64,000 nt of DNA from Gemmatimonadota bacterium. Its GTDB lineage: Bacteria > Gemmatimonadota > Gemmatimonadetes > Gemmatimonadales > Gemmatimonadaceae. Both the position numbers and the translations under genes were made by a program. Shown here in pieces: positions 1 to 64,000 of this stretch (position 1 is the stretch's first letter; the number at the start of each line of letters is the position of its first letter). The DNA is taken from NCBI GenBank assembly GCA_003223455.1, contig QHVE01000011.1, positions 101,413 to 165,412 of the forward strand, read 5' to 3'. Below the pieces are notes generated by a model that did no database searches, was not told the DNA's origin, and was given only the letters and a program-made list of their open reading frames with translations.

Positions 1-3000
1 CGAGCGTCCGTCACGCTCCATCTCGAAGGCGTCCTCGTGTCCATCGCTCCGCAGGAAACCGGCGAGCCGCGCCGCCACGGCGGACGACGACATCCGGCTC
101 ACCGGTTCACCGGCGCGCGGCACGTCGCCGAGCAGAGTCTCCGCCCGCGGGTTCGCGAGGATGACTCGGCCCTGCTCGTCGACGGCGACGACGCCGCTGG
201 CCACGGTGCGCAGCACGGCATCCGTGCGGCGCTGCGCTTCCTCGAGCGCGGCTCGGCTCGCGCCCAGGTCCTCCGCCATCGCCTCGAAGGCGCGGAACAC
301 GGGGAGAAACTCGCTCGTCGCCTGGCCCTCGAATGGGAGCTCGCGCTCGCCGCGAGCCACCGCGTGCGCCGCATTGCGCAAGGCTCCGATCGGTCTCGCG
401 AGCTGACGTCCCGCGACGGCGCTCAGCCAGAGCGCCGCGACCGCGCCCACGGCCGTCGCGAACAGCACGAGCACGCCGAGGTCGCGTCGCCGCCGGTCGA
501 GCTGTACGTCGTCTACACGCGCCGGCGCCGCGAGCACCAGGGCGCCATGCGACCCCGGCAAGACGCGGTAGCCCATCATGCCCGTTGCGCCCGCGAGCGG
601 CTCGGACCTCGTCGCGCTCACCTCGTCCGACACCAGGACCTCGTGCACGTTGGGCCGCAGCAACGAGCCGAGTGGCGCAAGCTCGGCGAACAACGAATCG
701 CTCGCGTCGACGAGCACGCCGGCGTCGTACAGCAGCAGCTTCGTGTCGAGCCGCAGACTCTCTCGGCGCAGCCAGTCCGGCTGCCGGCGATCGCCGGCCA
801 CCGCCCGCATCGTCTCCGTCACAAGCAACTGGCGCGACTGCTGGGCGTCGTCGAACAGCTGCTGCCAGCTCCAGATCGCGAACGCCACGGCGGGCACGAG
901 AAAAAACAGGAATAGCGCCAGCGACAGTCGCGTGCGATAGCTGCGCACGCGTCGGCGCCGTATTCGGAGCCAGCGGCCGATGCGACCGTCCGCCGTGGCC
1001 GACAACAGCCACACCAGCCCGACGGCGGCGAGATCGATCAGGAGCAGCAGCCCACCGCGTGGAATCAGCGAATCCAGGCCACGCAGATCGACTTCGACGT
1101 GCGCGCGTGCCGGGCCTTCGGGGCTCGCGATCGGCCAGTCGCCATGCAGCTCCGAGCCGAGACGGCGCCAGTTGATCGACTCGCGCGGCGCGAGCGGATC
1201 GCCCACGACCTGCACCGTGTACGGCGGCTCGATCGCCTCACCGGGATTGAGCCCGTACCAGCGTGCGTACGCGTCACTGCCGATCAGCCGGGTGCGCGGC
1301 GCGAGGAGGATCGTGACCGCACCGCCGCGCATCGGCACGGCGACGACCCGTACGCCATATGCGCTCACGCGGTACGCAGTCTCCACCGGCGTCCCCTTCT
1401 CCGCCTCGAGCGCGGCGAGGCGCACGGCGTCCCAGGCCACGCCGAATGGCGCCGAGCCGAAGCTGGCGATCGGTCGTTCGCCCTCCCACGCCGTGAGCGC
1501 GGCCGGATAGCCCGATGCAGCGAGGTCCGACAGCACGTACTGCTCGAGGAGGCCCTGCGCCGTGCGGGGCAACGTGTCGCCTCCGGCCGATCGGCTGACG
1601 CGCGGGCTCGCCCAACGCATGCCCGGCAGCGAGGTCACGGCGTCCGCGCGACGTCGCGCCCCACACCACCGTAGTGGCTCCCAGCGCAGCGACCGATGCG
1701 GCGGAGAGGAGCCAGTAGCGGCGTCGTCGCGTGGCCACGAGTGCGGCCACCGCGGCGACCCAGAGGAGCGCGTACCACTCCGGCCACTGACCGGGTGCCA
1801 TCCACACGAGCGGGGCGACGATGGCGGCGAGCATCGCCACCGCGGGCCCCGCGGCGGAGTCGGCGCTTCGGCGTCCCGCCAGTGCCGATCGTCCGCCCCA
1901 TGCGGCGAGGACGAGCAGCGTCGTCGCGGCCAGGCAGAGCGGAATCTCCCACATCAGCCAGAGCGCCGCACCGGCGCCTTCCGCCGGTGGCGTGATCCCG
2001 CGCGAGAGCGTGCGGACGAAATACGGACCCAGCACGGCGCCGAGGATCCCGATCGCCGCGCCGACGAGACGCGGTGGACCGCGGCGAATGCGACGCACGA
2101 CGAGGAGTGCGGCCAGCAGCATCGTGGCCGAGGTGAGCGTCAGCGCAGCGGCGTTGGACGTGTACGCTCGCCCCGCCCCGAGGAAGTAGATCGAGGCGTC
2201 GAACAGGCGCGAGCGGGTCGAGAACTCGCTCAGGGGCACGACCGCGATCGCGCGCAGGACGACCAGGACCGCACCCAACGTCGCGAAGGCACCCGCTTCG
2301 CGCCGGGAGGCGGCGATGAGGAACGCCACGAGCGCGATCAGGAGCGAGACGCCGACGCGAACGCGGGCGCGCTCGCGCATCCGGAAACGGACCTCGTCCG
2401 CGGAGGGGACGATGGCTCGCGCGACGAACAGCGGCCGCCCATGATCGCTGTAGCGCAGGGCGTCCCGACCAGTCGAGTCCCTCGGCGTGGAGAAGATGAA
2501 CCCTTCCGTGACCTCGCTGCCGGGCATGCGTTGGGCGAGCCCGCGCGTCAGCCGATCGGCCGGAGGCGACACGTAGAGCAGCGAGGTCGTGACCGCGCGG
2601 ACGCCGCCGCTATCCGATGCCGCGTAGAGCGTGAGCCCGAACGGCGTCGCGACCACTCCGGACGGACCCGTCAGCGCCCGGGGATTGGCGTGCAGCGTTC
2701 CCGCCCATCCGAGCAGCGTGTCGCCGTGTACCACCAGCGCGCTGCGCCGGACCTGATCGCCGACGACGCGCTCCAGCGAGTGCGAGACGTCATCGGTCGT
2801 CCCGACGAGGCGGCGGGCGCGGGTGGCAGCGGCACGCAGCGCGGCGAGCTCCGCGTCGACACGCGACGCGAGGAGCTTCTGCTGCGCCGCGGCCTGCTGA
2901 GCGCCCACGGCAGTCGGGTTGGTCGCGAACCGCGCGAGCCGCTGCTGAGCGCCCGCCGCCATGACGGCGAACGCGAGAAGCGCGACGCACGATATCGCGA

Positions 3001-3154
3001 GCGGCAGGCGCAGCGCCACGCGCCGCGGACGCGCGACCGTTTCGACGATGCCCACCGCGGTGGCGAGGAGACAGATCGCTAGGTAACCTACGCGCGGCGT
3101 GGCGAGCCATCGGCTCGCTGCCAGGACGCCCACGGCGACCGCGGCCGGCGCCAC
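1..3154 (-). CDS. Membrane sensor histidine kinase (HAMP-PAS), partial and frameshifted
   Basis: This is the N-terminal and middle part of a large sensor kinase; the catalytic kinase core lies beyond the window start. From a GTG at 3154 it shows several hydrophobic segments, an extracytoplasmic stretch, a second multi-helix block, another periplasmic-type stretch (about 1570-1030), a final transmembrane helix (about 930-880), a HAMP-like region containing RQLARPIGALRNAAHA (about 405-360), a coiled linker and a PAS start (about 230-1). The reading frame changes by +1 (one extra base) near 1573-1660, exactly where one arm of a 69-bp inverted repeat sits, so the gene as written does not encode one protein. 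An upstream non-ATG start is possible because the frame stays open to about 3211. It is divergent from the creatininase gene. The NtrY-like layout is inferred. Confidence 0.75.
1572..1640. repeat. 69-bp perfect inverted repeat, distal arm
   Basis: This arm is the exact reverse complement of 2506-2574 over 69 bases; the match ends abruptly on both sides. In the kinase gene this copy coincides with the frameshift, whereas the other copy reads smoothly in frame. Confidence 0.97.
2506..2574. repeat. 69-bp perfect inverted repeat, proximal arm
   Basis: This is the partner of 1572-1640. It reads in frame within the kinase sensor domain (ADRLTRGLAQRMPGSEVT), so it is probably the original copy. The arms enclose 865 bp that is coding in its present orientation. 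Confidence 0.97.
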
Positions 3155-3206
3155 CAGCGCGCGCCATCCCGCGGACGGCAGCGCTCGCTCGAGCAGAGTC
3201 CTCAGG

Positions 3207-3953
3207 ATGACCTATTCCCCCGGTCCGACGGGCTCCCCACGTCGGATCAAGCAGATGCGGCCGGACGAGGTCGCCGCGGCGATCAGAGCCGACCCCCGAC
3301 TCATCATTCCGGTCGGCGCCTGTGAGCAGCACGGGCGCCACATGCCGCTCGGGACCGACACGATGATCGTCGAGCATCTGGCCGACGACCTGTCGGCCGA
3401 GTTCGGTATCTGCATCTCACCCACTGTTGAGTACGGCGTCAACGTCGCCACCGAGCGCGGGTTTCCCGGGAACGCGTCGCTCCGCAAGAAGACGCTCCAC
3501 CGGATGCTCAACGACTTGCTCGACACGTGGGAATCCACCGGAGTGCTGGAGTTCATCCTGCTCACCGCTCACGAGCACGATCCCCACCAGGAGGCGCTCG
3601 CCACGGTCATCACGACGACCGCCCGTGTGCGGGTCGTCGACGTCTTCGCCATCGACTTCCGCGAGATCATGGAGGGCCAGGCCGCCCCGATGCACGGCGA
3701 CGAAGTCGACACATCGCTTCTGCTGTTTCTCGCGCCGCATCTCGTCCGGATGGACCTCGCCGAGGATTATATGATGTCGCGTGACGAGCTTCGGCGATAC
3801 CGCCGGGGCTGGCTCAAGGTTCCGAAGGGCAGTTCGGGCTCGATCGGGCGTCCCTCGCTCGCCTCCGCCGCCAAGGGCGCCGCGATCTACGCGCACATTC
3901 GGGAGAAGGTGCGTGCGAGGGTTTTCCTGACGCCGGAAGCGGATTCCGACTAA
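3207..3953 (+). CDS. Creatininase-family metal-dependent amidohydrolase
   Basis: The protein is 248 residues, typical for the creatininase/creatinine amidohydrolase family, which hydrolyses cyclic or linear amides with a binuclear metal centre. The N-terminal block GACEQHGRHMPLGTDT carries the expected Glu, His and Asp ligands, and HGDEVDTS about 100 residues later matches the family HxGExxTS-type motif. The usual NGHxGN block is replaced by LTAHEHDP, so the substrate is not predictable; homologues act in riboflavin, F420 and mycofactocin pathways. The ATG at 3207 is preferred over an in-frame start 36 codons upstream because the upstream residues are low-complexity and the family begins shortly before the first motif. 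It is divergent from the sensor kinase 53 bp away. Confidence 0.85.
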   Translation: MTYSPGPTGSPRRIKQMRPDEVAAAIRADPRLIIPVGACEQHGRHMPLGTDTMIVEHLADDLSAEFGICISPTVEYGVNVATERGFPGNASLRKKTLHRMLNDLLDTWESTGVLEFILLTAHEHDPHQEALATVITTTARVRVVDVFAIDFREIMEGQAAPMHGDEVDTSLLLFLAPHLVRMDLAEDYMMSRDELRRYRRGWLKVPKGSSGSIGRPSLASAAKGAAIYAHIREKVRARVFLTPEADSD

Positions 3954-3989
3954 CTTTCTCAGCCCCAAGCGTCTGCCATTCTTCACGGT

Positions 3990-4012
3990 CGCCACGCTCC
4001 GCCATTCGCGGA
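3990..4012. terminator. Hairpin downstream of the creatininase gene
   Basis: The short inverted repeat CGCTCCGC / GCGGAGTG with a small loop lies 37 bp after the stop codon and before the efflux operon. There is no strong T-run, so a terminator role is tentative. Confidence 0.35.
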
Positions 4013-4103
4013 GTGTGTCCGACCGTGTCCGGACGTGTGAAACCCTCCGTCCGGCCTCGCCGTACGAGCGGGTGGCCCACTCCTCCCAGCACCCTCCCCT
4101 ACG

Positions 4104-5588
4104 ATGCGCATCCTGACGTTCGCCGCGCTCGCCCTGATCGCCGTTGCGCCACTCGCGCAGGCGCAGAACACGACGGCGCGCTCCTCAGCCGGTTCTCTGC
4201 TCACGCTCGACGACGCAATCAATCTCGCGCGGCGGAACAACCCGGTCTATCTCTCGCAGAGCACCAATCGCCGGACCGCCGACGCGGCAGTGCGCTCCGC
4301 ACGTGGCGCGCTCCTGCCGAGCGCGGACGCCTCCTTCGGCACGCGCTACCAGCAGGGCGGCCAGCAGGTGTTCAACGGTCTCTCATTCAGCAACAGCTCG
4401 GACGTGGTACAGTCCAGCTATGGGCTGAACCTCAACTACCGCGTCAACAGTGCGACGTTCGTGAACCCGAAGGCCGCCGTGGCGAACCGCGATGCCGTCG
4501 ATGCCGACATCAGCGGCTCGAGCGAGCAGCTCCGTGCGGCGGTGACGCAGCAGTACCTGAGCGTGCTGCAGGCGCAGGCGCGTGCCGCGCTGCAGGACTC
4601 ACTCGTGAAGACGGCTGACGCTCAGCTCGAGCTGGCGAAGGCCAAGCTCGCGGTGGGTATGGGGACGACGCTCGACATCCGGCGTGCCGAGGTGGCGCTC
4701 GGCCAGGCGCAGGTCGCGCTGCTCACGGCGCGCAACAACGTCGAAGTCGAGAAGCTCCGTCTGTTCCAGCAGCTCGGAGTCACGCAGCCCACCGACGTGC
4801 AGCTCACCACCGACTTTCCGGTGAATCCCCCGACCTTCGCGCTGGACTCGGTGCTCGAGCTGGCGCGCCGCCAGAATCCGGCAGTCCTCGCGCTGCGCTC
4901 GCGCGAGCGGGCCGCCACGCTGAACGTGAAGGTGGCCAGAGCCGAGTACACGCCGACGCTCAGCCTGAGCACGGGCTGGGGTGGCAACTCCTACCAGTAC
5001 ACCAACGCGGAGTATCTCGTCGAGCAGGCGCGCGGCGGCGTGATGGGTCAGCTGGCGTCGTGCCTGTCGCAGGATTCCCTCCGCACCGCCGTCGGACTGT
5101 CCTCGGCCAACTGCAACAGCCGGTACGTCTTCACCGACGCACAGGCGGCGTCGATCCGGGCGAACAACAGTCAGTTCCCGTTCCGGTTCCAGCGCTCGCC
5201 GCTGGCGCTCACGGCTTCGATCTCCATGCCCGTGTTCGACAACTTCAATCGTGAGGAGCGCGTCCAGCGCGCCTCGGTCGAGCGCGAGGCGGCGGCCTAC
5301 AACGTCCGGGCGAAGGATCTCGCGCTGACAGCCGACGTGACGCAGGCGTATCTCACCGTCAAGACGGCGGCGCAGACCGTTGCCCTGCAGGAGCAGAACG
5401 CCCGGAAGGCGACGGAGGAGCTGACGTTCGCCGAGGAGCGGTACAAGGTCGGGGCGAGCACCTTCCTCGACGTCGTGACGTCGCGCGGCACGTACGAGCA
5501 GGCGATGATCGACCGCGTCAACGCGATCTACGACTATCACAAGGCCTTCGCCGCGCTCGAGAACGCGGTCGGGCGTCCCCTCCGCTAA
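4104..5588 (+). CDS. TolC-family outer-membrane efflux channel
   Basis: This 494-residue protein has a signal peptide (hydrophobic residues 3-18, likely cleavage after AQA at 18-20) followed by two repeated alpha-helical/beta-barrel halves typical of outer-membrane efflux proteins, with the usual GxxxFLDVVTSRG-type heptads near the C-terminus. It would form the trimeric exit duct of a tripartite exporter. A region at about residues 310-350 carries two cysteines (ASCLSQDS and SANCNS) within a loop that looks inserted relative to typical TolC proteins; they might form a disulfide in the barrel loop. It is the first gene of a seven-gene operon: the adaptor starts 18 bp after the stop. Confidence 0.9.
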   Translation: MRILTFAALALIAVAPLAQAQNTTARSSAGSLLTLDDAINLARRNNPVYLSQSTNRRTADAAVRSARGALLPSADASFGTRYQQGGQQVFNGLSFSNSSDVVQSSYGLNLNYRVNSATFVNPKAAVANRDAVDADISGSSEQLRAAVTQQYLSVLQAQARAALQDSLVKTADAQLELAKAKLAVGMGTTLDIRRAEVALGQAQVALLTARNNVEVEKLRLFQQLGVTQPTDVQLTTDFPVNPPTFALDSVLELARRQNPAVLALRSRERAATLNVKVARAEYTPTLSLSTGWGGNSYQYTNAEYLVEQARGGVMGQLASCLSQDSLRTAVGLSSANCNSRYVFTDAQAASIRANNSQFPFRFQRSPLALTASISMPVFDNFNREERVQRASVEREAAAYNVRAKDLALTADVTQAYLTVKTAAQTVALQEQNARKATEELTFAEERYKVGASTFLDVVTSRGTYEQAMIDRVNAIYDYHKAFAALENAVGRPLR

Positions 5589-5606
5589 CCCCCCGAGAGA
5601 CTGGAT

Positions 5607-6890
5607 ATGAGCAAGCGCGTGAAGTGGTCCGTGGCCGGCGGGGTCGTCCTCGTCGTGGTCCTGATCGGCGGGTTGACCGCCGCGAAAGGCAAGAACAAGG
5701 CGGTGGAAGTGCGCACCGAGCAGGTGCAGCCGCGCGACCTCGTCGCGTCGGTGACCGCGAGCGGACAGGTGCGGCCGCAGACCAAGGTCGATCTCAGCTC
5801 CGACATCACGGGCAAGATCGTCAAGCTGGCGGTGAAGGAAGGCCAGATGGTCACCCAGGGTCAGTTCCTGCTGCAGATCGATCCGCAGCAGCAGGAGGCC
5901 GCCGTGCAGCGCTTCGAGGCCGCGCTGGCCTCGAGCCGCGCGCAGATGGCGCAGGCCCAGGCGAACCTGATGCAGGCCCAGAAGAGCTACGAGCGCACGG
6001 CGCAGATCAAGAAGGCCAACCCGCAGCTCATCTCCGACGAGAACCTCGAGCAGCTCCGCACGGCCGTGGACGTGAACGAAGCGCTGTATCAGTCGGCGCG
6101 CCACTCGGTCGACCAGTCGAGCGCCGCGGTGCGCGACGCGCGCAGCTCGCTCGGTAAGACGACGATCTACGCGCCGATGTCCGGCCGAGTGACGCGCCTG
6201 AACGTCGAGAACGGCGAGACGGCGATCATGGGCACGCTGAACAAGGATGCCGCCACGCTGCTCACCATCGCCGACATGAGCGTGCTCGAGACGAAGGTGA
6301 AGGTCGATGAGACCGACGTCGCGCGCATCTCGCTCGGCGACTCGGCGGTGATCCAGATCGACGCCTTCCCTGACACGACGTTCATCGGCCGCGTGACCAA
6401 GATCTCGAACAGTGCCGTGAAGACGGCGGCCCAGCAGCAGTCGAACGCCGATCAGGCGGTTGACTACGAAGTGACGATCCAGCTGCTGAACACCCCGACC
6501 GAGACGCGTCCCGACTTCTCGGCGACGGCGAAGATCATCACCGATTCGCGCCGCAACGTGCTGTCGATCCCGATCATCGCGCTGACCGTTCGCGAGAACG
6601 AGGCGCTGGTGAAGGAGGACACCGCCGTCGGCCTCGGCAAGCCGAAGCCGAAGAAGGAGGTTGGGAAGAAGGACGTCGAGGGGGTGTTCGTCGTCGCGGC
6701 GGACAACAAAGTCACCTTCCGGCCCGTAAAGGTAGGGATCGCCGGCGAGAAGCATTTCGAGGTGCTGAATGGCCTCAAGAAGGGAGACCGCATCGTTGCC
6801 GGCACCTATCAGGCGATCCGCGAGCTCAAGGACGGCGCGCTGATCCGCGAGGCGAAGGTCGACACCAAGAAGCCACAGGCCAAAACGTGA
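5607..6890 (+). CDS. Periplasmic adaptor (membrane-fusion protein, MacA/HlyD type)
   Basis: The protein is 427 residues. An N-terminal anchor helix (residues 8-26) is followed by a split lipoyl domain (from about residue 50), a coiled-coil hairpin rich in Ala/Gln (about 90-190), a beta-barrel and a membrane-proximal domain ending near residue 415. These are the parts of an RND/ABC efflux adaptor that links the inner-membrane transporter to the TolC channel. A Lys-rich insertion ([15 protein letters not shown]) lies in the membrane-proximal domain. It is located between the channel and ATPase genes, and its stop overlaps the ATPase start by 4 nt (GTGA), indicating coupled translation. Confidence 0.92.
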
Positions 6891-7699
6891 GCCAGGACAT
6901 CGTACACGATTCGCTCGAAGCCCCGCTCGGCTCCACCGCCGAGCGGCAGGCGGTCGTCGGTGCCGCCGGCGCCGCTCCGGGACAGGACTGGGTGATCGTG
7001 ACGCGCGGCATCAAGCGCGAGTACGACATGGGCGGCGAAGTCGTTCGTGCGTTGCGCGGCGTGGACGTCGCCATCCGCCGGAACGAGTACGTGGCGATCA
7101 TGGGCCCGTCCGGGTCGGGCAAGTCGACGCTGATGAACGTCATCGGCTGTCTCGACACGCCCAACGCCGGCGAGTACTGGCTCAACGGCACCCAGGTGTC
7201 GAAGATGTCCGACGACGCGCTGGCCCGGGTGCGGAACAAGGAGATCGGTTTCGTCTTCCAGACGTTCAACCTCCTGCCCCGCGCGAGTGCGCTGCACAAC
7301 GTCGAGCTGCCGCTCGTGTACGCCGGTGTGCCGGGCGAGGAGCGCCGCCGTCGGGCCAAGGAGGCGCTGGAGCGCGTCCAGCTCGGCGGCCGCATCGACC
7401 ACCGGCCGAACGAGCTGTCGGGCGGACAGCGGCAGCGTGTCGCGATCGCCCGCGCGCTCGTGAACAACCCCTCGATCCTGCTCGCCGACGAGCCGACCGG
7501 TAATCTCGATTCGGCCACGTCGGAAGAGATCATGAAGGTGTTCGAGAGCCTGGCCGACCAGGGTCAGACGGTGATCATGGTGACGCACGAGCCCGACATC
7601 GCGGCCCATGCGCGGCGCGTCATCGTGCTCCGCGACGGCATGGTGCACAGCGACGAGCGTCGGTCGACGTTCGTCGAGAAGCTCGGCCTGCCCGCGTAA
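6887..7699 (+). CDS. ABC transporter ATP-binding protein (MacB/LolD type)
   Basis: This 270-residue protein starts at a GTG that overlaps the adaptor stop. All nucleotide-binding motifs are present: Walker [10 protein letters not shown] (73-81), Q-loop in FQTFNLLPR (about 125), signature LSGGQ (177-181), Walker B ILLADEP (197-203) and the H-loop histidine (234). The family energises MacB/FtsX-type mechanotransmission rather than direct membrane passage. About 35 residues of unusual N-terminal extension precede the ATPase fold. It is the only ATPase in an operon that also encodes four permeases, so it probably serves more than one permease pair. Confidence 0.95.
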
Positions 7700-7708
7700 G
7701 CGGACGCC

Positions 7709-8953
7709 ATGCCATTCGTCGAGGCCATCCGGCTCGCGCTGCAGCAGATCTGGGTGCAGAAGCTCAAGAGCTTCTTCACCCTGCTCGGCGTGATGATCGG
7801 CGTCACCTTCCTCATCGCCGTGGTCTCGATCGTGGGGGGCATGAGCCGCTACATGACCGACCAGGTCGTCGGGAAGATCATGGCGGTCAACTCGTTCGAG
7901 CTGCGGCACCGCCCGAACATCAACCTCGGCGAGATGACCGAGGAGCGCTGGCGCGAGCTGCGCCGGCGCCCGCGCATCAAGGAATCGGACATCCAGCCGG
8001 TGACCGACGCGCTTCCGCCCGACGTGAGGTGGGCGGCAGTCGGGAACGACAACCTCAGCGCCCAGTCGCGGTACGTCGCGAAGCCGCGTCAGGTGAATGC
8101 CTTCACCGTGACCGACGGCTACTTCGATGTGAAGAAGATGGCGCCTGTGAGCGGCCGGCTGTTCTCGCCGCAGGAGTACGAGCGCGGGATGCCCGTGATC
8201 GTCATCGGCCAGGACGTCGCCAACTACTTCTTCCCCGCGCTCGACCCGGTGGGTCGTGAGCTCGTCGTGCGCGGGATCCCCTACACCGTCGTCGGCGTGA
8301 TGGAGAAGCAGGGGAGCGCGTTCGGGATCTCGTTCGACAAGTTCATCGTCGCCCCGCACAAGTCGCCAATCAATCGGTACGTCAACGCGCACAACGTCAT
8401 CGACGCGATCATGATCCAGACGGCGAGCCGCGAAGGGCTGCTCTCGACGATGGAGACCGTGCGTCAGGTGATGCGTGCGCGGCACCATCTGCGTCCGAGC
8501 CAGAAGGACGACTTCGAGCTCGAGACGTCGGATTCGGCGCTCGAGTTCTGGAACAAGATCAAGAGCTATCTCGTGTTCGCCGGCGTGGCGCTGCCGGCGA
8601 TCGGCCTCGTCGTCGGCGCGATCGTGATCATGAACATCATGCTCGTAGCCGTCGCCGAGCGGACGCGCGAGATCGGCATCCGGAAGTCGCTCGGCGCGCG
8701 TCGGCGCGACATCATGAGCCAGTTCCTCGTCGAGAGCGCGACGCTGAGCACCGTGGGCGCCGCGCTTGGCGTCGCGACCGGGTTCGCGTTCGCCAAGCTG
8801 ATCGCCGCGGTCACGCCGCTGCCGGCAGCGGTCGAGCTGTGGTCCGTGCTGGTCGGCATCGGCATCGGAGCCGGTGTAGGGATCGTGGCGGGGGTCTACC
8901 CGGCGAGCCGCGCCTCGCGGCTCGATCCGATCACCGCGCTGCGGGCGGAGTAG
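7709..8953 (+). CDS. FtsX/MacB-type ABC permease, type A, copy 1
   Basis: This 414-residue permease has one N-terminal transmembrane helix (about 20-42), a large periplasmic MacB-like core domain (about 45-275) and three C-terminal helices. The conserved cytoplasmic block AERTREIGIRKSLGARRRD lies between helices two and three, as expected for MacB/FtsX proteins that couple an ATPase to periplasmic movement. The N-terminus (EAI.LALQQI.VQKLKSFFTLLGVMIGV) is nearly the same as that of the permease starting at 10282, so the two are paralogues. It starts 9 bp after the ATPase. Confidence 0.93.
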   Translation: MPFVEAIRLALQQIWVQKLKSFFTLLGVMIGVTFLIAVVSIVGGMSRYMTDQVVGKIMAVNSFELRHRPNINLGEMTEERWRELRRRPRIKESDIQPVTDALPPDVRWAAVGNDNLSAQSRYVAKPRQVNAFTVTDGYFDVKKMAPVSGRLFSPQEYERGMPVIVIGQDVANYFFPALDPVGRELVVRGIPYTVVGVMEKQGSAFGISFDKFIVAPHKSPINRYVNAHNVIDAIMIQTASREGLLSTMETVRQVMRARHHLRPSQKDDFELETSDSALEFWNKIKSYLVFAGVALPAIGLVVGAIVIMNIMLVAVAERTREIGIRKSLGARRRDIMSQFLVESATLSTVGAALGVATGFAFAKLIAAVTPLPAAVELWSVLVGIGIGAGVGIVAGVYPASRASRLDPITALRAE

Positions 8954-8956
8954 GCC

Positions 8957-10213
8957 ATGGCCAATCTCCAGCAGCGACTGCACGTCCTCCGCGAGGGCGT
9001 GACGATCGCCCTCGACTCGATCCGCGCGAACAAGGTGCGCGCGGGCCTCACCATCCTCGGCATCGCCGTGGGCGTGTTCGTGGTGGTGGTGATCTCGGCG
9101 GCCATCCACGGCATCAATGCCAGCGTCGCGAAGGACCTCGAGAGCACGGGCCCGACCACGTTCTTCGTCTCGCGCTTTCCGATCAGCTTCGAGGCGTGCG
9201 ACGGCACCGACGAGACCTGCAAGTTCTTCCGCAATCCCCGGCTCACGCTGGCCGATGTGGACGCGCTGCAGCGGCTCCCGACCGTGCGCACCGCCGGCGC
9301 CCGGCTCGATACGCAGCGCGCCATCGCCTACAAGGACCGTCGCATCCGCTCGGTGGACGTCAACGCGTTCACCGGCAACTGGCAGCAGATCGACGGCGGC
9401 GGCGACATCTACCCGGGGCGCAACTTCACGCAGAACGAAGCGACGACCGGCGAGCGCGTCGTCGTGATCAACGACGAGCTGGCCAAGCAGGCGTTCGGCG
9501 ATTCGGATCCGCTCGACAAGACCATCGAGATCGGCGACGTGCCGTTCAAGGTCCTCGGCATCTACCACTACCAGGCGAGCTTCCTCTCGGGGGGCAACAA
9601 GCCTCGCGCGATCGTGCCGATCGAGTCGGCGCGCAAGCACCTGAAGGTGAACTGGAACGACATCGGGATCGCCGTCATCCCGGTGGCGGGAGTGACACGC
9701 GCCGAGGCGATCGACGACGTCATCGCCTCGATGCGCGGGCGCCACGCCCTGCGCCCGAGCTCGGAGAATGACTTCGCGATCATCACGCAGGACCAGCTGT
9801 TCGAGGTCTACAACAAGATCTTCGGCGCTTTCTTCCTCGTGATGCTGGTGCTGTCGGCCGTGGGCCTGATCGTCGGCGGGGTGGGCGTGATCGCCATCAT
9901 GATGATCTCGGTCACCGAGCGCACGCGCGAGATCGGCGTGCGCAAGGCGCTTGGCGCGACCCGCGCCACGATCCTCTGGCAGTTCCTCGTCGAGGCCGTG
10001 ACGCTCACCGGGATCGGCGCGATCATCGGCCTCGTCTGCGGCACCGGCGTCGCGGTCCTCATCAAGAGCCTGACGCCCGTTGCGGCCAGCGTCCCACCGA
10101 TTGCCGTGGTGGCCGCACTCGCGACGAGCTGCGTCACGGGCGTGCTGTTCGGCATGCTCCCGGCGGCGAAGGCGGCGAAGCTGGATCCGGTGACGGCGCT
10201 CAGATACGAGTAG
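8957..10213 (+). CDS. FtsX/MacB-type ABC permease, type B, copy 1
   Basis: This 418-residue permease has the same overall fold as its neighbour but is a distinct subtype: the N-terminus reads ALDSIRANKVRAGLTILGIA and the C-terminal conserved block is SVTERTREIGVRKALGATRA. The periplasmic domain contains a short Cys-bearing insertion (EACDGTDETCKF). It is spaced 3 bp from the type A gene and probably forms a heterodimer with it. The closest relative in the window is the permease at 11523-12782. Confidence 0.93.
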   Translation: MANLQQRLHVLREGVTIALDSIRANKVRAGLTILGIAVGVFVVVVISAAIHGINASVAKDLESTGPTTFFVSRFPISFEACDGTDETCKFFRNPRLTLADVDALQRLPTVRTAGARLDTQRAIAYKDRRIRSVDVNAFTGNWQQIDGGGDIYPGRNFTQNEATTGERVVVINDELAKQAFGDSDPLDKTIEIGDVPFKVLGIYHYQASFLSGGNKPRAIVPIESARKHLKVNWNDIGIAVIPVAGVTRAEAIDDVIASMRGRHALRPSSENDFAIITQDQLFEVYNKIFGAFFLVMLVLSAVGLIVGGVGVIAIMMISVTERTREIGVRKALGATRATILWQFLVEAVTLTGIGAIIGLVCGTGVAVLIKSLTPVAASVPPIAVVAALATSCVTGVLFGMLPAAKAAKLDPVTALRYE

Positions 10214-10281
10214 GCCATCGGCGCTGACACTTCCACGCGCCTCGATCCGTAGGCCCGGTACCTTCCTCCGCCAAGGTACGC

Positions 10282-11520
10282 ATGCCCTTCCACGAGGCCA
10301 TCTGGCTCGCGCTTCAGCAGATTCGTGTCCAGAAGCTCAAGAGCTTCTTCACTCTGCTCGGCGTGATGATCGGCGTCATGTTCCTCATCGCCGTCGTCTC
10401 CATCGTGACGGGGATGAGCAAGTACGTCGAAGAGGACTTCGCGGGCCGCGTGCTCGGCGCGAACACCTTCACCCTCCGCCGCTTTCCCTGGTTCGGCAAC
10501 AACGTCACCGAGGAGATGTGGCGGGAGTGGCAGCGGCGACCGCGGGTGTACCACAGCGACGTCGCCGTCATTCGTGAGGCGCTGCCCGCGGGGACGAACT
10601 ACGCCGTCGAGAGCCAGGAGAACCTGCAGGCCACCAGCAAGTACGCCCGGGCGCGGCAGCTCGAGGCGCACGCCGTTGAGGGCGACTACTTCACCATCAA
10701 GAAGCTCGACCTGAAGGACGGACGCGTCTTCTCTCAGCAGGAGCAGGAGCTCGGCGCGCCGATCGTCGTGATCGGCGACGAGATCGCGAGCTACTACTTC
10801 GAGGGACTCAATCCGATCGGCCGCGAGCTGCGCATCGGCGGGATTCCCTACACGGTCATCGGCGTCATCGAGCATCAGGGAAGCCTGTTCGGCCAGTCGA
10901 TGGATGCCACGGCGTACGCGCCGTTCGGCTCCCCCCTGCACCGGCTGACCAATCCACGCGGCGACATCGACGGGCTGATGGTCCAGGCCCCGAACGCCGT
11001 GATGATGGACGAGGCGATGGAGGTGACGCGCGAGGTGATGCGCGGGATGCGGCACCTTCGGCCCGGCACCCCGGACAACTTCGTCATGGAGACGTCGGAG
11101 ACCGCGCTCGCTTCCTTCCAGAAGACGAAGCAGGTGATGACGATCGCGGGCACCGCGCTGCCGGCGATCAGCCTCGTGGTCGGCGGGCTCGTGATCATGA
11201 ACATCATGCTGGTCGCCGTCGCCGAACGCACACGGGAGATCGGCGTGCGCAAATCGCTCGGCGCGCGGCGCAAGGATATCCTCCGCCAGTTCCTCGTCGA
11301 GAGCGCCACGTTGAGCACCCTCGGCGCGATGCTCGGGATCGCGCTCGGCTTGCTGGGCGCCAAGATCATCTCGTGGACCACGCCGCTCCCCGCCGCCGTC
11401 GCCCCGTGGTCGCTGGTGGTCGCGACGCTGCTCGGCACGGTGGTCGGCATCACGTCGGGCGTGTACCCGGCGCGCCGCGCCGCCCGCCTCGACCCCATCG
11501 ACGCGCTGCGGGCAGAGTGA
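10282..11520 (+). CDS. FtsX/MacB-type ABC permease, type A, copy 2
   Basis: This 412-residue protein is a paralogue of the permease at 7709-8953: same N-terminal helix sequence, a similar periplasmic core (with YFTIKKLDLKDGRVFS versus YFDVKKMAPVSGRLFS) and an almost identical C-terminal AERTREIGVRKSLGARRKD block. The periplasmic domains have diverged more than the membrane parts, which points to different partners or substrates. A 68-bp gap separates it from the first permease pair, so a separate promoter or processing site could lie there. Confidence 0.93.
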   Translation: MPFHEAIWLALQQIRVQKLKSFFTLLGVMIGVMFLIAVVSIVTGMSKYVEEDFAGRVLGANTFTLRRFPWFGNNVTEEMWREWQRRPRVYHSDVAVIREALPAGTNYAVESQENLQATSKYARARQLEAHAVEGDYFTIKKLDLKDGRVFSQQEQELGAPIVVIGDEIASYYFEGLNPIGRELRIGGIPYTVIGVIEHQGSLFGQSMDATAYAPFGSPLHRLTNPRGDIDGLMVQAPNAVMMDEAMEVTREVMRGMRHLRPGTPDNFVMETSETALASFQKTKQVMTIAGTALPAISLVVGGLVIMNIMLVAVAERTREIGVRKSLGARRKDILRQFLVESATLSTLGAMLGIALGLLGAKIISWTTPLPAAVAPWSLVVATLLGTVVGITSGVYPARRAARLDPIDALRAE

Positions 11521-11522
11521 CG

Positions 11523-12782
11523 ATGCGAATCCTCACCTCGGCAAGCCAGGCGTTCGAGGGAGTCGGCATCGCCTTCGACGCGCTCCGCTCCAACAAGGTC
11601 CGCGCCGCGCTCACGATCATGGGCGTCGCGCTGGGCGTGTTCGTCGTCGTCGCGATGTCGTCGGTCGTGAAAGGCATCAACGAATCGTTCCGTCGTGATC
11701 TCGAGGCATCGGGACCGACGTCGTTCTTCATCTATCGTCGTCCGATCGGCGGATTCACGCGGCCACCCGAGTGGACGCGCAACAATCCCGGGATCACGCT
11801 CGACGAGGTGCGCATGCTCGAGCGCATCCCGACCATTCGCGCCGTCACGGCGCACGTCGGGATGGGCGCCGGGTTCCGCTACAAGGACAAGTACATCCCC
11901 CGTGCGGGGATGGAGGTCTACACGCCGAACTGGGTCGACGTCGACGGCGGCGACATCTATCCCGGGCGGAACTTCAACTACGCGGAGAACGCCAAGGGCG
12001 CGAAGGTCGCGCTCGTCAACGACAAGCTCGCCGCGCAGCTGTTCGGCGAGTCCGAGCCGCTCGACAAGATCATCAAGATCGACAACGTCGACTTCCAGGT
12101 GATCGGTCTGTATCACTACACGGCCAGTCCGATGGGGACACCGACGTCTGGCGGTCAGGGCGACTCGCCGAAGGCGATCATCCCGTACGAGACGGGCAAG
12201 CGCCACCTCGACATGTGGCTCCGCGGCACGGACCTGATCGTGAAGCCGCGCGCCGGCGTGACGACGCAGGAAGCCGTCGACGACGTGACCGCCGCACTGC
12301 GCGGCTACCGCGCGCTCCGGCCCAGCCAGCCGAACAATTTCGAGATCGTCACGCAGGATCGCCTCTGGTCGATCTACACGAAGCTGTTCGGCACCTTTTT
12401 CGTCGTCGGGCTCGCGCTGTCCTCGGTCGGCCTGCTCGTCGGCGGCGTCGGCGTGGTCGCGATCATGATGATCTCGGTCACGGAGCGCACACGCGAGATC
12501 GGCGTGCGCAAGGCGCTCGGCGCAACGCGCTGGACGATCCTCTGGCAGTTCCTCGTCGAGGCCGTGACGCTCACCGGCATCGGCGCCTCGGTCGGCCTCG
12601 CGCTGGGCATCGGTGTGGCGATCGGCGTGCGGACCGCATGGCCCGCCGTTCCCGCCACGACGTCGTGGAGCACGGTCGCCGCCGCGCTCGGCATCAGTGC
12701 AGTGACAGGCATCCTTTTCGGCATGCTGCCGGCGATCAAGGCGGCTCGGCTCGATCCGGTGGTGGCGTTGCGGTACGAGTAG
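11523..12782 (+). CDS. FtsX/MacB-type ABC permease, type B, copy 2
   Basis: This 419-residue protein is a paralogue of the permease at 8957-10213, sharing DALRSNKVRAALTIMGVALG at the N-terminus, the DGGDIYPGRNF periplasmic block and the SVTERTREIGVRKALGATRW block. The ATG lies 2 bp after the preceding stop. A longer in-frame extension upstream would lie inside the preceding gene and is not credible. With its neighbour it completes the A-B-A'-B' duplication. The operon ends here, followed by a strong hairpin. Confidence 0.93.
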   Translation: MRILTSASQAFEGVGIAFDALRSNKVRAALTIMGVALGVFVVVAMSSVVKGINESFRRDLEASGPTSFFIYRRPIGGFTRPPEWTRNNPGITLDEVRMLERIPTIRAVTAHVGMGAGFRYKDKYIPRAGMEVYTPNWVDVDGGDIYPGRNFNYAENAKGAKVALVNDKLAAQLFGESEPLDKIIKIDNVDFQVIGLYHYTASPMGTPTSGGQGDSPKAIIPYETGKRHLDMWLRGTDLIVKPRAGVTTQEAVDDVTAALRGYRALRPSQPNNFEIVTQDRLWSIYTKLFGTFFVVGLALSSVGLLVGGVGVVAIMMISVTERTREIGVRKALGATRWTILWQFLVEAVTLTGIGASVGLALGIGVAIGVRTAWPAVPATTSWSTVAAALGISAVTGILFGMLPAIKAARLDPVVALRYE

Positions 12783-12793
12783 GGCGTTTCGCG

Positions 12794-12898
12794 CGTGGGG
12801 AGTGGGGAGGTGGGCAGTTTCACGGCCTCGGGAGAGCACTGCGTCCCGAGGCCGTTTGCTTTCACCCCCCACGCCCGACGCCCCACTCCCCCCTGCCA
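12794..12898. repeat. Intergenic hairpin element A with inverted G-rich/C-rich arms
   Basis: The core stem is ACGGCCTCGGGA (12822-12833) with TCCCGAGGCCGT (12844-12855), followed by TT. It is flanked by a G-rich arm (12794-12814) and a complementary C-rich arm (12874-12898). It lies after the permease operon and is probably a terminator. Related elements occur near 28530 and 47821. Confidence 0.7.
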
Positions 12899-12935
12899 CG
12901 CGCATTCCCGAGATGCTCGTCCGTGCAGCCATCTC

Positions 12936-12941
12936 TATATT
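12936..12941 (+). promoter_or_regulatory. -10-like TATATT just before the deacetylase start
   Basis: The hexamer TATATT ends 7 nt before the ATG at 12949. The spacing would put the transcription start at or very near the start codon, suggesting a leaderless mRNA. Confidence 0.5.
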
Positions 12942-12948
12942 GTCCCCG

Positions 12949-13695
12949 ATGCCAGCCGAATCGACGCAGCCGGAAGTGCCTGCCGTCACCATCCTCGCCA
13001 TCGCCGCGCACCGTGACGACGTCGAGCTCACCTGTGGCGGCACGCTGATCAAGGCGGCCAGGCTGGGGCAGCGTACCGCGATCCTCGACCTGACGCAGGG
13101 GGAGATGGGGACGCGCGGATCTGCCGAACTGCGGCGACAGGAGGCCGACCGCGCCGCGGAGATCATCGGGTGCAGCGCGCGGGAGAACCTCGAGCTACCC
13201 GACGCCGCGATCGAGAACACGCCGCGCACGCGTGTGGCCCTCGTGCGAGCCATCCGGCGCTACCGTCCGCGCGTCGTCATCGCGCCGCCCCTTCAGGGGC
13301 GGCACCCCGATCACTGGGTGTCGGCACAGCTCATCCGTGACGCGTGCTTCCTCGCCGGTCTCGCCAAGCTCGCGCCCGATGTGCCGAAGCATCGGCCGTT
13401 CAAGATCCTTCACGCCCTGGCGTACCGGCAGGATTTCATCCGACCCAGCTTCGTCGTCGACATCACCGACGAGTTCGAGCAGAAGATGGCTGCGGTGCGC
13501 TGCTACCAGTCGCAGTTCGAGGGCGAGATCCAGGCGGGAGAGATCTACCCGAACGGCGAGCCGCTCTTCGACATCGCGACGCATCACGCCGCGACATACG
13601 GCTCGCTCATCCGCACCCGCTACGGCGAACCGTACTTCACCACGGAGATGGTGCGCGTCGACGACGTCGGCTCACTCGAGGTAGCGACCTTTTGA
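12949..13695 (+). CDS. bshB1: PIG-L-family N-acetylglucosaminyl deacetylase (BshB1-like)
   Basis: This 248-residue zinc-dependent deacetylase has AHRDDVEL (an AHPDDVEL variant with Arg for Pro) at about residues 20-27 and GRHPDH near residue 120, which together supply the metal ligands and catalytic Asp. Full-length similarity and the QSQFEGE...PNGEPLFD region resemble BshB1, which deacetylates GlcNAc-malate in bacillithiol synthesis. The ATG at 12949 is preferred over one at 12913 because a -10-like TATATT falls between them and the family starts close to the first motif. The stop overlaps the kynA start (TTGA). The bacillithiol role is inferred; the other bsh genes are not in view. Confidence 0.8.
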   Translation: MPAESTQPEVPAVTILAIAAHRDDVELTCGGTLIKAARLGQRTAILDLTQGEMGTRGSAELRRQEADRAAEIIGCSARENLELPDAAIENTPRTRVALVRAIRRYRPRVVIAPPLQGRHPDHWVSAQLIRDACFLAGLAKLAPDVPKHRPFKILHALAYRQDFIRPSFVVDITDEFEQKMAAVRCYQSQFEGEIQAGEIYPNGEPLFDIATHHAATYGSLIRTRYGEPYFTTEMVRVDDVGSLEVATF

Positions 13696-14456
13696 GCGAC
13701 GCGCCGCGCACCGACGACGCCGAGGTCACCTACGGATCGTACCTCGCGCTCGACGAGCTGCTCACGCTGCAGCGCCCGCGCTCCGTGCCCGAGCACTCCG
13801 ACGAGCTGCTGTTCATCGTCGTGCATCAGGCGAGCGAGCTGTGGTTCAAGGAGATCCTCCACGAGCTCGATGCACTGATCGACGTCCTGACGCGTGGCGA
13901 AGCGGAGTTCGCGCTCTTCCGCATGGGACGCATCAACGCGCTCATGCGCATCGTCTCGGCGCAGCTCTCCGCGCTCGAGACGCTTCCGCCGCAGCACTTC
14001 GCCCAGTTTCGCGGCTACCTCGGCAGCTCGAGCGGATCGCAGAGCGTGCAGTTCCGCGCCATCGAGGCCGCGTCGGGGCTGCGCGATCCGCACTTCATGC
14101 AGGTGCTGCGAGAGCACGGCGAGATTCCTCCGCTCGTGCAGCGCGCGCTGGCGCGACCGACGCTGCAGGAGCTTTTCCTCACCCTGCTGCGCACGCGCGG
14201 CGTGGGGCTCGAGGCACTCTACGTGGGCGAGCGGCCCACCACGCTGTTCTTCCTCGCGGAAGCATTGCTCGAGTACGAGCAGCAGTTCGGCCTCTGGCGG
14301 TTCCACCATGTACAGCTCGTCGAGCGTGTGCTCGGTCCCCTCACCGGCGGGACGGGTGGAACGCTCGGCGCGAAGTATCTCTCGCGCACGATCGATCAGA
14401 GGTTTTTTCCCGAGCTGTGGGTGGTGCGCGGCAAATTCTTCGGCGCGCCGAAGTAG
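13692..14456 (+). CDS. kynA: Tryptophan 2,3-dioxygenase
   Basis: This 254-residue heme enzyme opens the indole ring of tryptophan to N-formylkynurenine. Diagnostic stretches are VHQASELWFKEILHELDA (a heme/substrate pocket block), FRGYLGSSSGSQSVQFR, WRFHHV (which holds the distal heme histidine region) and GGTGGTLGAKYL near the C-terminus. The start is a TTG at 13692 that overlaps the preceding stop by 4 nt; the first conserved residues (YGSYLALDELL) begin about 16 residues later, which fits. It is coupled upstream to the PIG-L deacetylase and downstream to kynB. Confidence 0.93.
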   Translation: MSDAPRTDDAEVTYGSYLALDELLTLQRPRSVPEHSDELLFIVVHQASELWFKEILHELDALIDVLTRGEAEFALFRMGRINALMRIVSAQLSALETLPPQHFAQFRGYLGSSSGSQSVQFRAIEAASGLRDPHFMQVLREHGEIPPLVQRALARPTLQELFLTLLRTRGVGLEALYVGERPTTLFFLAEALLEYEQQFGLWRFHHVQLVERVLGPLTGGTGGTLGAKYLSRTIDQRFFPELWVVRGKFFGAPK

Positions 14457-14459
14457 CGC

Positions 14460-15080
14460 GTGCTGTACGACATCTCCGTCGCCGTGCGGGTCGGCACGCC
14501 GGAGTGGCCCGGCGATGCACCATTCGGTTGCGGATGGACCACCCGCATCGCCGACGGCGCGACCGTCAATCTGTCGAGCATCTCGGGCAGCCCTCACGTC
14601 GGCACCCACGCCGACGCGCCGCTCCACGTGCACGACGACTGGCCGGCCAGCGACGCCCTGCCACTCGCGGCGTTCGTGGGCGACGCACTCGTGCTCGACG
14701 TGAGTGCGTTCGCGTCCGGGCCGATGCCCCTCGCCGCAGACGACCCGCGGCTCGCCGGCGTCGAGCGACTGCTGTTGCGAACCGGGCGCACGATCGCCGA
14801 TGGACGCTTTCCCCCGGACTGGCCCGTGCTCGCGCCGGACACCGCCGCAACGCTCGCCGCGCGCGGGCTCAAGCTGGTCGGAGTGGATGCGCCCTCGGTG
14901 GATGCGCGCGAGAATCGGACGCTCGACGTTCATCGGGCGCTCTTCGGTGGCGGGGCCTGGGTGCTCGAGAATCTCGACCTGCGCGCGGTACCCGCGGGGC
15001 GCTACGAGCTCATCGCGCCCCCGCAGCGCCTCGTCGGGCTCGATGCGGCCCCCGTGCGCGCGGTGCTGCGTAGGCCCTGA
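14460..15080 (+). CDS. kynB: Kynurenine formamidase (cyclase family)
   Basis: This 206-residue member of the cyclase/arylformamidase family hydrolyses N-formylkynurenine to kynurenine and formate. The metal-binding motif HVGTHADAPLH (about residues 41-51) is complete, and VGVDAPSVD and NLDLRAVPAGRYEL match the family core. The start is a GTG three bases after the kynA stop. With kynA this gives the first two steps of tryptophan catabolism; no kynureninase is visible nearby. Confidence 0.93.
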   Translation: MLYDISVAVRVGTPEWPGDAPFGCGWTTRIADGATVNLSSISGSPHVGTHADAPLHVHDDWPASDALPLAAFVGDALVLDVSAFASGPMPLAADDPRLAGVERLLLRTGRTIADGRFPPDWPVLAPDTAATLAARGLKLVGVDAPSVDARENRTLDVHRALFGGGAWVLENLDLRAVPAGRYELIAPPQRLVGLDAAPVRAVLRRP

Positions 15081-15111
15081 GTCGACCTCGCGCGGCGACA
15101 TCCTGGCTCGT

Positions 15112-15117
15112 TAGTTT
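15112..15117 (+). promoter_or_regulatory. -10-like TAGTTT before the cysteine desulfurase
   Basis: TAGTTT ends 8 nt before the ATG at 15126. The same hexamer precedes the gene at 40333 at 6 nt. Both fit a leaderless promoter. Confidence 0.45.
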
Positions 15118-15125
15118 TCGAGCGT

Positions 15126-16286
15126 ATGCCCGAGCCAGTCTACTTCGACCACGCCGCTACCACTCCCGTCCGCGAGGAGGTGTTCGCCGCGATGCAGCCC
15201 TTCTTCGGGCCTCGCTTCGGGAATCCGTCGAGCATGCACCGATGGGGGCGGGAGGCGCGCACGGCGCTCGACGAGGCGCGCGAGCGCCTCGGCCGATGTC
15301 TGGGTGCGTCTCCGGACGAGATCGTGTTCACCTCGTGCGGTACCGAGGCCGATAACATGGCGCTCATCGGCGTCTGGCGCGCGCGGCGCGGCGAGGGATC
15401 CCGCAATGCCGCCGTGTCGACGCCGATCGAGCACAAGGCCGTGCTCGGTGCGCTGCACGAGATCGCGAAGGAGGGAGGCGAGGAGCGGCTCCTGATGGTC
15501 GACTCGGCCGGTCGAGTGGACGCCTCGTCGTTCGATGCGCTCGTCCGCGACGACACCGCGGTCTGCTCGGTGATGTGGGTGAACAACGAGCTCGGCACGC
15601 TCCAGGACGTGCAGACGATGGCCGAACGGGCACGGAGCCGCGGCGTCGTCTTCCACACCGACGCGGTCCAGGCGTTCGGCAAGGTCGACATCGACGCGCG
15701 TCGCACGCCGTTCGACCTGCTGTCGATCTCGGGCCACAAGATCGGCGCGCCGAAGGGGATCGGCGCGCTGTTCATCCGGCGTGGCACGCCGATGGAGCCT
15801 CTGCTCTTCGGCGGGTCGCAGGACCGCGGCCGCCGGCCAGGCACGGAAAACGTCGCGATGGCGGTGGGACTCGCCCGCGCCGCGGAACTCGCGGTCGCCG
15901 AGCGCGACGAGGAATGCCGCCGCCTCCAGGCGCTCCGCGACCGGCTCGAGTCGACGATCCTCGCGCGCGTCCCCGACGCCGTCATCCATGGCCGCGAGGC
16001 AGCGCGCGCACCGCACATCTCGAACATCTCGGTGCCGGGCACCGAGAGCGAGTCGATGCTCATCGCACTCGATCTGCGTGGTGTCGCGTGCTCGGCCGGC
16101 TCCGCGTGCCAGAGCGGGAGCATCACGCCGTCGCACGTGCTCGAAGCGATCGGCGTGTCGACCGACGTCGCCAAGGCGGCGATCCGGTTCAGCCTCGGCG
16201 CCCTCAGCACCGAGGCCGGCGTCGATCGCGTGGCCGAGGTGTTCCCGATGCTCGCCGAGAAGGCGCGCCGTCTCGCGACGGCGTGA
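15126..16286 (+). CDS. iscS: Cysteine desulfurase (IscS/NifS family)
   Basis: This 386-residue PLP enzyme removes sulfur from cysteine to form a protein persulfide. Visible landmarks are YFDHAATTPV at the N-terminus, EHKAV with the cofactor-stacking His (about 103), HTDAVQAFGK, the Schiff-base lysine in SGHKIGAPKG (K205) and the mobile active-site cysteine in GSACQSG (C328). The NifS/IscS class is supported by length and the Cys loop. The gene is followed after 7 bp by mnmA, so the sulfur probably goes to tRNA 2-thiouridine. Confidence 0.93.
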   Translation: MPEPVYFDHAATTPVREEVFAAMQPFFGPRFGNPSSMHRWGREARTALDEARERLGRCLGASPDEIVFTSCGTEADNMALIGVWRARRGEGSRNAAVSTPIEHKAVLGALHEIAKEGGEERLLMVDSAGRVDASSFDALVRDDTAVCSVMWVNNELGTLQDVQTMAERARSRGVVFHTDAVQAFGKVDIDARRTPFDLLSISGHKIGAPKGIGALFIRRGTPMEPLLFGGSQDRGRRPGTENVAMAVGLARAAELAVAERDEECRRLQALRDRLESTILARVPDAVIHGREAARAPHISNISVPGTESESMLIALDLRGVACSAGSACQSGSITPSHVLEAIGVSTDVAKAAIRFSLGALSTEAGVDRVAEVFPMLAEKARRLATA

Positions 16287-16293
16287 TCACCTG

Positions 16294-17394
16294 ATGCGCG
16301 AGCGGGTGCTGGTCGCGATGAGCGGAGGCGTGGATTCGTCCGTCGCCGCCGCGCTGCTCGTGCGCCAGGGCTACGACGTCGTCGGCGCGACGATGAAGCT
16401 GTTCTGTCACGGCGACGACGTCCCCGATCGCCCCTGCTGCTCGCTCGACAGCGTGAACGACGCGCGCCGCATCTGCGAGCAGCTCGGCATCCCGCACTAC
16501 GTGCTGAATCTCGAGAGTGCATTCGGTCGCGACGTGGTGCACGACTTCGTGGACGAATACGCGCGCGGCCGCACGCCGATCCCCTGCGTGCGCTGCAACA
16601 CGTTCACGAAGTTTCGCGACCTCGTGCGACGCGCCGACGCGATGGACGCGCGATGGATCGCGACGGGGCACTACGCGCGCGTACTCGACGGTGCGTTACA
16701 CCGAGGACTCGATCCGACGAAGGACCAGTCATATTTCCTCTGGGGGATCGACCGACGCGTGCTGTCGCGCATGCTGCTCCCGGTCGGCGCGCAGACGAAG
16801 GCGGAGACGCGCACGGTCGCGCACCAGCTGGGACTGGAGCTGATCGCCGAGAAGCGGGAGAGCCAGGACATCTGCTTCGTGCCGGACGGCGATCACACGC
16901 GCGTGATCGCACGCACGCTCGGGGCAGATACACCATCGCTCGCGCACGGTCCGATAATGCTGCGCGACGGGACGGTGGTGGGCGAGCATGCGGGATACGC
17001 GCGGTTCACCGTGGGCCAGCGGCGCGGGCTTCCCGGCGGATTTCCCGAGCCGATGTTCGTCGTCGCCATCGAGCCGTCGACGCGCGCCGTCGTGATCGGC
17101 CCGCGTAGCGAACTGCTGGGTCGCGGCGCGGTGGTGCGCGAGGTCAACTGGCTGGTCGATCCCGCGCCGGTCGCAGGGGACGAAGTGCGCGTGCAGATCC
17201 GACATCGCTCTCGCGCGGTAGCGGGCACGCTCGTTCGCGTGTCCTCGTCGGAGCACGAGGTGGAGGTCGCGCTCGAGGAGCCGGCGAGCGCCATCAGCCC
17301 GGGGCAGTCGTGCGTGTTCTACGACGGCGAGCGGGTGCTGGGGGGCGGCGTGATCGAGCGAGGGCGGCGGGAGCTGCCGGTGCGGGCGGCGTAG
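16294..17394 (+). CDS. mnmA: tRNA-specific 2-thiouridylase MnmA
   Basis: This 366-residue enzyme adds sulfur to U34 of Lys, Glu and Gln tRNAs. The PP-loop SGGVDSS (10-16) binds ATP. The catalytic cysteine pair is C101 in PCVRCN and C194 in ESQDICF. The ATG at 16294 sits 8 bases before the PP-loop-proximal beta strand and just after the iscS stop; a longer in-frame extension upstream lies inside iscS and is rejected. The HDD-like insertion CHGDDVPDRPCCS, with extra cysteines, lies after the first strand. Confidence 0.95.
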   Translation: MRERVLVAMSGGVDSSVAAALLVRQGYDVVGATMKLFCHGDDVPDRPCCSLDSVNDARRICEQLGIPHYVLNLESAFGRDVVHDFVDEYARGRTPIPCVRCNTFTKFRDLVRRADAMDARWIATGHYARVLDGALHRGLDPTKDQSYFLWGIDRRVLSRMLLPVGAQTKAETRTVAHQLGLELIAEKRESQDICFVPDGDHTRVIARTLGADTPSLAHGPIMLRDGTVVGEHAGYARFTVGQRRGLPGGFPEPMFVVAIEPSTRAVVIGPRSELLGRGAVVREVNWLVDPAPVAGDEVRVQIRHRSRAVAGTLVRVSSSEHEVEVALEEPASAISPGQSCVFYDGERVLGGGVIERGRRELPVRAA

Positions 17395-17443
17395 CGAGGC
17401 GCGCGGCTCGTGGCGGGACGATGGCCATTGCGCGAGCAGCAGC

Positions 17444-17613
17444 GGATTTCCAGCACTACGGAGTACGAGGTACATGCTCGGTCTCGGCTGCTGATCCCGA
17501 CGCGATCTCTAGATATCGCAGCGTGTCAGCACGCGAGTTCTTTCCGCATCCCTCTGCGATGTTGGTCGCGATGGATAGCGCGGACCGCCGTACTCTGTAC
17601 TGCTGGAAATTCC
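17444..17613. repeat. Imperfect inverted repeat between mnmA and dnaJ
   Basis: The arm at 17444-17466 (core TTTCCAGCACTACGGAGTAC) matches the reverse complement of 17590-17613 with one indel and about three mismatches. The 280-bp intergenic region between the two convergent genes holds this pair and no convincing gene. Confidence 0.55.
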
Positions 17614-17674
17614 CCGGCACCGCCGCGATCCCCTCGCGCCGCCGCGAGCCCTCCGCCGGCTCGCGAGGATAGCC

Positions 17675-18811
17675 CTAGTACTTCATCCCCCCGGCCTCGG
17701 CGAAGGCCTTCATCGCCTCTTCCTGCTCCGGCGTCAGCTTCTCCGGTACCGCCACCTCGACCTGCACGATCAGATCGCCCTTCGTCCCCTCCTTCTGGAT
17801 TCCCTGGCCGCGGACGCGGAACCGCTTTCCCGATGCCGTCCCGGGGGGGATCTTGATCGCCACCTTCGTCCCGTCGAGCGTCTTCACGCTCACGCGTGAG
17901 CCCAGCGTCGCCTGCGCGATGTTGATCGGCACGGGCGCGATCAGGTCGATGCCCTCGCGCTTGTAGAATCGGTCTGGGGTGACGGCGAAGGTGATCAACA
18001 GATCGCCCGGGGGCCCGTTCTTCGTGCCTTTGCCCCCCTGCCCCTTGAGGCGGATCTTCGTGCCCGTGTCGACGCCGGGTGGCACCGTGATCGACACCTT
18101 TCTCCGCGTCCGTACCTCGCCGGCACCGGCGCACGTCGGACAGCGCTCCGTCGGGACCTGACCGCGGCCGAGACACACCGGACATGGGCGGTTCACGGCG
18201 AATCCGCCCTGGCCGAAGCTGATCGTGCCGCGTCCCTTGCACTCCTCGCACGTCACGAGCTTGGCGCCCGGCGCGGCGCCCGTGCCGTGGCAGGTGCCGC
18301 ACTCCTCGTTGAGGTCGAGCTCGACGGGCACCTTTCCGCCCAAGGCCGCAGTGCGAAACGGGATCTCGAGCGTCGACTCCACGTCCTGGCCGCGCTGTGG
18401 CCCTCTCGCGCGGCCCCCAGAGGCGCCCGGGCGCGCCCCGCCACCACCGAACATCGAGCTGAAGATGTCGCCCAGTCCACCCAGGCCGCCAATGTCGAAC
18501 TCGTCGAACCGAACGTTCGGCCCTCCCGGAGGGGCGCCTCCCCCCGGGCGCGTCCCCGCCCCTCGCGCGCCCCCGCCGAAGCCGCCGAACGCGCCGAGTT
18601 GGCGCATCTGGTCGTACTGCTTCCGCTTCTCCGCGTCGCCGAGGGTCTGGTAGGCCTCGGAGATCGCTTTGAAGGTGTCGGCAGCCTTCGGGTCGTTTGG
18701 ATTCTTGTCGGGATGATGCTTCGCCGCGAGCTTCCGGTACTGCTTCTTGATCTCGTCCTGGGACGCGGAGGCGGGGACGCCCAGGACGGCGTAGTAGTCT
18801 TGCTGCGCCAT
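17675..18811 (-). CDS. dnaJ: Chaperone protein DnaJ
   Basis: This 378-residue Hsp40 co-chaperone stimulates DnaK ATPase activity. The J domain (1-70) contains the HPD motif (33-35). A Gly/Phe-rich linker (75-150) is unusually long and Pro-rich. The zinc-binding domain has four CxxCxGxG repeats ([32 protein letters not shown]), followed by the C-terminal substrate-binding domains. It is the last gene of a minus-strand block, 16 bp after grpE. dnaK is not in the window. Confidence 0.96.
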
Positions 18812-18827
18812 GTCTGGCCTTACGGGG

Positions 18828-19370
18828 TCAACCGTTCCACTGCTTCACGACCACCCGCGCGGGTCGCAGGAGTTGCCCGTTGAACAGGTATCCGACCTGA
18901 AAGACGCGGGAGACGAGGTGGTCCTCCTCCTGCGACGCCGCCGCCTCGGTCATGACGGCCTCGTGCAGCGCGGGGTCGAACGGGTGGTCGACGGGGTTGA
19001 TGATCTCCATCCCGTGGCCCGACAGCGTCTTGTGGAGCTTCTTCTCCACCATGTCGACCCCTTCCACGACTGTCTTGGCGTCGGTGGAAGCCGGATCGAC
19101 GTGTGCGAATCGCCCGAGGTCGTCGAGGGCGTCGATCATCCCCTTGAGCATGTCGGCCTGCCCCCGCCAATGCGCCTCCTGCCGCTCCCGCGCCGTGCGC
19201 TTGCGGAAGTTGTCGTACTCAGCCGCCAGGCGAAGATACTTTTCGCGCTGTTCGTTCAGCTCACGCGGCTGATCCGCCGGCTCGGCGCTGGCGAGCGCCT
19301 CGGCGTCGTCGAGGACGGCGTCGTCGGCGGGGGTGGTGGTGTCGGTGGGAAACGGCTCGGCGTCTGACAT
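18828..19370 (-). CDS. grpE: Nucleotide exchange factor GrpE
   Basis: This 180-residue protein releases ADP from DnaK. An acidic disordered N-terminus is followed by the long dimerisation helix ([22 protein letters not shown]) and the C-terminal beta domain with [15 protein letters not shown], a family signature. The ATG at 19370 is preferred over an upstream in-frame start 18 codons earlier because the upstream part has no family similarity. It is located directly upstream of dnaJ; no CIRCE operator is seen in front of it. Confidence 0.93.
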
Positions 19371-19521
19371 GTGCGATGATTCTGGTATGTCTGAAATGTC
19401 GTCGGTCGGCGATGCGGCATGCAACGGGCCGTGGAGACGACGGCCTGCGCGATGTCGAAGTCGCAGACGGATACTAAGGGGTGTAGTGGTGCAGCGGTGA
19501 GCTTGCGAACCAGCGAATCCC

Positions 19522-20808
19522 TCAGCCCTTGGCGCCCAGAGCCGCCGGCTCCCACAGAGCGCTCCCGTACAGCATCCGTCGGCGCGCCATCTCGAGCGCG
19601 GCCTGCGCCGCGCGCTGACGTATCTCGGCCCGGTCCCCGATCAGCCGAAGGCGCCGTGACTCGACGACGCCGTCCAGATCGCATGCGATCCACACCGTTC
19701 CGACCGGTTTCTCGTCGGTGCCGCCCCCCGGACCGGCGATTCCGGTGATTGCCAGCCCCATCGCCGCTCCCGTCGCCGCGCGCGCGCCCGAGGCCATCGC
19801 CCGCACCACCGGATCGCTCACCGCGCCATGCTCGGCGAGCATCGGCGACGGCACGGCGAGCAGCGAAGCCTTCAGGGCGTTCGAGTATGCGATCACGCCG
19901 CCGACGACGACGTCGCTGGAGCCTGGGATGGCCGTCAGTCGTGCGCCGAGCAGGCCGCCCGTACAGCTCTCCGCGACGCTGATCGTCAGCTTCCGCTCGC
20001 GGCAGAGGTCGAGCACCACCGCGGCGAGATCGGCGCCGTCTTCCCCGTAGATCGCGTCGCCGACGACCGTGCGAAGTCGCTCCGCCGCGGCGGCCAGCCG
20101 GCGCTCCGCGTCTGCCGGCCGCGCATCTCGAACGGTCAGCCTCAGGTCGGTCCCTTCCGCGTTGGGGAGGTAGGCGAGGCCGGCGTCCTCGATCGCTCCG
20201 AGCGACGCGACGCGGTCGGCGATGAACGATTCGCCGATCCCGGTCGTGCGCAGCGTGCGGGAGCGGACGACGCGCCGGTCGTCCCCCAGCCGCTCGCGGA
20301 TGAGCGGCGCGAGCGTGTCCGCCAGCATTCCGCGCATCTCGCGCGGCACGCCGGGAAGCATCGCGACCCACCGGCCGCGGTCGTCCTCGAGCCAGATCCC
20401 CGGGGCCGAGCCGTGGTTGTTACGGAGCTTGCGTGCCCCCTCGGGGAGCATCGCCTGCTGGCGGTTCGCGGCGGGCATCGGCCGCTGGAACAGCCGAGCG
20501 AACCGCTGTTCCATCCAGGCGAGGTGCTCCTCGTCGAGCACCATGCCGCGGCCGAACAGCGCCGCGATCGAGGGCTTCGTCAGGTCGTCGCTCGTCGGTC
20601 CCAGGCCGCCGGTCGTGATCACGGCGCCGGCCCGGTCGAGCCCCTCGCGCACCGCGGCGGCGATCGCGTCGGCGGTGTCGCCCACGGTGGTCCTCCTCGA
20701 GATCTCGACGCCCTCTCCGGCGAGCGTGCGCGCGAGATGAGCCGCGTTGGTGTCGATCGTGTAGCCGAGGAGAAGCTCGTCGCCGATCGTGACGACTTCG
20801 ATGTGCAT
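19522..20808 (-). CDS. cinA: CinA-family protein (competence/damage-inducible)
   Basis: This 428-residue protein is a full-length CinA: an N-terminal MoCF/molybdopterin-binding-like domain (VTIGDELLLGYTIDTNAA; TTGGLGPTSDDLTK) and a C-terminal nicotinamide-mononucleotide deamidase domain (VAESCTGGLLGARLT; TGIAGPGGGTDEKPVGTVW). Family members hydrolyse ADP-ribose and NMN in pyridine-nucleotide recycling. The ATG at 20808 matches the usual start right before the first strand. It lies 32 bp after pgsA in the same orientation. Confidence 0.93.
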   Translation of the reverse strand: MHIEVVTIGDELLLGYTIDTNAAHLARTLAGEGVEISRRTTVGDTADAIAAAVREGLDRAGAVITTGGLGPTSDDLTKPSIAALFGRGMVLDEEHLAWMEQRFARLFQRPMPAANRQQAMLPEGARKLRNNHGSAPGIWLEDDRGRWVAMLPGVPREMRGMLADTLAPLIRERLGDDRRVVRSRTLRTTGIGESFIADRVASLGAIEDAGLAYLPNAEGTDLRLTVRDARPADAERRLAAAAERLRTVVGDAIYGEDGADLAAVVLDLCRERKLTISVAESCTGGLLGARLTAIPGSSDVVVGGVIAYSNALKASLLAVPSPMLAEHGAVSDPVVRAMASGARAATGAAMGLAITGIAGPGGGTDEKPVGTVWIACDLDGVVESRRLRLIGDRAEIRQRAAQAALEMARRRMLYGSALWEPAALGAKG

Positions 20809-20840
20809 GGCGGATGAGTGAGCGGCCGCGCCCGCGCCGA

Positions 20841-21533
20841 TCAGCTCCGGCCGCGGACGGGCGCGCCGGTGAAGACGCGGCCGTAGCTGCGCAGATAGAG
20901 CGCGAGCGAGTAGATCGTGAGCGCGACGGCGCCGACCATCGCAAGAACGCCGACGAGGCCGTTGAAGTTCGCGAACACGCTCCACGAGGTCAGGTCGTCC
21001 CAGTGTTGCCGCGCCGCCAGCGTGGCGGCGAAGAACCAGAAGTACGCCGCGCCCACCCAGATCCACTGGAACGCCGTCTTCCACTTCGCCGGACCGATCG
21101 CGGCGATGACCACGCCGCGCCGTGCGGCGGCCTGGCGGAACAGCGTCATGAACGCCTCCCGCCCGAGCACGATCGCCAGGATCCACCAGGTCAGCGGGAT
21201 GTCACCGATCGGCGTGTGGAACGGGAACACATTCGCCGCGACACGCGCCGGCAGTTCCTCCACTGCGGCCAGCGAGTGGCGCATCAGCATGAACATCGGC
21301 ACGAACGTGCCGAGGAGCAGCAGCTTGTCGGCGAGCGGATCGAGGAGCCGCCCGAGATCCGTCTCCTGCTTGCGCGAGCGCGCGAGGTGACCGTCGACGT
21401 AGTCGCTCACGGCGGCGACGATGAACAACACGAACGCAGTCAGCCGCAGGGCCGATGACGGGGCGAGCGGCAACCACGCGATCAGCGGCGTGATGGCAAT
21501 ACGACCGGCGGTGAATGCGTTCGGAAGATTCAC
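20841..21533 (-). CDS. pgsA: CDP-diacylglycerol-glycerol-3-phosphate phosphatidyltransferase
   Basis: This 230-residue polytopic membrane enzyme belongs to the CDP-alcohol phosphatidyltransferase family. The active-site motif is complete (DYVDGHLARSRKQETDLGRLLDPLADK region, with the pattern D-x2-DG-x2-AR-x8-G-x3-D-x3-D, about residues 49-73). The start is a GTG at 21533, giving NLPNAFTAGRI as expected for PgsA. It sits between mglA and cinA in the minus-strand run. The C-terminal hydrophobic part is longer than in many PgsA proteins. Confidence 0.9.
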   Translation of the reverse strand: MNLPNAFTAGRIAITPLIAWLPLAPSSALRLTAFVLFIVAAVSDYVDGHLARSRKQETDLGRLLDPLADKLLLLGTFVPMFMLMRHSLAAVEELPARVAANVFPFHTPIGDIPLTWWILAIVLGREAFMTLFRQAAARRGVVIAAIGPAKWKTAFQWIWVGAAYFWFFAATLAARQHWDDLTSWSVFANFNGLVGVLAMVGAVALTIYSLALYLRSYGRVFTGAPVRGRS

Positions 21534-21549
21534 GTGGTGGAGCGAAGGA

Positions 21550-22227
21550 TCAGGCGAGCGACTTGAGCACGAGCTTGCTGACGGCGCGCAGCGTCTCGAA
21601 CACGCCGTCGCCCGTGACGGCGACAGCTTCAAAATACGTCGCGCGCTCGATCCATTCCCCGGTCGGGAGCTGCTCGGTCAGGTTCTCGCCGGCATGATAG
21701 GCGTCGGGAGTGACCCGCTGCCTGGCTGCATCGGTGATCTCCCACCCCGGGTTGAGCGTCGCCTGTAGCTCGCGGACCGGGGCAGCGTTCGGAAGGTCAC
21801 GCTTATTGTACTGGATCACGAACGGCATCTTCGTCAGGTCGTACCCGTACTCGGCCATGTTGTCGTACAGGTTCTGCATGGCCTCCTGGTTCGCTTCCAT
21901 GCGCTCGACCTGCGAGTCGGCGACGAAGACGATGCCATCCACTCCCTTGAGGATGAGCTTCCTGCTGGCGTTGTAGTAAACCTGCCCGGGGACCGTGTAC
22001 AGGTGGAACCGCGTCTTGAAGCCACGGATCGTACCCAGGTCCACGGGGAGGAAGTCGAAGAACAGGGTGCGCTCCGTCTCGGTGGCGAGGGAAATGAGCT
22101 TGCCTCGCGTATCGGGCTGCACCTTTCCGTAGATGTGCTCGAGGTTGGTCGTCTTCCCGCCGAGCCCCGACCCGTAGTACACGATCTTGCAGTTGATCTC
22201 GCGCGACGCGTAGTTGATCATCGACAT
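21550..22227 (-). CDS. mglA: MglA-like small Ras-type GTPase
   Basis: This 225-residue GTPase is of the MglA/gliding family, controlling cell polarity and motility in Myxococcus and Thermus. The P-loop is [10 protein letters not shown] (about 20-29), the second region [20 protein letters not shown] carries the family's TVPGQ in place of DxxGQ, and NKRD (guanine specificity) is at about 141-144. It lies 12 bp downstream of the roadblock gene, its likely GTPase-activating partner. The C-terminal 30 residues extend the usual fold. Confidence 0.93.
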
Positions 22228-22239
22228 GGCTGTCTCTCC

Positions 22240-22728
22240 CTACTGGAACAGCTTGTCGATTTCGTCGTCGGCGCCGGCGAGCAACCCGGGACCACCACCC
22301 TGCGCCTGGCTGGGACGCGAGAATACCTGTTCGAACAGTCGCGTGAGCTCGTGCACGGTCTCCTTCATTTTGAGTCGGACGAGGCCGAGCGTCGTGCGGT
22401 TGTCGAACAGCACGACGAGAATGACGCGGCGCGCCACGTCGGCCAGGTACATCGATTCCTTCTCACCCTGGTGGAAGAGCGAGTTGAAATCGCTTTCGCC
22501 GATCAGCTTGGCCAGCTGGTCGTTGGCACTGAAGTCCGCCGCAGTGAGCGTCGCGAACGCGGTGGGATCGAACTTGGGCTGCTCGCCGACGGTCGCGACC
22601 AGCTGGCCGCTTCGGTCCACGAGCAGCGCGCAGCGCGCATCGCTGTCGTGCAGAAATCGTTGGAGCGACTTCGTGATGGCGGCGAAGTCGTCTTCCGTAA
22701 ACGACCAGCTCGCGGCACCAACGGGCAT
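22240..22728 (-). CDS. Roadblock/LC7-domain protein (MglB-like partner)
   Basis: This 162-residue protein has one roadblock/LC7 fold (about residues 15-125; e.g. ARCALLVDRSGQLVATVGE and SMYLADVARRVILVVLFDN). Roadblock proteins act as GAPs or scaffolds for MglA GTPases. The C-terminal tail (PSQAQGGGPGLLAGADDEIDKLF) is probably flexible. The ATG at 22728 is chosen; a TTG three codons upstream is also possible. It directly precedes mglA and follows a small membrane-protein gene by 12 bp. Confidence 0.88.
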   Translation of the reverse strand: MPVGAASWSFTEDDFAAITKSLQRFLHDSDARCALLVDRSGQLVATVGEQPKFDPTAFATLTAADFSANDQLAKLIGESDFNSLFHQGEKESMYLADVARRVILVVLFDNRTTLGLVRLKMKETVHELTRLFEQVFSRPSQAQGGGPGLLAGADDEIDKLFQ

Positions 22729-22740
22729 GAGTCTCAAAGC

Positions 22741-23016
22741 CTAATCGAGGTGAGCGTGCATGCGGCGCAGCAGGTGCTGGCCGCGGCGGCGAAGGGCTGG
22801 CCGCGTCTCCCAGTTGACATAGTCTCTCAGGAGCCGCGCGGTCTCCGCGCCGGGCCGGCCGGCGAGAAACCCGAGCGCGGCGTAGCGCCGCATCGGGGAC
22901 CGGCTGAACAGCTCCCGACGGCTGCGCTGCACCTGTGTTGACCAGACGACGAGCCCTATCGCGAGGCCACCAGCGAATCCCGCGGCGGCGATCCTGAGGT
23001 GCCGTTCCAGGCTCAC
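22741..23016 (-). CDS. Small single-pass membrane protein of unknown function
   Basis: This 91-residue protein has a single N-terminal transmembrane helix (about residues 8-27) and a basic cytoplasmic tail rich in Arg (RRELFSRSPMRRYAALGFLAG; the tail resembles a short HEAT-like helical repeat). The start overlaps the recR stop by 4 nt (ATGA), so it is translated with recR. I do not recognise a named family. Its place between recR and roadblock/mglA suggests it may anchor the roadblock protein, but this is a guess. Confidence 0.7.
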   Translation of the reverse strand: MSLERHLRIAAAGFAGGLAIGLVVWSTQVQRSRRELFSRSPMRRYAALGFLAGRPGAETARLLRDYVNWETRPALRRRGQHLLRRMHAHLD

Positions 23017-23600
23017 ATCGCCCTCCGGGCCGACAGGGCCTGGGCGATCGTCACACCGTCGGCGTACTCCAGATCACCCCCGACCGGCAGGCCCCGGGCG
23101 ATCCGGGTCACCGTGCGCTGGAGGGGAGCCAGCTGCCGCTGGACGTAGAGCGCCGTCGCTTCACCCTCCAGGCTCGGGTTGGTGGCCAGGATCACCTCCC
23201 GGACCTCTTCCTGCTCCACCCGCTGGACGAGCTGCCGGATCGTGAGGTCCTCCGGCGTGATCCCGTCGAGGGGCGAGAGTCGGCCGCCGAGCACGTGATA
23301 CTGACCGCGGAACTCCCCCGCGCGCTCGATCGCGCCGATGTCGGCCGCGTCCTCGACCACGCAGATGAGTGCCGCGTCGCGCCGAGGGTCGCGGCAGATC
23401 GAGCAGAGATCCTCCTCGGTGAGGTTGAAGCAGCGCGAGCAGGGCCGGACCTTTTCCGACAGCGTCTGGAGCGCCTGCGCCAGCCGGCGACTCTGCTCTG
23501 GCGGCTGCTTGAGCAGATGGTAGGTCAGTCTGAGCGCCGTCTTCCGCCCGATCCCCGGGAGCCGCGCGAGCTCGCTGGTGAGGTCGTCGATCGCCGACAC
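23013..23600 (-). CDS. recR: Recombination protein RecR
   Basis: This 195-residue protein matches RecR in length and layout: a helix-hairpin-helix (ELARLPGIGRKTALRLTYHLL), a four-cysteine zinc finger (CSRCFNLTEEDLCSICRD), a Toprim domain (ICVVEDAADIGAIERAGEF; the DGITPEDL block) and a C-terminal Walker-B-like ARGLPVGGDLEYAD. It acts with RecF/RecO in gap repair. The start is a GTG at 23600; a longer reading upstream overlaps ybaB and is rejected. It lies 13 bp after ybaB. Confidence 0.95.
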   Translation of the reverse strand: MSAIDDLTSELARLPGIGRKTALRLTYHLLKQPPEQSRRLAQALQTLSEKVRPCSRCFNLTEEDLCSICRDPRRDAALICVVEDAADIGAIERAGEFRGQYHVLGGRLSPLDGITPEDLTIRQLVQRVEQEEVREVILATNPSLEGEATALYVQRQLAPLQRTVTRIARGLPVGGDLEYADGVTIAQALSARRAM

Positions 23601-23613
23601 GTCCGGCGCTCGG

Positions 23614-23925
23614 CTAGAAGGGAAGCTTGAACGGGAGCCCGCCAGTGAGCTTGCCCATCTCCTCCTGCTTCGCCTGCTCGGCCTTCTTCTGGGCTTCCGT
23701 GACGGCGACGAGCAGCAGGTCCTCGAGCATTTCCACATCGCCGGGCACGACGACGCTGGGATCGATCTTGATGGACCGCACCACGCCGTGCCCGTTGGCC
23801 TCGACGGTGACCATGCCGCCACCCGAGGAGGCCCTCACGGTCTGCTGCTGCAGTTCCTGCTCGACCTTTTGCAGGCGGCCCTGCAGCTCCTGCGCCTGCT
23901 GCAGCATCTTCATGAAATCAGCCAT
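23614..23925 (-). CDS. ybaB: YbaB/EbfC-family DNA-binding protein
   Basis: This 103-residue protein is a typical nucleoid-associated YbaB/EbfC: an N-terminal coiled helix (MKMLQQAQELQGRLQKVEQE) and the conserved DPSVVVPGDVEMLEDLLLVA block. It is in the classic dnaX-ybaB-recR order, 75 bp downstream of dnaX. Confidence 0.95.
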   Translation of the reverse strand: MADFMKMLQQAQELQGRLQKVEQELQQQTVRASSGGGMVTVEANGHGVVRSIKIDPSVVVPGDVEMLEDLLLVAVTEAQKKAEQAKQEEMGKLTGGLPFKLPF

Positions 23926-24000
23926 CAGTGCGCAACGGATCGAAGAGTAGGAAAGCTAGGCGGCGTCGCTGCATCGAGGCAAGCGATGCCGAACGAGTGA

Positions 24001-25764
24001 TCAGTCGGCAAGATCCAGATCGAGCGCGTCGATCGCCGCGTCGAGGACCGGGTCCTTCCGCCTCAGCACTGCGATGCGCTCGGAGCGCACCATCTCGTCG
24101 GTGAGTCGCGTAGGCGGTGTCGTGGCTCCCTCGGGCACACGCACCACGAGGCGCTGCACGCCAGGGAACCACGCGCGCAGTGCCGCTACGACGTCGGCCT
24201 TCACCGCGTCGATGGCCTGCTCGTAGATCGGATTCGCCTCGTCGAGCGCAAGCGTCACGTCGCCACGCACGTTGACGGCCGCCGGCGCCGCGTGCTCGAG
24301 CGCCGAGGCAGCGACACTCTTCCCCGCCGCGCGCACATGCGCGACGATGTCGTCCCAGCGCTCGACGAGATGGTTCAGGTCGGGCGCGCCCGCGAGCGCT
24401 GCGCTCACCGCCTCCTCGCGCGGTGTACCCGCTCGCGCGGGAGAAGTCGTGACGTCGGTGGCGGCACGGTCCGCGTCGCGGATCACGGCACGCCAGTCCG
24501 ACGCCGGCGTATCCAAAGGTGATCGTTCGGCCTTCCGCGTCGCTGAGGCCTGCGCCGACGGCGCGGCGCGGCGCGCGGACGACGGGCCGGCCGGCTCCAC
24601 GTCGCCACCGCCCGTCGAGCCACTTCCCAGCCCGCGCAGCACCGTCTCGAGGCTCACCGTGCGGTCGAGCAGTGCGAAGCGGACCAGCATCGCTTCGAGG
24701 AGCAACTGCTGCTGGCCGCTCTTGCGGAATCGCGGCTCGAGCTCCGTCGCGACCGAGAGCATGCGCAGCAGGTCGCCGGCGGTGAAGGCGCCCTTGCGCT
24801 GCTCGAGCGCCTCGCGCGCACGCTCGCTCACTTCGGGCGGCACGCCCCCGAGCGTGACGGCAAGCAGTGCGCGCAGCATGTCGCCGAAGCCGGTGAGGAA
24901 TTGACCGAAGTCGATCCCCGCGTCGGCGAGGCGCGCCACGAACGCGAAGACGTCGCCGGCCCTGTGCTCGGCGACGAGATCGAGGAGCGCGATGAACTCG
25001 TCTTCCGCCACGAGACCCAGCGCGTCCCGGACGCGTTCGGGGAGGATCGCGCCCTCGCCCATCGCGAGCACCTGATCGGTGAGCGAAAGCGCATCGCGCA
25101 TCGACCCGTCCGCCGCGCGCGCGATCATCGCCAGTGCGTCGGCATCTGCCTCGACGTGCTCCTCGCGCAGCACTCGCTCGAGCCGCGCGCGAATGTCGGC
25201 GGCGCCAATGCGCTTGAAGTCGAATCGCTGCACGCGGCTCAACACCGGCGCGGCGGCCTGCGCGATCTTCTGTGGCTCGGTCGTGGCGAACACGAACACG
25301 ACGCGCGGTGGCGGCTCCTCGAGGATCTTGAGCAGCGCGTTCCACGCCTCGCGCGTGAGCATGTGCGCCTCGTCTACGATGTACACCTTGTACCGATCGT
25401 CGCCGGAGGGAGCATACATCGCCCGTTCGCGCAGCTCCCGGGCGTCGTCGACGCCGCGATTCGAGGCGGCGTCGATCTCCACCACGTCGAGCGACGACGC
25501 ACCGCTCCAGATTCTTTGACAGCTCGCGCACGTGCCGCAGGGCTCGCCACCGAGCGCAGGATCGCCGCGACGCTCGCAGTTGAGCGCCATCGCGAGCACG
25601 CGCGCGAGGGTGGTCTTCCCCACTCCACGCGGCCCGCACAGAAGGTACGCATGCGCCACCCGTCCGAGCGCGATGGCCCCCTTCAGCGTCGCCGCGACGT
25701 GCGACTGCACGGCCACGTCGGCGAAGGTCTTGGGACGGTATTTCCGGGCGAGGGCGAGGGACAT
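24001..25764 (-). CDS. dnaX: DNA polymerase III subunit gamma/tau
   Basis: This 587-residue clamp-loader ATPase begins MSLALARKYRPKTFADV. Walker A is GPRGVGKTT (about 45-53), a four-Cys zinc module (CERRGDPALGGEPCGTCASC) follows, and Walker B/DEAH-like VDEAHML and the SRC-type RVQRFDF region are present. The C-terminal third (from about 375) is Ala/Pro/Ser-rich and corresponds to tau. An upstream in-frame start would add 59 repeat-derived residues and is rejected. A TAATAT hexamer (25773-25778) ends 8 nt before the ATG, consistent with a leaderless start. Confidence 0.95.
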   Translation of the reverse strand: MSLALARKYRPKTFADVAVQSHVAATLKGAIALGRVAHAYLLCGPRGVGKTTLARVLAMALNCERRGDPALGGEPCGTCASCQRIWSGASSLDVVEIDAASNRGVDDARELRERAMYAPSGDDRYKVYIVDEAHMLTREAWNALLKILEEPPPRVVFVFATTEPQKIAQAAAPVLSRVQRFDFKRIGAADIRARLERVLREEHVEADADALAMIARAADGSMRDALSLTDQVLAMGEGAILPERVRDALGLVAEDEFIALLDLVAEHRAGDVFAFVARLADAGIDFGQFLTGFGDMLRALLAVTLGGVPPEVSERAREALEQRKGAFTAGDLLRMLSVATELEPRFRKSGQQQLLLEAMLVRFALLDRTVSLETVLRGLGSGSTGGGDVEPAGPSSARRAAPSAQASATRKAERSPLDTPASDWRAVIRDADRAATDVTTSPARAGTPREEAVSAALAGAPDLNHLVERWDDIVAHVRAAGKSVAASALEHAAPAAVNVRGDVTLALDEANPIYEQAIDAVKADVVAALRAWFPGVQRLVVRVPEGATTPPTRLTDEMVRSERIAVLRRKDPVLDAAIDALDLDLAD

Positions 25765-25772
25765 GAGGCGGA

Positions 25773-25778
25773 ATATTA
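25773..25778 (-). promoter_or_regulatory. -10-like TAATAT before dnaX
   Basis: On the minus strand TAATAT ends 8 nt upstream of the dnaX ATG, which would give a leaderless or near-leaderless transcript. Confidence 0.5.
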
Positions 25779-25953
25779 GTGAGTTGGCGAGTTGGATCGC
25801 TGGTTGGCTGGTCAGTGGATTGGTGCGTTGAACCCGTAGGGCCACGAGCCTGCGTGGAGATCCCTCAGTGGAGTCTCCCCGCAGGTGGTGGCCAGGGCCG
25901 TTCGGCTCTCTGGTACACCCACCAACTAACCAACCAGCCAACTCACCAACTCA
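25779..25953. repeat. Intergenic element B with inverted GTTGG-rich arms
   Basis: A GTTGG/GTGG-rich arm (25779-25828) is approximately complementary to a CCAAC-rich arm (25917-25953). Between them lies a hairpin-forming segment with GGCCACGAGCCTGCG and CGCAGGTGGTGGCC. The layout resembles the elements near 12.8, 28.5 and 47.8 kb, but the core differs. Confidence 0.6.
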
Positions 25954-25962
25954 CAAGCAAAA

Positions 25963-25996
25963 GCGCGGGGCGCACACTAAGTGTGCGCTCCCGCGC
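25963..25996 (-). terminator. Rho-independent terminator of the SRP RNA gene
   Basis: On the minus strand a long G/C stem (GCGCGGG plus GCGCACAC) with a TTA loop closes with GTGTGCGC plus CCCGCGC, one mismatch/bulge, followed by TTTT. It begins a few bases after the 3' end of the SRP RNA. Confidence 0.88.
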
Positions 25997-25999
25997 CGA

Positions 26000-26101
26000 G
26001 TGTCCCAGGCCTGACGAAGCGACGTCAGACACTTCATGCCGCTGCTACCTTCGGGGTCCTGACGGAGTTAGAAGGCTGCCGCCCTTCGGGACCTGGGACA
26101 C
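26000..26101 (-). ncRNA. ffs: Small signal recognition particle RNA (4.5S-type)
   Basis: The 102-nt minus-strand RNA starts GTGTCCCAGG and ends CCTGGGACAC, so its ends pair as in 4.5S RNA. The conserved helix 8 region reads GTCAGGACCCCGAAGGTAGCAGC, matching the Ffh-binding loop GGAAGGnAGCAGC. The length agrees with the small bacterial SRP RNA. It has its own promoter and a strong terminator, and lies upstream of dnaX on the same strand. Confidence 0.93.
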
Positions 26102-26105
26102 GTGG

Positions 26106-26134
26106 AATTTACACTCCGGGCACGCCCGGGTGAA
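26106..26134 (-). promoter_or_regulatory. Promoter of the SRP RNA gene
   Basis: On the minus strand TTCACC (26129-26134) and TAAATT (26106-26111) are separated by 17 bp, and the RNA starts about 5 nt after the -10 hexamer. Confidence 0.6.
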
Positions 26135-26206
26135 GCGGGTCGGTCGCCGGCGTCGCACGTGAACGCCACTGCGGACCGGCGTCCCGATCGTCACATTTGG
26201 CGTCGC

Positions 26207-27433
26207 ATGTCACCCCCCCTCGCTTCTCTCCCGTCGTACACACCCAGTGTAACGGCTCGCGCCGCCACGCCAGCCGGGCGGGCTCGGCGGTACGTGCCTG
26301 CGCTCGACGGGCTTCGGGGCGTCGCGGCGCTGGCCGTGGTGTGCTTTCACTTCGGTCGCGCCGAGGTGCCCGGAATGGGCGCTCGAATCGTGGGCGCCGC
26401 GACGCAGTTTGGGTGGACCGGGGTCGAGCTGTTCTTCGTGCTCTCCGGATTCCTCATCACCGGAATCCTGCTGGACACGCGCGGCGACCGCGCCTACCTG
26501 CGCACGTTCTACCAGCGTCGTGCGCTTCGCATCCTCCCGCTCTACCTGCTGTTCGTGTGGGTGATGGTGTACCTGATCGCGCCGCGGGCGGGAGCACCGT
26601 CCGACGCGCTCGTCGCGCGACAGTGGTGGCTCTGGACCTATCTGGCCAACGTCGACATCGCGCAGCACGGCTGGTACACCGGCGTGGGAGGACCGGCGGC
26701 TCACCTGTGGTCGCTGTCCATCGAGGAGCAGTACTACCTCGCGTTCCCGCTCCTCGTGCTGTGGCTGCCGAGCGCGTGGCTCGCGCGGGCGGTCGTCGCG
26801 CTCATCGCGGCATCCGTGGTCGGTCGCGCGGTGCTCGCGCTCACCGGCCACCCCGCGCGCATGGGCTACGTGTTGACCTTCACGCGGCTCGACGGCCTGG
26901 GACTCGGCGCGCTGCTCGCGATTCAAGCGCGACGCGAGGATGGGTTGAATCACGTCGTGCACGCCGCGCGAGTCGCGCTCGGACTCGCGGCAGCGACGGT
27001 CCTCGCGCTCGTGGCACGCACCGGGCGGTTCAGCTACGCGGACTGGGAGATCCTCCATCTCGGAGTTCCGGCCGTCTCGATCGGCTTCGCCGCGCTGCTC
27101 ACCTTGATCGTGGCGCCCGCTGGCGTCCCGCGACTACGCGGCGTCTTCGAGCATGCGAGCCTGCGCTATCTCGGCGTGATCAGCTACAGCCTCTATATCT
27201 GGCACCCCCTCGTGGGCACGGCGCTGCGACGGGCCGGTCTGTCGCAGCAGACGCTATATGCAAAGCTGCCGTCAGGCGTCCTGGCGGTCGTGGTCGTGAT
27301 GGTCGCGCAGGCGGCGGTCGCGATCGTGGTGGCGAGCGTGAGCTATCGATGCATCGAGCGTCCCTTCCTGGCGCTCAAGGAGCGCAGCGCCGACCGAGCG
27401 CCTCGCACAGCGACCGAGCTTCCCGTGCCCTAG
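26207..27433 (+). CDS. Membrane acyltransferase (OafA/acyltransferase-3 family)
   Basis: This 408-residue protein has about ten transmembrane helices and the acyltransferase-3 signatures: YVPALDGLRGVAALAVVCFHF (with the catalytic-region His), GVELFFVLSGFLITGILL, and LWSLSIEEQYYL. Family members O-acylate surface polysaccharides or other envelope molecules. The ATG at 26207 starts just before the basic N-terminus. It is monocistronic. The stop is directly abutted by the convergent threonine aldolase stop (TAGCTA at 27431-27436). Confidence 0.9.
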   Translation: MSPPLASLPSYTPSVTARAATPAGRARRYVPALDGLRGVAALAVVCFHFGRAEVPGMGARIVGAATQFGWTGVELFFVLSGFLITGILLDTRGDRAYLRTFYQRRALRILPLYLLFVWVMVYLIAPRAGAPSDALVARQWWLWTYLANVDIAQHGWYTGVGGPAAHLWSLSIEEQYYLAFPLLVLWLPSAWLARAVVALIAASVVGRAVLALTGHPARMGYVLTFTRLDGLGLGALLAIQARREDGLNHVVHAARVALGLAAATVLALVARTGRFSYADWEILHLGVPAVSIGFAALLTLIVAPAGVPRLRGVFEHASLRYLGVISYSLYIWHPLVGTALRRAGLSQQTLYAKLPSGVLAVVVVMVAQAAVAIVVASVSYRCIERPFLALKERSADRAPRTATELPVP

Positions 27434-28489
27434 CTAGTCGGCACGCGCCCGCTCGATCGCGTGGCGGACCACCTCGCCGGCGCGCTCGACGTCGGCCTCT
27501 TCCACGTCGAGGTGCGTCACCGCGCGGATGCGCGAGGCGCTCCAGGGAGTGACGCGCACGCCTTGCTCGCCCGCGGCAGTCACGACAGCGTCGCTCGCGA
27601 CCCTGTCCGGCAGATCGACCATCACGATGTTCGTATCCGGTGCGACGACGCGCGCCCCGGCCGCGCCGGCGACCATTCCGGCGATGCGACGCGCCTTGGC
27701 ATGATCCTCGGCCAGTCGAGCCATGTGATGATCGAGCGCATGCAGCGCGGCGGCGGCGAGGATGCCGCTTTGCCGCATCCCGCCGCCCAATCGCTTCCGC
27801 ACCATGTGCGCGCGCTGAACCGTTTCCGCCGACCCCACGAGGATTGCCCCGACCGGGCAGCCGAGTCCTTTGGAGAAGCTCAGCATCACGGTGTCCGCCG
27901 CGCGCGCGAAGTCGGCGAGTCGAGTGCCGGTGGCGACGTGCGCGTTCCACAGCCGTGCGCCGTCCATGTGCACCGGTAGCCGCGCCGCATCGGCGACGGC
28001 ACGGACGGCCTCCAGCGCTTCGAGAGGGAGAACCACTCCGCCGGCGCCGTTGTGGGTGTTCTCGACGCACACCAGCGAGGCGAGCGGCGCATGTGGGGAT
28101 CGCGGGCGGATCGCCCGCTCGAGGTCGCGCGCCGATGCGACAGCACGACCGTCACCCGCGAGCACCGGCCGCACCTGCACGCCGGCAAGCGCCGCGGCCC
28201 CCGCCATCTCCCAATTGATGATGTGCGACCCCGCGTCGAGCAGGACCTCGGTGCCCGGGGTCGTGTGCACCCAGAGAGCGGCCTGATTCGCCATGGTGCC
28301 GCTGGGAAAGAACAGACCCGCCTCCTTTCCGAGCAGCGCGGCCACTCGCGCCTCGAGTCGCCGTACCGTCGGATCGCCATCGAGGACGTCGTCGCCGACC
28401 TCTGCCTCGGCCATCGCTCGCCGCATCGCGGCAGTCGGACGGGTGACGGTGTCGGAGCGGAGATCGATGACGGGGCGCGCGGACGACAT
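27434..28489 (-). CDS. ltaE: Low-specificity L-threonine aldolase
   Basis: This 351-residue fold-type I PLP enzyme cleaves threonine/allo-threonine to glycine and acetaldehyde. Signatures: [11 protein letters not shown] at the N-terminus, [39 protein letters not shown] and the PLP lysine in [11 protein letters not shown] (about 204). A TAACCT hexamer ends 6 nt before the ATG, a leaderless-type arrangement. It is convergent with the acyltransferase gene. Confidence 0.93.
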
Positions 28490-28503
28490 GGCGTAAGGTT
28501 AGA

Positions 28504-28590
28504 CGGTTCTACGGTCGGACGGTAATACGGGCCAGCCTCGGGACGCTCCTGCGTCCCGAGGCTGGCCGTGAACAGTCCAACCGTGAAACC
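28504..28590. repeat. Intergenic hairpin element C
   Basis: A perfect 17-bp stem (28530-28546 with 28551-28567; core GCCTCGGGACGC, loop TCCT) is flanked by approximately complementary arms with ACGGT/ACCGT repeats. It lies between the lipoprotein gene and ltaE; it shares the CCTCGGGA core with elements near 12.8 and 47.8 kb. Confidence 0.75.
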
Positions 28591-28606
28591 GGCGTGCGGC
28601 GCTACG

Positions 28607-28885
28607 CTACGGCTTCGTCACCTTCACGGTGGGCGTCTTCACTTCCGTCTGCTTGGTGCCGACGACCGGCTTGTCGACCACGATCGTGTCCTTCTTCGCG
28701 CCGACGACCGGGGTGCTGATGGTGTCCGTCTTCGTTCCGACGTCCACGTCCGGGGTCCGCACGGTGTGCGAATCCGTCGAGACGTTCACATCCGGCGTCT
28801 TCACCTGATACTCGTTCTCGCCGGTCTTCTTGCACGCGGCGATGGGCAATACGAGCAGTGCGACGCCGAGCAGCGCTTTGCGCAT
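28607..28885 (-). CDS. Small repetitive lipoprotein
   Basis: This 92-residue protein has a lipoprotein signal peptide (LLVLPIAAC, Cys at 18). The mature part is a run of degenerate TPDVxVxTxxxT / TPVVGxKxDT repeats rich in Thr, Val and Lys, probably a beta-rich or flexible tether. The ATG at 28885 is chosen because it directly precedes the basic n-region and has a GGGAGG ribosome site; an in-frame start 19 codons upstream has none. No family name is recognised. Confidence 0.75.
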   Translation of the reverse strand: MRKALLGVALLVLPIAACKKTGENEYQVKTPDVNVSTDSHTVRTPDVDVGTKTDTISTPVVGAKKDTIVVDKPVVGTKQTEVKTPTVKVTKP

Positions 28886-28954
28886 GGTGGCCTCCCTCGA
28901 GTTTGCGCGTTCGCTACCGGACATAAGCAACCATTGGGCCAAATGCTCGGCTCG

Positions 28955-29929
28955 TCAGTCGAGAAACACTTCGCGCTGCCGCTTTCGCGTCCGTCGAAGC
29001 TCGTAAACCTGCCCCACCTCGCCCCCGAGGATGAAGATCAGCGCCGCGTAGTACACCCAGACGACGATGACGACGATCGCGGCCACGGCGCCGGTATAGA
29101 GTGATCCAGGGTTGAACGAGTCGACGTAGACGTTGAACGCCACCTTCGCCAGCTCGAACATGACGGTCGTGAAGAGGGCCGCGACCCAGGCCGTCTTCGT
29201 GCGCACCCGGCGGATCGGCAGGAACTTGTAGAGCGCGAAGAACATCAAGCCGAGGAGAAGGGTGCCCACGAGGTGTGTTCCCCAAGCACTCGCCTGCCCC
29301 ATCACGTCCTCGCGAATCCCGAGTCCAACCAGCACCTGCCGGCTCGTCTTGGTGGCGATCAGCACGTAGGTGCTGATGAGCGTGTTGCCGGTGATGAGGA
29401 CGGTCGAGAGGACGGTGATCTTGATGTCGAAGATCTTCCCCTGGATGATGCCGCGCTCCTGCTCGATGTCGAACACGCTGGCGAGCACGGTACGCAGCGA
29501 CCCGAACAGCCGCGTGGAGAACCAGACGAAGCCCACGGCGCTCCAGACGCCCAGCCTCGTGTGCGCGCTGAGGATGTCGCCGATGAGCTTGTGCTGCGGC
29601 GCGTCGGGGCTCTCGTAGTGCGCCGGCAGCACGCGATCGAGGTAGTGCACGACGAGCTGATTCGCCTCGACACGATTGTGCAGGGTGAGCGCGAAACCCC
29701 ACACCAGCAGGAGCACGAACGGGACAGCGGCGAGCAGGATGTTGAACGCGATCCCGCCCGCGAGGAACAGGACGTTGTCCTCGCCGGCGTTGTCCCAGAC
29801 GCGCATGGCGTAGTCGCGCACCGTCCAGCCGAAGCGGGACAGGAGGGAGCGCGATGATCGAGGTGGAGGGACGAACTGTGGAGCCGGCGCCTCGACCAGC
29901 GGCTCAGGCGTCGGCGTCCGCGTCTCCAT
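28955..29929 (-). CDS. YihY/virulence-factor BrkB-family membrane protein
   Basis: This 324-residue protein has six hydrophobic helices and the YihY/UPF0761 signatures (DNVLFLAGGIAFNILLAAVP; GxxLFxxLYKFLP; VWVYYAALIFILGGEVGQVYE). The family was once called RNase BN but is a membrane protein of unsettled function. A Pro-rich cytoplasmic N-terminus precedes the first helix. The start overlaps the 3' end of the YtxH gene by 26 nt, so the two are co-translated. Confidence 0.9.
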   Translation of the reverse strand: METRTPTPEPLVEAPAPQFVPPPRSSRSLLSRFGWTVRDYAMRVWDNAGEDNVLFLAGGIAFNILLAAVPFVLLLVWGFALTLHNRVEANQLVVHYLDRVLPAHYESPDAPQHKLIGDILSAHTRLGVWSAVGFVWFSTRLFGSLRTVLASVFDIEQERGIIQGKIFDIKITVLSTVLITGNTLISTYVLIATKTSRQVLVGLGIREDVMGQASAWGTHLVGTLLLGLMFFALYKFLPIRRVRTKTAWVAALFTTVMFELAKVAFNVYVDSFNPGSLYTGAVAAIVVIVVWVYYAALIFILGGEVGQVYELRRTRKRQREVFLD

Positions 29930-30374
29930 TCGAGCTGACCGGCGCTGCGGTGCGACCGGTCCGGGCGACGTCGGCTCCCGCGTTGTAGGCCGCCTTGGTC
30001 TCGGCGAGGCGTCGCTCCAGATCCGTCCTCGCCTGGTGCGCTGCCTCCCGACCCGCCTCCATCGCCCGGCTGACCTGCTCGCGCTTCGCGACGATCGCCG
30101 ATCGAGCGCTCTCGAGCTGCTCTTCGATTCGGGTCCGCGCCCCCTCGAAGGTGTCCACGACCTGCTCGGTGACGCCTTCGGCGACGTCCCGGACACGGTC
30201 CTGTGCCGCGCGCGCGCGCCGGCTGATGTCGGCGCGCGTCTCTCGGCCGGAGCGCGGCGCGAACAAGAGGGCCACGCCGGCGCCGATCAGCGCACCGAGG
30301 AGGAAATCGCTCACCCCGCCGTTGTGCTTCTCGATGACGATATAGGGATCATCCTCGCGATCGTGATGCCGCAT
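29904..30374 (-). CDS. YtxH-domain protein
   Basis: This 156-residue protein has one short hydrophobic helix (SDFLLGALIGAGVALLFAP, about 21-40) typical of YtxH, followed by SGRETRADI and a long charged amphipathic coiled coil. Such proteins are envelope-stress or general-stress associated. The ATG at 30374 is followed by an acidic N-terminus. It lies 20 bp downstream of the sigma-54-type regulator and overlaps the YihY gene. Confidence 0.85.
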   Translation of the reverse strand: MRHHDREDDPYIVIEKHNGGVSDFLLGALIGAGVALLFAPRSGRETRADISRRARAAQDRVRDVAEGVTEQVVDTFEGARTRIEEQLESARSAIVAKREQVSRAMEAGREAAHQARTDLERRLAETKAAYNAGADVARTGRTAAPVSSNGDADADA

Positions 30375-30394
30375 GGTCGCTCCTGGCGGGACGC

Positions 30395-31852
30395 TCAGCG
30401 CCCCTTCTTGGCCGATGGTTTCTTGCTCGCTGCGCGAGCGGGAGTCACTACGGGTTCCTGCCGACGGGCCGCGCGCGGCGCGGGTGCCTCGACGCCGGTG
30501 TCGTCCGGCGCGGCCACAGGGGATGCATCCCCCGCGCCGTTCAACAGCAGCAGCAGCTCGGACCGTACATCCGCCTCCGGGAGCCCGAGCATCTTCGCGG
30601 TGCGCTCGGCGTCGCCTGATGTCGACGCGAACGTCCGCAGCACGAGCTGGCGCCGCGCCTCGGCCGCCGTCGCCCCCACCGGGATGGTGAGGGCCGTGGG
30701 CATCCCATCGCCGCTCCGCAGATGGCGCGGGATGATGTCGCTCGGACCGATCGTCGAGCTGCGACTCATGATCACCGCCCGCTCGACGGCATTCTTGAGC
30801 TCGCGCACGTTGCCCGGCCAATGGTAGCTCATGATCCACTCCCACGCCGCGTCCTCGAACCCGGTGATCGTCTTCCCGTTCTGCTGGGAGAAGCGGCTGA
30901 GGAACTCGTTGGCGAGGAGCTGGATGTCGTCCGCGCGCTCGCGCAGCGGCGGCAGGTCGATCTCCACGACCGCGAGGCGATAGTAGAGATCCTCGCGCAG
31001 CTCTCCATCCACGATCGCCTTCTGCAGGTTCTTGTTCGTGGCGGCGACGATGCGGATGTCGACGTTGATCTCCCGCTTGCCGCCGAGCCGGCGGATCTGC
31101 CGAGTCTCGATGGCGCGCAGGAGCTTGACCTGGATGTCGGTCGGCATCTCGGCCATCTCGTCGAGGAAGATCGTGCCGCCGCTCGCCATCTCGAAGGCAC
31201 CTGCCTTCTCGTTGGTCGAGCCGGTGAACGCGCCCTTCTCGTGGCCGAACAGCTCGTTCTCGAGAATCTCCTTCGGCAGCGCGGCGCAGTTCAGCGCGAA
31301 GAACGGTCCCTTCGCGCGGTCGCTCTTCTGGTGCAGCGCCCGGGCAACGAGCTCCTTGCCGGTGCCGCTTTCGCCGAGGATCAGGACGCTCGCCGTGGAT
31401 GGCGCGACCGCCTCGATCACCTGATAGACCGAACGCATCGAATCGCTCTGGCCCGTGAGCTCGCCGTAGTGCGTGAGCCCTTCCAGCTTCGAGGCCAGCT
31501 CGCGGTTCTTCTGTCCGACCTCGTACTTGTCGATCGCCTTCGGAATGAGCGCCTTGAGCCGATTGAGCTTCTCGGCGTTGAGCGGCTTCTCGATGTAGTC
31601 GTAGGCGCCCTGCTGCATCGCCTGCACGGCGGAATCCACCGTGGCCTGGCCGGTGATGATGATGCACTCGGTCGGGATCTGCCGCTGCTGCAGCTCGCTC
31701 AGAAGGGTGAGGCCGTCCACGGTCAGCTTGTCGAGCGCCTTCTGTCCATCCGCAACGACCTCGACGCCGTACCCGGCATCCTCGAGGATCGCACTGAGTC
31801 CGGTCGTGATCGCGGCTTCGTCGTCCGCAATGAGAATCTTTGCCTGCTTCAT
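30395..31852 (-). CDS. NtrC-family sigma-54 activator with a deleted receiver segment
   Basis: This 485-residue regulator has a receiver-like domain, a AAA+ domain and a Fis-like helix-turn-helix. AAA motifs are intact: Walker A GESGTGKE, the loop GAFTGS (Ser instead of Ala in GAFTGA), Walker B GGTIFLDEM and WPGNVRELKN. In the receiver the sequence runs from ADGQKALDKL straight into TVDGLTLLSEL, so about 14-15 residues with the phospho-accepting Asp (strand 3) are absent while the start (ADDE), the Thr (IIITGQ) and the Lys (YIEKPL) remain. The C-terminal tail is Lys/Ala/Pro-rich. It sits 37 bp after the kinase-like gene. Confidence 0.9.
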   Translation of the reverse strand: MKQAKILIADDEAAITTGLSAILEDAGYGVEVVADGQKALDKLTVDGLTLLSELQQRQIPTECIIITGQATVDSAVQAMQQGAYDYIEKPLNAEKLNRLKALIPKAIDKYEVGQKNRELASKLEGLTHYGELTGQSDSMRSVYQVIEAVAPSTASVLILGESGTGKELVARALHQKSDRAKGPFFALNCAALPKEILENELFGHEKGAFTGSTNEKAGAFEMASGGTIFLDEMAEMPTDIQVKLLRAIETRQIRRLGGKREINVDIRIVAATNKNLQKAIVDGELREDLYYRLAVVEIDLPPLRERADDIQLLANEFLSRFSQQNGKTITGFEDAAWEWIMSYHWPGNVRELKNAVERAVIMSRSSTIGPSDIIPRHLRSGDGMPTALTIPVGATAAEARRQLVLRTFASTSGDAERTAKMLGLPEADVRSELLLLLNGAGDASPVAAPDDTGVEAPAPRAARRQEPVVTPARAASKKPSAKKGR

Positions 31853-31889
31853 CGTGTCTCGCAGAGTGGCCGAGGGCTACGCATGGGCT

Positions 31890-32513
31890 TCACGCCCGGG
31901 GGAAAACGACAGAAAGTTCCTGCGCCGATTCCGTCCAGCGCACGCCGGAGACGCGAAGCACATCCGCCGCGTCGGCGGGCATCAGCACTGGACGATCGGC
32001 CTGCAGTCGGACGACGAGCGTATCGCCATCGCTCGTGAGCTCGCACACCACCGCCTCGCGGGACTCGCCGCGGCGGCTCGAGACCGCGTCGAGGAGCGGC
32101 GCAACGAGCGCGAGACGCACGGCGTCGCTCGACACGGTGGTGCGTGCATCGTCGACGTGTGTCTCACGAACGGTAACGCGCGCGTCGCTCGCGGCGTTCG
32201 ACGCACTGCACAAAGCGGCGATGCGTCGCAGGGTGACACCCAGGTCGGCTGGTGCACCTTCACTCCGGCCGAGCGCGAGCACTGCGTCGAGCAGCGCGGT
32301 CAGCCGCTCGAGCTGCTCGGCGGCCGCATCCGCGAACGGCGCGACCGCGGAGGCCGGCGTGTCCGCGCGGCTGGCTCGCGAACGCACGACTTCCAGGTTC
32401 ACGGACACGCCGTTCAGCGCGTCCTTCACGTCGTGCGCCGCCCGGGCGAGCGCGCGCTGGAGCGTCGCCAGCCAGAGCACGCCGGCGTCGGCCGGAGCGG
32501 CGCTCGTGGACAT
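31890..32513 (-). CDS. Histidine-kinase-like DHp protein with degenerate catalytic domain
   Basis: This 207-residue cytoplasmic protein begins with a helical region carrying an H-box-like AHDVKDALNGVSVNLE (about 26-41), as in HisKA phospho-acceptor domains. The following alpha/beta part resembles a kinase ATP-binding fold in length, but I see no clear N box or glycine boxes. This pattern is like Spo0B/ChpT phosphotransferases, which use the dimerisation histidine without ATP. It lies directly downstream of the aldolase gene (TAG then ATG) and upstream of the sigma-54 regulator. The partner assignment is inferred. Confidence 0.65.
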   Translation of the reverse strand: MSTSAAPADAGVLWLATLQRALARAAHDVKDALNGVSVNLEVVRSRASRADTPASAVAPFADAAAEQLERLTALLDAVLALGRSEGAPADLGVTLRRIAALCSASNAASDARVTVRETHVDDARTTVSSDAVRLALVAPLLDAVSSRRGESREAVVCELTSDGDTLVVRLQADRPVLMPADAADVLRVSGVRWTESAQELSVVFPRA

Positions 32514-33923
32514 CTAGTCGGACAGGTCCGCGTCGTCGGGGGCCGCAGCGTGCACCGGTGTCGCGTCGGCGGGCATCGGACGGTGCAGCACCGGTGGCTT
32601 CACGTAGCGCGCGACGATCTCGCGCGTGTTGCGGATCGCCAGCTGGTCGAAGAGAAAGCGGAACTTCTCGTCGTACAGTTTGGCCACGGTCTGCATCACG
32701 TCGGCCGGCATCTCCCAGAGCTGCCGCTTGAACGGCCCGAGCGCCTTCTTGCGCGACTTGTAGAAGAACTGCTCGTCGGTGTCGGTCGGCTTCCGCTCGT
32801 CCTTCGCGTTCTCGCGGATCCAGGCGTAGATCTCGGCGCGCAGCGCATCCGGGATCCGGTCGAACAGCATGTTCTGGAAGTTCGTCGCGAGATGGATCTC
32901 GGCCGTTTCGCGCTTCGGAAAGTTGTGGAAGGCATCCTCCGGCAGCGTGGATGCCCCGTGCTGCACGGCACCGGCCAGCCCGTACTCGTCGCGCGCGACG
33001 CGGCTCAAGAGCTCGAGCGTGGCGAGGTCCAGCTTGACGTCGGCGATCGAGCCGTCCTCGAGCACCACACCGCCATGCGACGTGCCGCTCTGTACGCTGA
33101 TCTTCGAGAGCCCGGCAACGTCCGCGGGGAGCGTCGCGAGGAAGCCGTCCATGAACGCGCGAAGCTCCTCGACCGTCGAATTCTGCGTCCCCACTTCTCC
33201 GATCTCGCCGCCGACCGAGATCGTCACGCCCCGCGGCTCGGCCGTGCGGACTTCCTTGAGAATGTCGACGCCGACTTCATAGTTCAGCCTCTGCTGCTCG
33301 GCGTGCGACTTCTTCGCGAGATCCACGAGGGTGGACGTGTCGACGTCGATGTTGTAGAAGCCTGCGCCGACGGCCTCGCGGACGAGCGACTTCACCGCGT
33401 CCACCTCGGTCGTCGGATCGACCGCGTACTTCTTGTGGTTGACCTGGAAATGGTCGCCCTGGATGAACACCGGACCCCGGAATCCCTCGCGCAACGCGGC
33501 AGCCAGGACGACCGCGACATACTCGTGCGGGCGCTGACCCGTGTAGGCGATCTCCGACCGAGCGATCTCGATGATGAAGGAGCCGGCATCGATCGCGTTC
33601 GCCGTGCGGAAGATCGACCGCGCTGCGTCGTAGGTGACGACGCGGAGGTTGATCGCCGGCACGGTGAAGCCGCCGATTTCGCCCCGTCCGCGCGCCACGT
33701 ACAGCTCGTGGATGGATGCCGGCTGGACGCCGACGGCCTGGCCGATCTCCCAGATGAGCCAGCGGGCGTACTCGCGCTCGACACCGTCCGCGAAGACGGC
33801 GGCACGGACGAGCTGATCCATCGGCGGCCCCGCGATGGCGTCGGGCCGCGTCACGGTGACTCGGCCGTCGGCGACCGTCACCGCGTCGCCGAACAAGCCG
33901 TTGAGCGAGTCGAGATCGAACAT
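32514..33923 (-). CDS. Class II fructose-bisphosphate aldolase-family protein
   Basis: This 469-residue protein belongs to the class II aldolase superfamily. FIQGDHFQVNHKKYAVD carries the catalytic Asp and a zinc His; SVGGEIGEVGTQNST and SVQSGTSHGG resemble the glycine-rich and zinc/phosphate-binding loops. It is longer than typical FbaA (about 350), with a C-terminal helical extension. The ATG at 33923 is preferred; an in-frame extension upstream reads through an intergenic region with a TATACA promoter-like site. The neighbours pgi, pyk and tal support a role in glycolysis. Confidence 0.82.
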   Translation of the reverse strand: MFDLDSLNGLFGDAVTVADGRVTVTRPDAIAGPPMDQLVRAAVFADGVEREYARWLIWEIGQAVGVQPASIHELYVARGRGEIGGFTVPAINLRVVTYDAARSIFRTANAIDAGSFIIEIARSEIAYTGQRPHEYVAVVLAAALREGFRGPVFIQGDHFQVNHKKYAVDPTTEVDAVKSLVREAVGAGFYNIDVDTSTLVDLAKKSHAEQQRLNYEVGVDILKEVRTAEPRGVTISVGGEIGEVGTQNSTVEELRAFMDGFLATLPADVAGLSKISVQSGTSHGGVVLEDGSIADVKLDLATLELLSRVARDEYGLAGAVQHGASTLPEDAFHNFPKRETAEIHLATNFQNMLFDRIPDALRAEIYAWIRENAKDERKPTDTDEQFFYKSRKKALGPFKRQLWEMPADVMQTVAKLYDEKFRFLFDQLAIRNTREIVARYVKPPVLHRPMPADATPVHAAAPDDADLSD

Positions 33924-34044
33924 GGCAATCCTCACGAATGTGCAACCGCCGGTCGGCGGCAAGGAGACTTCGGGATCATGTGTATACAGGTGAAGCTCGC
34001 CGGGCGCGGGAGGGGTCGCAAGGCCGCGCGCGCCGTCGCGCCGG

Positions 34045-35451
34045 TCACAGAATTCGCTTCGGATCGGGCTTCGGCAGAAGGTCCCATTCTCGCCGCGCCG
34101 CGTCGGCATCGGCACGGCCAAGCATGGCGTACGTGAACTGCTTACCGAGCTCCACCCCGGGCTGGTCGAACGCGTTCACGCCATACAGCCGACCGGCGTA
34201 TGCGGTCGCCAGCTCGAGGAACATGAACAGTGCGCCCAGGTGAAACGGATCCACGCGATCGAGTGTGAGCGTCATGTTCGGGCGTCCCCGCCGCGCGAGC
34301 GCCCCGGCCGTGGCCCGGCGCTCGATGTCGAGCAGCTCGCCAAGACGGTGGCCGCCGAGATATGCGAGCTCCGGAATGTCCGCATGGAGTCGCGGGATCT
34401 CCACGTCCCCCTCGCGGTCCGTCACACCGATGAAGGTCACCGTCTTGTCCCCCGGACCTTCCATGAACAGCTGCACCTGGCTGTGCTGGTCGGTGGCGCC
34501 CAGCGCGCCGAGTGGCGTCGGTCCGACGCCGGCGTCGCCCGCCGTTCGGTGCTTGCCGAGACTCTCCGCCCAGAGCTGCACGTACCAGGCGGCCATGTCA
34601 CGCAATGCGTCGCTGTACGGCATGAGCACCTGCACGTGGCGCCCGTGCTTCGTGTCGGCGAGGTACTGCAGGGCGGCCCACGCGCCGGCGACGTTGCTGG
34701 AGAGCTCGTTCGAGGCACAGCGGTCGCGCATGTCGGCCGCGCCGGCGAGGAGCGCTCCGGTGTCCACGCCGATCAGCGCCGCGGGCAGCACGCCGACCGG
34801 GGTGAGCACGCTGAACCGTCCACCCACGTTGGCCGGGATCTCGAGCGCGGCGATTCCCTCGGCGCGCGCGATGGCGCGCAGCGCCCCCTTCTGCGGATCG
34901 GTGACGAGCACGAGCCGCTCGCGCGCACCCGCGTCACCGAGCGCACCGTTCAGACGGGCACGGATGACGAGATACTGCGCCATCGTCTCCGCCGTCCCTC
35001 CCGACTTCGAGATGACGACGAACAGGCTGCGCCGCAGGTCGAGCCGCGCGAGCAACGCCGAGATGTTGGCGGGATCGACGTTGTCGAGCACGTGCAGCCG
35101 CGGCTGTCCTTCACGCGCCGCGTCGTCGAGCAGGTTCCACTGCGGGGGACGGAGCGCCGTGCGCAGCGCGATCGGGCCAAGAGCCGAGCCGCCGATCCCC
35201 AGAACGACGACGTCGCTGAGCGCGTCGGCACCACTGCGGCTGCGGGCACGCTGGACGAAGTCGAGCGTCTGCCGATGCAGGGCGTTGTCGTCGGGAAGAT
35301 CGAAGAAGCCGAGCGCGCCCGATGCGCGCTCGCGCTCGACTTCCGCGTGGGCCTCGGCGAAGCGCGCACCGACGTCGCGCCACTCGGCGTCCGTGATCCC
35401 GCCGTCGATCGGCGGCGACATCATGTTCGTGTAATCGAGTCGGATGGACAT
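34045..35451 (-). CDS. pgi: Glucose-6-phosphate isomerase
   Basis: This 468-residue enzyme interconverts glucose-6-phosphate and fructose-6-phosphate. Recognisable blocks are VVVLGIGGSALGPIAL, VVISKSGGTAETMAQY (phosphate-binding SKSGGTAET), NVGGRFSVLTPVGVLPAA and GVELGKQ (catalytic region near the C-terminus). It starts 2 bp after the metallo-beta-lactamase stop in the same operon-like run. Confidence 0.95.
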   Translation of the reverse strand: MSIRLDYTNMMSPPIDGGITDAEWRDVGARFAEAHAEVERERASGALGFFDLPDDNALHRQTLDFVQRARSRSGADALSDVVVLGIGGSALGPIALRTALRPPQWNLLDDAAREGQPRLHVLDNVDPANISALLARLDLRRSLFVVISKSGGTAETMAQYLVIRARLNGALGDAGARERLVLVTDPQKGALRAIARAEGIAALEIPANVGGRFSVLTPVGVLPAALIGVDTGALLAGAADMRDRCASNELSSNVAGAWAALQYLADTKHGRHVQVLMPYSDALRDMAAWYVQLWAESLGKHRTAGDAGVGPTPLGALGATDQHSQVQLFMEGPGDKTVTFIGVTDREGDVEIPRLHADIPELAYLGGHRLGELLDIERRATAGALARRGRPNMTLTLDRVDPFHLGALFMFLELATAYAGRLYGVNAFDQPGVELGKQFTYAMLGRADADAARREWDLLPKPDPKRIL

Positions 35452-35453
35452 CG

Positions 35454-36230
35454 TCAGACCGGGATGGAAAGGCCGTCGTACGCCGGGGCGATCCCTGCGG
35501 GAAGCTCGGCCTCGAGCGCGGCATGGAAGTTCTCGTGCGTGAGGTGCGTCAGATACGTCATCTCGGCGCCGATGCGCTGCGCGGCGTCGACTGCCTCGGA
35601 CACACTGAGGTGCGAGGGGTGCGGCGTGTGGAACAGCGCATTGATCACGAGCACACGCGCACCGCGCAGCGCTCCGATCGCGCTGTCGGGCATCGACTGC
35701 GCATCGGTGACGTAGGCGAGCGGTCCGATGCGGTAGCCGAACACCGTCACCGGGCCGTGGGGCACGGGCACCGCGATCACCTCGACGTCGGCGATGCGGG
35801 TGGGCAGACCCGGCGCGAGCACGATCGCGCGCCCCTGTGGCTTCGACGTACCGGGTGCGGGGCGAATGCGATCATCGAAGATGTAGTCGAACTTCTGCGC
35901 GAGCCCGTCGAGCGTATCGGCCGAACCGTACATCGGCAGATGCGTGTCGCGACGCGCCGTGATCGCACGCAGGTCGTCGATGCCGTGGGTGTGATCGGCG
36001 TGGAGGTGCGTGAAGAGCACGGCGTCCACACGGGTGATGCGAGTGGCGAGGAGTTGAAGCCGCAGCTCGGGGGGCGTGTCGATCAGGATGACCGCACCGC
36101 CGTCCGTCTCGACGACGGCGCCGACGCGAGTGCGCTTGTCCCGTGGGTCGGTCGAACGGCAGACTTCACAGCCGCAGCCGAGCTGTGGAACGCCGAAGCT
36201 CGTCCCCGTGCCGAGGAAAGTGAGCTTCAC
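35454..36230 (-). CDS. MBL-fold phosphodiesterase (PhnP-like)
   Basis: This 258-residue metallo-beta-lactamase-fold protein has the HxHxDH motif (THLHADHTHG, about 74-83), downstream ligands in VPVPHGP and LTHLTHENFH, and an N-terminal CGCEVCRS cysteine cluster (about 19-26) typical of PhnP-type proteins, where the Cys bind a structural zinc. PhnP acts on cyclic phosphodiesters; here the substrate is not known. Its location between pgi and pyk suggests a link to sugar phosphates. Confidence 0.85.
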   Translation of the reverse strand: MKLTFLGTGTSFGVPQLGCGCEVCRSTDPRDKRTRVGAVVETDGGAVILIDTPPELRLQLLATRITRVDAVLFTHLHADHTHGIDDLRAITARRDTHLPMYGSADTLDGLAQKFDYIFDDRIRPAPGTSKPQGRAIVLAPGLPTRIADVEVIAVPVPHGPVTVFGYRIGPLAYVTDAQSMPDSAIGALRGARVLVINALFHTPHPSHLSVSEAVDAAQRIGAEMTYLTHLTHENFHAALEAELPAGIAPAYDGLSIPV

Positions 36231-36258
36231 CGTCGGCGTGCCGCCGCCCGGCGTACTC

Positions 36259-37665
36259 TCATACCGTCTCGACCTTCAGGAGATTCGTCGTGCCGGGCAC
36301 GTCGAACGGTACACCGGCCGTGACGACGACACGGTCCCCCTCGCGCGCCAGTCCACGTGCCCTGACCGCGTCGAGCGCGAGCTTCACCATGTCGAAATAG
36401 GTCTCGGAGTGCGCGACGAGACACGGGATCACGCCCCAGACCAGCGCGAGCTGCCGGTAGGTGCGCTCCTGGTCGGTGAGGACGAGAATGGGCACACCGG
36501 GCCGGTGCGACGCGATGATGCGCGCCGAGAAGCCACTCTTGGTGAAGACGATCAGGCAGGGCGCGCCGAGGCTGCGCACAGCGGATGTCGCCGCGGCGGC
36601 GATCGCCATCTCCGTCGGCAGCGCGGTCACGGCGGGAGTGGAACGCGCGTCCACGCCGACGATCGCGGGCTGCTTCTCGATCTCGTTGATGATGCGCGCC
36701 ATCGCCTCGACCGCGAGAAGGGGGTACTGTCCAGCCGCCGTCTCGGCCGACAGCATCACCGCATCGGTCCCGTCGAGGATCGCGTTGGCGACGTCGCTCG
36801 CCTCGGCGCGCGTCGGACGCGGGTTGTTGATCATCGACTCGAGCATCTGCGTCGCCGTGATGACGGGGCGCCCGAGACGGTTGGCGAGCGAGATGATCCG
36901 CTTCTGCGCGAGCGGGACTTCCTCGAACGGCAGCTCGACGCCGAGATCGCCGCGCGCGACCATCACCGCGTCGGAGGCGTGGATGATGCTTTCGATGTTG
37001 TCGAGCGCGGAGTCCTTCTCGATCTTCGAGACGACGAGCATGTCCTTCGGGATCTTCGTCCGCAGCTCGGCGATGTCCGCCGCGCGCCGCACGAAGCTCA
37101 GGGCGAGGTACTCCAGCGCGTGCTCGTTCGCGAACGCGACGTCAGCCCAGTCCTTCTCGGTGATCGAGGGCGCGCTGACGGCGACGCCCGGCAGGTTCAT
37201 CCCCTTGTGGCTCTTGATGCGGCCCCCGTGCAGGACGCGGCAGTGCACGCGCGTGCCCGAGACGTCGAGGGTCACGAGCTCGATCAGCCCGTCGTCGACG
37301 AGGATGCGATCGCCGACCTTCACGTCCTTGCACAGCCCTTCGTACGTCGTCGGGAACTCGTCACCCGTCGCGTCCTCGCCGGCGACGAGCACGATGTCCT
37401 GACCGTCCGTGACCTCGCGGGGCACGTCGAGATCGCCGATGCGGATGCGAGGCCCCTGCAGATCGCCCAGGATGGCAACGGGACGACCGAGGTCGGCCGC
37501 GGTCGAGCGGACCAGCTCCACGGTGCGTGCATGCTGCTCGTGCGTGCCGTGGGAGAAGTTGAGCCGAGCCACGTTCAAGCCGGCTTCCATGAGGCTACTC
37601 AGCGTCTCGCGCGACGCGGTGGACGGGCCGAGCGTGCAGACGATCTTGGTGCGCGGAAAGGGCAC
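36259..37665 (-). CDS. pyk: Pyruvate kinase
   Basis: This 468-residue enzyme makes pyruvate and ATP from phosphoenolpyruvate. Clear blocks: RTKIVCTLGPSTAS, LNFSHGTHEQH, DLQGPRIRIG, DDGLIEL, SKIEKDSALDNI (catalytic Lys), VMVARGDLGVELP, ITATQMLESMI and the C-terminal allosteric domain. I chose the GTG at 37665 because the fold begins at PFPRTKIVCT; a further upstream start would overlap tal and add a Pro-rich leader. It lies in the glycolytic minus-strand cluster. Confidence 0.93.
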   Translation of the reverse strand: MPFPRTKIVCTLGPSTASRETLSSLMEAGLNVARLNFSHGTHEQHARTVELVRSTAADLGRPVAILGDLQGPRIRIGDLDVPREVTDGQDIVLVAGEDATGDEFPTTYEGLCKDVKVGDRILVDDGLIELVTLDVSGTRVHCRVLHGGRIKSHKGMNLPGVAVSAPSITEKDWADVAFANEHALEYLALSFVRRAADIAELRTKIPKDMLVVSKIEKDSALDNIESIIHASDAVMVARGDLGVELPFEEVPLAQKRIISLANRLGRPVITATQMLESMINNPRPTRAEASDVANAILDGTDAVMLSAETAAGQYPLLAVEAMARIINEIEKQPAIVGVDARSTPAVTALPTEMAIAAAATSAVRSLGAPCLIVFTKSGFSARIIASHRPGVPILVLTDQERTYRQLALVWGVIPCLVAHSETYFDMVKLALDAVRARGLAREGDRVVVTAGVPFDVPGTTNLLKVETV

Positions 37666-37738
37666 GGGGCGAGGTTCGGGAGTGTCGGGGACGGGCGGCG
37701 TCGGAGGGGACGGGAGCCCCGCGCCGCCCGGGATCGGA

Positions 37739-38893
37739 TCAGCGACTGGAGACCATGTCGCGTCCGAGGGCTGCGCTCTTCCGTTCGAGACCCGCAATCA
37801 GCGAGTCGAAGCTCTTCTGGAAGCTCGCGAGCCCGTCGCGCAGCAGCTTGTCGGTGACGTCGTGGAAGTCGATGCCGACGGCACCGAGATCGGCGATCGT
37901 GCGCTCGGCGGCCGAGAACTGCGCGTCGACCGTACGCGCTACCTCGCCATGATCGCGGAACGCCTCGATCGTGGCCGGAGGCATCGTGTTCACCGTGTCG
38001 GGCCCGATCAGCTGCTCGACGTAGATCACGTCACGGTAGGCGGGATTCTTCGAGCTCGTGCTCGCCCAGAGTGGCCGCTGCAACTTCGCCCCGGCGGCCT
38101 TGAGTGGGGCCCACCGCTGTGAGGAAAACTCCTCGCGAAAGAGCTTGTACGCCAGTTGCGCGTTGGCGATGGCAGCTTTGCCGCGCAACCCGAGGATGTG
38201 GTCACGCTGCGTCCCCGACGCGGCGGCAGCGAGGGCATCGAGCCGCTTGTCGATCTCGGTGTCCACGCGGCTCACGAAGAAAGACGCGACCGAGCCGGCG
38301 CGGTCGATCGGCTTGCCGGCGCGCAGGCGATCCTCGAGGCCTGCGAAGTAGGCCTCGATCACGCGGTGATGCGCCTCGATGGCGAACAGCAGCGTGATGT
38401 TCACGTTCATCCCCGCGGCGATGAGCTGCCGGACGGCGGTCGCCCCTTCCGACGTGCCAGGCACCTTGATCATCACGTTCGGGCGCCCGACCATCGACCA
38501 AAGGCGCTCTGCCTCGGCGATCGATGCATCGGCGTCGTTCGCCGCGGCAGGGGACACCTCGATCGAGACGTAGCCGTCGGCGCCATTCGTCCGCTCGTAG
38601 ACCGGCATGAACAGGTCGCAGGCATCACGGACGTCGGTCGTCTCGACCAGCTCGAAGAGCTCGAGCGCCGTCATCCCCGCGGGCGCGGCCGCGAGTTGAT
38701 CGTCGTACTCGTGCCCTTCGGCGAGAGCCTTCTCGAAGATCGTCGGGTTCGACGTCATGCCGGTCAGCGCATCGTCCTGGATACGGCGTTGGAGATCGCC
38801 ATTTCGCAGGATCGAGCGGTCAATGAAGTCGAGCCAAATCGACTGGCCGGCGTCGTGCAGCCGCTGGAGGCGATTCTCGGGCATGGTGTCCAT
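37739..38893 (-). CDS. tal: Transaldolase
   Basis: This 384-residue enzyme of the pentose phosphate pathway is the long type found in actinobacteria and relatives. Landmarks: GMTSNPTIFEKAL, VSIEVSPAAANDA, VMIKVPGTSEG (Schiff-base Lys), NVNITLLFAIEAH, VASFFVSRVDTE and RPLWASTSSKNPAY. The ATG at 38893 is the first codon with an appropriate N-terminus (MPENRLQ also possible from 38884). A TATATT -10-like site (38930-38935, minus) gives a leader of about 30 nt. Confidence 0.95.
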   Translation of the reverse strand: MDTMPENRLQRLHDAGQSIWLDFIDRSILRNGDLQRRIQDDALTGMTSNPTIFEKALAEGHEYDDQLAAAPAGMTALELFELVETTDVRDACDLFMPVYERTNGADGYVSIEVSPAAANDADASIAEAERLWSMVGRPNVMIKVPGTSEGATAVRQLIAAGMNVNITLLFAIEAHHRVIEAYFAGLEDRLRAGKPIDRAGSVASFFVSRVDTEIDKRLDALAAAASGTQRDHILGLRGKAAIANAQLAYKLFREEFSSQRWAPLKAAGAKLQRPLWASTSSKNPAYRDVIYVEQLIGPDTVNTMPPATIEAFRDHGEVARTVDAQFSAAERTIADLGAVGIDFHDVTDKLLRDGLASFQKSFDSLIAGLERKSAALGRDMVSSR

Positions 38894-39418
38894 GGGAAGA
38901 CGTCGAGGGCGCTCAGGGGTAGCTCGCGGAATATAAATCGGCGCGCGACCGAACGGCGGTTGGAGGCCGCAGCGCGTCGGCAATCGTGGCAGTCGCGGCG
39001 CGCAATGGCAGACGCGCGCCTGCATGTGGCTGCCGACACGGCAAACACACGACGAAAATGGCAGCGATTCCGCTGTGGGCTTTCGTGGCGAGGCAGGCGA
39101 TCGGCGTACTTCGCGTCCGATCACGTGCCTCGAGCGCCTCGAAGGGTTCACGCGCCAAGCGTGGTGCGCCTTCTATAGCAAAGGTGCTGTCCCGCCGCTG
39201 CGTGACACAGTATGCCTGGGGAGGTGGCCGAAGGTGGCCCGAAAGAGGGGAGGAACATGCGTAGCTCGCAGATCGACCCCCTTTTCTTCGCTGTTTTTTC
39301 GCACTCACGGCACGCGGTCTGCCATTCCCCGAGTCCGGCAGCAGGCGGCGATTCTCGCCGCACCCGCAACCTCGCCCGCGGGACGACGAAAACTGGGCGA
39401 AGGCGACGGAGGACAAGG
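38894..39418. other. Long divergent intergenic region
   Basis: This 525-bp gap separates the divergent tal and outer-membrane protein genes. It holds the tal promoter at 38930-38935 (minus strand) and, on the plus strand, TATAG-rich bases near 39172. The outer-membrane gene has an SD-like GGAGGACAAGG before its ATG. A longer in-frame reading upstream exists but lacks a signal peptide. I see no RNA gene or riboswitch I can name. Confidence 0.5.
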
Positions 39419-40264
39419 ATGAAGACTCGGAACTCAGCGTTGTGTGCACTCGGCCTCGCAGCCGCCATCACCCTTGGCGGCGCCGTGACGGCTGCGGCTC
39501 AGGACACCACTCGAGCGCGGTCGCAGACCCGTATCCCGGTTCGGAAGGAGCAGCCGGTGGCCGCGCCGCCCAGAGTGGACACCGTCACGGTCACGCGGAC
39601 GGACACCGTGGTCCGCACGCGTACGGATACCGTCACGGTCACGCGGGTCGACACGGTGACTCGGATCGAGGAGCTGCCGCTGCAGCCCCTGGGTACATGG
39701 CAGTTCGGTATTGGCGTTGGTGGAGCGCTGCCAACGGGCGACTGGCGTAACGTTGTGAAGGATGGGTACGACATTCACGCGCACGTCGGATGGTTCCCGG
39801 GTGCGAGCGTGTTCGGAATTCGCCTCGATGGCGATTACGTGGCGATGGGTGGACGCGAGACGGATTGCTCGGCCTGCCCGGGCGCGAAGCTGTTCTCGGC
39901 CGGGCTCGATGCAGTGCTTCGCTTCCCGCTCGATCGGAAGAGCCCGATCAACCCGCAGATCTACTTCCTCGGCGGCGCCGGTCTCGACTGGTTCCAGGAT
40001 TTCACGCCGTATCGCACGACCGAGAGACCCCCGGTCATCGTGACGGCGGGAGACAACACGTTCATCGCCACGGGCACCCAGATCGGCGGTGCGGTCGTTG
40101 TCACCACCACGCAGCTGAACGACGACAGCAGCAACGAGTGGCACTGGGACTTCGGTGGTGGAGTCCAGCTCGGCAAGTTCTTCATCGAGTCGAAGTACGT
40201 CGCGATCAGCACCGAGAACAAGAACTCCGCGTACGTTCCGATCCGCATCGGCTACAACTTCTAA
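39419..40264 (+). CDS. Outer-membrane beta-barrel protein with DTV repeats
   Basis: This 281-residue protein has a signal peptide (to about residue 29, AAAQ), a linker with repeated (V/T)DTVTVTR units (about 53-83), and a beta-barrel with alternating aromatic/glycine strands ending in RIGYNF, a terminal Phe typical of Omp proteins. Two Cys (CSACPG) lie in a loop. The repeated linker is encoded by near-identical 24-33-bp repeats. The function is unknown; the OmpA-like barrel family (outer-membrane protein beta-barrel domain) is the best fit. No partner gene is clear. Confidence 0.82.
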   Translation: MKTRNSALCALGLAAAITLGGAVTAAAQDTTRARSQTRIPVRKEQPVAAPPRVDTVTVTRTDTVVRTRTDTVTVTRVDTVTRIEELPLQPLGTWQFGIGVGGALPTGDWRNVVKDGYDIHAHVGWFPGASVFGIRLDGDYVAMGGRETDCSACPGAKLFSAGLDAVLRFPLDRKSPINPQIYFLGGAGLDWFQDFTPYRTTERPPVIVTAGDNTFIATGTQIGGAVVVTTTQLNDDSSNEWHWDFGGGVQLGKFFIESKYVAISTENKNSAYVPIRIGYNF

Positions 40265-40320
40265 TTGCGGTCGTGAGGTGTTGTGCTGCGGAGGGCGTGA
40301 ACTTCACGCCCTCCGCAGTG

Positions 40321-40326
40321 TAGTTT
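40321..40326 (+). promoter_or_regulatory. -10-like TAGTTT before the L,D-transpeptidase
   Basis: TAGTTT ends 6 nt before the ATG at 40333, the same hexamer as in front of iscS, consistent with a leaderless transcript. Confidence 0.45.
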
Positions 40327-40332
40327 TCAATC

Positions 40333-41304
40333 ATGCTGCGCCCCTTGTATCGACCCATCTGGCTGAGCTCGCTGCTGCTCGCCACCGCGACGAGCCTCGC
40401 ATCCGCCCAGGGCGTCGAGGTCACGCACGACACGACGAGCGACTCCGCGCCGGCAGCGTCCGCGCAGCGGGAAGGTCGCAACTGGTTCGTCTCGCTGATG
40501 CGGAGGATCGGCCGCCGCAGTGACGACACCGTCGCCACGGCAGGCGCGTCGAACATCGCGCCCGTCGACAGCGCGACCGCCGGCGGTGACGTTGCGGCCG
40601 TCCCCGAAGCCGCCGTCCCGGCGCGCCGCGCCGAACGGAACTTCAAGTCGCGCAAGGACAGCCTCGAGTGGCGCGCCGCGCGGGCCGTCGCTCTCCACTC
40701 GTCGGGCTATCGCATCATCGTGGACCTGTTCGCACGCGAGCTGTACGTGCTCGATCGCGACGATACGCTGCGCGTCGCGCCGGCAGCGACGGCGATGAAT
40801 GCGACGCTGTCATACGGTGGGCGGACCTGGCGCTTCGAGACACCCCGCGGCGTGCGGGTCGTGCGCGGCAAGGACAGGGATCCCGTGTGGACGCCACCCG
40901 AGTGGCACTTCGCCGAGGTCGCCGTGGAGCATGGACTCAAGCTGCGTTCGATGTCTGCCGGACAGCGGATACGCCTGAAGGACGGTACGATCCTGACGTC
41001 GAAGGGCGACGAAGTCGGCATCATCCGACCGGACTCGAAGACGTTCGTGCCGCTGGTGCTCGACGAGCACGTCGTGTTCGACAACACGCTGTTCATCCCG
41101 CCTCAGGGCACCAAGCACCGCTCGATCCAGGGGGAGCTTGGCCACTATCGCCTCGACCTCGGCGACGGCTATCTGCTGCACGGCACGCCGTACGCGCGGT
41201 CGATCGGCGCCGCCGTCACGCACGGGTGCGTCCGACTCGCCGACGACGATATCGAATGGCTGTTCGAGAACGTGCCGGTAGGCACGAAGGTCTACATCTA
41301 CTAG
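40333..41304 (+). CDS. L,D-transpeptidase (YkuD), first of three
   Basis: This 323-residue periplasmic protein has a signal peptide (about 1-25), a low-complexity linker and a C-terminal YkuD domain. The catalytic motif is HGTPYARSIGAAVTHGCVRL with Cys in THGCVRL. It would form 3-3 peptidoglycan cross-links or attach lipoprotein. It shares no close sequence with the two others at 42665 and 46824. It is convergent with the DinB gene, 10 bp away. Confidence 0.88.
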   Translation: MLRPLYRPIWLSSLLLATATSLASAQGVEVTHDTTSDSAPAASAQREGRNWFVSLMRRIGRRSDDTVATAGASNIAPVDSATAGGDVAAVPEAAVPARRAERNFKSRKDSLEWRAARAVALHSSGYRIIVDLFARELYVLDRDDTLRVAPAATAMNATLSYGGRTWRFETPRGVRVVRGKDRDPVWTPPEWHFAEVAVEHGLKLRSMSAGQRIRLKDGTILTSKGDEVGIIRPDSKTFVPLVLDEHVVFDNTLFIPPQGTKHRSIQGELGHYRLDLGDGYLLHGTPYARSIGAAVTHGCVRLADDDIEWLFENVPVGTKVYIY

Positions 41305-41314
41305 AAGACCTGGC

Positions 41315-41824
41315 TCAGAAACGGGGAATGGCCAGTCCGCCCGCGTCCTCGTAAAACTGCACACGGCCCGGCGCGAAGCGCTTCGTGAGCAGTATGATCT
41401 GCCCGGTATGCATGGAGAAGTGCTCGACGACATGGTACAAGGCGTCGAGCACGTTCACGTCGCGACCCTGAATTCGGCGCGCCTCGCCGAGCGACCGCTC
41501 GTCGAGCGACGCCAGCACGGTGTCCGCGTCATGCAGCGTCGCGAGCAAACCGGACATGAGCTCGGACGCTCGGCCGCCTTCGCGGGCATCGAACTCCGCC
41601 CGCCGCTGCCGAGCGTCGGGGGCGCCGCCGACACCACTGACGATCCATTGGCGGACGTTCCCGGACAGATGCAGCAGCAGGTTGCCGATGCTGTTTTCCG
41701 ACGCGTCGTCGCGCCGCCAGAGCATCTCCTCGGGGAGCACGTCGAGGCAGCGCTGGATCTTGCTCGGATATTCACGCGCGAGGTAGTGGCGCGACTTCTC
41801 GATGAAGGCCTGAGCGACGTCCAT
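41315..41824 (-). CDS. DinB/DUF1572-family protein
   Basis: This 169-residue protein has the four-helix DinB fold with three likely metal-binding His: in LLLHLSGN, HVVEHFSMHTGQ and the following GQIILLTK region. The family includes thiol-S-transferases, but no function can be given here. The ATG at 41824 starts just before the first helix. It is followed downstream by the transpeptidase stop and preceded by the DUF6174-like gene 11 bp away. Confidence 0.85.
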   Translation of the reverse strand: MDVAQAFIEKSRHYLAREYPSKIQRCLDVLPEEMLWRRDDASENSIGNLLLHLSGNVRQWIVSGVGGAPDARQRRAEFDAREGGRASELMSGLLATLHDADTVLASLDERSLGEARRIQGRDVNVLDALYHVVEHFSMHTGQIILLTKRFAPGRVQFYEDAGGLAIPRF

Positions 41825-41835
41825 GTGGACGCAAT

Positions 41836-42312
41836 CTACGGCACGCGCCGAAGATTTCCTGCGGTCAGCGCGTACTCGTCGTCGGCGGTCATGAGGGCGA
41901 TGTCCACGACGATCGAGCGCGGATAGCCGTACGTGGGATCGTAGCGCACGTCCACGCGCTCGACGTGCTGCGCGAGCCGCTGCTGTACGTCCTCGAACAG
42001 CTCGTCGACGCGAGGCCAGACGCTGAATGTCCTTCCTGCCGGCTGCCCATCCCGTGTGCGCGTGACGGAGGCGATCGCATCCTCCCGCACGACGATGTGT
42101 ACCTGCTCCGTCGACTCGGTCGGGCAGAAGCAGGTGCGCTGAAAGTCGAACTCGTAGTCGTGAATCCCGGCGCTCTCCCAGCGTTGGCGGTTGCGCATCA
42201 GCTCGAGCTCCTCGCTCGTGCGCGACGAGGTGCCAGTGATCGAGCAGCCCACGAGGGCGGCGAGCAACATCCCGACGGCACGGGTCTGCAGGATGCGCCG
42301 CACGTGCGACAT
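41836..42312 (-). CDS. DUF6174-like lipoprotein
   Basis: This 158-residue lipoprotein has a signal peptide ending LLAALVGC (lipobox Cys about 21). The mature part has HDYEFDFQRTCFCP, reminiscent of DUF6174 proteins, which share a YxFxxxxxCxC motif, followed by VVREDAIASVTR and RVDVRYDPTYGYPRSI. The function is unknown. An upstream in-frame start at 42345 is possible. It lies in a minus-strand run with the SelT/SelW-like gene. Confidence 0.75.
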   Translation of the reverse strand: MSHVRRILQTRAVGMLLAALVGCSITGTSSRTSEELELMRNRQRWESAGIHDYEFDFQRTCFCPTESTEQVHIVVREDAIASVTRTRDGQPAGRTFSVWPRVDELFEDVQQRLAQHVERVDVRYDPTYGYPRSIVVDIALMTADDEYALTAGNLRRVP

Positions 42313-42376
42313 CGCTGGCTCGGCACGACGTTGAGGGAGGCTCATGCCGGGCACAACCCGACGGCCCCAACGAGCG

Positions 42377-42652
42377 TCACCCCGTTCGATCGGAGTGACC
42401 GAGCGCGCGCTCCGGAGCGACACGATCGCGAACGAGCTGCTTGAGCTCCTTCAGCTCCGGGAAGCGGCCCTCGGCCGCGCGCGACCAGACGACGGCGTCG
42501 TCGAGCTCCACCAGGAAGACGCCTTCGGGGCCAGGGCGCAGGGCGACTTCGGAGAGCTCGCGCTCGAACGTGATGAGAAGCTCCTGGGCCATCCACGCCG
42601 CGCGCAGAAGCCAGCGGCACCGGGGACAGTACGTGATCCGGACGCTCGGCAC
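42377..42652 (-). CDS. SelT/SelW/SelH-family redox protein (Cys form)
   Basis: This 91-residue protein has the short redox motif YCPRCRW near the N-terminus and EGVFLVELDDAVVWSR with the GxFxVxxDGxxVWxR-like pattern of the Rdx family. Selenium versions carry Sec at the second redox position; here it is Cys, CPRC. The fold is thioredoxin-like with unknown substrates. Confidence 0.85.
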   Translation of the reverse strand: MPSVRITYCPRCRWLLRAAWMAQELLITFERELSEVALRPGPEGVFLVELDDAVVWSRAAEGRFPELKELKQLVRDRVAPERALGHSDRTG

Positions 42653-42664
42653 GTGCCGCGCGAG

Positions 42665-43693
42665 CTACGGCTTGATCTGGACCGGCGTGCCGTCGGGCAC
42701 GGCGTGCCAGAGCTCCTCGATCTCCTGGTTGGACAGGGCGACGCAGCCGTTGGTCCAGTCGTTCTGAATGTGCTTCTTCCCCGCCTCGCTGTACTCGAGC
42801 GGGAGGCCGTGGATCATGATGTCTCCACCCGGATCGACGCCGAGGGCGGCAGCGCGTGCGCGGTGGGCATCGTCGGGATACGAGATCCGAAGCGCGAGGT
42901 GAAACTTGCTCGCCGGGTTGTGGGCGTTGATGTAGAACAGCCCCTCGGGCGTCTTCTGATCGCCGGCGCGTTCCTTGTCGCCGACCGGCTTGCTGCCGAG
43001 TGCGATGAAGTAGGTGCGGATCGGAACGCCCCGGTTGAACAGGACGAGCGTGCGCTCGCGCTTGAACACCACGATGCTGTCGGCGGCGGCGGGCGGGGGC
43101 AGCCGGAATCCCGCCAGCGGGATGGGAACCGCGTAGAGCGGCTCGAATCGATCCGAGGTCCTCACCGACACGACGGTGCGCGGATCGACGCGCGTAGTCG
43201 TGGCGACGTTGCGGGGATCGGCCGGCGCTGTGGCGACCGCGTCGGCGGGTGCGAGAGTCGGAGGCTTGGGTACGGCAGAATTGACCGACGACGCCCGCGC
43301 AGGCGAATCCTTGGCCGCTGCTCCCGGCGAGGCAGGTGAATCCTTGGCCGACGTGCCGGTCGGGGTAGCGACCGCCACCGATTTTTGTACCGCGGGTGCA
43401 GGAGCTGCCACAGCCGGCGCGACGGCGACCGCCTGCTGAATGAGGGTAGTGTTGTGCGATGCCTCGGCTACGCTCCCCATCATCGGCTTGGCCACGAAAG
43501 GAGCGAGCGCCGTGACTGGACGCATCGTGAGCACGACTTCGGGCGCCTTCTGCGTCGGGACGGCGATCGCTGGCGCGGGAAGGCTCGAGAGCGTGGTATC
43601 CTGGCGCGCCGTGCCCGGCTTGGCAGCGACGCGAACGCTGTCAGTGGGAATCGGCGAGGCGGCCAGAAGCGTAACCAGCAGGGCGAGCAGCAT
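42665..43693 (-). CDS. L,D-transpeptidase (ErfK/YkuD), second of three
   Basis: This 342-residue secreted protein has an N-terminal hydrophobic signal sequence, a long Ala/Pro/Ser/Val-rich linker with SPASPGAAAKDSP-type repeats (about 50-190) and a C-terminal YkuD domain. Catalytic residues: MIHGLP with His and WTNGCVALSNQEIEE with Cys. The ATG at 43693 is preceded by an in-frame TTG; the ATG is preferred. It lies 12 bp upstream of the SelW-like gene. Confidence 0.88.
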   Translation of the reverse strand: MLLALLVTLLAASPIPTDSVRVAAKPGTARQDTTLSSLPAPAIAVPTQKAPEVVLTMRPVTALAPFVAKPMMGSVAEASHNTTLIQQAVAVAPAVAAPAPAVQKSVAVATPTGTSAKDSPASPGAAAKDSPARASSVNSAVPKPPTLAPADAVATAPADPRNVATTTRVDPRTVVSVRTSDRFEPLYAVPIPLAGFRLPPPAAADSIVVFKRERTLVLFNRGVPIRTYFIALGSKPVGDKERAGDQKTPEGLFYINAHNPASKFHLALRISYPDDAHRARAAALGVDPGGDIMIHGLPLEYSEAGKKHIQNDWTNGCVALSNQEIEELWHAVPDGTPVQIKP

Positions 43694-43956
43694 CAACGCG
43701 GCGCAGAGGAGAGAGGTTGTACGCTGAACGAGGACCGCTGTTCCACACCGGCCTTCGAGGCAGTGACGATCGAAGGCGGGGCGGGTCTCGACGGATTGCT
43801 GCGCACTACAATTCTCACCGATGGACCCCCGTAACGCCAGTCCAGACAGATGTCATAAACATTCAGCTTTCGTGCCGAAACGCGCCGGCGATCCGCGAGG
43901 CGGCGTAGCGCGTCTCCACGAGTGTCCGAGTCTTGCAGGTGGGCCGCGCGGCGGTG

Positions 43957-46656
43957 TCAGCGTCCCTGATCGAACAGCACGTCGACGGGGATCGACTTCG
44001 CCTTGAGGCGATCGATGTCGCCGTGGAGCGTTGCGTCGATCGTGCCCATCTCCGCGTTCAGCGCGCCGACGCCGGCATAATCGCCATCTCCCTGGAGCAC
44101 CAAAATTTTCCGTGACAGCGAGTCGCTGGCGGCGCGCATCCGCGCGAGATCGACGCGATACTTCCCGTCGGCGCCACGCGCGAATGCGCCATGCCGCTGC
44201 AGGAAGTTGAAGGCGACGACGTTCGCGCGGCCGTGGGCATCGGACGCACCGAAGCGCACGGAGCGGAAGAGGCTCGCGAGGAAGGTGACGTAATTGTCCT
44301 CGATCGATTTCTTCCCCATCTCGCCCTGCGCGTTGAGCTGGCGCAGCATGTAGAGCCCGAGGATGTCCGCCTTGCCTTCCTCGAGCGCACCGTAGCGCTC
44401 CTTGAGTGCCGCGCGCACGGTGCCCTTGCCGTCGAGCGTGTTCTTGATGCCCAGGCCGTGCGCCACCTCGTGGAACATCACGTTCTCGAAGAAGGCGTCG
44501 AAGGTCACTCGCGGCAGCTGATCGGAGGCGATGAGCTCACGAGCGATCGGCACGAGAATGCGATCGAACTTGGCGCGCACGGCGTTCTTGAGCTGAAGCC
44601 GGCGAGCCCCCTTCTGCAGTTGTACCACTTCGTCGTTCGGCAGGTTGATCGCGATCGTCTTCACGCCGGCGTTCGCCTGTCCCGACACGTAGAGGACATC
44701 GTATGCGTTGAGATCCGCGTCGGTGCCTGGGCGCTCGCGCTTGTAGGCGTCGGGAACGGGAATTCCGCGCTGGAGTGCGGGGAGCATCGTCGCGTACTTC
44801 GCGAGCCGCCTGCTCCACGTGAGGTCCTTCACCAGCACGAACGACTCGGCTGCGGTCTTGTAGCCGAACAGCTCATCCTCGTAGCTCTCGATCGGCCCGA
44901 GCACGATATCGAGTCGATTGCGCTTCATGTCCATCCACGCCATGTCGCTCGGCCGATACCGGTCGGTGACGAGCGCGGTCGCCAGCAGCTGAAGGTACCG
45001 GCGTAGACCCGGATCTTCGGCGAGAGCGGCGGCGGCGCGCAGCTTCGCCGCCGCGCGCTCATTCTGGACGGCGAAGTACTTCGAGTAGGGAATGATCGAG
45101 AGGCGGCCCGACGGGTCGCGGCGGATCATGGTATACCACGACTTGAGGCTGTCCGCGCGTGTGCCCCCCGCCTGGACCTCGCGCTCGAACTCCTCCTTGG
45201 TCATGCCGCGCGGGTAGAAGTTGGCGCCAGCGGGCTTCGGCCCCACGCCGGGAACGAAGGGGGCATTGTCCTCCAGACGGTTCCACGGGCCCACCATGAC
45301 GTCCGCCAGGCGCCGCGCGGCGGGGTCCTTGATCGACGAGAGCACGGAATCGCGCGGGCCGACCACCTGGACCCAGAATATGTCGTGCATCTCGCGCGCG
45401 GCGTCGATCAGGAGCGGCAGCATACGACGCTCGTTTCGCGAGAGGGAGGCCGTGTCCGCCTCGAGCTTCACGGTCGTGAATTTGGCGAGTACCTCCTCGG
45501 GACCGGCCGAAATGGTCGCTGTCGGTGAGACCGGCATCGGCGTCGGTGTAGGCGGCGTCGGCGTGGGCCGACGCGGCGCGTCGGGACGGCCGTTCGTGTT
45601 CCAGTGCGGCGCGACGCCGTCGGCGAGGAGGCGCGCCGCAGTCGCACCGGCGCGGATGACCGCGGTCATGTGTGGGATGTCCACGTGCGCGAGATCATCA
45701 CTCGGCTGGTGGTAGTCCGCGTGCATGTTGTATGACGACAGCGTGTGCGCTGGTACTCCGAGCCGAGCGAATGCGATGTTGTCGCTGCGCTCGAAGAACT
45801 GCTGGTCGGGACGCTTGTCGGGGCCGATGGGAAGGCCGGCCCGCGCGAAGGTCTCGCCCATGGTCGAGCGCTCGAAGCCGGTGAGCCACGCGCGTCCCGG
45901 GCCGCCGGCGAGCGAATCGGGACGCCCGATCATCTCGATCTCGAGGTTGGCGCTCATCTGCGCGACGGGAACGACAGGATGCCGGAGATACCAACGTGTG
46001 CCGAGCAGACCCACCTCCTCGCCCGTCGTCGCCGCGAAGATCACGGTCCGACGGGGAGGCGGTCCGGCCTTCAGGGCGCGCGCGATCTCGAGCACCGCCA
46101 CGACGCCCGACGCGTCGTCGTCGGCGCCATTGTAGATCGAGTCTCCGTTCACCGCGCGGCCGATGCCGAGGTGGTCGTAGTGCGCGTCGATGAGCACGGC
46201 CGAATCGCGGACGGCGGGATCGGTGCCGCGCAGCACTCCGACGACGTTGACCGACGGAGGCCGCCGAGCCGCCGGGAGGGTGTCGAGCTGGGCGAAACCC
46301 TCGAGCAGGACGGGGCGGCTCGCGCGTCCAGCGTCGACGAGCGCGATCGGGACGCGCTGGAAATAGCCGCTGTCGCCCGCCGGCTCGAGTCCGATGCGGC
46401 GCATCTCGGCGGCAATCACCGCCGCGGCCCGCGCCGAGCCCCGCGACGCCGTCATGCGCCCTTCCAGCGAGTCGTCGCTGAGCGCACCGACGAGCCGACG
46501 CACGTCGCGCTCGGCGACCGCGCCCGCGGAACCTGCCGCGGAGTGTGCGTCACCGCCGGAAGCAGAAGACATCGGCGCCGAGCACGCGAATGCCGTGAGA
46601 AGCACCGCGGCGCCGAGCACGGCCAGTGGACGAACGACGCATGGCGAGGTGTGCAT
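43957..46656 (-). CDS. Fused M28 aminopeptidase and M49-like dipeptidyl-peptidase lipoprotein
   Basis: This 899-residue protein has a lipoprotein signal (VLLTAFAC, Cys about 25). The first half (about 40-400) is an M28-type peptidase: HYDHLG, GADDDASGV, GEEVGLLG and MHADYHQPSDD. After a Thr/Pro-rich linker (about 400-430) the second half resembles the dipeptidyl-peptidase III-like family: HEVAHGLG (HExxH) and ALEEGKADILGLYML supplying the third ligand. A fusion of these two families in one lipoprotein is unusual. The ATG at 46656 is preferred over an in-frame extension upstream because it starts the signal peptide. Confidence 0.85.
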   Translation of the reverse strand: MHTSPCVVRPLAVLGAAVLLTAFACSAPMSSASGGDAHSAAGSAGAVAERDVRRLVGALSDDSLEGRMTASRGSARAAAVIAAEMRRIGLEPAGDSGYFQRVPIALVDAGRASRPVLLEGFAQLDTLPAARRPPSVNVVGVLRGTDPAVRDSAVLIDAHYDHLGIGRAVNGDSIYNGADDDASGVVAVLEIARALKAGPPPRRTVIFAATTGEEVGLLGTRWYLRHPVVPVAQMSANLEIEMIGRPDSLAGGPGRAWLTGFERSTMGETFARAGLPIGPDKRPDQQFFERSDNIAFARLGVPAHTLSSYNMHADYHQPSDDLAHVDIPHMTAVIRAGATAARLLADGVAPHWNTNGRPDAPRRPTPTPPTPTPMPVSPTATISAGPEEVLAKFTTVKLEADTASLSRNERRMLPLLIDAAREMHDIFWVQVVGPRDSVLSSIKDPAARRLADVMVGPWNRLEDNAPFVPGVGPKPAGANFYPRGMTKEEFEREVQAGGTRADSLKSWYTMIRRDPSGRLSIIPYSKYFAVQNERAAAKLRAAAALAEDPGLRRYLQLLATALVTDRYRPSDMAWMDMKRNRLDIVLGPIESYEDELFGYKTAAESFVLVKDLTWSRRLAKYATMLPALQRGIPVPDAYKRERPGTDADLNAYDVLYVSGQANAGVKTIAINLPNDEVVQLQKGARRLQLKNAVRAKFDRILVPIARELIASDQLPRVTFDAFFENVMFHEVAHGLGIKNTLDGKGTVRAALKERYGALEEGKADILGLYMLRQLNAQGEMGKKSIEDNYVTFLASLFRSVRFGASDAHGRANVVAFNFLQRHGAFARGADGKYRVDLARMRAASDSLSRKILVLQGDGDYAGVGALNAEMGTIDATLHGDIDRLKAKSIPVDVLFDQGR

Positions 46657-46809
46657 GAGTGACGCGATGGATCGGGTGAAGTGACGCACGATCTTCGTGC
46701 ATTGAATATCGCCGTGGGCGCGGTGCGCGCCACGGCCGACCGCACGATGATCGATGTGCGGACGTCGAGAGGCGTCCTGTCCGGATCCAGTCATCGTCGA
46801 GTCACCTCT

Positions 46810-46815
46810 TACCGT
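46810..46815 (+). promoter_or_regulatory. -10-like TACCGT before the third L,D-transpeptidase
   Basis: TACCGT ends 8 nt before the ATG at 46824, fitting the leaderless pattern. Confidence 0.35.
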
Positions 46816-46823
46816 GTCGTTCG

Positions 46824-47399
46824 ATGCATCGCTACACTCGCCCACTGCTTCTGCTGCTGCTGCTCGCCGCGATTCCGCTCTTCACACTGGAACGAACCGC
46901 GCGAGCGAACATTCCGGCCGAAGGGCTCACGCTGACGGCGAGCCTGAGCGAGAGAACGCTGACCGTGAGGCGCGGCTCGGAGACGGTGAAGGTGTACGAC
47001 ATCGCCGTCGGCAGCGGCAAGCACCCCACCCCAACCGGCAGCTACGCGATCCGCCGGATGGTGTGGAATCCGGCGTGGGTGCCGCCCGACCAGCCGTGGG
47101 CCAAAGGGAAGAAACCGCAGGAGCCGGGCGATCCAGACAACCCGATGAGAACCGTGAAAATGTTCTTCCGGGAGCCGGCGTTCTACATCCACGGAACGGA
47201 CGCCGTGGGGTCGCTGGGGCGTGCCGCCTCGCACGGTTGTCTGCGGATGGATCCCGGCGATGCCGGCGAGCTCGGTCTGATGGTGATGGAAAATGGAGGC
47301 GTGTCGCGCGACTGGGACTGGGTGAAGGGGATCCTGCACCTCGGCGAGGAGCGCTGGGTGAGTCTTCAGCGGCCGGCGCCGCTGACGATCGTGCCGTGA
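46824..47399 (+). CDS. L,D-transpeptidase (YkuD), third of three
   Basis: This 191-residue protein has a signal/anchor (LLLLLLLAAIPLF) and a compact YkuD domain with FYIHGTDAVGSLGRAASHGCLRM, containing catalytic His and Cys (ASHGCLRM). A 30-residue Trp/Pro-rich insertion (NPAWVPPDQPWAKGKKPQ) precedes it. It is divergent from the M28-M49 gene and followed 88 bp later by the GlsB gene. Confidence 0.9.
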   Translation: MHRYTRPLLLLLLLAAIPLFTLERTARANIPAEGLTLTASLSERTLTVRRGSETVKVYDIAVGSGKHPTPTGSYAIRRMVWNPAWVPPDQPWAKGKKPQEPGDPDNPMRTVKMFFREPAFYIHGTDAVGSLGRAASHGCLRMDPGDAGELGLMVMENGGVSRDWDWVKGILHLGEERWVSLQRPAPLTIVP

Positions 47400-47487
47400 T
47401 GCGCGGGTGCGCGGGCGCGCGGGCGCGTAGCGGGCACGTGAGTTGCCCTTCTCGAGCGGCGCAGCGCTCCCTTTTCCGGAACCTCAC

Positions 47488-47745
47488 ATGAGCTTTCTCA
47501 CCTGGATCATCGTCGGGCTCATCGCCGGCGTGCTTGCCTCGCTGGTGATGGGCGGCACCGGGTACGGTCTGATCGGCGACATCATCATCGGCATCGTCGG
47601 GGCGTTCGTCGGCGGATGGCTGTTCAGCAGGCTGGGCGTCAGCTCGCCGTTCGGCGGGCTGCCGGGGGTGATCTTCACCGCATTCATCGGCGCCGTGGTG
47701 CTGTTGTTCCTGCTGCGATTGCTGAGGCGAGCGACGATTAGGTGA
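47488..47745 (+). CDS. GlsB/YeaQ/YmgE stress-response membrane protein
   Basis: This 85-residue protein has three hydrophobic helices and repeated glycine-rich motifs (GLIAGVLASLVMGGTGYG; DIIIGIVGAFVGGWLF) matching the GlsB/YeaQ family of small envelope-stress proteins. The ATG at 47488 starts the first helix; an upstream in-frame start is not supported. Confidence 0.9.
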   Translation: MSFLTWIIVGLIAGVLASLVMGGTGYGLIGDIIIGIVGAFVGGWLFSRLGVSSPFGGLPGVIFTAFIGAVVLLFLLRLLRRATIR

Positions 47746-47750
47746 AGTGG

Positions 47751-47962
47751 GTTGGTAGGCAGTGGCTCAGTGGCTGAGTGGTTAGTGGTTAGAGGTTGTG
47801 TGGTGAGTGGTGAGTGGAAACGGCCTCGGGAAGCATCTGCCTTCCGAGGCCGTTTTATCTAGACCACTCAGCACCAACCACCAACCACCAACCACCAACC
47901 ACCAACCGCTTCACCGCTTCACCGCTTCACCGCTTCACCGCTTCACCGCTTCACCGCTTCAC
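47751..47962. repeat. Intergenic hairpin element D with tandem repeats
   Basis: The core stem CGGCCTCGGGAAG / CTTCCGAGGCCG (47821-47852, one bulge) followed by TTTT is flanked by a GGTTAGTGG/GAGTGG-rich left arm and a complementary right arm. The right arm contains five perfect ACCAACC units (47873-47907) and seven perfect CGCTTCAC units (47907-47962). It can act as a bidirectional terminator for the convergent glsB and acetyltransferase genes. Confidence 0.85.
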
Positions 47963-48403
47963 GTATACGTCCTGATCCACGATCTCCATGTAGCCGCGCA
48001 GCTCGGCGGGGGCGGTGAATCCGTGCCGTGCGTAGAGCGGCCCCGCGTCGCGCGTGATCAGCGCAAAGCGCCGCAGGCCCTGGAGCTGCGGATGCTGGAG
48101 GATGCTCTCCACGAGCCAGTCGCCGAGACCGCGGCCCCGGCGCTCCTCGACGACGAAGACATCGGCAAGATAGGCGTAGGTGGCCATGTCGGAGATGACG
48201 CGCGCGAACCCGACCTGTGCGTCCTGCTCGAACAACCCGAAGGCGATCGAGCCGGCGATGGCACGCACGACCACATCGCGGGGGATGCCCTTCGCCCAGT
48301 AGGTGTTCGAGAGCACCTGGTGGATCAGGTCGACGTCGAGTCGCGCGCGATCGGTGGAAACGAGCAGGTCGCCGCGGCGCCGCTCGAAGACCGGATCGTT
48401 CAT
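47951..48403 (-). CDS. GNAT-family N-acetyltransferase
   Basis: This 150-residue protein has the GNAT acetyl-CoA-binding block VVEERRGRGLGDWLVESIL (Q/RxxGxG/A) and a C-terminal GFTAPAELRGYMEIVDQD. The substrate is unknown. Its last codons and stop lie in the first and second CGCTTCAC units (on the minus strand GTGAAGCG), so the stop codon is made by the tandem repeat. Confidence 0.88.
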   Translation of the reverse strand: MNDPVFERRRGDLLVSTDRARLDVDLIHQVLSNTYWAKGIPRDVVVRAIAGSIAFGLFEQDAQVGFARVISDMATYAYLADVFVVEERRGRGLGDWLVESILQHPQLQGLRRFALITRDAGPLYARHGFTAPAELRGYMEIVDQDVYVKR

Positions 48404-48428
48404 GGTGCCATGCGCGACGTCTGCCGTG

Positions 48429-48707
48429 TCAGTCGGCCGACGTGAAGGTGATGTCGGTGTCGATCGGCTTGCCGTGGCGCCAGACGCCCGTTCCCGATCG
48501 CGGGGGCGTGACGACCTCGAAGCGCACCTCGAGCAGTTGCGGCTCCGCCGAGAAAGTGGGTCGCAGATCCTCGAGCACCGCGGTGTATGCCTGCTCGTGA
48601 TCGCGCGCCGTAACGATCCCGACGTGAATGGGATGCGCGAACCGCTGCATCTCCATGGCGCCCGGCATCTTTTCGGCGATGTAGTACACGTAGGTCTGCA
48701 TCGTCAT
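48429..48707 (-). CDS. Conserved-looking small protein of unknown function
   Basis: This 92-residue protein has no signal peptide or recognised motif. The sequence (YVYYIAEKMPGAMEMQRFAHPIHVG region; FEVVTPPRSGTGVWRHGKP) has mixed alpha/beta character. It starts ATGACGATG and an internal start two codons later is possible. It precedes the acetyltransferase gene by 25 bp on the same strand. Confidence 0.6.
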   Translation of the reverse strand: MTMQTYVYYIAEKMPGAMEMQRFAHPIHVGIVTARDHEQAYTAVLEDLRPTFSAEPQLLEVRFEVVTPPRSGTGVWRHGKPIDTDITFTSAD

Positions 48708-48816
48708 TGATTGGAGTTACGCTGGATGTCTCGGGACCATCGCACAGACGCGCGGGCAGGTGATCACCTGCCCGCGCGTCCGATGATATAGCTGGAAATC
48801 AGGTCGTCGGCCAGCG

Positions 48817-49305
48817 TTACTGGACGGCCACCAGCTGGATGGTGAAGACGAGCACCGAGTTGGGAGGGATCACCCCTGCCCCGTTCGTCCCATACGCGAG
48901 TGACGGCGGCACGATCAGCTGCCGCGTGCCACCGACCTTCATGCCTTGCACTCCTTCGTCCCAGCCCGCGATGACCGCCGGCGGGTTGGTCCCGATCGTG
49001 AAGGAGTACGGAGTCGAAGGCGAGGAGAGCTCTTCGATCTTCTGGCCGGTGGGAAAATACAACGCGTAGTACGTGCTCACGCGCGAAGTGCTCGTCGCGG
49101 TAGCACCGGTGCCCGTGACGAGGTCACGGTAGTACAGCCCCGTCGCGGTCTTGGTGGACTTGGAGAGATCGACGTTGAGGCTCGTCGCGAACGTCGTCTG
49201 CTCGATCGGAACGAGCGGATACGTGTTGGTGCCGTAGTCCGTGCCCGAAAGGCACGCCGTGAAGGCGATCGGAAGGAGAGCGAAGGCAAGTCGGCGAAGA
49301 CGCAT
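48817..49305 (-). CDS. FKBP-type peptidyl-prolyl isomerase lipoprotein
   Basis: This 162-residue protein has a lipoprotein signal (LPIAFTAC, Cys about 18) and a C-terminal FKBP domain with GWDEGVQGMKVGGTRQLIV and LAYGTNGAGVIPPNSVLVF, the usual FKBP core that catalyses proline cis-trans isomerisation in the periplasm. The ATG at 49305 is preferred to an in-frame TTG two codons earlier. Confidence 0.92.
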   Translation of the reverse strand: MRLRRLAFALLPIAFTACLSGTDYGTNTYPLVPIEQTTFATSLNVDLSKSTKTATGLYYRDLVTGTGATATSTSRVSTYYALYFPTGQKIEELSSPSTPYSFTIGTNPPAVIAGWDEGVQGMKVGGTRQLIVPPSLAYGTNGAGVIPPNSVLVFTIQLVAVQ

Positions 49306-49389
49306 GTGCAAGCGGGGAGATCGATGGGGGGGGAAGCGTACTCTACATCCTTGATGGTACCCCCGGAGACCTGCCGGGGTCCCGCGCCG

Positions 49390-51117
49390 TCACGTGCTCT
49401 GCTCCCGATCGCGTCGCACCAGGACGCGCCTTCCCTTGATCGTCGTCGCGCGCAGGGTGCCGATGACCTCGTCGGCGATCTCGTCGGGCACTTCCACCAG
49501 GGAGAAGCGGTCGGTGATCTGGATCGCGCCGATGTCCCGGGCATCGACGCCGGCCTCATTCACGATCGCCCCGACGAGGTCGGCCGGGCGCACCTTGGAT
49601 TTGCGCCCCGCCCCGATGTACACGCGTACGACGTTGCCGTCGGCGGTGGCGCGCTCGCGGCGCGCTCGGCGCGGCTTTTCCGGTCCCCTCCCCGCCTGCT
49701 GGGCCGATCCCCGATCCCGCGCGCCGCGCGCCGCGTCCGGCCGCAGGGCAGCGGTGGGAATCTCCTGCTCGTCCGCCCCACTCTCCTTCGCGTCGGCCTG
49801 CTTCACGGCGGCGGCGGCCACGTCCATGATGTCGAACTCCTGCGCGAGCGAGTCGACGACGACCCGGAAATGGTCCAGATCGCCCGCGAGAATCGTCTCG
49901 CGGATCGATGCACGCGTGAGCTCGAGGCGTCGGGCCCGCAGGTCCGCCACCGTAGGCACGGCGGCGATCTCGATCTTCTGCTTCGTCTGCTGCTCGATGT
50001 TTCGCAGCAGTCGATGCTCGCGCGGCTCGGCCAGCGTGATGGCGACACCTTCCCGACCGGCGCGACCGGTGCGGCCGATGCGGTGCACGTACGCTTCCGC
50101 GGCGCTGGGGACGTCATAGTTCACGACGTGCGACACATGCTGCACGTCGAGCCCGCGTGCGGCGACGTCCGTCGCGATGAGCAGGTCGGCCGAATTGGCG
50201 CGGAACTTCTTCATCACGCGGTCGCGCTGTTCCTGACTGAGCCCGCCGTGCAGCGCCTCGGCGCGATAACCGCGGCCGTTGAGCGATTCCGCCAGCTCGT
50301 CGACTTCCGTGCGGGTGCGGCAGAACACGATGGCGGACGTGGGGTTCTCGACGTCGAGCACGCGGCCGAGCGTCGCCACCTTGTGTGCGCGCCCGACGAT
50401 GTACGCGACCTGACGCACGCGCGGCGCCGTACCCGACGGCACGACCTCGCGATCGATGCGTACGCGCACCGGATCCTTCAGGTGTGCCTCGGCGAGCTGC
50501 GCGATGCGCGCTGGAAGGGTTGCGGAGAAGAGCGCCGTCTGGCGTTCCTGGGGAGTCGCCTGGAGGATCGCCTCGAGATCCTCGGCGAAGCCCATATCGA
50601 GCATCTCGTCCGCCTCGTCGAGCACGACGACCTTTACCGAATCGAGGCGCAGGGTCTTGCGGCGGATGTGGTCGAGCGCGCGACCAGGGGTCGCGACGAC
50701 GACGTCGACGCCGCGCTTGAGCATGCGCAGCTGATTCTCCATCGACGCGCCGCCGTAGATCGGGAGCGCGCACACGCCGAGCGACTTGCCGTACTTGTGC
50801 ACCGCTTCGGCGACCTGCATCGCGAGCTCGCGCGTGGGGACGAGGATCAGCGCCGCCGTGCGCTCGCGCGGCTCGGCGTCCGGCGCGACCAGGTGCAGCA
50901 GCGGGAGCGCGAACGCGGCAGTCTTCCCTGTTCCGGTGGCGGCCTGGCCGAGCACGTCGCGGCCCGCCAGCAGCGGCGGGATCGCCTCGCGCTGCACCGG
51001 CGTCGGCTCCTCGTAGCCGAGCGCCGTCAGCGCATCGACGAGACGCGAATCGAGGCCGAGCGCGGCGAAGCCGGGGCTCTGGTCGGTTGATGCGGGTGCG
51101 GCGGCGCGAGGGGTCAT
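49390..51117 (-). CDS. DEAD-box ATP-dependent RNA helicase (CsdA/DeaD type)
   Basis: This 575-residue helicase carries all DEAD-box motifs: Q motif (GYEEPTPVQ), motif I ATGTGKT, Ia PTRELA, Ib TPGR, II DEAD (in VVLDEADEML), III SAT, V ATDVAARGLD and VI HRIGRTGR. The C-terminus (about 500-575) looks like the DbpA/CsdA RNA-binding domain. An Ala/Arg-rich linker (about 450-500) precedes it. Its promoter (TAAGAT, minus) overlaps the -10 of the divergent SET gene. Confidence 0.93.
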   Translation of the reverse strand: MTPRAAAPASTDQSPGFAALGLDSRLVDALTALGYEEPTPVQREAIPPLLAGRDVLGQAATGTGKTAAFALPLLHLVAPDAEPRERTAALILVPTRELAMQVAEAVHKYGKSLGVCALPIYGGASMENQLRMLKRGVDVVVATPGRALDHIRRKTLRLDSVKVVVLDEADEMLDMGFAEDLEAILQATPQERQTALFSATLPARIAQLAEAHLKDPVRVRIDREVVPSGTAPRVRQVAYIVGRAHKVATLGRVLDVENPTSAIVFCRTRTEVDELAESLNGRGYRAEALHGGLSQEQRDRVMKKFRANSADLLIATDVAARGLDVQHVSHVVNYDVPSAAEAYVHRIGRTGRAGREGVAITLAEPREHRLLRNIEQQTKQKIEIAAVPTVADLRARRLELTRASIRETILAGDLDHFRVVVDSLAQEFDIMDVAAAAVKQADAKESGADEQEIPTAALRPDAARGARDRGSAQQAGRGPEKPRRARRERATADGNVVRVYIGAGRKSKVRPADLVGAIVNEAGVDARDIGAIQITDRFSLVEVPDEIADEVIGTLRATTIKGRRVLVRRDREQST

Positions 51118-51159
51118 CGGACTGGTGCGAGAGACAAACGGTGCGGCGTGACGACTTCG

Positions 51160-51168
51160 TATCTTAAA
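51160..51168. promoter_or_regulatory. Overlapping divergent -10 elements between the helicase and SET genes
   Basis: On the plus strand TATCTT (51160-51165) ends 5 nt before the SET ATG; on the minus strand TAAGAT (51163-51168) lies about 45 nt before the helicase ATG. They share bases, so the two promoters may exclude each other. Confidence 0.4.
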
Positions 51169-51170
51169 CG

Positions 51171-51632
51171 ATGCCGAGCGATTCAGCGGTGCCGCCGTTC
51201 GAGATCCGACCGTCGTCGATGCAGGGTCTGGGCGCGTTCGCCACGCACCACATCCTCGCCGGCGTCCGGCTGATCGAGTATGCGGGGGAGCGGCTCACCC
51301 CAGCTGAGGCCGACGCGCGCTATCCCGACGTCGACGGTGAGCGCCACCACACCTTCCTCTTCGCGATCGACGACGACGTCGTGATCGACGCCGCGGTGAA
51401 TGGCAACGACGCGCGGTTCATCAACCACTCATGCGATCCGAACTGCGACGCGGTGATCGACGACGGTCGAATCTGGATCGAGACGATCCGCGACGTCGCC
51501 CCGGGCGAAGAGCTGGCGTACGACTACGCGTACGTGCTCGAGGAGCGGCATACGCCGGCGGCGAAGCGCCGCTTTCCGTGTCACTGCGGAGCCGCCAACT
51601 GCCGCGGGACGATCCTGGCGAAGAAGCGCTGA
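51171..51632 (+). CDS. SET-domain protein with post-SET cysteines
   Basis: This 153-residue protein is a compact SET domain: GLGAFATHHILAGVRLIEYAGERL, DARFINHSCDPNCDA (the NHSCxPN pseudoknot) and GEELAYDYAY, then a post-SET-like CHCGAANCRG with three cysteines. SET proteins methylate lysine on proteins; the substrate in bacteria is usually unknown. The ATG follows a TATCTT hexamer at 5 nt. It is divergent from the helicase gene. Confidence 0.92.
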   Translation: MPSDSAVPPFEIRPSSMQGLGAFATHHILAGVRLIEYAGERLTPAEADARYPDVDGERHHTFLFAIDDDVVIDAAVNGNDARFINHSCDPNCDAVIDDGRIWIETIRDVAPGEELAYDYAYVLEERHTPAAKRRFPCHCGAANCRGTILAKKR

Positions 51633-51636
51633 GCGT

Positions 51637-52026
51637 TCAGCGCGACTTGCAGAGGTAGTCGAGGGCGAGGGCACCCATCGAGCCGCCGAGCGCGGGCCCG
51701 TAGCCCGGCATCTTGTTCACCTTGCGGTCGACGACCTTCGTCTCCTTCGCGTCGCCGTAGTAGACGTTCTCCTTCGCGGCGAGCTTCTTCGCCGCACAGT
51801 CGAACGTCGCGCTGGTACGCGAGCTCATCCAGGTGCCCGACGGCGTCTTCACCGGCGTGGTGAACACGACGCGCACCGTGGCGGCGACGAGCGAGCCGGT
51901 GCGCTTGACCGACTTGGCGTCGACGTAGACCTGGTTGCCGCTCGAGGTGGCGCCGATCGGCGTCCACTTCTTCTGCATGTGAGCGAGCGCAGAGACGAGA
52001 ACGAAGGCGACGACGCGTGGGTGCAT
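51637..52026 (-). CDS. Surface-adhesin-E-like secreted protein
   Basis: This 129-residue protein has a hydrophobic signal (VVAFVLVSALAH) and a domain with KKWTPIG, NQVYVDAKSVKRTGS and ATFDCAAKK...VYYGDAKE, similar to the surface-adhesin E family (short beta-sandwich with a single Cys pair; here FDCAAKK and YLCKSR). The ATG at 52026 precedes the signal peptide; longer in-frame readings are not credible. It is convergent with the SET gene, 4 bp away. Confidence 0.7.
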   Translation of the reverse strand: MHPRVVAFVLVSALAHMQKKWTPIGATSSGNQVYVDAKSVKRTGSLVAATVRVVFTTPVKTPSGTWMSSRTSATFDCAAKKLAAKENVYYGDAKETKVVDRKVNKMPGYGPALGGSMGALALDYLCKSR

Positions 52027-52099
52027 GGCGCGGAGGGAGAGAGAGGTGCCTACAAGCTGTCGTCGCACGCGCCGCGGCGAAATGGCTCGCGCGGGCGGA

Positions 52100-52621
52100 T
52101 CACTCGTGCGCGGCCAGCGCCGTCCAGTAGCGGCCGAGCTGACCGCGAGCCGACATCGAGGCGGGTGTGATCCCCGCGGTACGCCAGGCGTCCGCGCCAG
52201 CATCCGTCGCGAGCCGAATCAACGATGCGCTCGCCCCGTAGAGCTCGAGCACCGAGGGACCGAGCGCGTGATAGTGACCGAGCATCCAACGCAACTCGCC
52301 GTCGGTCGCACCGCGCCGGGCCCACGCGTCCAGCTCGTCGATCACGAGGCGGATCGTGGCGTCGGGCAACGAGGCGATGCCGCTGTCCGCGGGAGGAGCC
52401 ATCGCGCCACGCCACACGAGGAAGTAGGCTCGCTTGAGCGCCTCGAGCGCGGAGTCGGCGTCGGCGAAGTGCTCGACGTACGCACTCACGATGGCGGGAT
52501 ATTCGCCGTACAGGCCGGACCGCTCGATCTGCGCATCCCGCTCCTCCGGAGTCCCGGTGGAACCACGCACGCTCGCGAGCACGGCATCCTCCCAGCCCGC
52601 GAGCGAGGCGAGACCGAGCAT
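52100..52621 (-). CDS. Hypothetical protein, helical, unknown
   Basis: This 173-residue protein is predicted to be largely alpha-helical with Ala/Leu/Asp-rich stretches (DADSALEALKRAYFLVWRG; DGELRWMLGHYHALG). No signal peptide or known motif is seen. It lies 4 bp after the VOC gene on the same strand and probably co-transcribed with it. Confidence 0.7.
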   Translation of the reverse strand: MLGLASLAGWEDAVLASVRGSTGTPEERDAQIERSGLYGEYPAIVSAYVEHFADADSALEALKRAYFLVWRGAMAPPADSGIASLPDATIRLVIDELDAWARRGATDGELRWMLGHYHALGPSVLELYGASASLIRLATDAGADAWRTAGITPASMSARGQLGRYWTALAAHE

Positions 52622-52625
52622 CAGG

Positions 52626-53540
52626 TCAACCGCCTACGAGACGCACCGGCGTGCCCCATGGATCTCGGACAAGCCACTCCTCGGCCTCGCGCGACACGGT
52701 GTGACCCGCCGCTTCCAGACGCTCCGCGACCACGCGGGCGTCGTCGACCGCGGGCAGCACGATGCGCCATTCGAGCAGTCGCGCGTCGTGTTCCGAGGCC
52801 GGCGCTGCGCGTCCTGCCCACGTATTCACGCCGAGATGATGGTGATAGCCGCCCGCCGAGAGAAAGAGGGCTCCGGGGTACGAGGAGACGACGCGGTCGA
52901 GACCCAGGGCATCGTGGTAGAACCGCGACGCGGTCTCGATGTCGCCGACGTGGAGGTGGACGTGACCCATCACCGTGCCGCGAGGCATCCCTGTCCACGG
53001 CTCGTCCTTTCCCGCCGCGAGCACACCGGCCATGTCGAGTGGATCGCTGGCCATGGCGAGCTCCCCATTCGCGATCCGCCATTCCGACCGCGGGCGGTCG
53101 CGATACACCTCGATGCCCAGACCGTCGGGGTCGCGCAGGTAGAGCGCCTCGCTCACCAGATGGTCGGACGCGCCGATACGGACGTCGATTCGCGCGGCGT
53201 GCGCCAGAAAGCGGCCGAGAGCCGCACGATCCGGGACGAGAATGGCGAAGTGGTAGAGTCCGAGCCGACTGTTGGCGCGGATCGGCGCGGTGCCGGCCCG
53301 CTCTTCGAGCTCCACCAGCGGCGCAGGCTCGTCAACCGCATGGAGTGAGACGCTGCCGCCGGTTGCGTTCCGAACCTCCAGGCCGAGGATCGACGTGTAG
53401 TACTCGATCGAGCGCGAGAGGTCGCTCACCTGAAGGCGCACGTGGCCGAGCCGGAGCGCATCGGGAAGTGGCGCCGGTGCGCGGCCCCTTGGCTGGTGTT
53501 CGTGCCCGGCGCCGGCAACCTGTCCTGAGGTGTCTGTCAT
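52626..53540 (-). CDS. VOC-family dioxygenase (catechol 2,3-dioxygenase-like)
   Basis: This 304-residue protein has two glyoxalase/VOC modules: LRLGHVRLQVSDLSRSIEYY (about 32-50) and MGHVHLHVGDIETASRFYH (about 190-210), with His and Glu ligand positions (GHVRL, YHFAILVP, GIEVYRD; GHVHL, YHHHLGVN). The length and order resemble CatE-type ring-cleavage dioxygenases. The ATG at 53540 is chosen after a short N-terminal tail rich in His. Confidence 0.85.
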   Translation of the reverse strand: MTDTSGQVAGAGHEHQPRGRAPAPLPDALRLGHVRLQVSDLSRSIEYYTSILGLEVRNATGGSVSLHAVDEPAPLVELEERAGTAPIRANSRLGLYHFAILVPDRAALGRFLAHAARIDVRIGASDHLVSEALYLRDPDGLGIEVYRDRPRSEWRIANGELAMASDPLDMAGVLAAGKDEPWTGMPRGTVMGHVHLHVGDIETASRFYHDALGLDRVVSSYPGALFLSAGGYHHHLGVNTWAGRAAPASEHDARLLEWRIVLPAVDDARVVAERLEAAGHTVSREAEEWLVRDPWGTPVRLVGG

Positions 53541-53783
53541 CGTCCAGAGGGTGGAGGGATGCTGCGTCGCCACTTCCGGATGGTTACCCGCTGGAGGCCG
53601 GACCGGCTAGTGCTCCCATGGTTCGCGGGTCGTTCCGGAGAACTGCCGACTGGCGCGTCTCGAGCACGGTCGGTATCGTCGAATCGTTCGGGGCGGCGGC
53701 GTCCCGATGGCAGTGCACGATCCGGCCGAGGGCAGGCCGACGAGGGCATCGTGATCTCGGATGCCCAGTCCCACGGGAACGCG

Positions 53784-54173
53784 ATGTCGATATCGAGCGA
53801 GGAGCGACGCCGGACCGAAGCGGCACTCGTGCGCGCGATCGACGTGAGCCCATACGTCGGCGCCGAGAGGACGCGCTCGGCAATCTGCGCCTATGTCGAC
53901 GTGCTCGCCGACGACGGGCTGCTACCGGAAGCGGTCGTCATCGCGCTCAAGTCGACGCTCAGCAGAGCTCACTCGCTCGATCGGCTCGAGCCGGACGCTC
54001 GCGAGGAGGCGCGCTCGGCGCTCGTGTCGGCGTGCATCCAACACTACTTCGCACGTCGAATACCGGACGACGTCCGGTTCACGAAGCCGCGAGCGCTGCG
54101 GTTGGTCAAGGATGAGCGGGACGCGAGCGTCGCGCCCGACCAGCGATCACGGCCAGCCAACCCGCCGCGGTAG
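53784..54173 (+). CDS. Hypothetical helical protein
   Basis: This 129-residue protein is charged and helical (SSEERRRTEAALVRAIDVSP; YVDVLADDGLLPEAVVIALK). No signal peptide or named domain is seen. Longer readings upstream lie in a region without coding character. The 3' end overlaps the convergent methyltransferase gene by 27 nt. A gap of 243 bp separates it from the VOC gene and holds nothing I can identify. Confidence 0.6.
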   Translation: MSISSEERRRTEAALVRAIDVSPYVGAERTRSAICAYVDVLADDGLLPEAVVIALKSTLSRAHSLDRLEPDAREEARSALVSACIQHYFARRIPDDVRFTKPRALRLVKDERDASVAPDQRSRPANPPR

Positions 54174-54650
54174 CCAGCGCGGTACGGCCGCTCGGTAGCG
54201 TTCGTACTCGTCGCCGAAGCGTGCGACGAGACCCGGCTCCTCGAGCAGCAGGAAGTAGCTGTGATTGATCGCCACGAAGAGCAGCAGCCAGCCACCGATC
54301 CTCGGGGAATGAAAAAAGAGCGCCTCGCCCGCGAGCATCGTACAGACGGCGGTGATCATCGGATTGCGGACGTGGCGATAGGGTCCCGCGACGACCAGTC
54401 GGCGCGTCGGGTCCCACGGCGCGAGCGTGCCGCGACCGACGCGCGCGAAGAGCAGCACACACCACACGAACAGCGCGAATCCCGCAACGAAGAAGAGCGC
54501 GCCGACGACATGTCCGGAGGCGACCAGCGCCGCGGGCAGCGCCGCGACCGTCAGCGCATCTCGGGCAACCAGTGCGCGTGGCACCAGCACAACGACCACG
54601 AACGGCAGGAGCGCGATCGACAGCAGATGTCGGATCAGCATCGTCGTCAT
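54147..54650 (-). CDS. Isoprenylcysteine carboxyl methyltransferase-family membrane protein
   Basis: This 167-residue protein has four hydrophobic helices and the ICMT/PEMT signature GPYRHVRNPMITAVCTMLAGE followed by EEPGLVARFGDEYERYRAAVPRWLP, which binds S-adenosylmethionine. The family methylates carboxyl groups or phospholipids. It starts 9 bp after the acyltransferase stop, so it is likely the last gene of the export-type operon; whether it acts on the exported product is unknown. Confidence 0.83.
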   Translation of the reverse strand: MTTMLIRHLLSIALLPFVVVVLVPRALVARDALTVAALPAALVASGHVVGALFFVAGFALFVWCVLLFARVGRGTLAPWDPTRRLVVAGPYRHVRNPMITAVCTMLAGEALFFHSPRIGGWLLLFVAINHSYFLLLEEPGLVARFGDEYERYRAAVPRWLPRRVGWP

Positions 54651-54658
54651 GCGCGCGT

Positions 54659-56665
54659 TCAGCGGTCGGCGAGTACCCACGCCCGGGCCGGTGCATCCAT
54701 CGCGGCGGCGATGCGCGCGCCAAGCGTCGGTCCGAGCGTCCGACTGAAGCTCGCGGTGAGATGGTTGTCGTCGGTGAAGACGATCGCTCCGTTCCGAACG
54801 ACCTGGCAGAGGGGTGCGTCGCACAGCTGATCGTTCATGTCTACGATGCGCACCGGCAGCCCGCGTGCGGCACGATCCTGGGCGGCCACCGCGACGCGGG
54901 ACACCGACGTCGCGCGGTCGTAGGTGCACGAGCGCGCGAGCAGGAGCTGCGCCGCGAGGCGAGACAGACATGCGGGAACATCGAATTGCGTGTGCGGCAC
55001 GTCACGCAGCACGATCGTACGGATGCCAGCCGCGGCGAGGCGCGCATACGTCCGGTGTAATCCGCGCTCCCACATCGAGGGCGAGACCTGCCAATCCTCC
55101 GATGCCCCGTCGGGTGGCATGTAGTGGTCCCAGCTCGAGAGCACGACGGCAGCCGGGCGCATGGCGACGATGCGCCGCAGCATCGCCTCGCGATAGCGCC
55201 CGCACTCGCGGTAGTAGCGCGCGAAGCGCTCGCTTCCGAGCTCCGTCATGTCGGCGACGGGGCAGCCTCCCTTCACCATGACGTCGATACGCCAGCCGTG
55301 CTCGCGCCCGGCGCGATCGAGGCCGCCGAGCCAATGCTCGGCGTGCGAGTCGCCGAGCAGCGCGATCGTGGTGGACGCGGTGCGATCGCCGAGCGTACAG
55401 GGCGTGCGCGCATCCTCGACGGTGTTGGCCCAGCACTGGTGACGCAGGCGATCGACGCGCGCCGCGGCGAACACTCGCTGCTCGGTGGTGGCGATCTGCT
55501 GCTCGGCGCGCCGCATGGCGGCGTGCGCGACCAGCGCCGCGACGACGCTCGCCGCGAGTGCCGCAGGCGCGATCCAGCGATCGGGGATTCGCGAGAACGC
55601 TCCACCACGCGCCGGCCGTTCGACGAAGCGGTAGGTGAGCCATCCCAGCACGAGCGCGAGCGCTGTCCACACGAGCCGCCCGCGCACGCCGATCGCCGGG
55701 TCGAGCACCTCGCCGAGTCCGACCAGCGGCCAGTGCCAGAGATACCACGCGTAGGACACGCTCCCCAGCCAGCGCAGCGGCTCGGCGCTGAGCGCGCGGG
55801 TGAGCGCGCCGTCGGCCGCTCGCGCGCCGCCAGCGATGAGCGCACAGGCGCCAAGCGCCGGGAGAAGCGCCGCCGACCCAGGATACGGCGTCGCGCGGTC
55901 GTAGGTCACGACGGCGATGCCGATCGCCGCGAGACCCAGTGCCTGCAGCAGAGTCGCTCCGCGAGCGCCGGCGCTGGCGTCGGATCCCTCGGTGAGGACG
56001 AGCGACAGGAGACCACCGAGCGCGAACTCCCAGATGCGCGTCGGCATGCCGAAGAAGGCCCATGGCTGCGCGGTGCTCGTCAGCGCGAGCGAGGCGGCGA
56101 GCGAGGCCAGACCAGCGACGGAGATGGCGATCGTGGCCGTACGGCGAGTCGCAGCGGGATCGGCGTCGTCGCGCTGAAGGATGGGCACGAAGACGACGAG
56201 CAGCAGGGGCCAGACGAGGTAGAACTGCTCCTCGACGGCGAGCGACCAGGTGTGGAGCAGCGGGTTGTCGCTCGAGCCGAAGTAGTTGAGCGCGCCGCGC
56301 GCGAACTCGACGTTGCCCGCATGGAGCGCGACGGCTCGCGCCGTGCCAGCGACGAGCGGCCGGTCGATCGGAGCATAGAGGGTGAAGACGATCGCCAGGG
56401 TGGCGAGGAGCACGACCAGCAGCGCTGGAAGGAGCCGGAGCGCGCGCCGACCGTAGAACTCGGCCAGGCTGACGTCGCCGGTCGCCTCGCGCTCGCGCAC
56501 GAGCAGCCCGGTGATGAAGAACCCGGACAGCACGAAGAACACGTCCACGCCGACGAAGCCGCCGGCGAGAGCGGGCGCGCGAGCGTGAAAGAGCACGACG
56601 AGAAGGATCGCGATACCACGCAATCCCTCGATGTCGGGACGGAAGGTCGGATGCTGGCCGGCCAT
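54659..56665 (-). CDS. Acyltransferase-3 fused to SGNH hydrolase domain
   Basis: This 668-residue protein has about ten to eleven membrane helices with acyltransferase-3 blocks (RPDIEGLRGIAILLVVLFHA, GVDVFFVLSGFFITG, TWSLAVEEQFYLVWP) and a C-terminal SGNH-type periplasmic domain with LLGDSHAEHW and FTDDNHLT as catalytic Ser/Asp-His motifs. Proteins of this layout O-acetylate cell-surface polysaccharide or peptide groups. It lies 72 bp after the M50 gene in the same direction. Confidence 0.92.
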   Translation of the reverse strand: MAGQHPTFRPDIEGLRGIAILLVVLFHARAPALAGGFVGVDVFFVLSGFFITGLLVREREATGDVSLAEFYGRRALRLLPALLVVLLATLAIVFTLYAPIDRPLVAGTARAVALHAGNVEFARGALNYFGSSDNPLLHTWSLAVEEQFYLVWPLLLVVFVPILQRDDADPAATRRTATIAISVAGLASLAASLALTSTAQPWAFFGMPTRIWEFALGGLLSLVLTEGSDASAGARGATLLQALGLAAIGIAVVTYDRATPYPGSAALLPALGACALIAGGARAADGALTRALSAEPLRWLGSVSYAWYLWHWPLVGLGEVLDPAIGVRGRLVWTALALVLGWLTYRFVERPARGGAFSRIPDRWIAPAALAASVVAALVAHAAMRRAEQQIATTEQRVFAAARVDRLRHQCWANTVEDARTPCTLGDRTASTTIALLGDSHAEHWLGGLDRAGREHGWRIDVMVKGGCPVADMTELGSERFARYYRECGRYREAMLRRIVAMRPAAVVLSSWDHYMPPDGASEDWQVSPSMWERGLHRTYARLAAAGIRTIVLRDVPHTQFDVPACLSRLAAQLLLARSCTYDRATSVSRVAVAAQDRAARGLPVRIVDMNDQLCDAPLCQVVRNGAIVFTDDNHLTASFSRTLGPTLGARIAAAMDAPARAWVLADR

Positions 56666-56737
56666 GCTCGGTCTACGGAGGCTCGGCTGACAAAGTTGCG
56701 GCGTCGCCAGCCACGCGCCGAGCGAAGACGTTGGCGG

Positions 56738-58794
56738 TCAGAGCAGCAGATCCGTGCGCAGCAACTGACGGGCGTTCCACCATAGCGCGCCGATGACGTT
56801 CGAACGCCTGAGCTCGACGCTCGCTTCACCGTGGGTGCCAGGCCGCCAGGCGTCGCCGGCTGCACGACGGACACGGGCCTCCACCTCCCCAGCCGCCCCG
56901 AGGCGCGCCACGCCGATGCTCGAGACCTCGCCGACTCGCGACGTCCACGGAGCGCCGGGATCGGCGAAGGAGATCGCGTGCACCACCAAACCCGGCTGCA
57001 CCCGAGTTGCACCGGCGCCGGCGAGCGCGATACGCAGCTCGACGGAGTCGACCGCCGCCAGCGTGAGCAGCGTGTCACTCGCAGACACTAGGCGCCCGAC
57101 GATCTCCTCGACGTGCGGAGTGGTGACGATGCCCGACGACGAGGCGCGGAGCACGAGATTCGAGGCGCGACGCTCGAGCCCCGCGAGCCTGGCCTCGGCC
57201 GCTGCTCGCTCGGCCGTCAAGCGGCTCGCGTCGCCACTGCGGCCGTTCGAGCGAGCCACCGATTCCTCGAGCGCGAGCGAGTCCACGGTGCGCGTGACCG
57301 TGAGGATACCGCGCTCGAGATCGTGATTCACGACGCGCAGCAGCGGTGCACCCGCATCGACGCGCGTTCCCTCGCGCACGAAGATCTGCGCGATGACACC
57401 CCGCTCCGCCGAGCTCACGACATGTGCGGCAACCGGTCCGACGACGAACGCGCCCGGGCTCGTGAGTGTCCACGGCACGAAGAGGAGAACGAGCGTCGCG
57501 AGCACCGCGGCGATACGCATTGGCCGGCGCATCCGGCGCATCGCGTCGCGACGAGCGCGCACGGCGAGCACGACGCCGCGGACCCCTCCCATGATCCGTC
57601 CGCGCAGCAGCACGGCGAGCACGAGGGACGTGATGATACCGCCGAAGACGCCGAACGCCTGCCGCGACCAGCCGACGACGAGCACGGCGACGAAACCGAG
57701 GAGCAGCGTCGTGTAGACCATCGACGCGGCACCGTAGATCAGAAAGACGCGTCGCTCACGCGATGTCGCCGGCGGCTCGGGGACCTCGAGCCGAAGCAGG
57801 TAGTGCTGCAGCCACCACCGGAAGTGCGCGACCGCCCGCAACCGGAGGTTGGGAATCTCCATCCAGTCGGTCAGGGCGAAGTAGCCATCGAGTGGTAGCA
57901 GCGGATTGGCGTTCGTGAGGATCGTGGACGCACCGCCGACGAGCATGGCGGCGACGGCGACGTTCGCCACGAGGGTGTTCGGCGCCGCCGCCCACCACAC
58001 GATGGCGGCGACACTGGCGACGACGAGCTGGATCCATCCGCCGGCGGCCGTGACCCAGAGTCGCGCGCGACGCTCCGGAAAGCTCCATGCATCGGAGACG
58101 TTGCAGTAAAACGCGGGCTGGAAGTAGATCAGCATGAATCCCAGCTCGCGCACCTCACCGCCAAAATACTTGCACGCGTAGCCGTGCCCGAGCTCGTGGA
58201 TGAGGATGACCGCTGCGCCCGTGACCCAGAGCACGACGACGTTCGCGACGGTGATCGTATGCAGCGAGTACGTGGACGCGAGCGCACTCTTGAACTCGTC
58301 CCACCGCCCGTGTAGACGACGAACACGGCGAGTGACACGAGCACGAAGGTCCGGCTGAACATCCAGTCGACGTAGGGAAGCGACCGCGTGAGCATCGCGT
58401 CCGGGTCGCCGAACGACCATCGCATCCGCAGCAGCTCGCCGCGAAAGAGCGCGGGTCGGCGCCGCTCGTGGCGCTCCGCGCGCAGGCGCTCGATCTGCAG
58501 GGTGGTGCGCTCCTCGAGCGCGCGCTCGAGGAAGCCCGCGTTCGCCATCGTGCGCGCGAAGCTCTCCACGGCCTGCGCCGAGATGCGCATGCCCTCTTCC
58601 GCCAGCGCGGCCGCGATCTCGCTCGGCGTGTGCTGGCCGTCGAAGGCACGGAGGACGCGCACTTCGGCCGCGCCGAAGCGGAGGTACTTCTGGGCGGCGG
58701 GATCCTTCACGACGAAGCTCGTCTCGCCGCGATAGACCTGCTGGATGATCGAGATGTCCGCGCGCAGACAGGGCGCACCGGGGCGGGCAGGCAT
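56738..58794 (-). CDS. PqqD-M50 peptidase-HlyD fusion protein, one frameshift
   Basis: This about 685-residue protein begins with a PqqD-like domain (ISIIQQVYRGETSFVVKDPA; about 15-95), then a membrane zinc protease of the M50/site-2 family with HELGHGYACK (HExxH, about 225) and NANPLLPLDGYFALTDW (the NPxxPLDG block supplying the third ligand), many membrane helices and a C-terminal HlyD-like adaptor domain (AERGVIAQIFVREGTRVDAG). A 1-nt deletion at the G-rich run near 58301-58310 shifts the frame between FVVYTGG and RWDEFKS. It starts 4 bp after the HlyD stop. Such proteins process or export ribosomal peptides (YydH-like). Confidence 0.85.
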
Positions 58795-58798
58795 GCGA

Positions 58799-59689
58799 TC
58801 AGTGCGGCGGCCGTGCGAGCCGCTCCCCCGACGTCAGGCCGCTCAGGATCTCCACTCGTCCGTTGCCGACGTCGCGACCGACGGTGACGGATCGGAGCGT
58901 GCTGCGGCCGTTGTCCACGACGACGGCGTAGCCGTCGGACGCGATTGCCGCGCGCGGCGCGGTGACGACGTGTCGCGGCTCGTGGCCGAGTCGAACGGTG
59001 ACGCTGCTTCCGGCGAGCAGCGCGCCACCCGGGCGCGCCACTGTCGAACCCGGTACCGGCGGAGATGCTGGACGAGTCGCCGACGCGGAGCTGGCGCGCC
59101 CCCACCTCGGGCACGCGCACGCGCGCGAACAGTGGAGACGGCTCGGTGACTCGGAAGAGGGTATCGCCCACCTCGACGAACCGACGCGGGCGGGCGAGCC
59201 GCGCCGTGACGACGCCGGCAAAGGGCGCAGTCACGCGCGTGAGCTCGACGTCGCGCTGCGCCTTTCGGCGCTGCACCTCGGCCTGTCGAAGCTGGAACTC
59301 GACCTGCTCGGAGTCGGCGGCAGTCGCGCCACCGCCCTTCTTGAGCAGGCGCGTGCGCGCCGCCGTCCGCGTCATGCTCTCGTACGCCGCATCGGCGCCG
59401 GCGAGCGCGATGGATTGGTCGGTGCTCTCGAGCCGGGCGAGGAGCTGGCCCGCGCTCACGCGATCGCCCAGCTCGGCGTAGAGGCCGTCGATCGTGCCGG
59501 CCGACCGGGCGACGACGACCGCGTCGTGCTCGACGTAGAGCTGCGCCGGCAGCTCCAGCGGGAGACGCACGGCGGGGAGCCGGCCTGCTGCGCCGTCGCC
59601 GAGCGCGCCTCACTGCCGCACGCCGCGGTAAACGCACAGACGCCGGCGACGGCAGCGCCAGAGAGCAGATAGTTCCAGTTGCTCGTCAT
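58799..59689 (-). CDS. HlyD-family lipoprotein adaptor with two compensating frameshifts
   Basis: Read with corrections, this about 296-residue protein has a lipoprotein signal (VCAFTAAC), a HlyD/membrane-fusion core (TIDGLYAELGDRVSAGQLLARLE, VTAPFAGVVTARL) and a C-terminal beta-barrel/capping part (VTAPRAAIASDGYAVVVDNG, VEILSGLTSGERL). One base is missing near 59571-59582 and one is extra near 59050-59065; the two indels cancel, so the ends are in the same frame. The start overlaps the GAF-HlyD stop (ATGA). It is followed 4 bp later by the M50 gene. Confidence 0.8.
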
Positions 59690-61560
59690 GACCAGAATCT
59701 CCACCAGGCGAGCCGGGTCGCACGCACAGGAGTGCGGAGGATCCGCCAGAGTGCCGATGCGGGCTCGGTGAGCACGCGCGCGTAGGCAGCCATCCCCGGA
59801 CGGAGCAGTCCGTCCGGGTTGGCAAATGCGGCGCGCACCGGGAACGACACCGGGCCGGTCGCTGACGCGGAAGTCGCGCCGATGGATGTGACGTGGCCCG
59901 TGAAGGTGTGCTGCGGTAGTGCGGCGATGCGCAAGCGCACCTCGTCCCCGACGCGCACGCGAGTGATGTCGCGCTCGTCGACGCCGAACTCCAGCTCGAG
60001 CGAATCGGTTCGGCCAACGACGGCCACGAGATCCCCCGCGTCGGCGTGCGAGCCGACCCGCTCTTCGGGGCGCGCCGTGAGAATCACGCCGCGAACCGGA
60101 GCGCGGACGAGGCTGGATCGGATCTGCTCGTCGAGCAGATCGGCGTCGCGCCGTAGGACGTCGACACGGAGCCGCTGGAGTCGTTCTTCGGCGGCATCAC
60201 CACGCGACGCGGCGACGGCCGCCGCGCGCTCCGCCCCGGCCACGGCGGCGAGCGATGCCTCGCGTTCCGCACGCCGTTCGTCGTCGCGCAGATGGGCGAC
60301 GGGCGCCCCGCGATCGACGAGCATCCCCTCACGCACGAACACGCGGTCGATGAGTCCGGGGAGCGTCGAGCGCACGTCGGCGCGCACGAGCGGGCGGAAC
60401 ACGGGCTCCACGCCCGCCACGCGCATCGGCCAGCGGACGAGCGTGAGCACAGCGAGCGCCACGATCGACGCACCGAGATAGGCGCGGCGACGCTGCGCAG
60501 GGAGGTCGAGCCATGCCGCCTTCCTCGCGCTGATCGCGCCGATGGCGCTCGCGAGCGGCACCTGGCGATAGAGCCGCGCATTCCGCACGGCGACGGTGCT
60601 CTGGTTGGCGAGGATCGCGGCGAGGTCGCGCTCGCGCGGCGTCGCGAAGTCGGGGCGCGACGCCTCGAACAGCAGGATCCCGACGATCCCCTCCTCGTCC
60701 TTGAGGGGGAGATACAAGCCGCTCATCGCACCGTCTCGCTCGAGGTCGTCGCCGAAGATCTGCACGAAGGTGCGTTCGGCGTCGGATCCCGGATCGGAGC
60801 GCTCGGAGAGGAAGAACGACTCGCCGACGCCGGCCGCCCAGGCGGCGCGAACGGCGAGGTCCTGAAGCGCCGTATCCTTCGCGTCGACGCCATCGGCGCC
60901 GGCAACGGCGCGGATGTCGCAGACCCCGTGCTCGTAGAGCGCGATGGCGCCGCGGTCGAATCTGAGGGCCTTGCTGGCGAGGTTCACGACCGTGCGCAGC
61001 ACCCGGTCGAGATCGAGGGTGGAGGTGATCTCGCGGCTCATCTCGGTGATGAGGGCGAGTTCCCGCGAGGTCTCGGCAACCGTACGCTCGCTCGCGGCGA
61101 GTCGGGTGGCGTTCGCCATCGCCACGCCCGCCGCCATGGTCAGGCGCCGCAGGGTGTCCTTCTCGGCGATCGCAAAGCCACCGTGGGTGGCGAAGGAGCG
61201 CGTGACGCGCACCACGGCGACCGTGCGTTCGGCGAGCACGATGGGCGCCACGGCGACCGCGACATCGACCTCGTGGGGGAGGGGCTGCTCTATCTCGTCG
61301 GCCGGCACCGCGAGTCCGGTCAATGCCTCGCGGCGGTCGCCGATGGCGCCCCGGCAGTGCAGCTGGCCGGCGCTCGGCACCCAGATGGACGTGCCCTCCA
61401 CCGGCAGGACCCGGCCAGCCGCGGCGAGGGCCTTTCCGGCGATGGCGCCAGCGTCGTCGGTTGTGAGGAGGTCGAGCGTCGCGTCGAGCAACGCGTCGGT
61501 CGCGGGGGCAACCGGGGAGGTGCCGAACGGCGGCGTCGCCGCGAGTGTGTTGGAATCCAC
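59686..61560 (-). CDS. GAF-GAF-HlyD adaptor protein
   Basis: This 624-residue protein begins with two GAF-type sensory domains (about 15-155 and about 170-320), a transmembrane helix (about 360-380, RRRAYLGASIVALAVLTLV) and a periplasmic HlyD-like adaptor (LPGLIDRVFVREGMLVDRGA; APVRGVILTARPEERVGSHA). GAF domains bind small ligands or sense redox state, so export could be gated from inside the cell. Fusion of GAF and HlyD modules occurs in other bacteria next to M50 peptidases, as here. It is 164 bp downstream of the second small-peptide gene. Confidence 0.88.
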   Translation of the reverse strand: MDSNTLAATPPFGTSPVAPATDALLDATLDLLTTDDAGAIAGKALAAAGRVLPVEGTSIWVPSAGQLHCRGAIGDRREALTGLAVPADEIEQPLPHEVDVAVAVAPIVLAERTVAVVRVTRSFATHGGFAIAEKDTLRRLTMAAGVAMANATRLAASERTVAETSRELALITEMSREITSTLDLDRVLRTVVNLASKALRFDRGAIALYEHGVCDIRAVAGADGVDAKDTALQDLAVRAAWAAGVGESFFLSERSDPGSDAERTFVQIFGDDLERDGAMSGLYLPLKDEEGIVGILLFEASRPDFATPRERDLAAILANQSTVAVRNARLYRQVPLASAIGAISARKAAWLDLPAQRRRAYLGASIVALAVLTLVRWPMRVAGVEPVFRPLVRADVRSTLPGLIDRVFVREGMLVDRGAPVAHLRDDERRAEREASLAAVAGAERAAAVAASRGDAAEERLQRLRVDVLRRDADLLDEQIRSSLVRAPVRGVILTARPEERVGSHADAGDLVAVVGRTDSLELEFGVDERDITRVRVGDEVRLRIAALPQHTFTGHVTSIGATSASATGPVSFPVRAAFANPDGLLRPGMAAYARVLTEPASALWRILRTPVRATRLAWWRFWS

Positions 61561-61661
61561 GCGTCCCTTCAGGAGCTTCGATCGCGGTGAGCGGCTAACG
61601 TGATCGGGGCCGCCGCGGATCGCAAGGTCAAAGCGAGATGGGAAATACGACGTCTGAACGC

Positions 61662-61701
61662 GATCGCGCCGCGTGAACCATATGGTTCACGCGGCGCGAT
61701 C
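61662..61701. terminator. 40-bp perfect palindrome between peptide gene and export genes
   Basis: A perfect 40-bp inverted repeat centred on CCATATGG (arms GATCGCGCCGCGTGAA and complement) lies 23 bp after the second peptide stop. In RNA it forms one uninterrupted stem, probably a partial terminator or mRNA stabiliser separating the precursor genes from the GAF-HlyD gene. Confidence 0.75.
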
Positions 61702-61724
61702 TGGGGAGGGGCCCTACAGGAGAA

Positions 61725-61877
61725 TCAGACGAAGACCTTAGGTGCGATGCGGGCTTCGAGCTCCTGGACCGTCAGCTCGATCGCATCGGCGCTCTTTTCG
61801 GTCGCGGCCTTCACCTGCTCCTTCTGTTCAGTCGTGAGGTCGATGCGGATGATATCCGTCGGCTTGCTATCAGACAT
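61725..61877 (-). CDS. Small peptide 2 of tandem pair (50 aa)
   Basis: This 50-residue protein begins MSDSKPTDIIRIDLTTEQKE and ends ARIAPKVFV. It shares RIDLTxEQKEQ(V/I)KAAT, AIELTVQELEARIAP with the gene at 62015-62173. It is predicted to be helical, hydrophilic and has no signal peptide. It has no cysteine. I infer that it is an exported or processed peptide, or a small accessory protein of the neighbouring export operon; it has no named family that I recognise. A TTCACG repeat and AATATT precede it. Confidence 0.8.
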   Translation of the reverse strand: MSDSKPTDIIRIDLTTEQKEQVKAATEKSADAIELTVQELEARIAPKVFV

Positions 61878-61926
61878 GGATACTCTCTGAGAGGAGGAAA
61901 CTGGGGGGGCGATGACTTCGCGGGTG

Positions 61927-61958
61927 AATATTTCGGGCGATCGTGAATACAGCGTGAA
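61927..61958 (-). promoter_or_regulatory. SARP-type operator and -10 of peptide gene 2
   Basis: On the minus strand TTCACGC (61952-61958) and TTCACGA (61941-61947) start 11 bp apart. Eight bases later lies AATATT (61927-61932). Direct heptamers with 11-bp periodicity and an 8-bp spacing to -10 are the known SARP binding layout. A further TTCACG copy lies 21 bp upstream (61974-61979). Confidence 0.7.
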
Positions 61959-62014
61959 AGCGGGGCAGTCCGACGTGAAATGCCAGTCACAATGCCAGGA
62001 CGATTGCCGAATGT

Positions 62015-62173
62015 TCACTCGTTGAGGAAGGGCGCGACAGGAGCGATCCGCGCCTCGAGCTCCTGGACCGTCAGCTCGATCGCTTCGGCGGTCCCTCCCG
62101 TGGCCGCCTTGATCTGCTCCTTCTGCTCGCTCGTGAGGTCGATGCGGACGATCTCTTTCTCGTTGTTGGACAT
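62015..62173 (-). CDS. Small peptide 1 of tandem pair (52 aa)
   Basis: This 52-residue protein begins MSNNEKEIVRIDLTSEQKEQ and ends ARIAPVAPFLNE. It is a close paralogue of the peptide at 61725-61877, with the most conserved part AIELTVQELEARIAP near the C-terminus; only the last residues vary. The ELTVQELEA block resembles leader-peptide motifs of some ribosomal peptides, leaving a very short variable tail. It has a Gly pair (ATGGTAEA) where its paralogue has Glu-Lys. It has no Cys or signal peptide. It lies divergent from the SARP regulator. Confidence 0.8.
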   Translation of the reverse strand: MSNNEKEIVRIDLTSEQKEQIKAATGGTAEAIELTVQELEARIAPVAPFLNE

Positions 62174-62214
62174 GGTGTGATCTCGGTAAGAGGGCGGCCG
62201 TTCATTCGCGCATC

Positions 62215-62246
62215 AGAATGCGGTGCCACCGTGAATCCAGCGTGAA
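62215..62246 (-). promoter_or_regulatory. SARP-type operator and -10 of peptide gene 1
   Basis: On the minus strand TTCACGC (62240-62246) and TTCACGG (62229-62235) start 11 bp apart, followed after 8 bases by CATTCT (62215-62220). The arrangement is the same as in front of peptide gene 2. Confidence 0.7.
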
Positions 62247-62304
62247 AACCCTTTCCGCGATCGTTAGTCGAGGGTAAGTTCGGCGCTCCCCCTGGACCGA
62301 GACG

Positions 62305-64000
62305 ATGCCGTCGCTGGTTCTCCGCCTGTGTGGCGAAGTGGCGCTCCAAGCCCCCGATGGGGTGCCCGTTGCGCCGCCGCTCGGCGCGAAGACGCTCGGG
62401 CTCCTGGCGTTCCTCGCACTGGAGCCAGGGTCGCGCCGGCGCGAAGAGCTGACCGCGCTGCTCTGGGGGGACTCGCCCGAGGAGAAGGCGCGCGCGTCGC
62501 TCCGGCAGGCGCTCAGTCATCTGCGGGAAGTCATCGGCGACGCCCTGCGCGTCGACCGGTCGACCGTGGAGCTCACGGGACAGCTCGAGTGTGACGCGAG
62601 AGAGTTCCTGCGGCTCGCGTCGGTTGACGGAGGCGCCGCGCTGGCGATCGACGTGCCAAGGTTTCTCACCGGCCTGTCGATTCGCAACTGCAAGGCATTC
62701 GAGGAGTGGGCAGACCGGAAGCGCGCAGAGCTGGCGACGCGGTTCGCCGGGCTCCTCGCGGCGCGCGCGCGCGAGGCGATGGCGCGTCGTGCCTGGTCCG
62801 ACGCTCGCCAGCTCGCCGAGCGCTGGCATCGGCTGGACGTCCTGGCCGACGAGCCGATCGCGGTACTCGTGGAGGCACAGTACCTCGGGGGCGATCGCTC
62901 GGGAGCGCTGGCAACGTACGGGCGGCACGTGGCGCGGCTCGCGAGCGACGTGGCGAGGCCTCCGGGCCGCGCGCTCACCGCCCTCGCAGCGCGCATCGAG
63001 CACAGCCCCGCGCCGCGGGCGACCAAACGCGCGAGCGAAAACTGGTACGAGCACGCTCCCTCGTTCGACGCGAGTCTGGTTGGTCGCGCGCGCGAGTGGG
63101 ACGCGCTGAAGCAGATCTGGGAAGGCATCGGGTCGGGCGACAGCCGCGTGGCTCTCATCGAGGGCGAGCCGGGAGTCGGAAAGACACGGCTCGCGGACGA
63201 CTTCCTCCGCTGGGTGACGTCGCGCGGCGGACTCGTGCTGCGGGGTCGCGGCTACAGTGCCCGGGGCAGTGCGCCGTTCGGGGCGATCATCGAAGCGCTG
63301 CGTGGCACACTCGACGCACCCGGCCTCGCGGGCGTGGATGGCGAGTGGCTCGCCGAGGTGGCGCGCGTGCTGCCCGAATTGCGGCGGCGGTTCTCTTCGC
63401 TGCCCGACGTCAACGCGAAGGCTCCGGCGGACGGCTGGCGGTTGTTCGAAGGCGTCGCACAGGTGCTGATGGCGCTGTCGGAGGATCGACCACTCGCGAT
63501 CATGATCGACGATCTGCAGTGGTGCGACGCCGACAGCTGTGGGCTGCTGCACTTCCTCGTGCGGCGGCTCGCCGACTCTCAGGTCCTCTGGTGCGCGACG
63601 TTCACGGTGGGCGAGGTGGAGCGCGACGCGCCCGCCGCCAGGCTCGGTCGCGCACTGCGCTCGATGCGCGGGGCGGCGCACGTGACGCTCGCGCCGCTGT
63701 CACCGGAGGACGTGTGGCAGCTGGTGCGCGAGCTCGGACGCGTCGACTCGCCGACGGCGGGGCAGCGGCTCGCGTCGCGCATCCACGAAGTCACGGCGGG
63801 CAATCCGTTCTACGTGATCGAGCTGCTGAAGACGCTGTTCGCGCAGGACATCCTGACCGTCGATCCGGAGACGAAGGCGTGGATCGTTTCACCGACGGCG
63901 GTGGAGAATGGTGGTTACAGCTACGCCCCGACCGTGCACGACGCGATCGCGGACCGAATCGAGTGTCTACCCGACGAGCTGCACGCGGTGCTGATCAGCA
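62305..64000 (+). CDS. SARP/BTAD-AAA transcriptional regulator, partial
   Basis: The visible 565 residues start with an OmpR-like winged-helix domain (LRLCGEVALQAPDG; about 5-95) and a BTAD helical domain (about 100-235), then an AAA/STAND ATPase with Walker A GEPGVGKT (287-294) and a Walker B-like LAIMIDDLQW. The gene runs past the window. SARP-type activators bind tandem repeats in front of biosynthetic genes. It starts 131 bp from and divergent to peptide gene 1. A TAAGTT hexamer (62274-62279) lies upstream. Confidence 0.88.
   Translation, partial: MPSLVLRLCGEVALQAPDGVPVAPPLGAKTLGLLAFLALEPGSRRREELTALLWGDSPEEKARASLRQALSHLREVIGDALRVDRSTVELTGQLECDAREFLRLASVDGGAALAIDVPRFLTGLSIRNCKAFEEWADRKRAELATRFAGLLAARAREAMARRAWSDARQLAERWHRLDVLADEPIAVLVEAQYLGGDRSGALATYGRHVARLASDVARPPGRALTALAARIEHSPAPRATKRASENWYEHAPSFDASLVGRAREWDALKQIWEGIGSGDSRVALIEGEPGVGKTRLADDFLRWVTSRGGLVLRGRGYSARGSAPFGAIIEALRGTLDAPGLAGVDGEWLAEVARVLPELRRRFSSLPDVNAKAPADGWRLFEGVAQVLMALSEDRPLAIMIDDLQWCDADSCGLLHFLVRRLADSQVLWCATFTVGEVERDAPAARLGRALRSMRGAAHVTLAPLSPEDVWQLVRELGRVDSPTAGQRLASRIHEVTAGNPFYVIELLKTLFAQDILTVDPETKAWIVSPTAVENGGYSYAPTVHDAIADRIECLPDELHAVLIS

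Follow-up and report, generated by a model that had tools for sequence, protein, structure and literature searches.

A candidate daptide-type leader peptidase fused to an HlyD export adaptor, encoded beside small predicted precursor peptides in Gemmatimonadota

The best reading of our data, drawn from comparison with known systems, is that the locus described here encodes a daptide-type leader peptidase that is fused to its own export adaptor and would act on apparently unmodified peptides. The locus lies at one end of the window, by which we mean the whole stretch of 64,000 nucleotides that was analysed; this end coincides with the end of the contig (C57), where the gene of a SARP-AAA regulator runs off.

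Organization of the locus and the small proteins

The genes of the locus and two adjoining genes are the following.

62015..62173, minus strand: predicted precursor peptide 1, 52 aa, leader ending in IELTVQELEARIAP, tail VAPFLNE
61725..61877, minus strand: predicted precursor peptide 2, 50 aa, leader of the same type as in peptide 1, tail KVFV
59686..61560, minus strand: GAF-HlyD protein, with a GAF domain at residues 183-324, a hydrophobic segment at 366-384 and an HlyD adaptor at 394-592; frame open
58799..59689, minus strand: HlyD/RND-type adaptor with a lipobox-like start; frame broken in this assembly
56738..58794, minus strand: PqqD(RRE)-M50(HExxH)-HlyD fusion; reading frame interrupted near 58310 in this assembly
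62305..64000, plus strand: divergent SARP(BTAD)-AAA_16 regulator, truncated by the contig end
54659..56665, minus strand: AT3 acyltransferase-SGNH (Pfam), an adjoining gene judged to lie outside the system
about 54147..54650, minus strand: PEMT/ICMT-like methyltransferase (Pfam), an adjoining gene judged to lie outside the system

The first-pass annotation of this DNA had described two small tandem paralogues and a divergent SARP-AAA regulator, and both descriptions hold: the two ORFs of 52 and 50 aa are 67% identical, and Pfam recognizes the SARP(BTAD)-AAA_16 architecture in the gene starting at 62305 on the plus strand. For the adaptor genes the same annotation needs correction. The protein described as GAF-GAF-HlyD has the HlyD part and one GAF domain detected by Pfam, not two; the HlyD lipoprotein has its lipobox-like start, but its gene lies in pieces, with breaks near 59575 and 59020-59050; and the PqqD-M50-HlyD protein has the domain set claimed for it, but its PqqD and M50 parts are found in two different reading frames. 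Altogether three frame breaks fall in two adjacent genes between 56.7 and 59.7 kb, and they may reflect assembly error or decay.

The two small proteins share a leader that ends in ELEARIAP, after which the sequences diverge into tails of 7 and 4 residues. A homologue search recovered a family of 427 database proteins (E<=0.01), so the small ORFs are more than chance, and 120 of the 121 family sequences listed match LE.RIAP, a count that was not forced by the alignment. Per-position entropy is below 1 bit at most of the ~36 leader positions and 1.2-3.2 bits in the tail, in rows that are the best matches of one query aligned by the LE.RIAP pattern, which fixes the motif letters. A conserved leader followed by a variable core, often in several paralogues per locus, is the build of a RiPP-type precursor, and we predict from these sequences that the small proteins are precursor peptides with a short variable tail. 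Together with the strong co-occurrence with GAF-HlyD and M50-HlyD genes described below, this build supports their earlier reading as precursors.

Tails in Gemmatimonadota are mostly 4-9 residues long and can be as short as 3-4. Two thirds of them (80/120) end in Glu or Asp, an acidic end that is found in none of the 21 tails of four residues. Their shortness, their hydrophobicity and, in two thirds, the final Glu or Asp suggest that in this phylum the tails may act as signals or in a pheromone-like manner. The two peptides of the window have no hydrophobic segment and therefore no Sec-type signal. A stable precursor fold was considered and rejected upon a poor AlphaFold model (pLDDT 67.7, two short helices). 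Weak relatives of the small proteins that stand beside kinases in two genomes (G017 and G044) keep the start of the leader and are missing LExRIAP.

The protease-adaptor fusion

M50 or site-2 metalloproteases are recognized by the hallmarks HExxH and NPxxxxDG. Both are present here: H233, E234, H237, P331, D336 and G337, i.e., HExxH and P-x4-DG, are invariant in the 38 protease rows, N330 is found in at least 90% of them, and the window copy reads HELGH and NPLLPLDGY. The model of an intact relative (P0136) shows a b3a3 domain followed by the M50 domain with 7 hydrophobic segments and a MacA/MexA-like adaptor. In the adaptor part, Pfam HlyD_3 detects 37 of the 38 members (E<=0.1), the best solved-structure match by Foldseek is MacA (3fpp, E 2.8e-13; the best 50 matches all fall on the adaptor), and in a profile search of solved chains the adaptor part alone was matched among the matches listed. 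The barrel-sandwich and hairpin fold of HlyD/RND adaptors is found in both the HlyD_3 and the MacA comparisons. At the other end of the protein PF05402 (PqqD) matches 11 of the 38 members at E<=0.1, with a best value of 5.1e-6; the fusion of an RRE to M50 is seen in the domain order of the model, and the RRE and M50 folds are predicted ones, with no solved-structure match among those listed.

The protease had been likened to YydH in the first-pass annotation. We reject YydH as the nearest relative, since the daptide protease model is far stronger and the leader motif shares the daptide spacing. In P0136 the daptide model (daptide_HExxH) gives an E value of 2.7e-60, compared with 1.7e-11 for the YydH/LiaK model, which matches all 38 proteases weakly. 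The daptide model matches all 38 as well, with scores of 178.8-204.5 bits in the four intact proteases scored, under its cutoff of 300, and the protease piece of the window is also under this cutoff.

According to a report on daptides (PMC10036551), these peptides are processed by an RRE fused to a site-2 protease, and cleavage occurs after the Pro of the leader motif ELExMEAP. The present locus is similar to that of daptides (MpaA precursors, MpaP) in its fusion of an RRE with an intramembrane M50 protease and in its several small precursors per locus. The motif ELExRIAP has the same spacing as the daptide motif and differs from it in the residues at -4 and -3. The C-terminal Thr that is invariant in daptide precursors is found in 3 of 120 tails, and the daptide oxidative decarboxylase, aminotransferase and methyltransferase are absent among the recurrent clusters in the loci of 30 Gemmatimonadota genomes, in which no ABC family recurs either. 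Unlike the daptide protease, the protease here carries a fused HlyD adaptor and is accompanied by GAF-HlyD and a second HlyD. In comparison with the epipeptide system (YydF/EpeX), no radical SAM epimerase cluster recurs in these 30 genomes, and the HlyD fusion sets the protease apart. The C-terminal adaptor resembles in fold those of tripartite efflux and type I secretion systems (MacA, MexA, HlyD), but it is joined to a protease and has no recurrent ABC, RND or MFS partner. The earlier statement that no named system has this composition holds for the open literature searched, in which the letter strings of the motif matched, by title, only works on fungi, plants, ethnobotany and pollen; the logic of leader and protease is nevertheless that of daptides.

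Distribution of the cassette

The first-pass annotation suggested looking for co-occurrence of the peptide with GAF-HlyD and M50-HlyD genes, and this association proved strong. Among 118 genomes of the same family, peptide (E<1e-10) and protease (E<=1e-20) are both found in the same 7. Among 395 genomes of the phylum, the peptide (E<=1e-8) is found in 30, the protease (a match extending into the RRE-M50 part) in 36 and both in 26, i.e., in 26 of the 30 peptide-positive genomes (Fisher 1.8e-28, shared ancestry ignored). Both sets are samples from larger groups, and the two peptide cutoffs were set after viewing the lists; at E<=0.01 the peptide is found in 9 of 118 and 36 of 395 genomes, 7 and 27 of which have the protease, the 27th being G257, where the peptide match is cut by a contig edge. 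In three genomes with the protease neither the motif nor the profile detects a peptide near it (G198, G270 and G317), and three others have the peptide without the protease (G149, G235 and G339), the contig of G235 ending within the cassette. The commonest gene order is a divergent SARP-AAA gene, the peptides, GAF-HlyD, HlyD and PqqD-M50-HlyD; the position of GAF-HlyD is kept among the loci of relatives, and SARP-AAA is a recurrent neighbour.

In the clustered loci of 30 Gemmatimonadota genomes the surroundings of the cassette contain no recurrent LanM or radical SAM family, and 3 of the 30 have an ABC ATPase-like ORF there, which agrees with the absence of all three noted at first pass. No tailoring enzyme recurs in these loci by cluster comparison, pump genes of the RND, MFS or ABC type reach 3 of the 30 genomes at most, and neither an ATPase nor an outer-membrane factor is a recurrent part of the cassette. 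The AT3-SGNH and ICMT genes, which had been counted in the operon, do lie on the minus strand, but they do not travel with the rest: AT3-SGNH is matched in none of the relatives' loci (sets of 13, 80 and 39), and ICMT has a distant match in L114/L164 (same contig) only, ~7 kb from the protease. A defence system was also considered and rejected, as six proteins gave no PADLOC match.

Beyond Gemmatimonadota, a search starting from the protease showed that 20 of 80 loci have small ORFs with LE.RIAP in their upstream region (34 matches), whereas 719 permuted motifs reach no more than 2 loci each. By record title the 20 loci belong to seven phyla, of which Bacteroidota, Planctomycetota, Rokubacteria and Verrucomicrobiota are represented by one binned contig each. 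The remaining 60 loci, above all those of a 40-row, largely planctomycete clade, have no LE.RIAP upstream; 12 of the 80 have less than 1.5 kb of upstream sequence. In the other phyla the leader end alone is kept and the tails reach ~60 residues; Gly/Asn-rich cores are conserved between records from different phyla, and acidobacterial precursor relatives contain 4-13 copies of an RxNP box. The flanking genes outside Gemmatimonadota were compared as listings, with Pfam scans of four of them, and tailoring enzymes may occur there. Precomputed Pfam labels carried by 10 of 40 acidobacterial precursors (PF12277 in nine, PF01442 in one) are taken for probable low-complexity matches.

Proposed mechanism and alternative explanations

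Based on these data we propose that the RRE-M50-HlyD protein probably binds the leader of the precursor, likely cuts after the Pro of ELExRIAP and likely passes the tail outward via HlyD. By analogy with the role proposed for RRE domains in the daptide pathway, the PqqD/RRE domain would dock the ELExRIAP segment, and cleavage after P(-1) would follow the daptide precedent and the leader/tail boundary. For its exit the tail may then use the HlyD tube of the fusion protein together with the second HlyD lipoprotein and, in trans, an outer-membrane factor of the TolC type, while GAF-HlyD would tune export in response to a cytoplasmic signal and the divergent SARP-AAA would control expression. As no tailoring gene recurs in Gemmatimonadota, the model requires no modification of the tail. 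Several observations count against this proposal. The cassette has no recurrent ATPase or outer-membrane factor, so that export has no evident energy source; M50 and site-2 proteases usually act near membranes, but the precursors look soluble; and tails of 4-8 residues would make very small products, those of four residues moreover lacking the acidic end. To these are added the genomes with only one of the two partners, the 60 protease loci with no LE.RIAP upstream, the scores under the daptide cutoff and the broken frame of the window's own protease.

An alternative, which we consider rather improbable, is that the small proteins remain uncut and act as regulators that bind PqqD and gate a tripartite efflux pump (GAF-HlyD, HlyD and M50-HlyD) for another substrate. 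The leader is conserved beyond the needs of a signal, in rows chosen by their similarity to one query, the tails may be just 3-4 residues and three adaptors look like an efflux system; yet a pump gene is found in the loci of at most 3 of 30 genomes, and the boundary-like box repeated in acidobacterial precursors, together with the long tails of other phyla that keep the leader end alone, counts against this alternative. Far less probable still is a scaffold to whose C-terminus amino acids are added, the product being trimmed off by M50 and the scaffold reused. The M50 proteases TglG and TmoG act in this manner in the pearlin pathway (PMC10885120), and the present protease is likewise a membrane M50 that would act on a small peptide near its C-terminus; the scaffold is strongly conserved and Glu ends many tails. 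Against this, the tails in other phyla are long and encoded. A search of 16 genomes for PF04738 (LanB-type) gave no match, but neither did the control genomes.

Two other possibilities, both less likely than not in our view, are compatible with leader cleavage and export as proposed above. ELExRIAP could be a general secretion tag, and the protease-adaptor a single-protein path by which many unmodified proteins and peptides are secreted, the present peptides being the smallest of them, in which case the Gly/Asn-rich tails would be structural or form a matrix. This extension of the proposal is favoured by the cores common to records of different phyla and by orphan precursors away from the cassette (G262 and G095). 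Still, of the 54 matches to the motif pattern in 17 genomes (4 for the backward control), most of those inspected, in 30 loci, are small ORFs, and the five large ORFs that contain the motif (133-574 aa) show nothing leader-like around it and could be chance frames. Alternatively, the locus of the window may have decayed or been misassembled, leaving the system dead in this genome whatever its role in relatives. The three frame breaks within neighbouring genes speak for it, but single-base assembly errors would give the same picture, the protease and HlyD lipoprotein genes of the relatives examined are open, and in the window both precursors, GAF-HlyD and the regulator have open and conserved frames.

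We tentatively suggest, as a reading that may well prove too broad, that RRE-M50-HlyD is an undescribed secretion route in at least seven phyla, in which the leader is recognized, cut after Pro and the unmodified tail conducted through the envelope. It would serve the 4-residue signals of Gemmatimonadota, the multi-core RANP precursors of Acidobacteriota and the Gly/Asn-rich peptides of Acidobacteriota, Bacteroidota, Planctomycetota, Nitrospirota, Rokubacteria and Verrucomicrobiota. If export holds, recognition of the leader, cleavage and transport would be united in a single protein, as is proposed (PMC10885120) for EpeP, the M50 protease of the epipeptide system (EpeX) that is thought to both cleave and export. 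The cores common to several phyla would then make up a novel class of secreted peptides, and in Gemmatimonadota the short tails might serve as signals.

Mining for RiPPs searches mostly for tailoring enzymes, and because none recurs in Gemmatimonadota such searches would be expected to miss the cassette, although public data contain hundreds of its precursors, 427 of one type (E<=0.01) and 218 of another (E<=1). With the ELExRIAP box and the protease-adaptor fusion, related loci can be searched for in a simple manner and the ends of the mature peptides predicted directly.

The small proteins and their cassette

The final 10 kb of the window, with which contig C57 ends too (genome 4.96 Mb), carries the following genes:

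From 62305, off the contig end, plus strand: divergent SARP-AAA gene, incomplete at the contig end
62015-62173, minus strand: small ORF 1, 52 aa, paralogue of ORF 2
61725-61877, minus strand: small ORF 2, 50 aa, paralogue of ORF 1
59686-61560, minus strand: GAF-HlyD gene, after the two small ORFs
58799-59689, minus strand: HlyD gene with a lipobox-like start, after GAF-HlyD
56738-58794, minus strand: PqqD-M50-HlyD gene (the protease), after the HlyD gene

The small proteins form a peptide family with 427 homologues at E<=0.01 in a search of 5.8 billion proteins; 120 of these were listed, and the four among the matches listed that bear an organism name are Gemmatimonadaceae. LE.RIAP is present in 120 of the 121 sequences used for the motif count. 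In an alignment anchored on this box, whose letters are accordingly fixed by the pattern, entropy is below 1 bit at most leader positions from -36 on (exceptions -31, -27, -18 and -16) and rises to 1.2-3.2 bits at the positions following the P, which establishes a boundary between a conserved leader and a variable tail. The tail has 3-9 residues in 119 of 120 sequences and 17 in the remaining one (examples are VAPFLNE, IALME, FAPIVSDE and KVFV), and it ends in E or D in 80 of 120 and in none of the 21 four-residue tails. In Pfam the two window peptides had no match at E<=0.01; in NCBIfam they had none better than E 0.096, and ten precursors from other loci none better than E 0.067. The two window peptides have no hydrophobic segment, and structure prediction gave no confident fold. 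Peptides belonging to this leader family but with NHNET-containing tails occur in genome G262 (loci L174, L175, L196) and genome G095 (L038, L040), inside the cassette in L038 and away from it in the others.

The window protease is interrupted in this assembly: its PqqD part is read in one frame and its M50 part in another, the break falling near 58310. The gene for the HlyD lipoprotein is broken near 59575 and near 59020-59050. These three breaks, of which the first-pass annotation makes no mention, fall within two adjacent genes (56738-59689), the neighbouring cassette genes are open and so are the relatives' counterparts of the broken genes; the breaks reflect either assembly error or decay.

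Association with the protease and gene order

The first-pass annotation had set co-occurrence of the small peptides with the GAF-HlyD and M50-HlyD genes as its test, and the association is now established. Strong peptide matches were found in 7 of 118 same-family genomes, and the protease in exactly those 7 (Fisher 1.9e-11, a statistic that, like the phylum counts, takes no account of shared ancestry among genomes); two further weak peptide matches, in G017 and G044, are without the protease and without the LExRIAP end. In a set of 395 genomes from the whole phylum, the peptide (E<=1e-8) is present in 30 and, in 36, a protease match extending into the RRE-M50 part (40 if matches touching the HlyD part only are included), and 26 of the 30 have both. 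The other four peptide genomes are G332, with a variant peptide (LEERTMP), GAF-HlyD and HlyD before its contig ends; G235, whose contig ends inside GAF-HlyD; G339, with peptide and SARP only; and G149, with a variant peptide ending ELEMKLAP. As for the other 10 protease genomes, a different LE.R[IV].P peptide adjoins the protease in G189, G278, G376 and G386. A contig edge truncates the peptide match in G257 and terminates the locus in G175 and G401; neither motif nor profile revealed a peptide in G198, G270 and G317.

The usual order, a divergent SARP-AAA gene, one to three peptides, GAF-HlyD, HlyD and PqqD-M50-HlyD, holds in six family relatives (11 of 13 stretches) and in most further phylum loci (39 stretches). 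The cassette is spread over more than one contig in G028, G036 and G095, one peptide lies on the far side of the protease in G127, G150, G268 and G280, and in G210 a peptide lies beyond the SARP gene. Since several loci of the named collection and of the G-numbered genomes are identical contigs (L051 and G115:C25, for example), the two locus sets are not independent.

Clustering of script-called genes of >=70 aa around the cassettes of 30 genomes gave, besides the peptides, adaptors and protease (29) and SARP-AAA (26) as recurrent clusters. The AT3-SGNH and ICMT genes, earlier counted as operon members, drop out of the system, as neither recurs in relatives' loci. Ser/Thr kinases and kinase-linked ORFs, in 13 of 30 genomes, are the sole further family above 4 of 30, one member being confirmed by Pfam; an ABC ATPase-like ORF was found in 3 of 30. 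Neither a tailoring enzyme nor an outer-membrane factor recurs around these 30 cassettes; all 16 genomes tested for outer-membrane factors encode them elsewhere. Five cassettes have a small kinase-like ORF (~270-300 aa) as immediate neighbour (L181, L162, L157, L182, L186), and kinase-like ORFs adjoin orphan or divergent peptides in L040, L044 and L045. On the cassette's own contig, a PF02321 outer-membrane factor gene (window 4842-5573) is followed directly by HlyD-like matches (5772-6794), which together look like a separate efflux operon.

The protease and a proposed daptide-like mechanism

Among 38 protease relatives the HExxH residues H233, E234 and H237 are invariant, as are P331, D336 and G337, and N330 nearly so. 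In the structure model of P0136, an intact relative (pLDDT 86.4, pTM 0.66), residues 44-114 form three strands and three helices, a make-up we take to be that of RRE domains, followed by the membrane protease and an adaptor whose best match among solved structures is MacA. Pfam PqqD was recognised in 11 of the 38 at E<=0.1. The NCBIfam daptide protease model matches all 38, and the YydH/LiaK model also matches all 38, more weakly; scores against the daptide model, 171.2 bits for the window piece and 178.8-204.5 bits for four intact proteases, lie below its cutoff of 300.

Daptide precursors have the leader motif ELExMEAP and are cleaved behind its Pro (PMC10036551). ELExRIAP shares with that motif the residues at five positions: E(-8), L(-7), E(-6), A(-2), P(-1). 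Of 70 motif windows 62 have E(-8) and 60 A(-2); L, E and P are fixed by the pattern. A P at -5, which MpaA has, is found in four of the 70. By this analogy, we predict that leader and protease act as their daptide counterparts do. The system is not itself a daptide, because few of the small-protein tails (3 of 120) have the C-terminal Thr, the motif is RIAP instead of MEAP, and no daptide tailoring genes are among the recurrent clusters of the 30 Gemmatimonadota genomes' loci. The leader would dock on the protease, the cut would fall at the leader end and the tail would follow an export path, with GAF as the putative sensor and SARP-AAA as the putative regulator; a role for the product we likewise infer. 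For EpeP, the epipeptide protease, cleavage and export alike are proposed (PMC10885120), and in a cell with two membranes the HlyD fusion fits a protein with both functions. The weakest points of this mechanism are that no energy source is in evidence and that the tails are short. We found no paper on the LExRIAP motif in the open literature searched.

Reach beyond Gemmatimonadota

A genome_contigs scan with four intact proteases as queries (one genome per species, 84,980 species) gave 198 loci, and in the best 80 of these, 12 with less than 1.5 kb of upstream sequence, same-strand LE.RIAP small ORFs lie within 6.5 kb upstream of the protease in 20 (34 hits), against one hit elsewhere in the 80 loci and a mean of 0.02 and maximum of 2 loci for 719 permuted motifs. 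By record title the positive loci belong to Gemmatimonadota (8), Acidobacteriota (6) and Nitrospirota (2), with one each, assigned from a single binned contig, in Bacteroidota, Planctomycetota, Rokubacteria and Verrucomicrobiota. In a protease tree of 74 of the 80, the peptide label needs 5 changes, compared with 17.9 in shuffles, and the groups are one Gemmatimonadota clade, one phylum-mixing clade and one 40-row clade, largely planctomycete, without the peptide. For L095, a mixed-clade locus with no peptide nearby, LEERIAP small ORFs are present in other parts of the genome; the coded motif gave 54 hits in 17 genomes against 4 for the backward pattern. Planctomycete RRE-M50-HlyD loci without LExRIAP nearby include L063-L068, L074-L075 and L111-L112.

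In peptides that are not of the window type, a mostly short leader (M...L.VEELEERIAP) precedes a long tail, which is often Gly/Asn-rich. With one long-tail peptide as query, 218 proteins were retrieved at E<=1. Each of the 120 matches listed has the core GNPGNEVSNG in some variant, and LE.RIAP is present in 118 of these. Six or more families of conserved Gly/Asn-rich cores recur after LExRIAP across records from different phyla, and a tandem series of several is common (L060, L077, L101, L207, L221, L222, L227; examples are SGFGPSNNGNPGNEVSNG, NPGNNNPPLNNTNNPGNEGTGG, GALHNNPDNPNNNN and TVTGTGGYDGQPGNQS). Such recurrent cores may mean that phyla have exchanged entire sets of peptides.

In L056, a locus from Blastocatellia (Acidobacteriota), a convergent ORF (11059-11577) beside the protease of a GAF-HlyD/M50 cassette begins with the shared leader start KEVTITLTEDQRRQVKAATGKDI and continues with repeated RANP boxes. 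The protease was found in 2 of 147 genomes of this class and the precursor in one of the two, the protease of the second being cut by a contig end. Forty acidobacterial relatives of the ORF (P0257-P0296) each have 4-13 RxNP boxes, separated by spacers of which nearly all are 4-10 residues long, and judged by sequence they resemble multi-core precursors; RANP might, at a guess, mark the cut sites. In most, the sequence closes with a short tail (MVIEE or TKIE, for example) similar to those of Gemmatimonadota.
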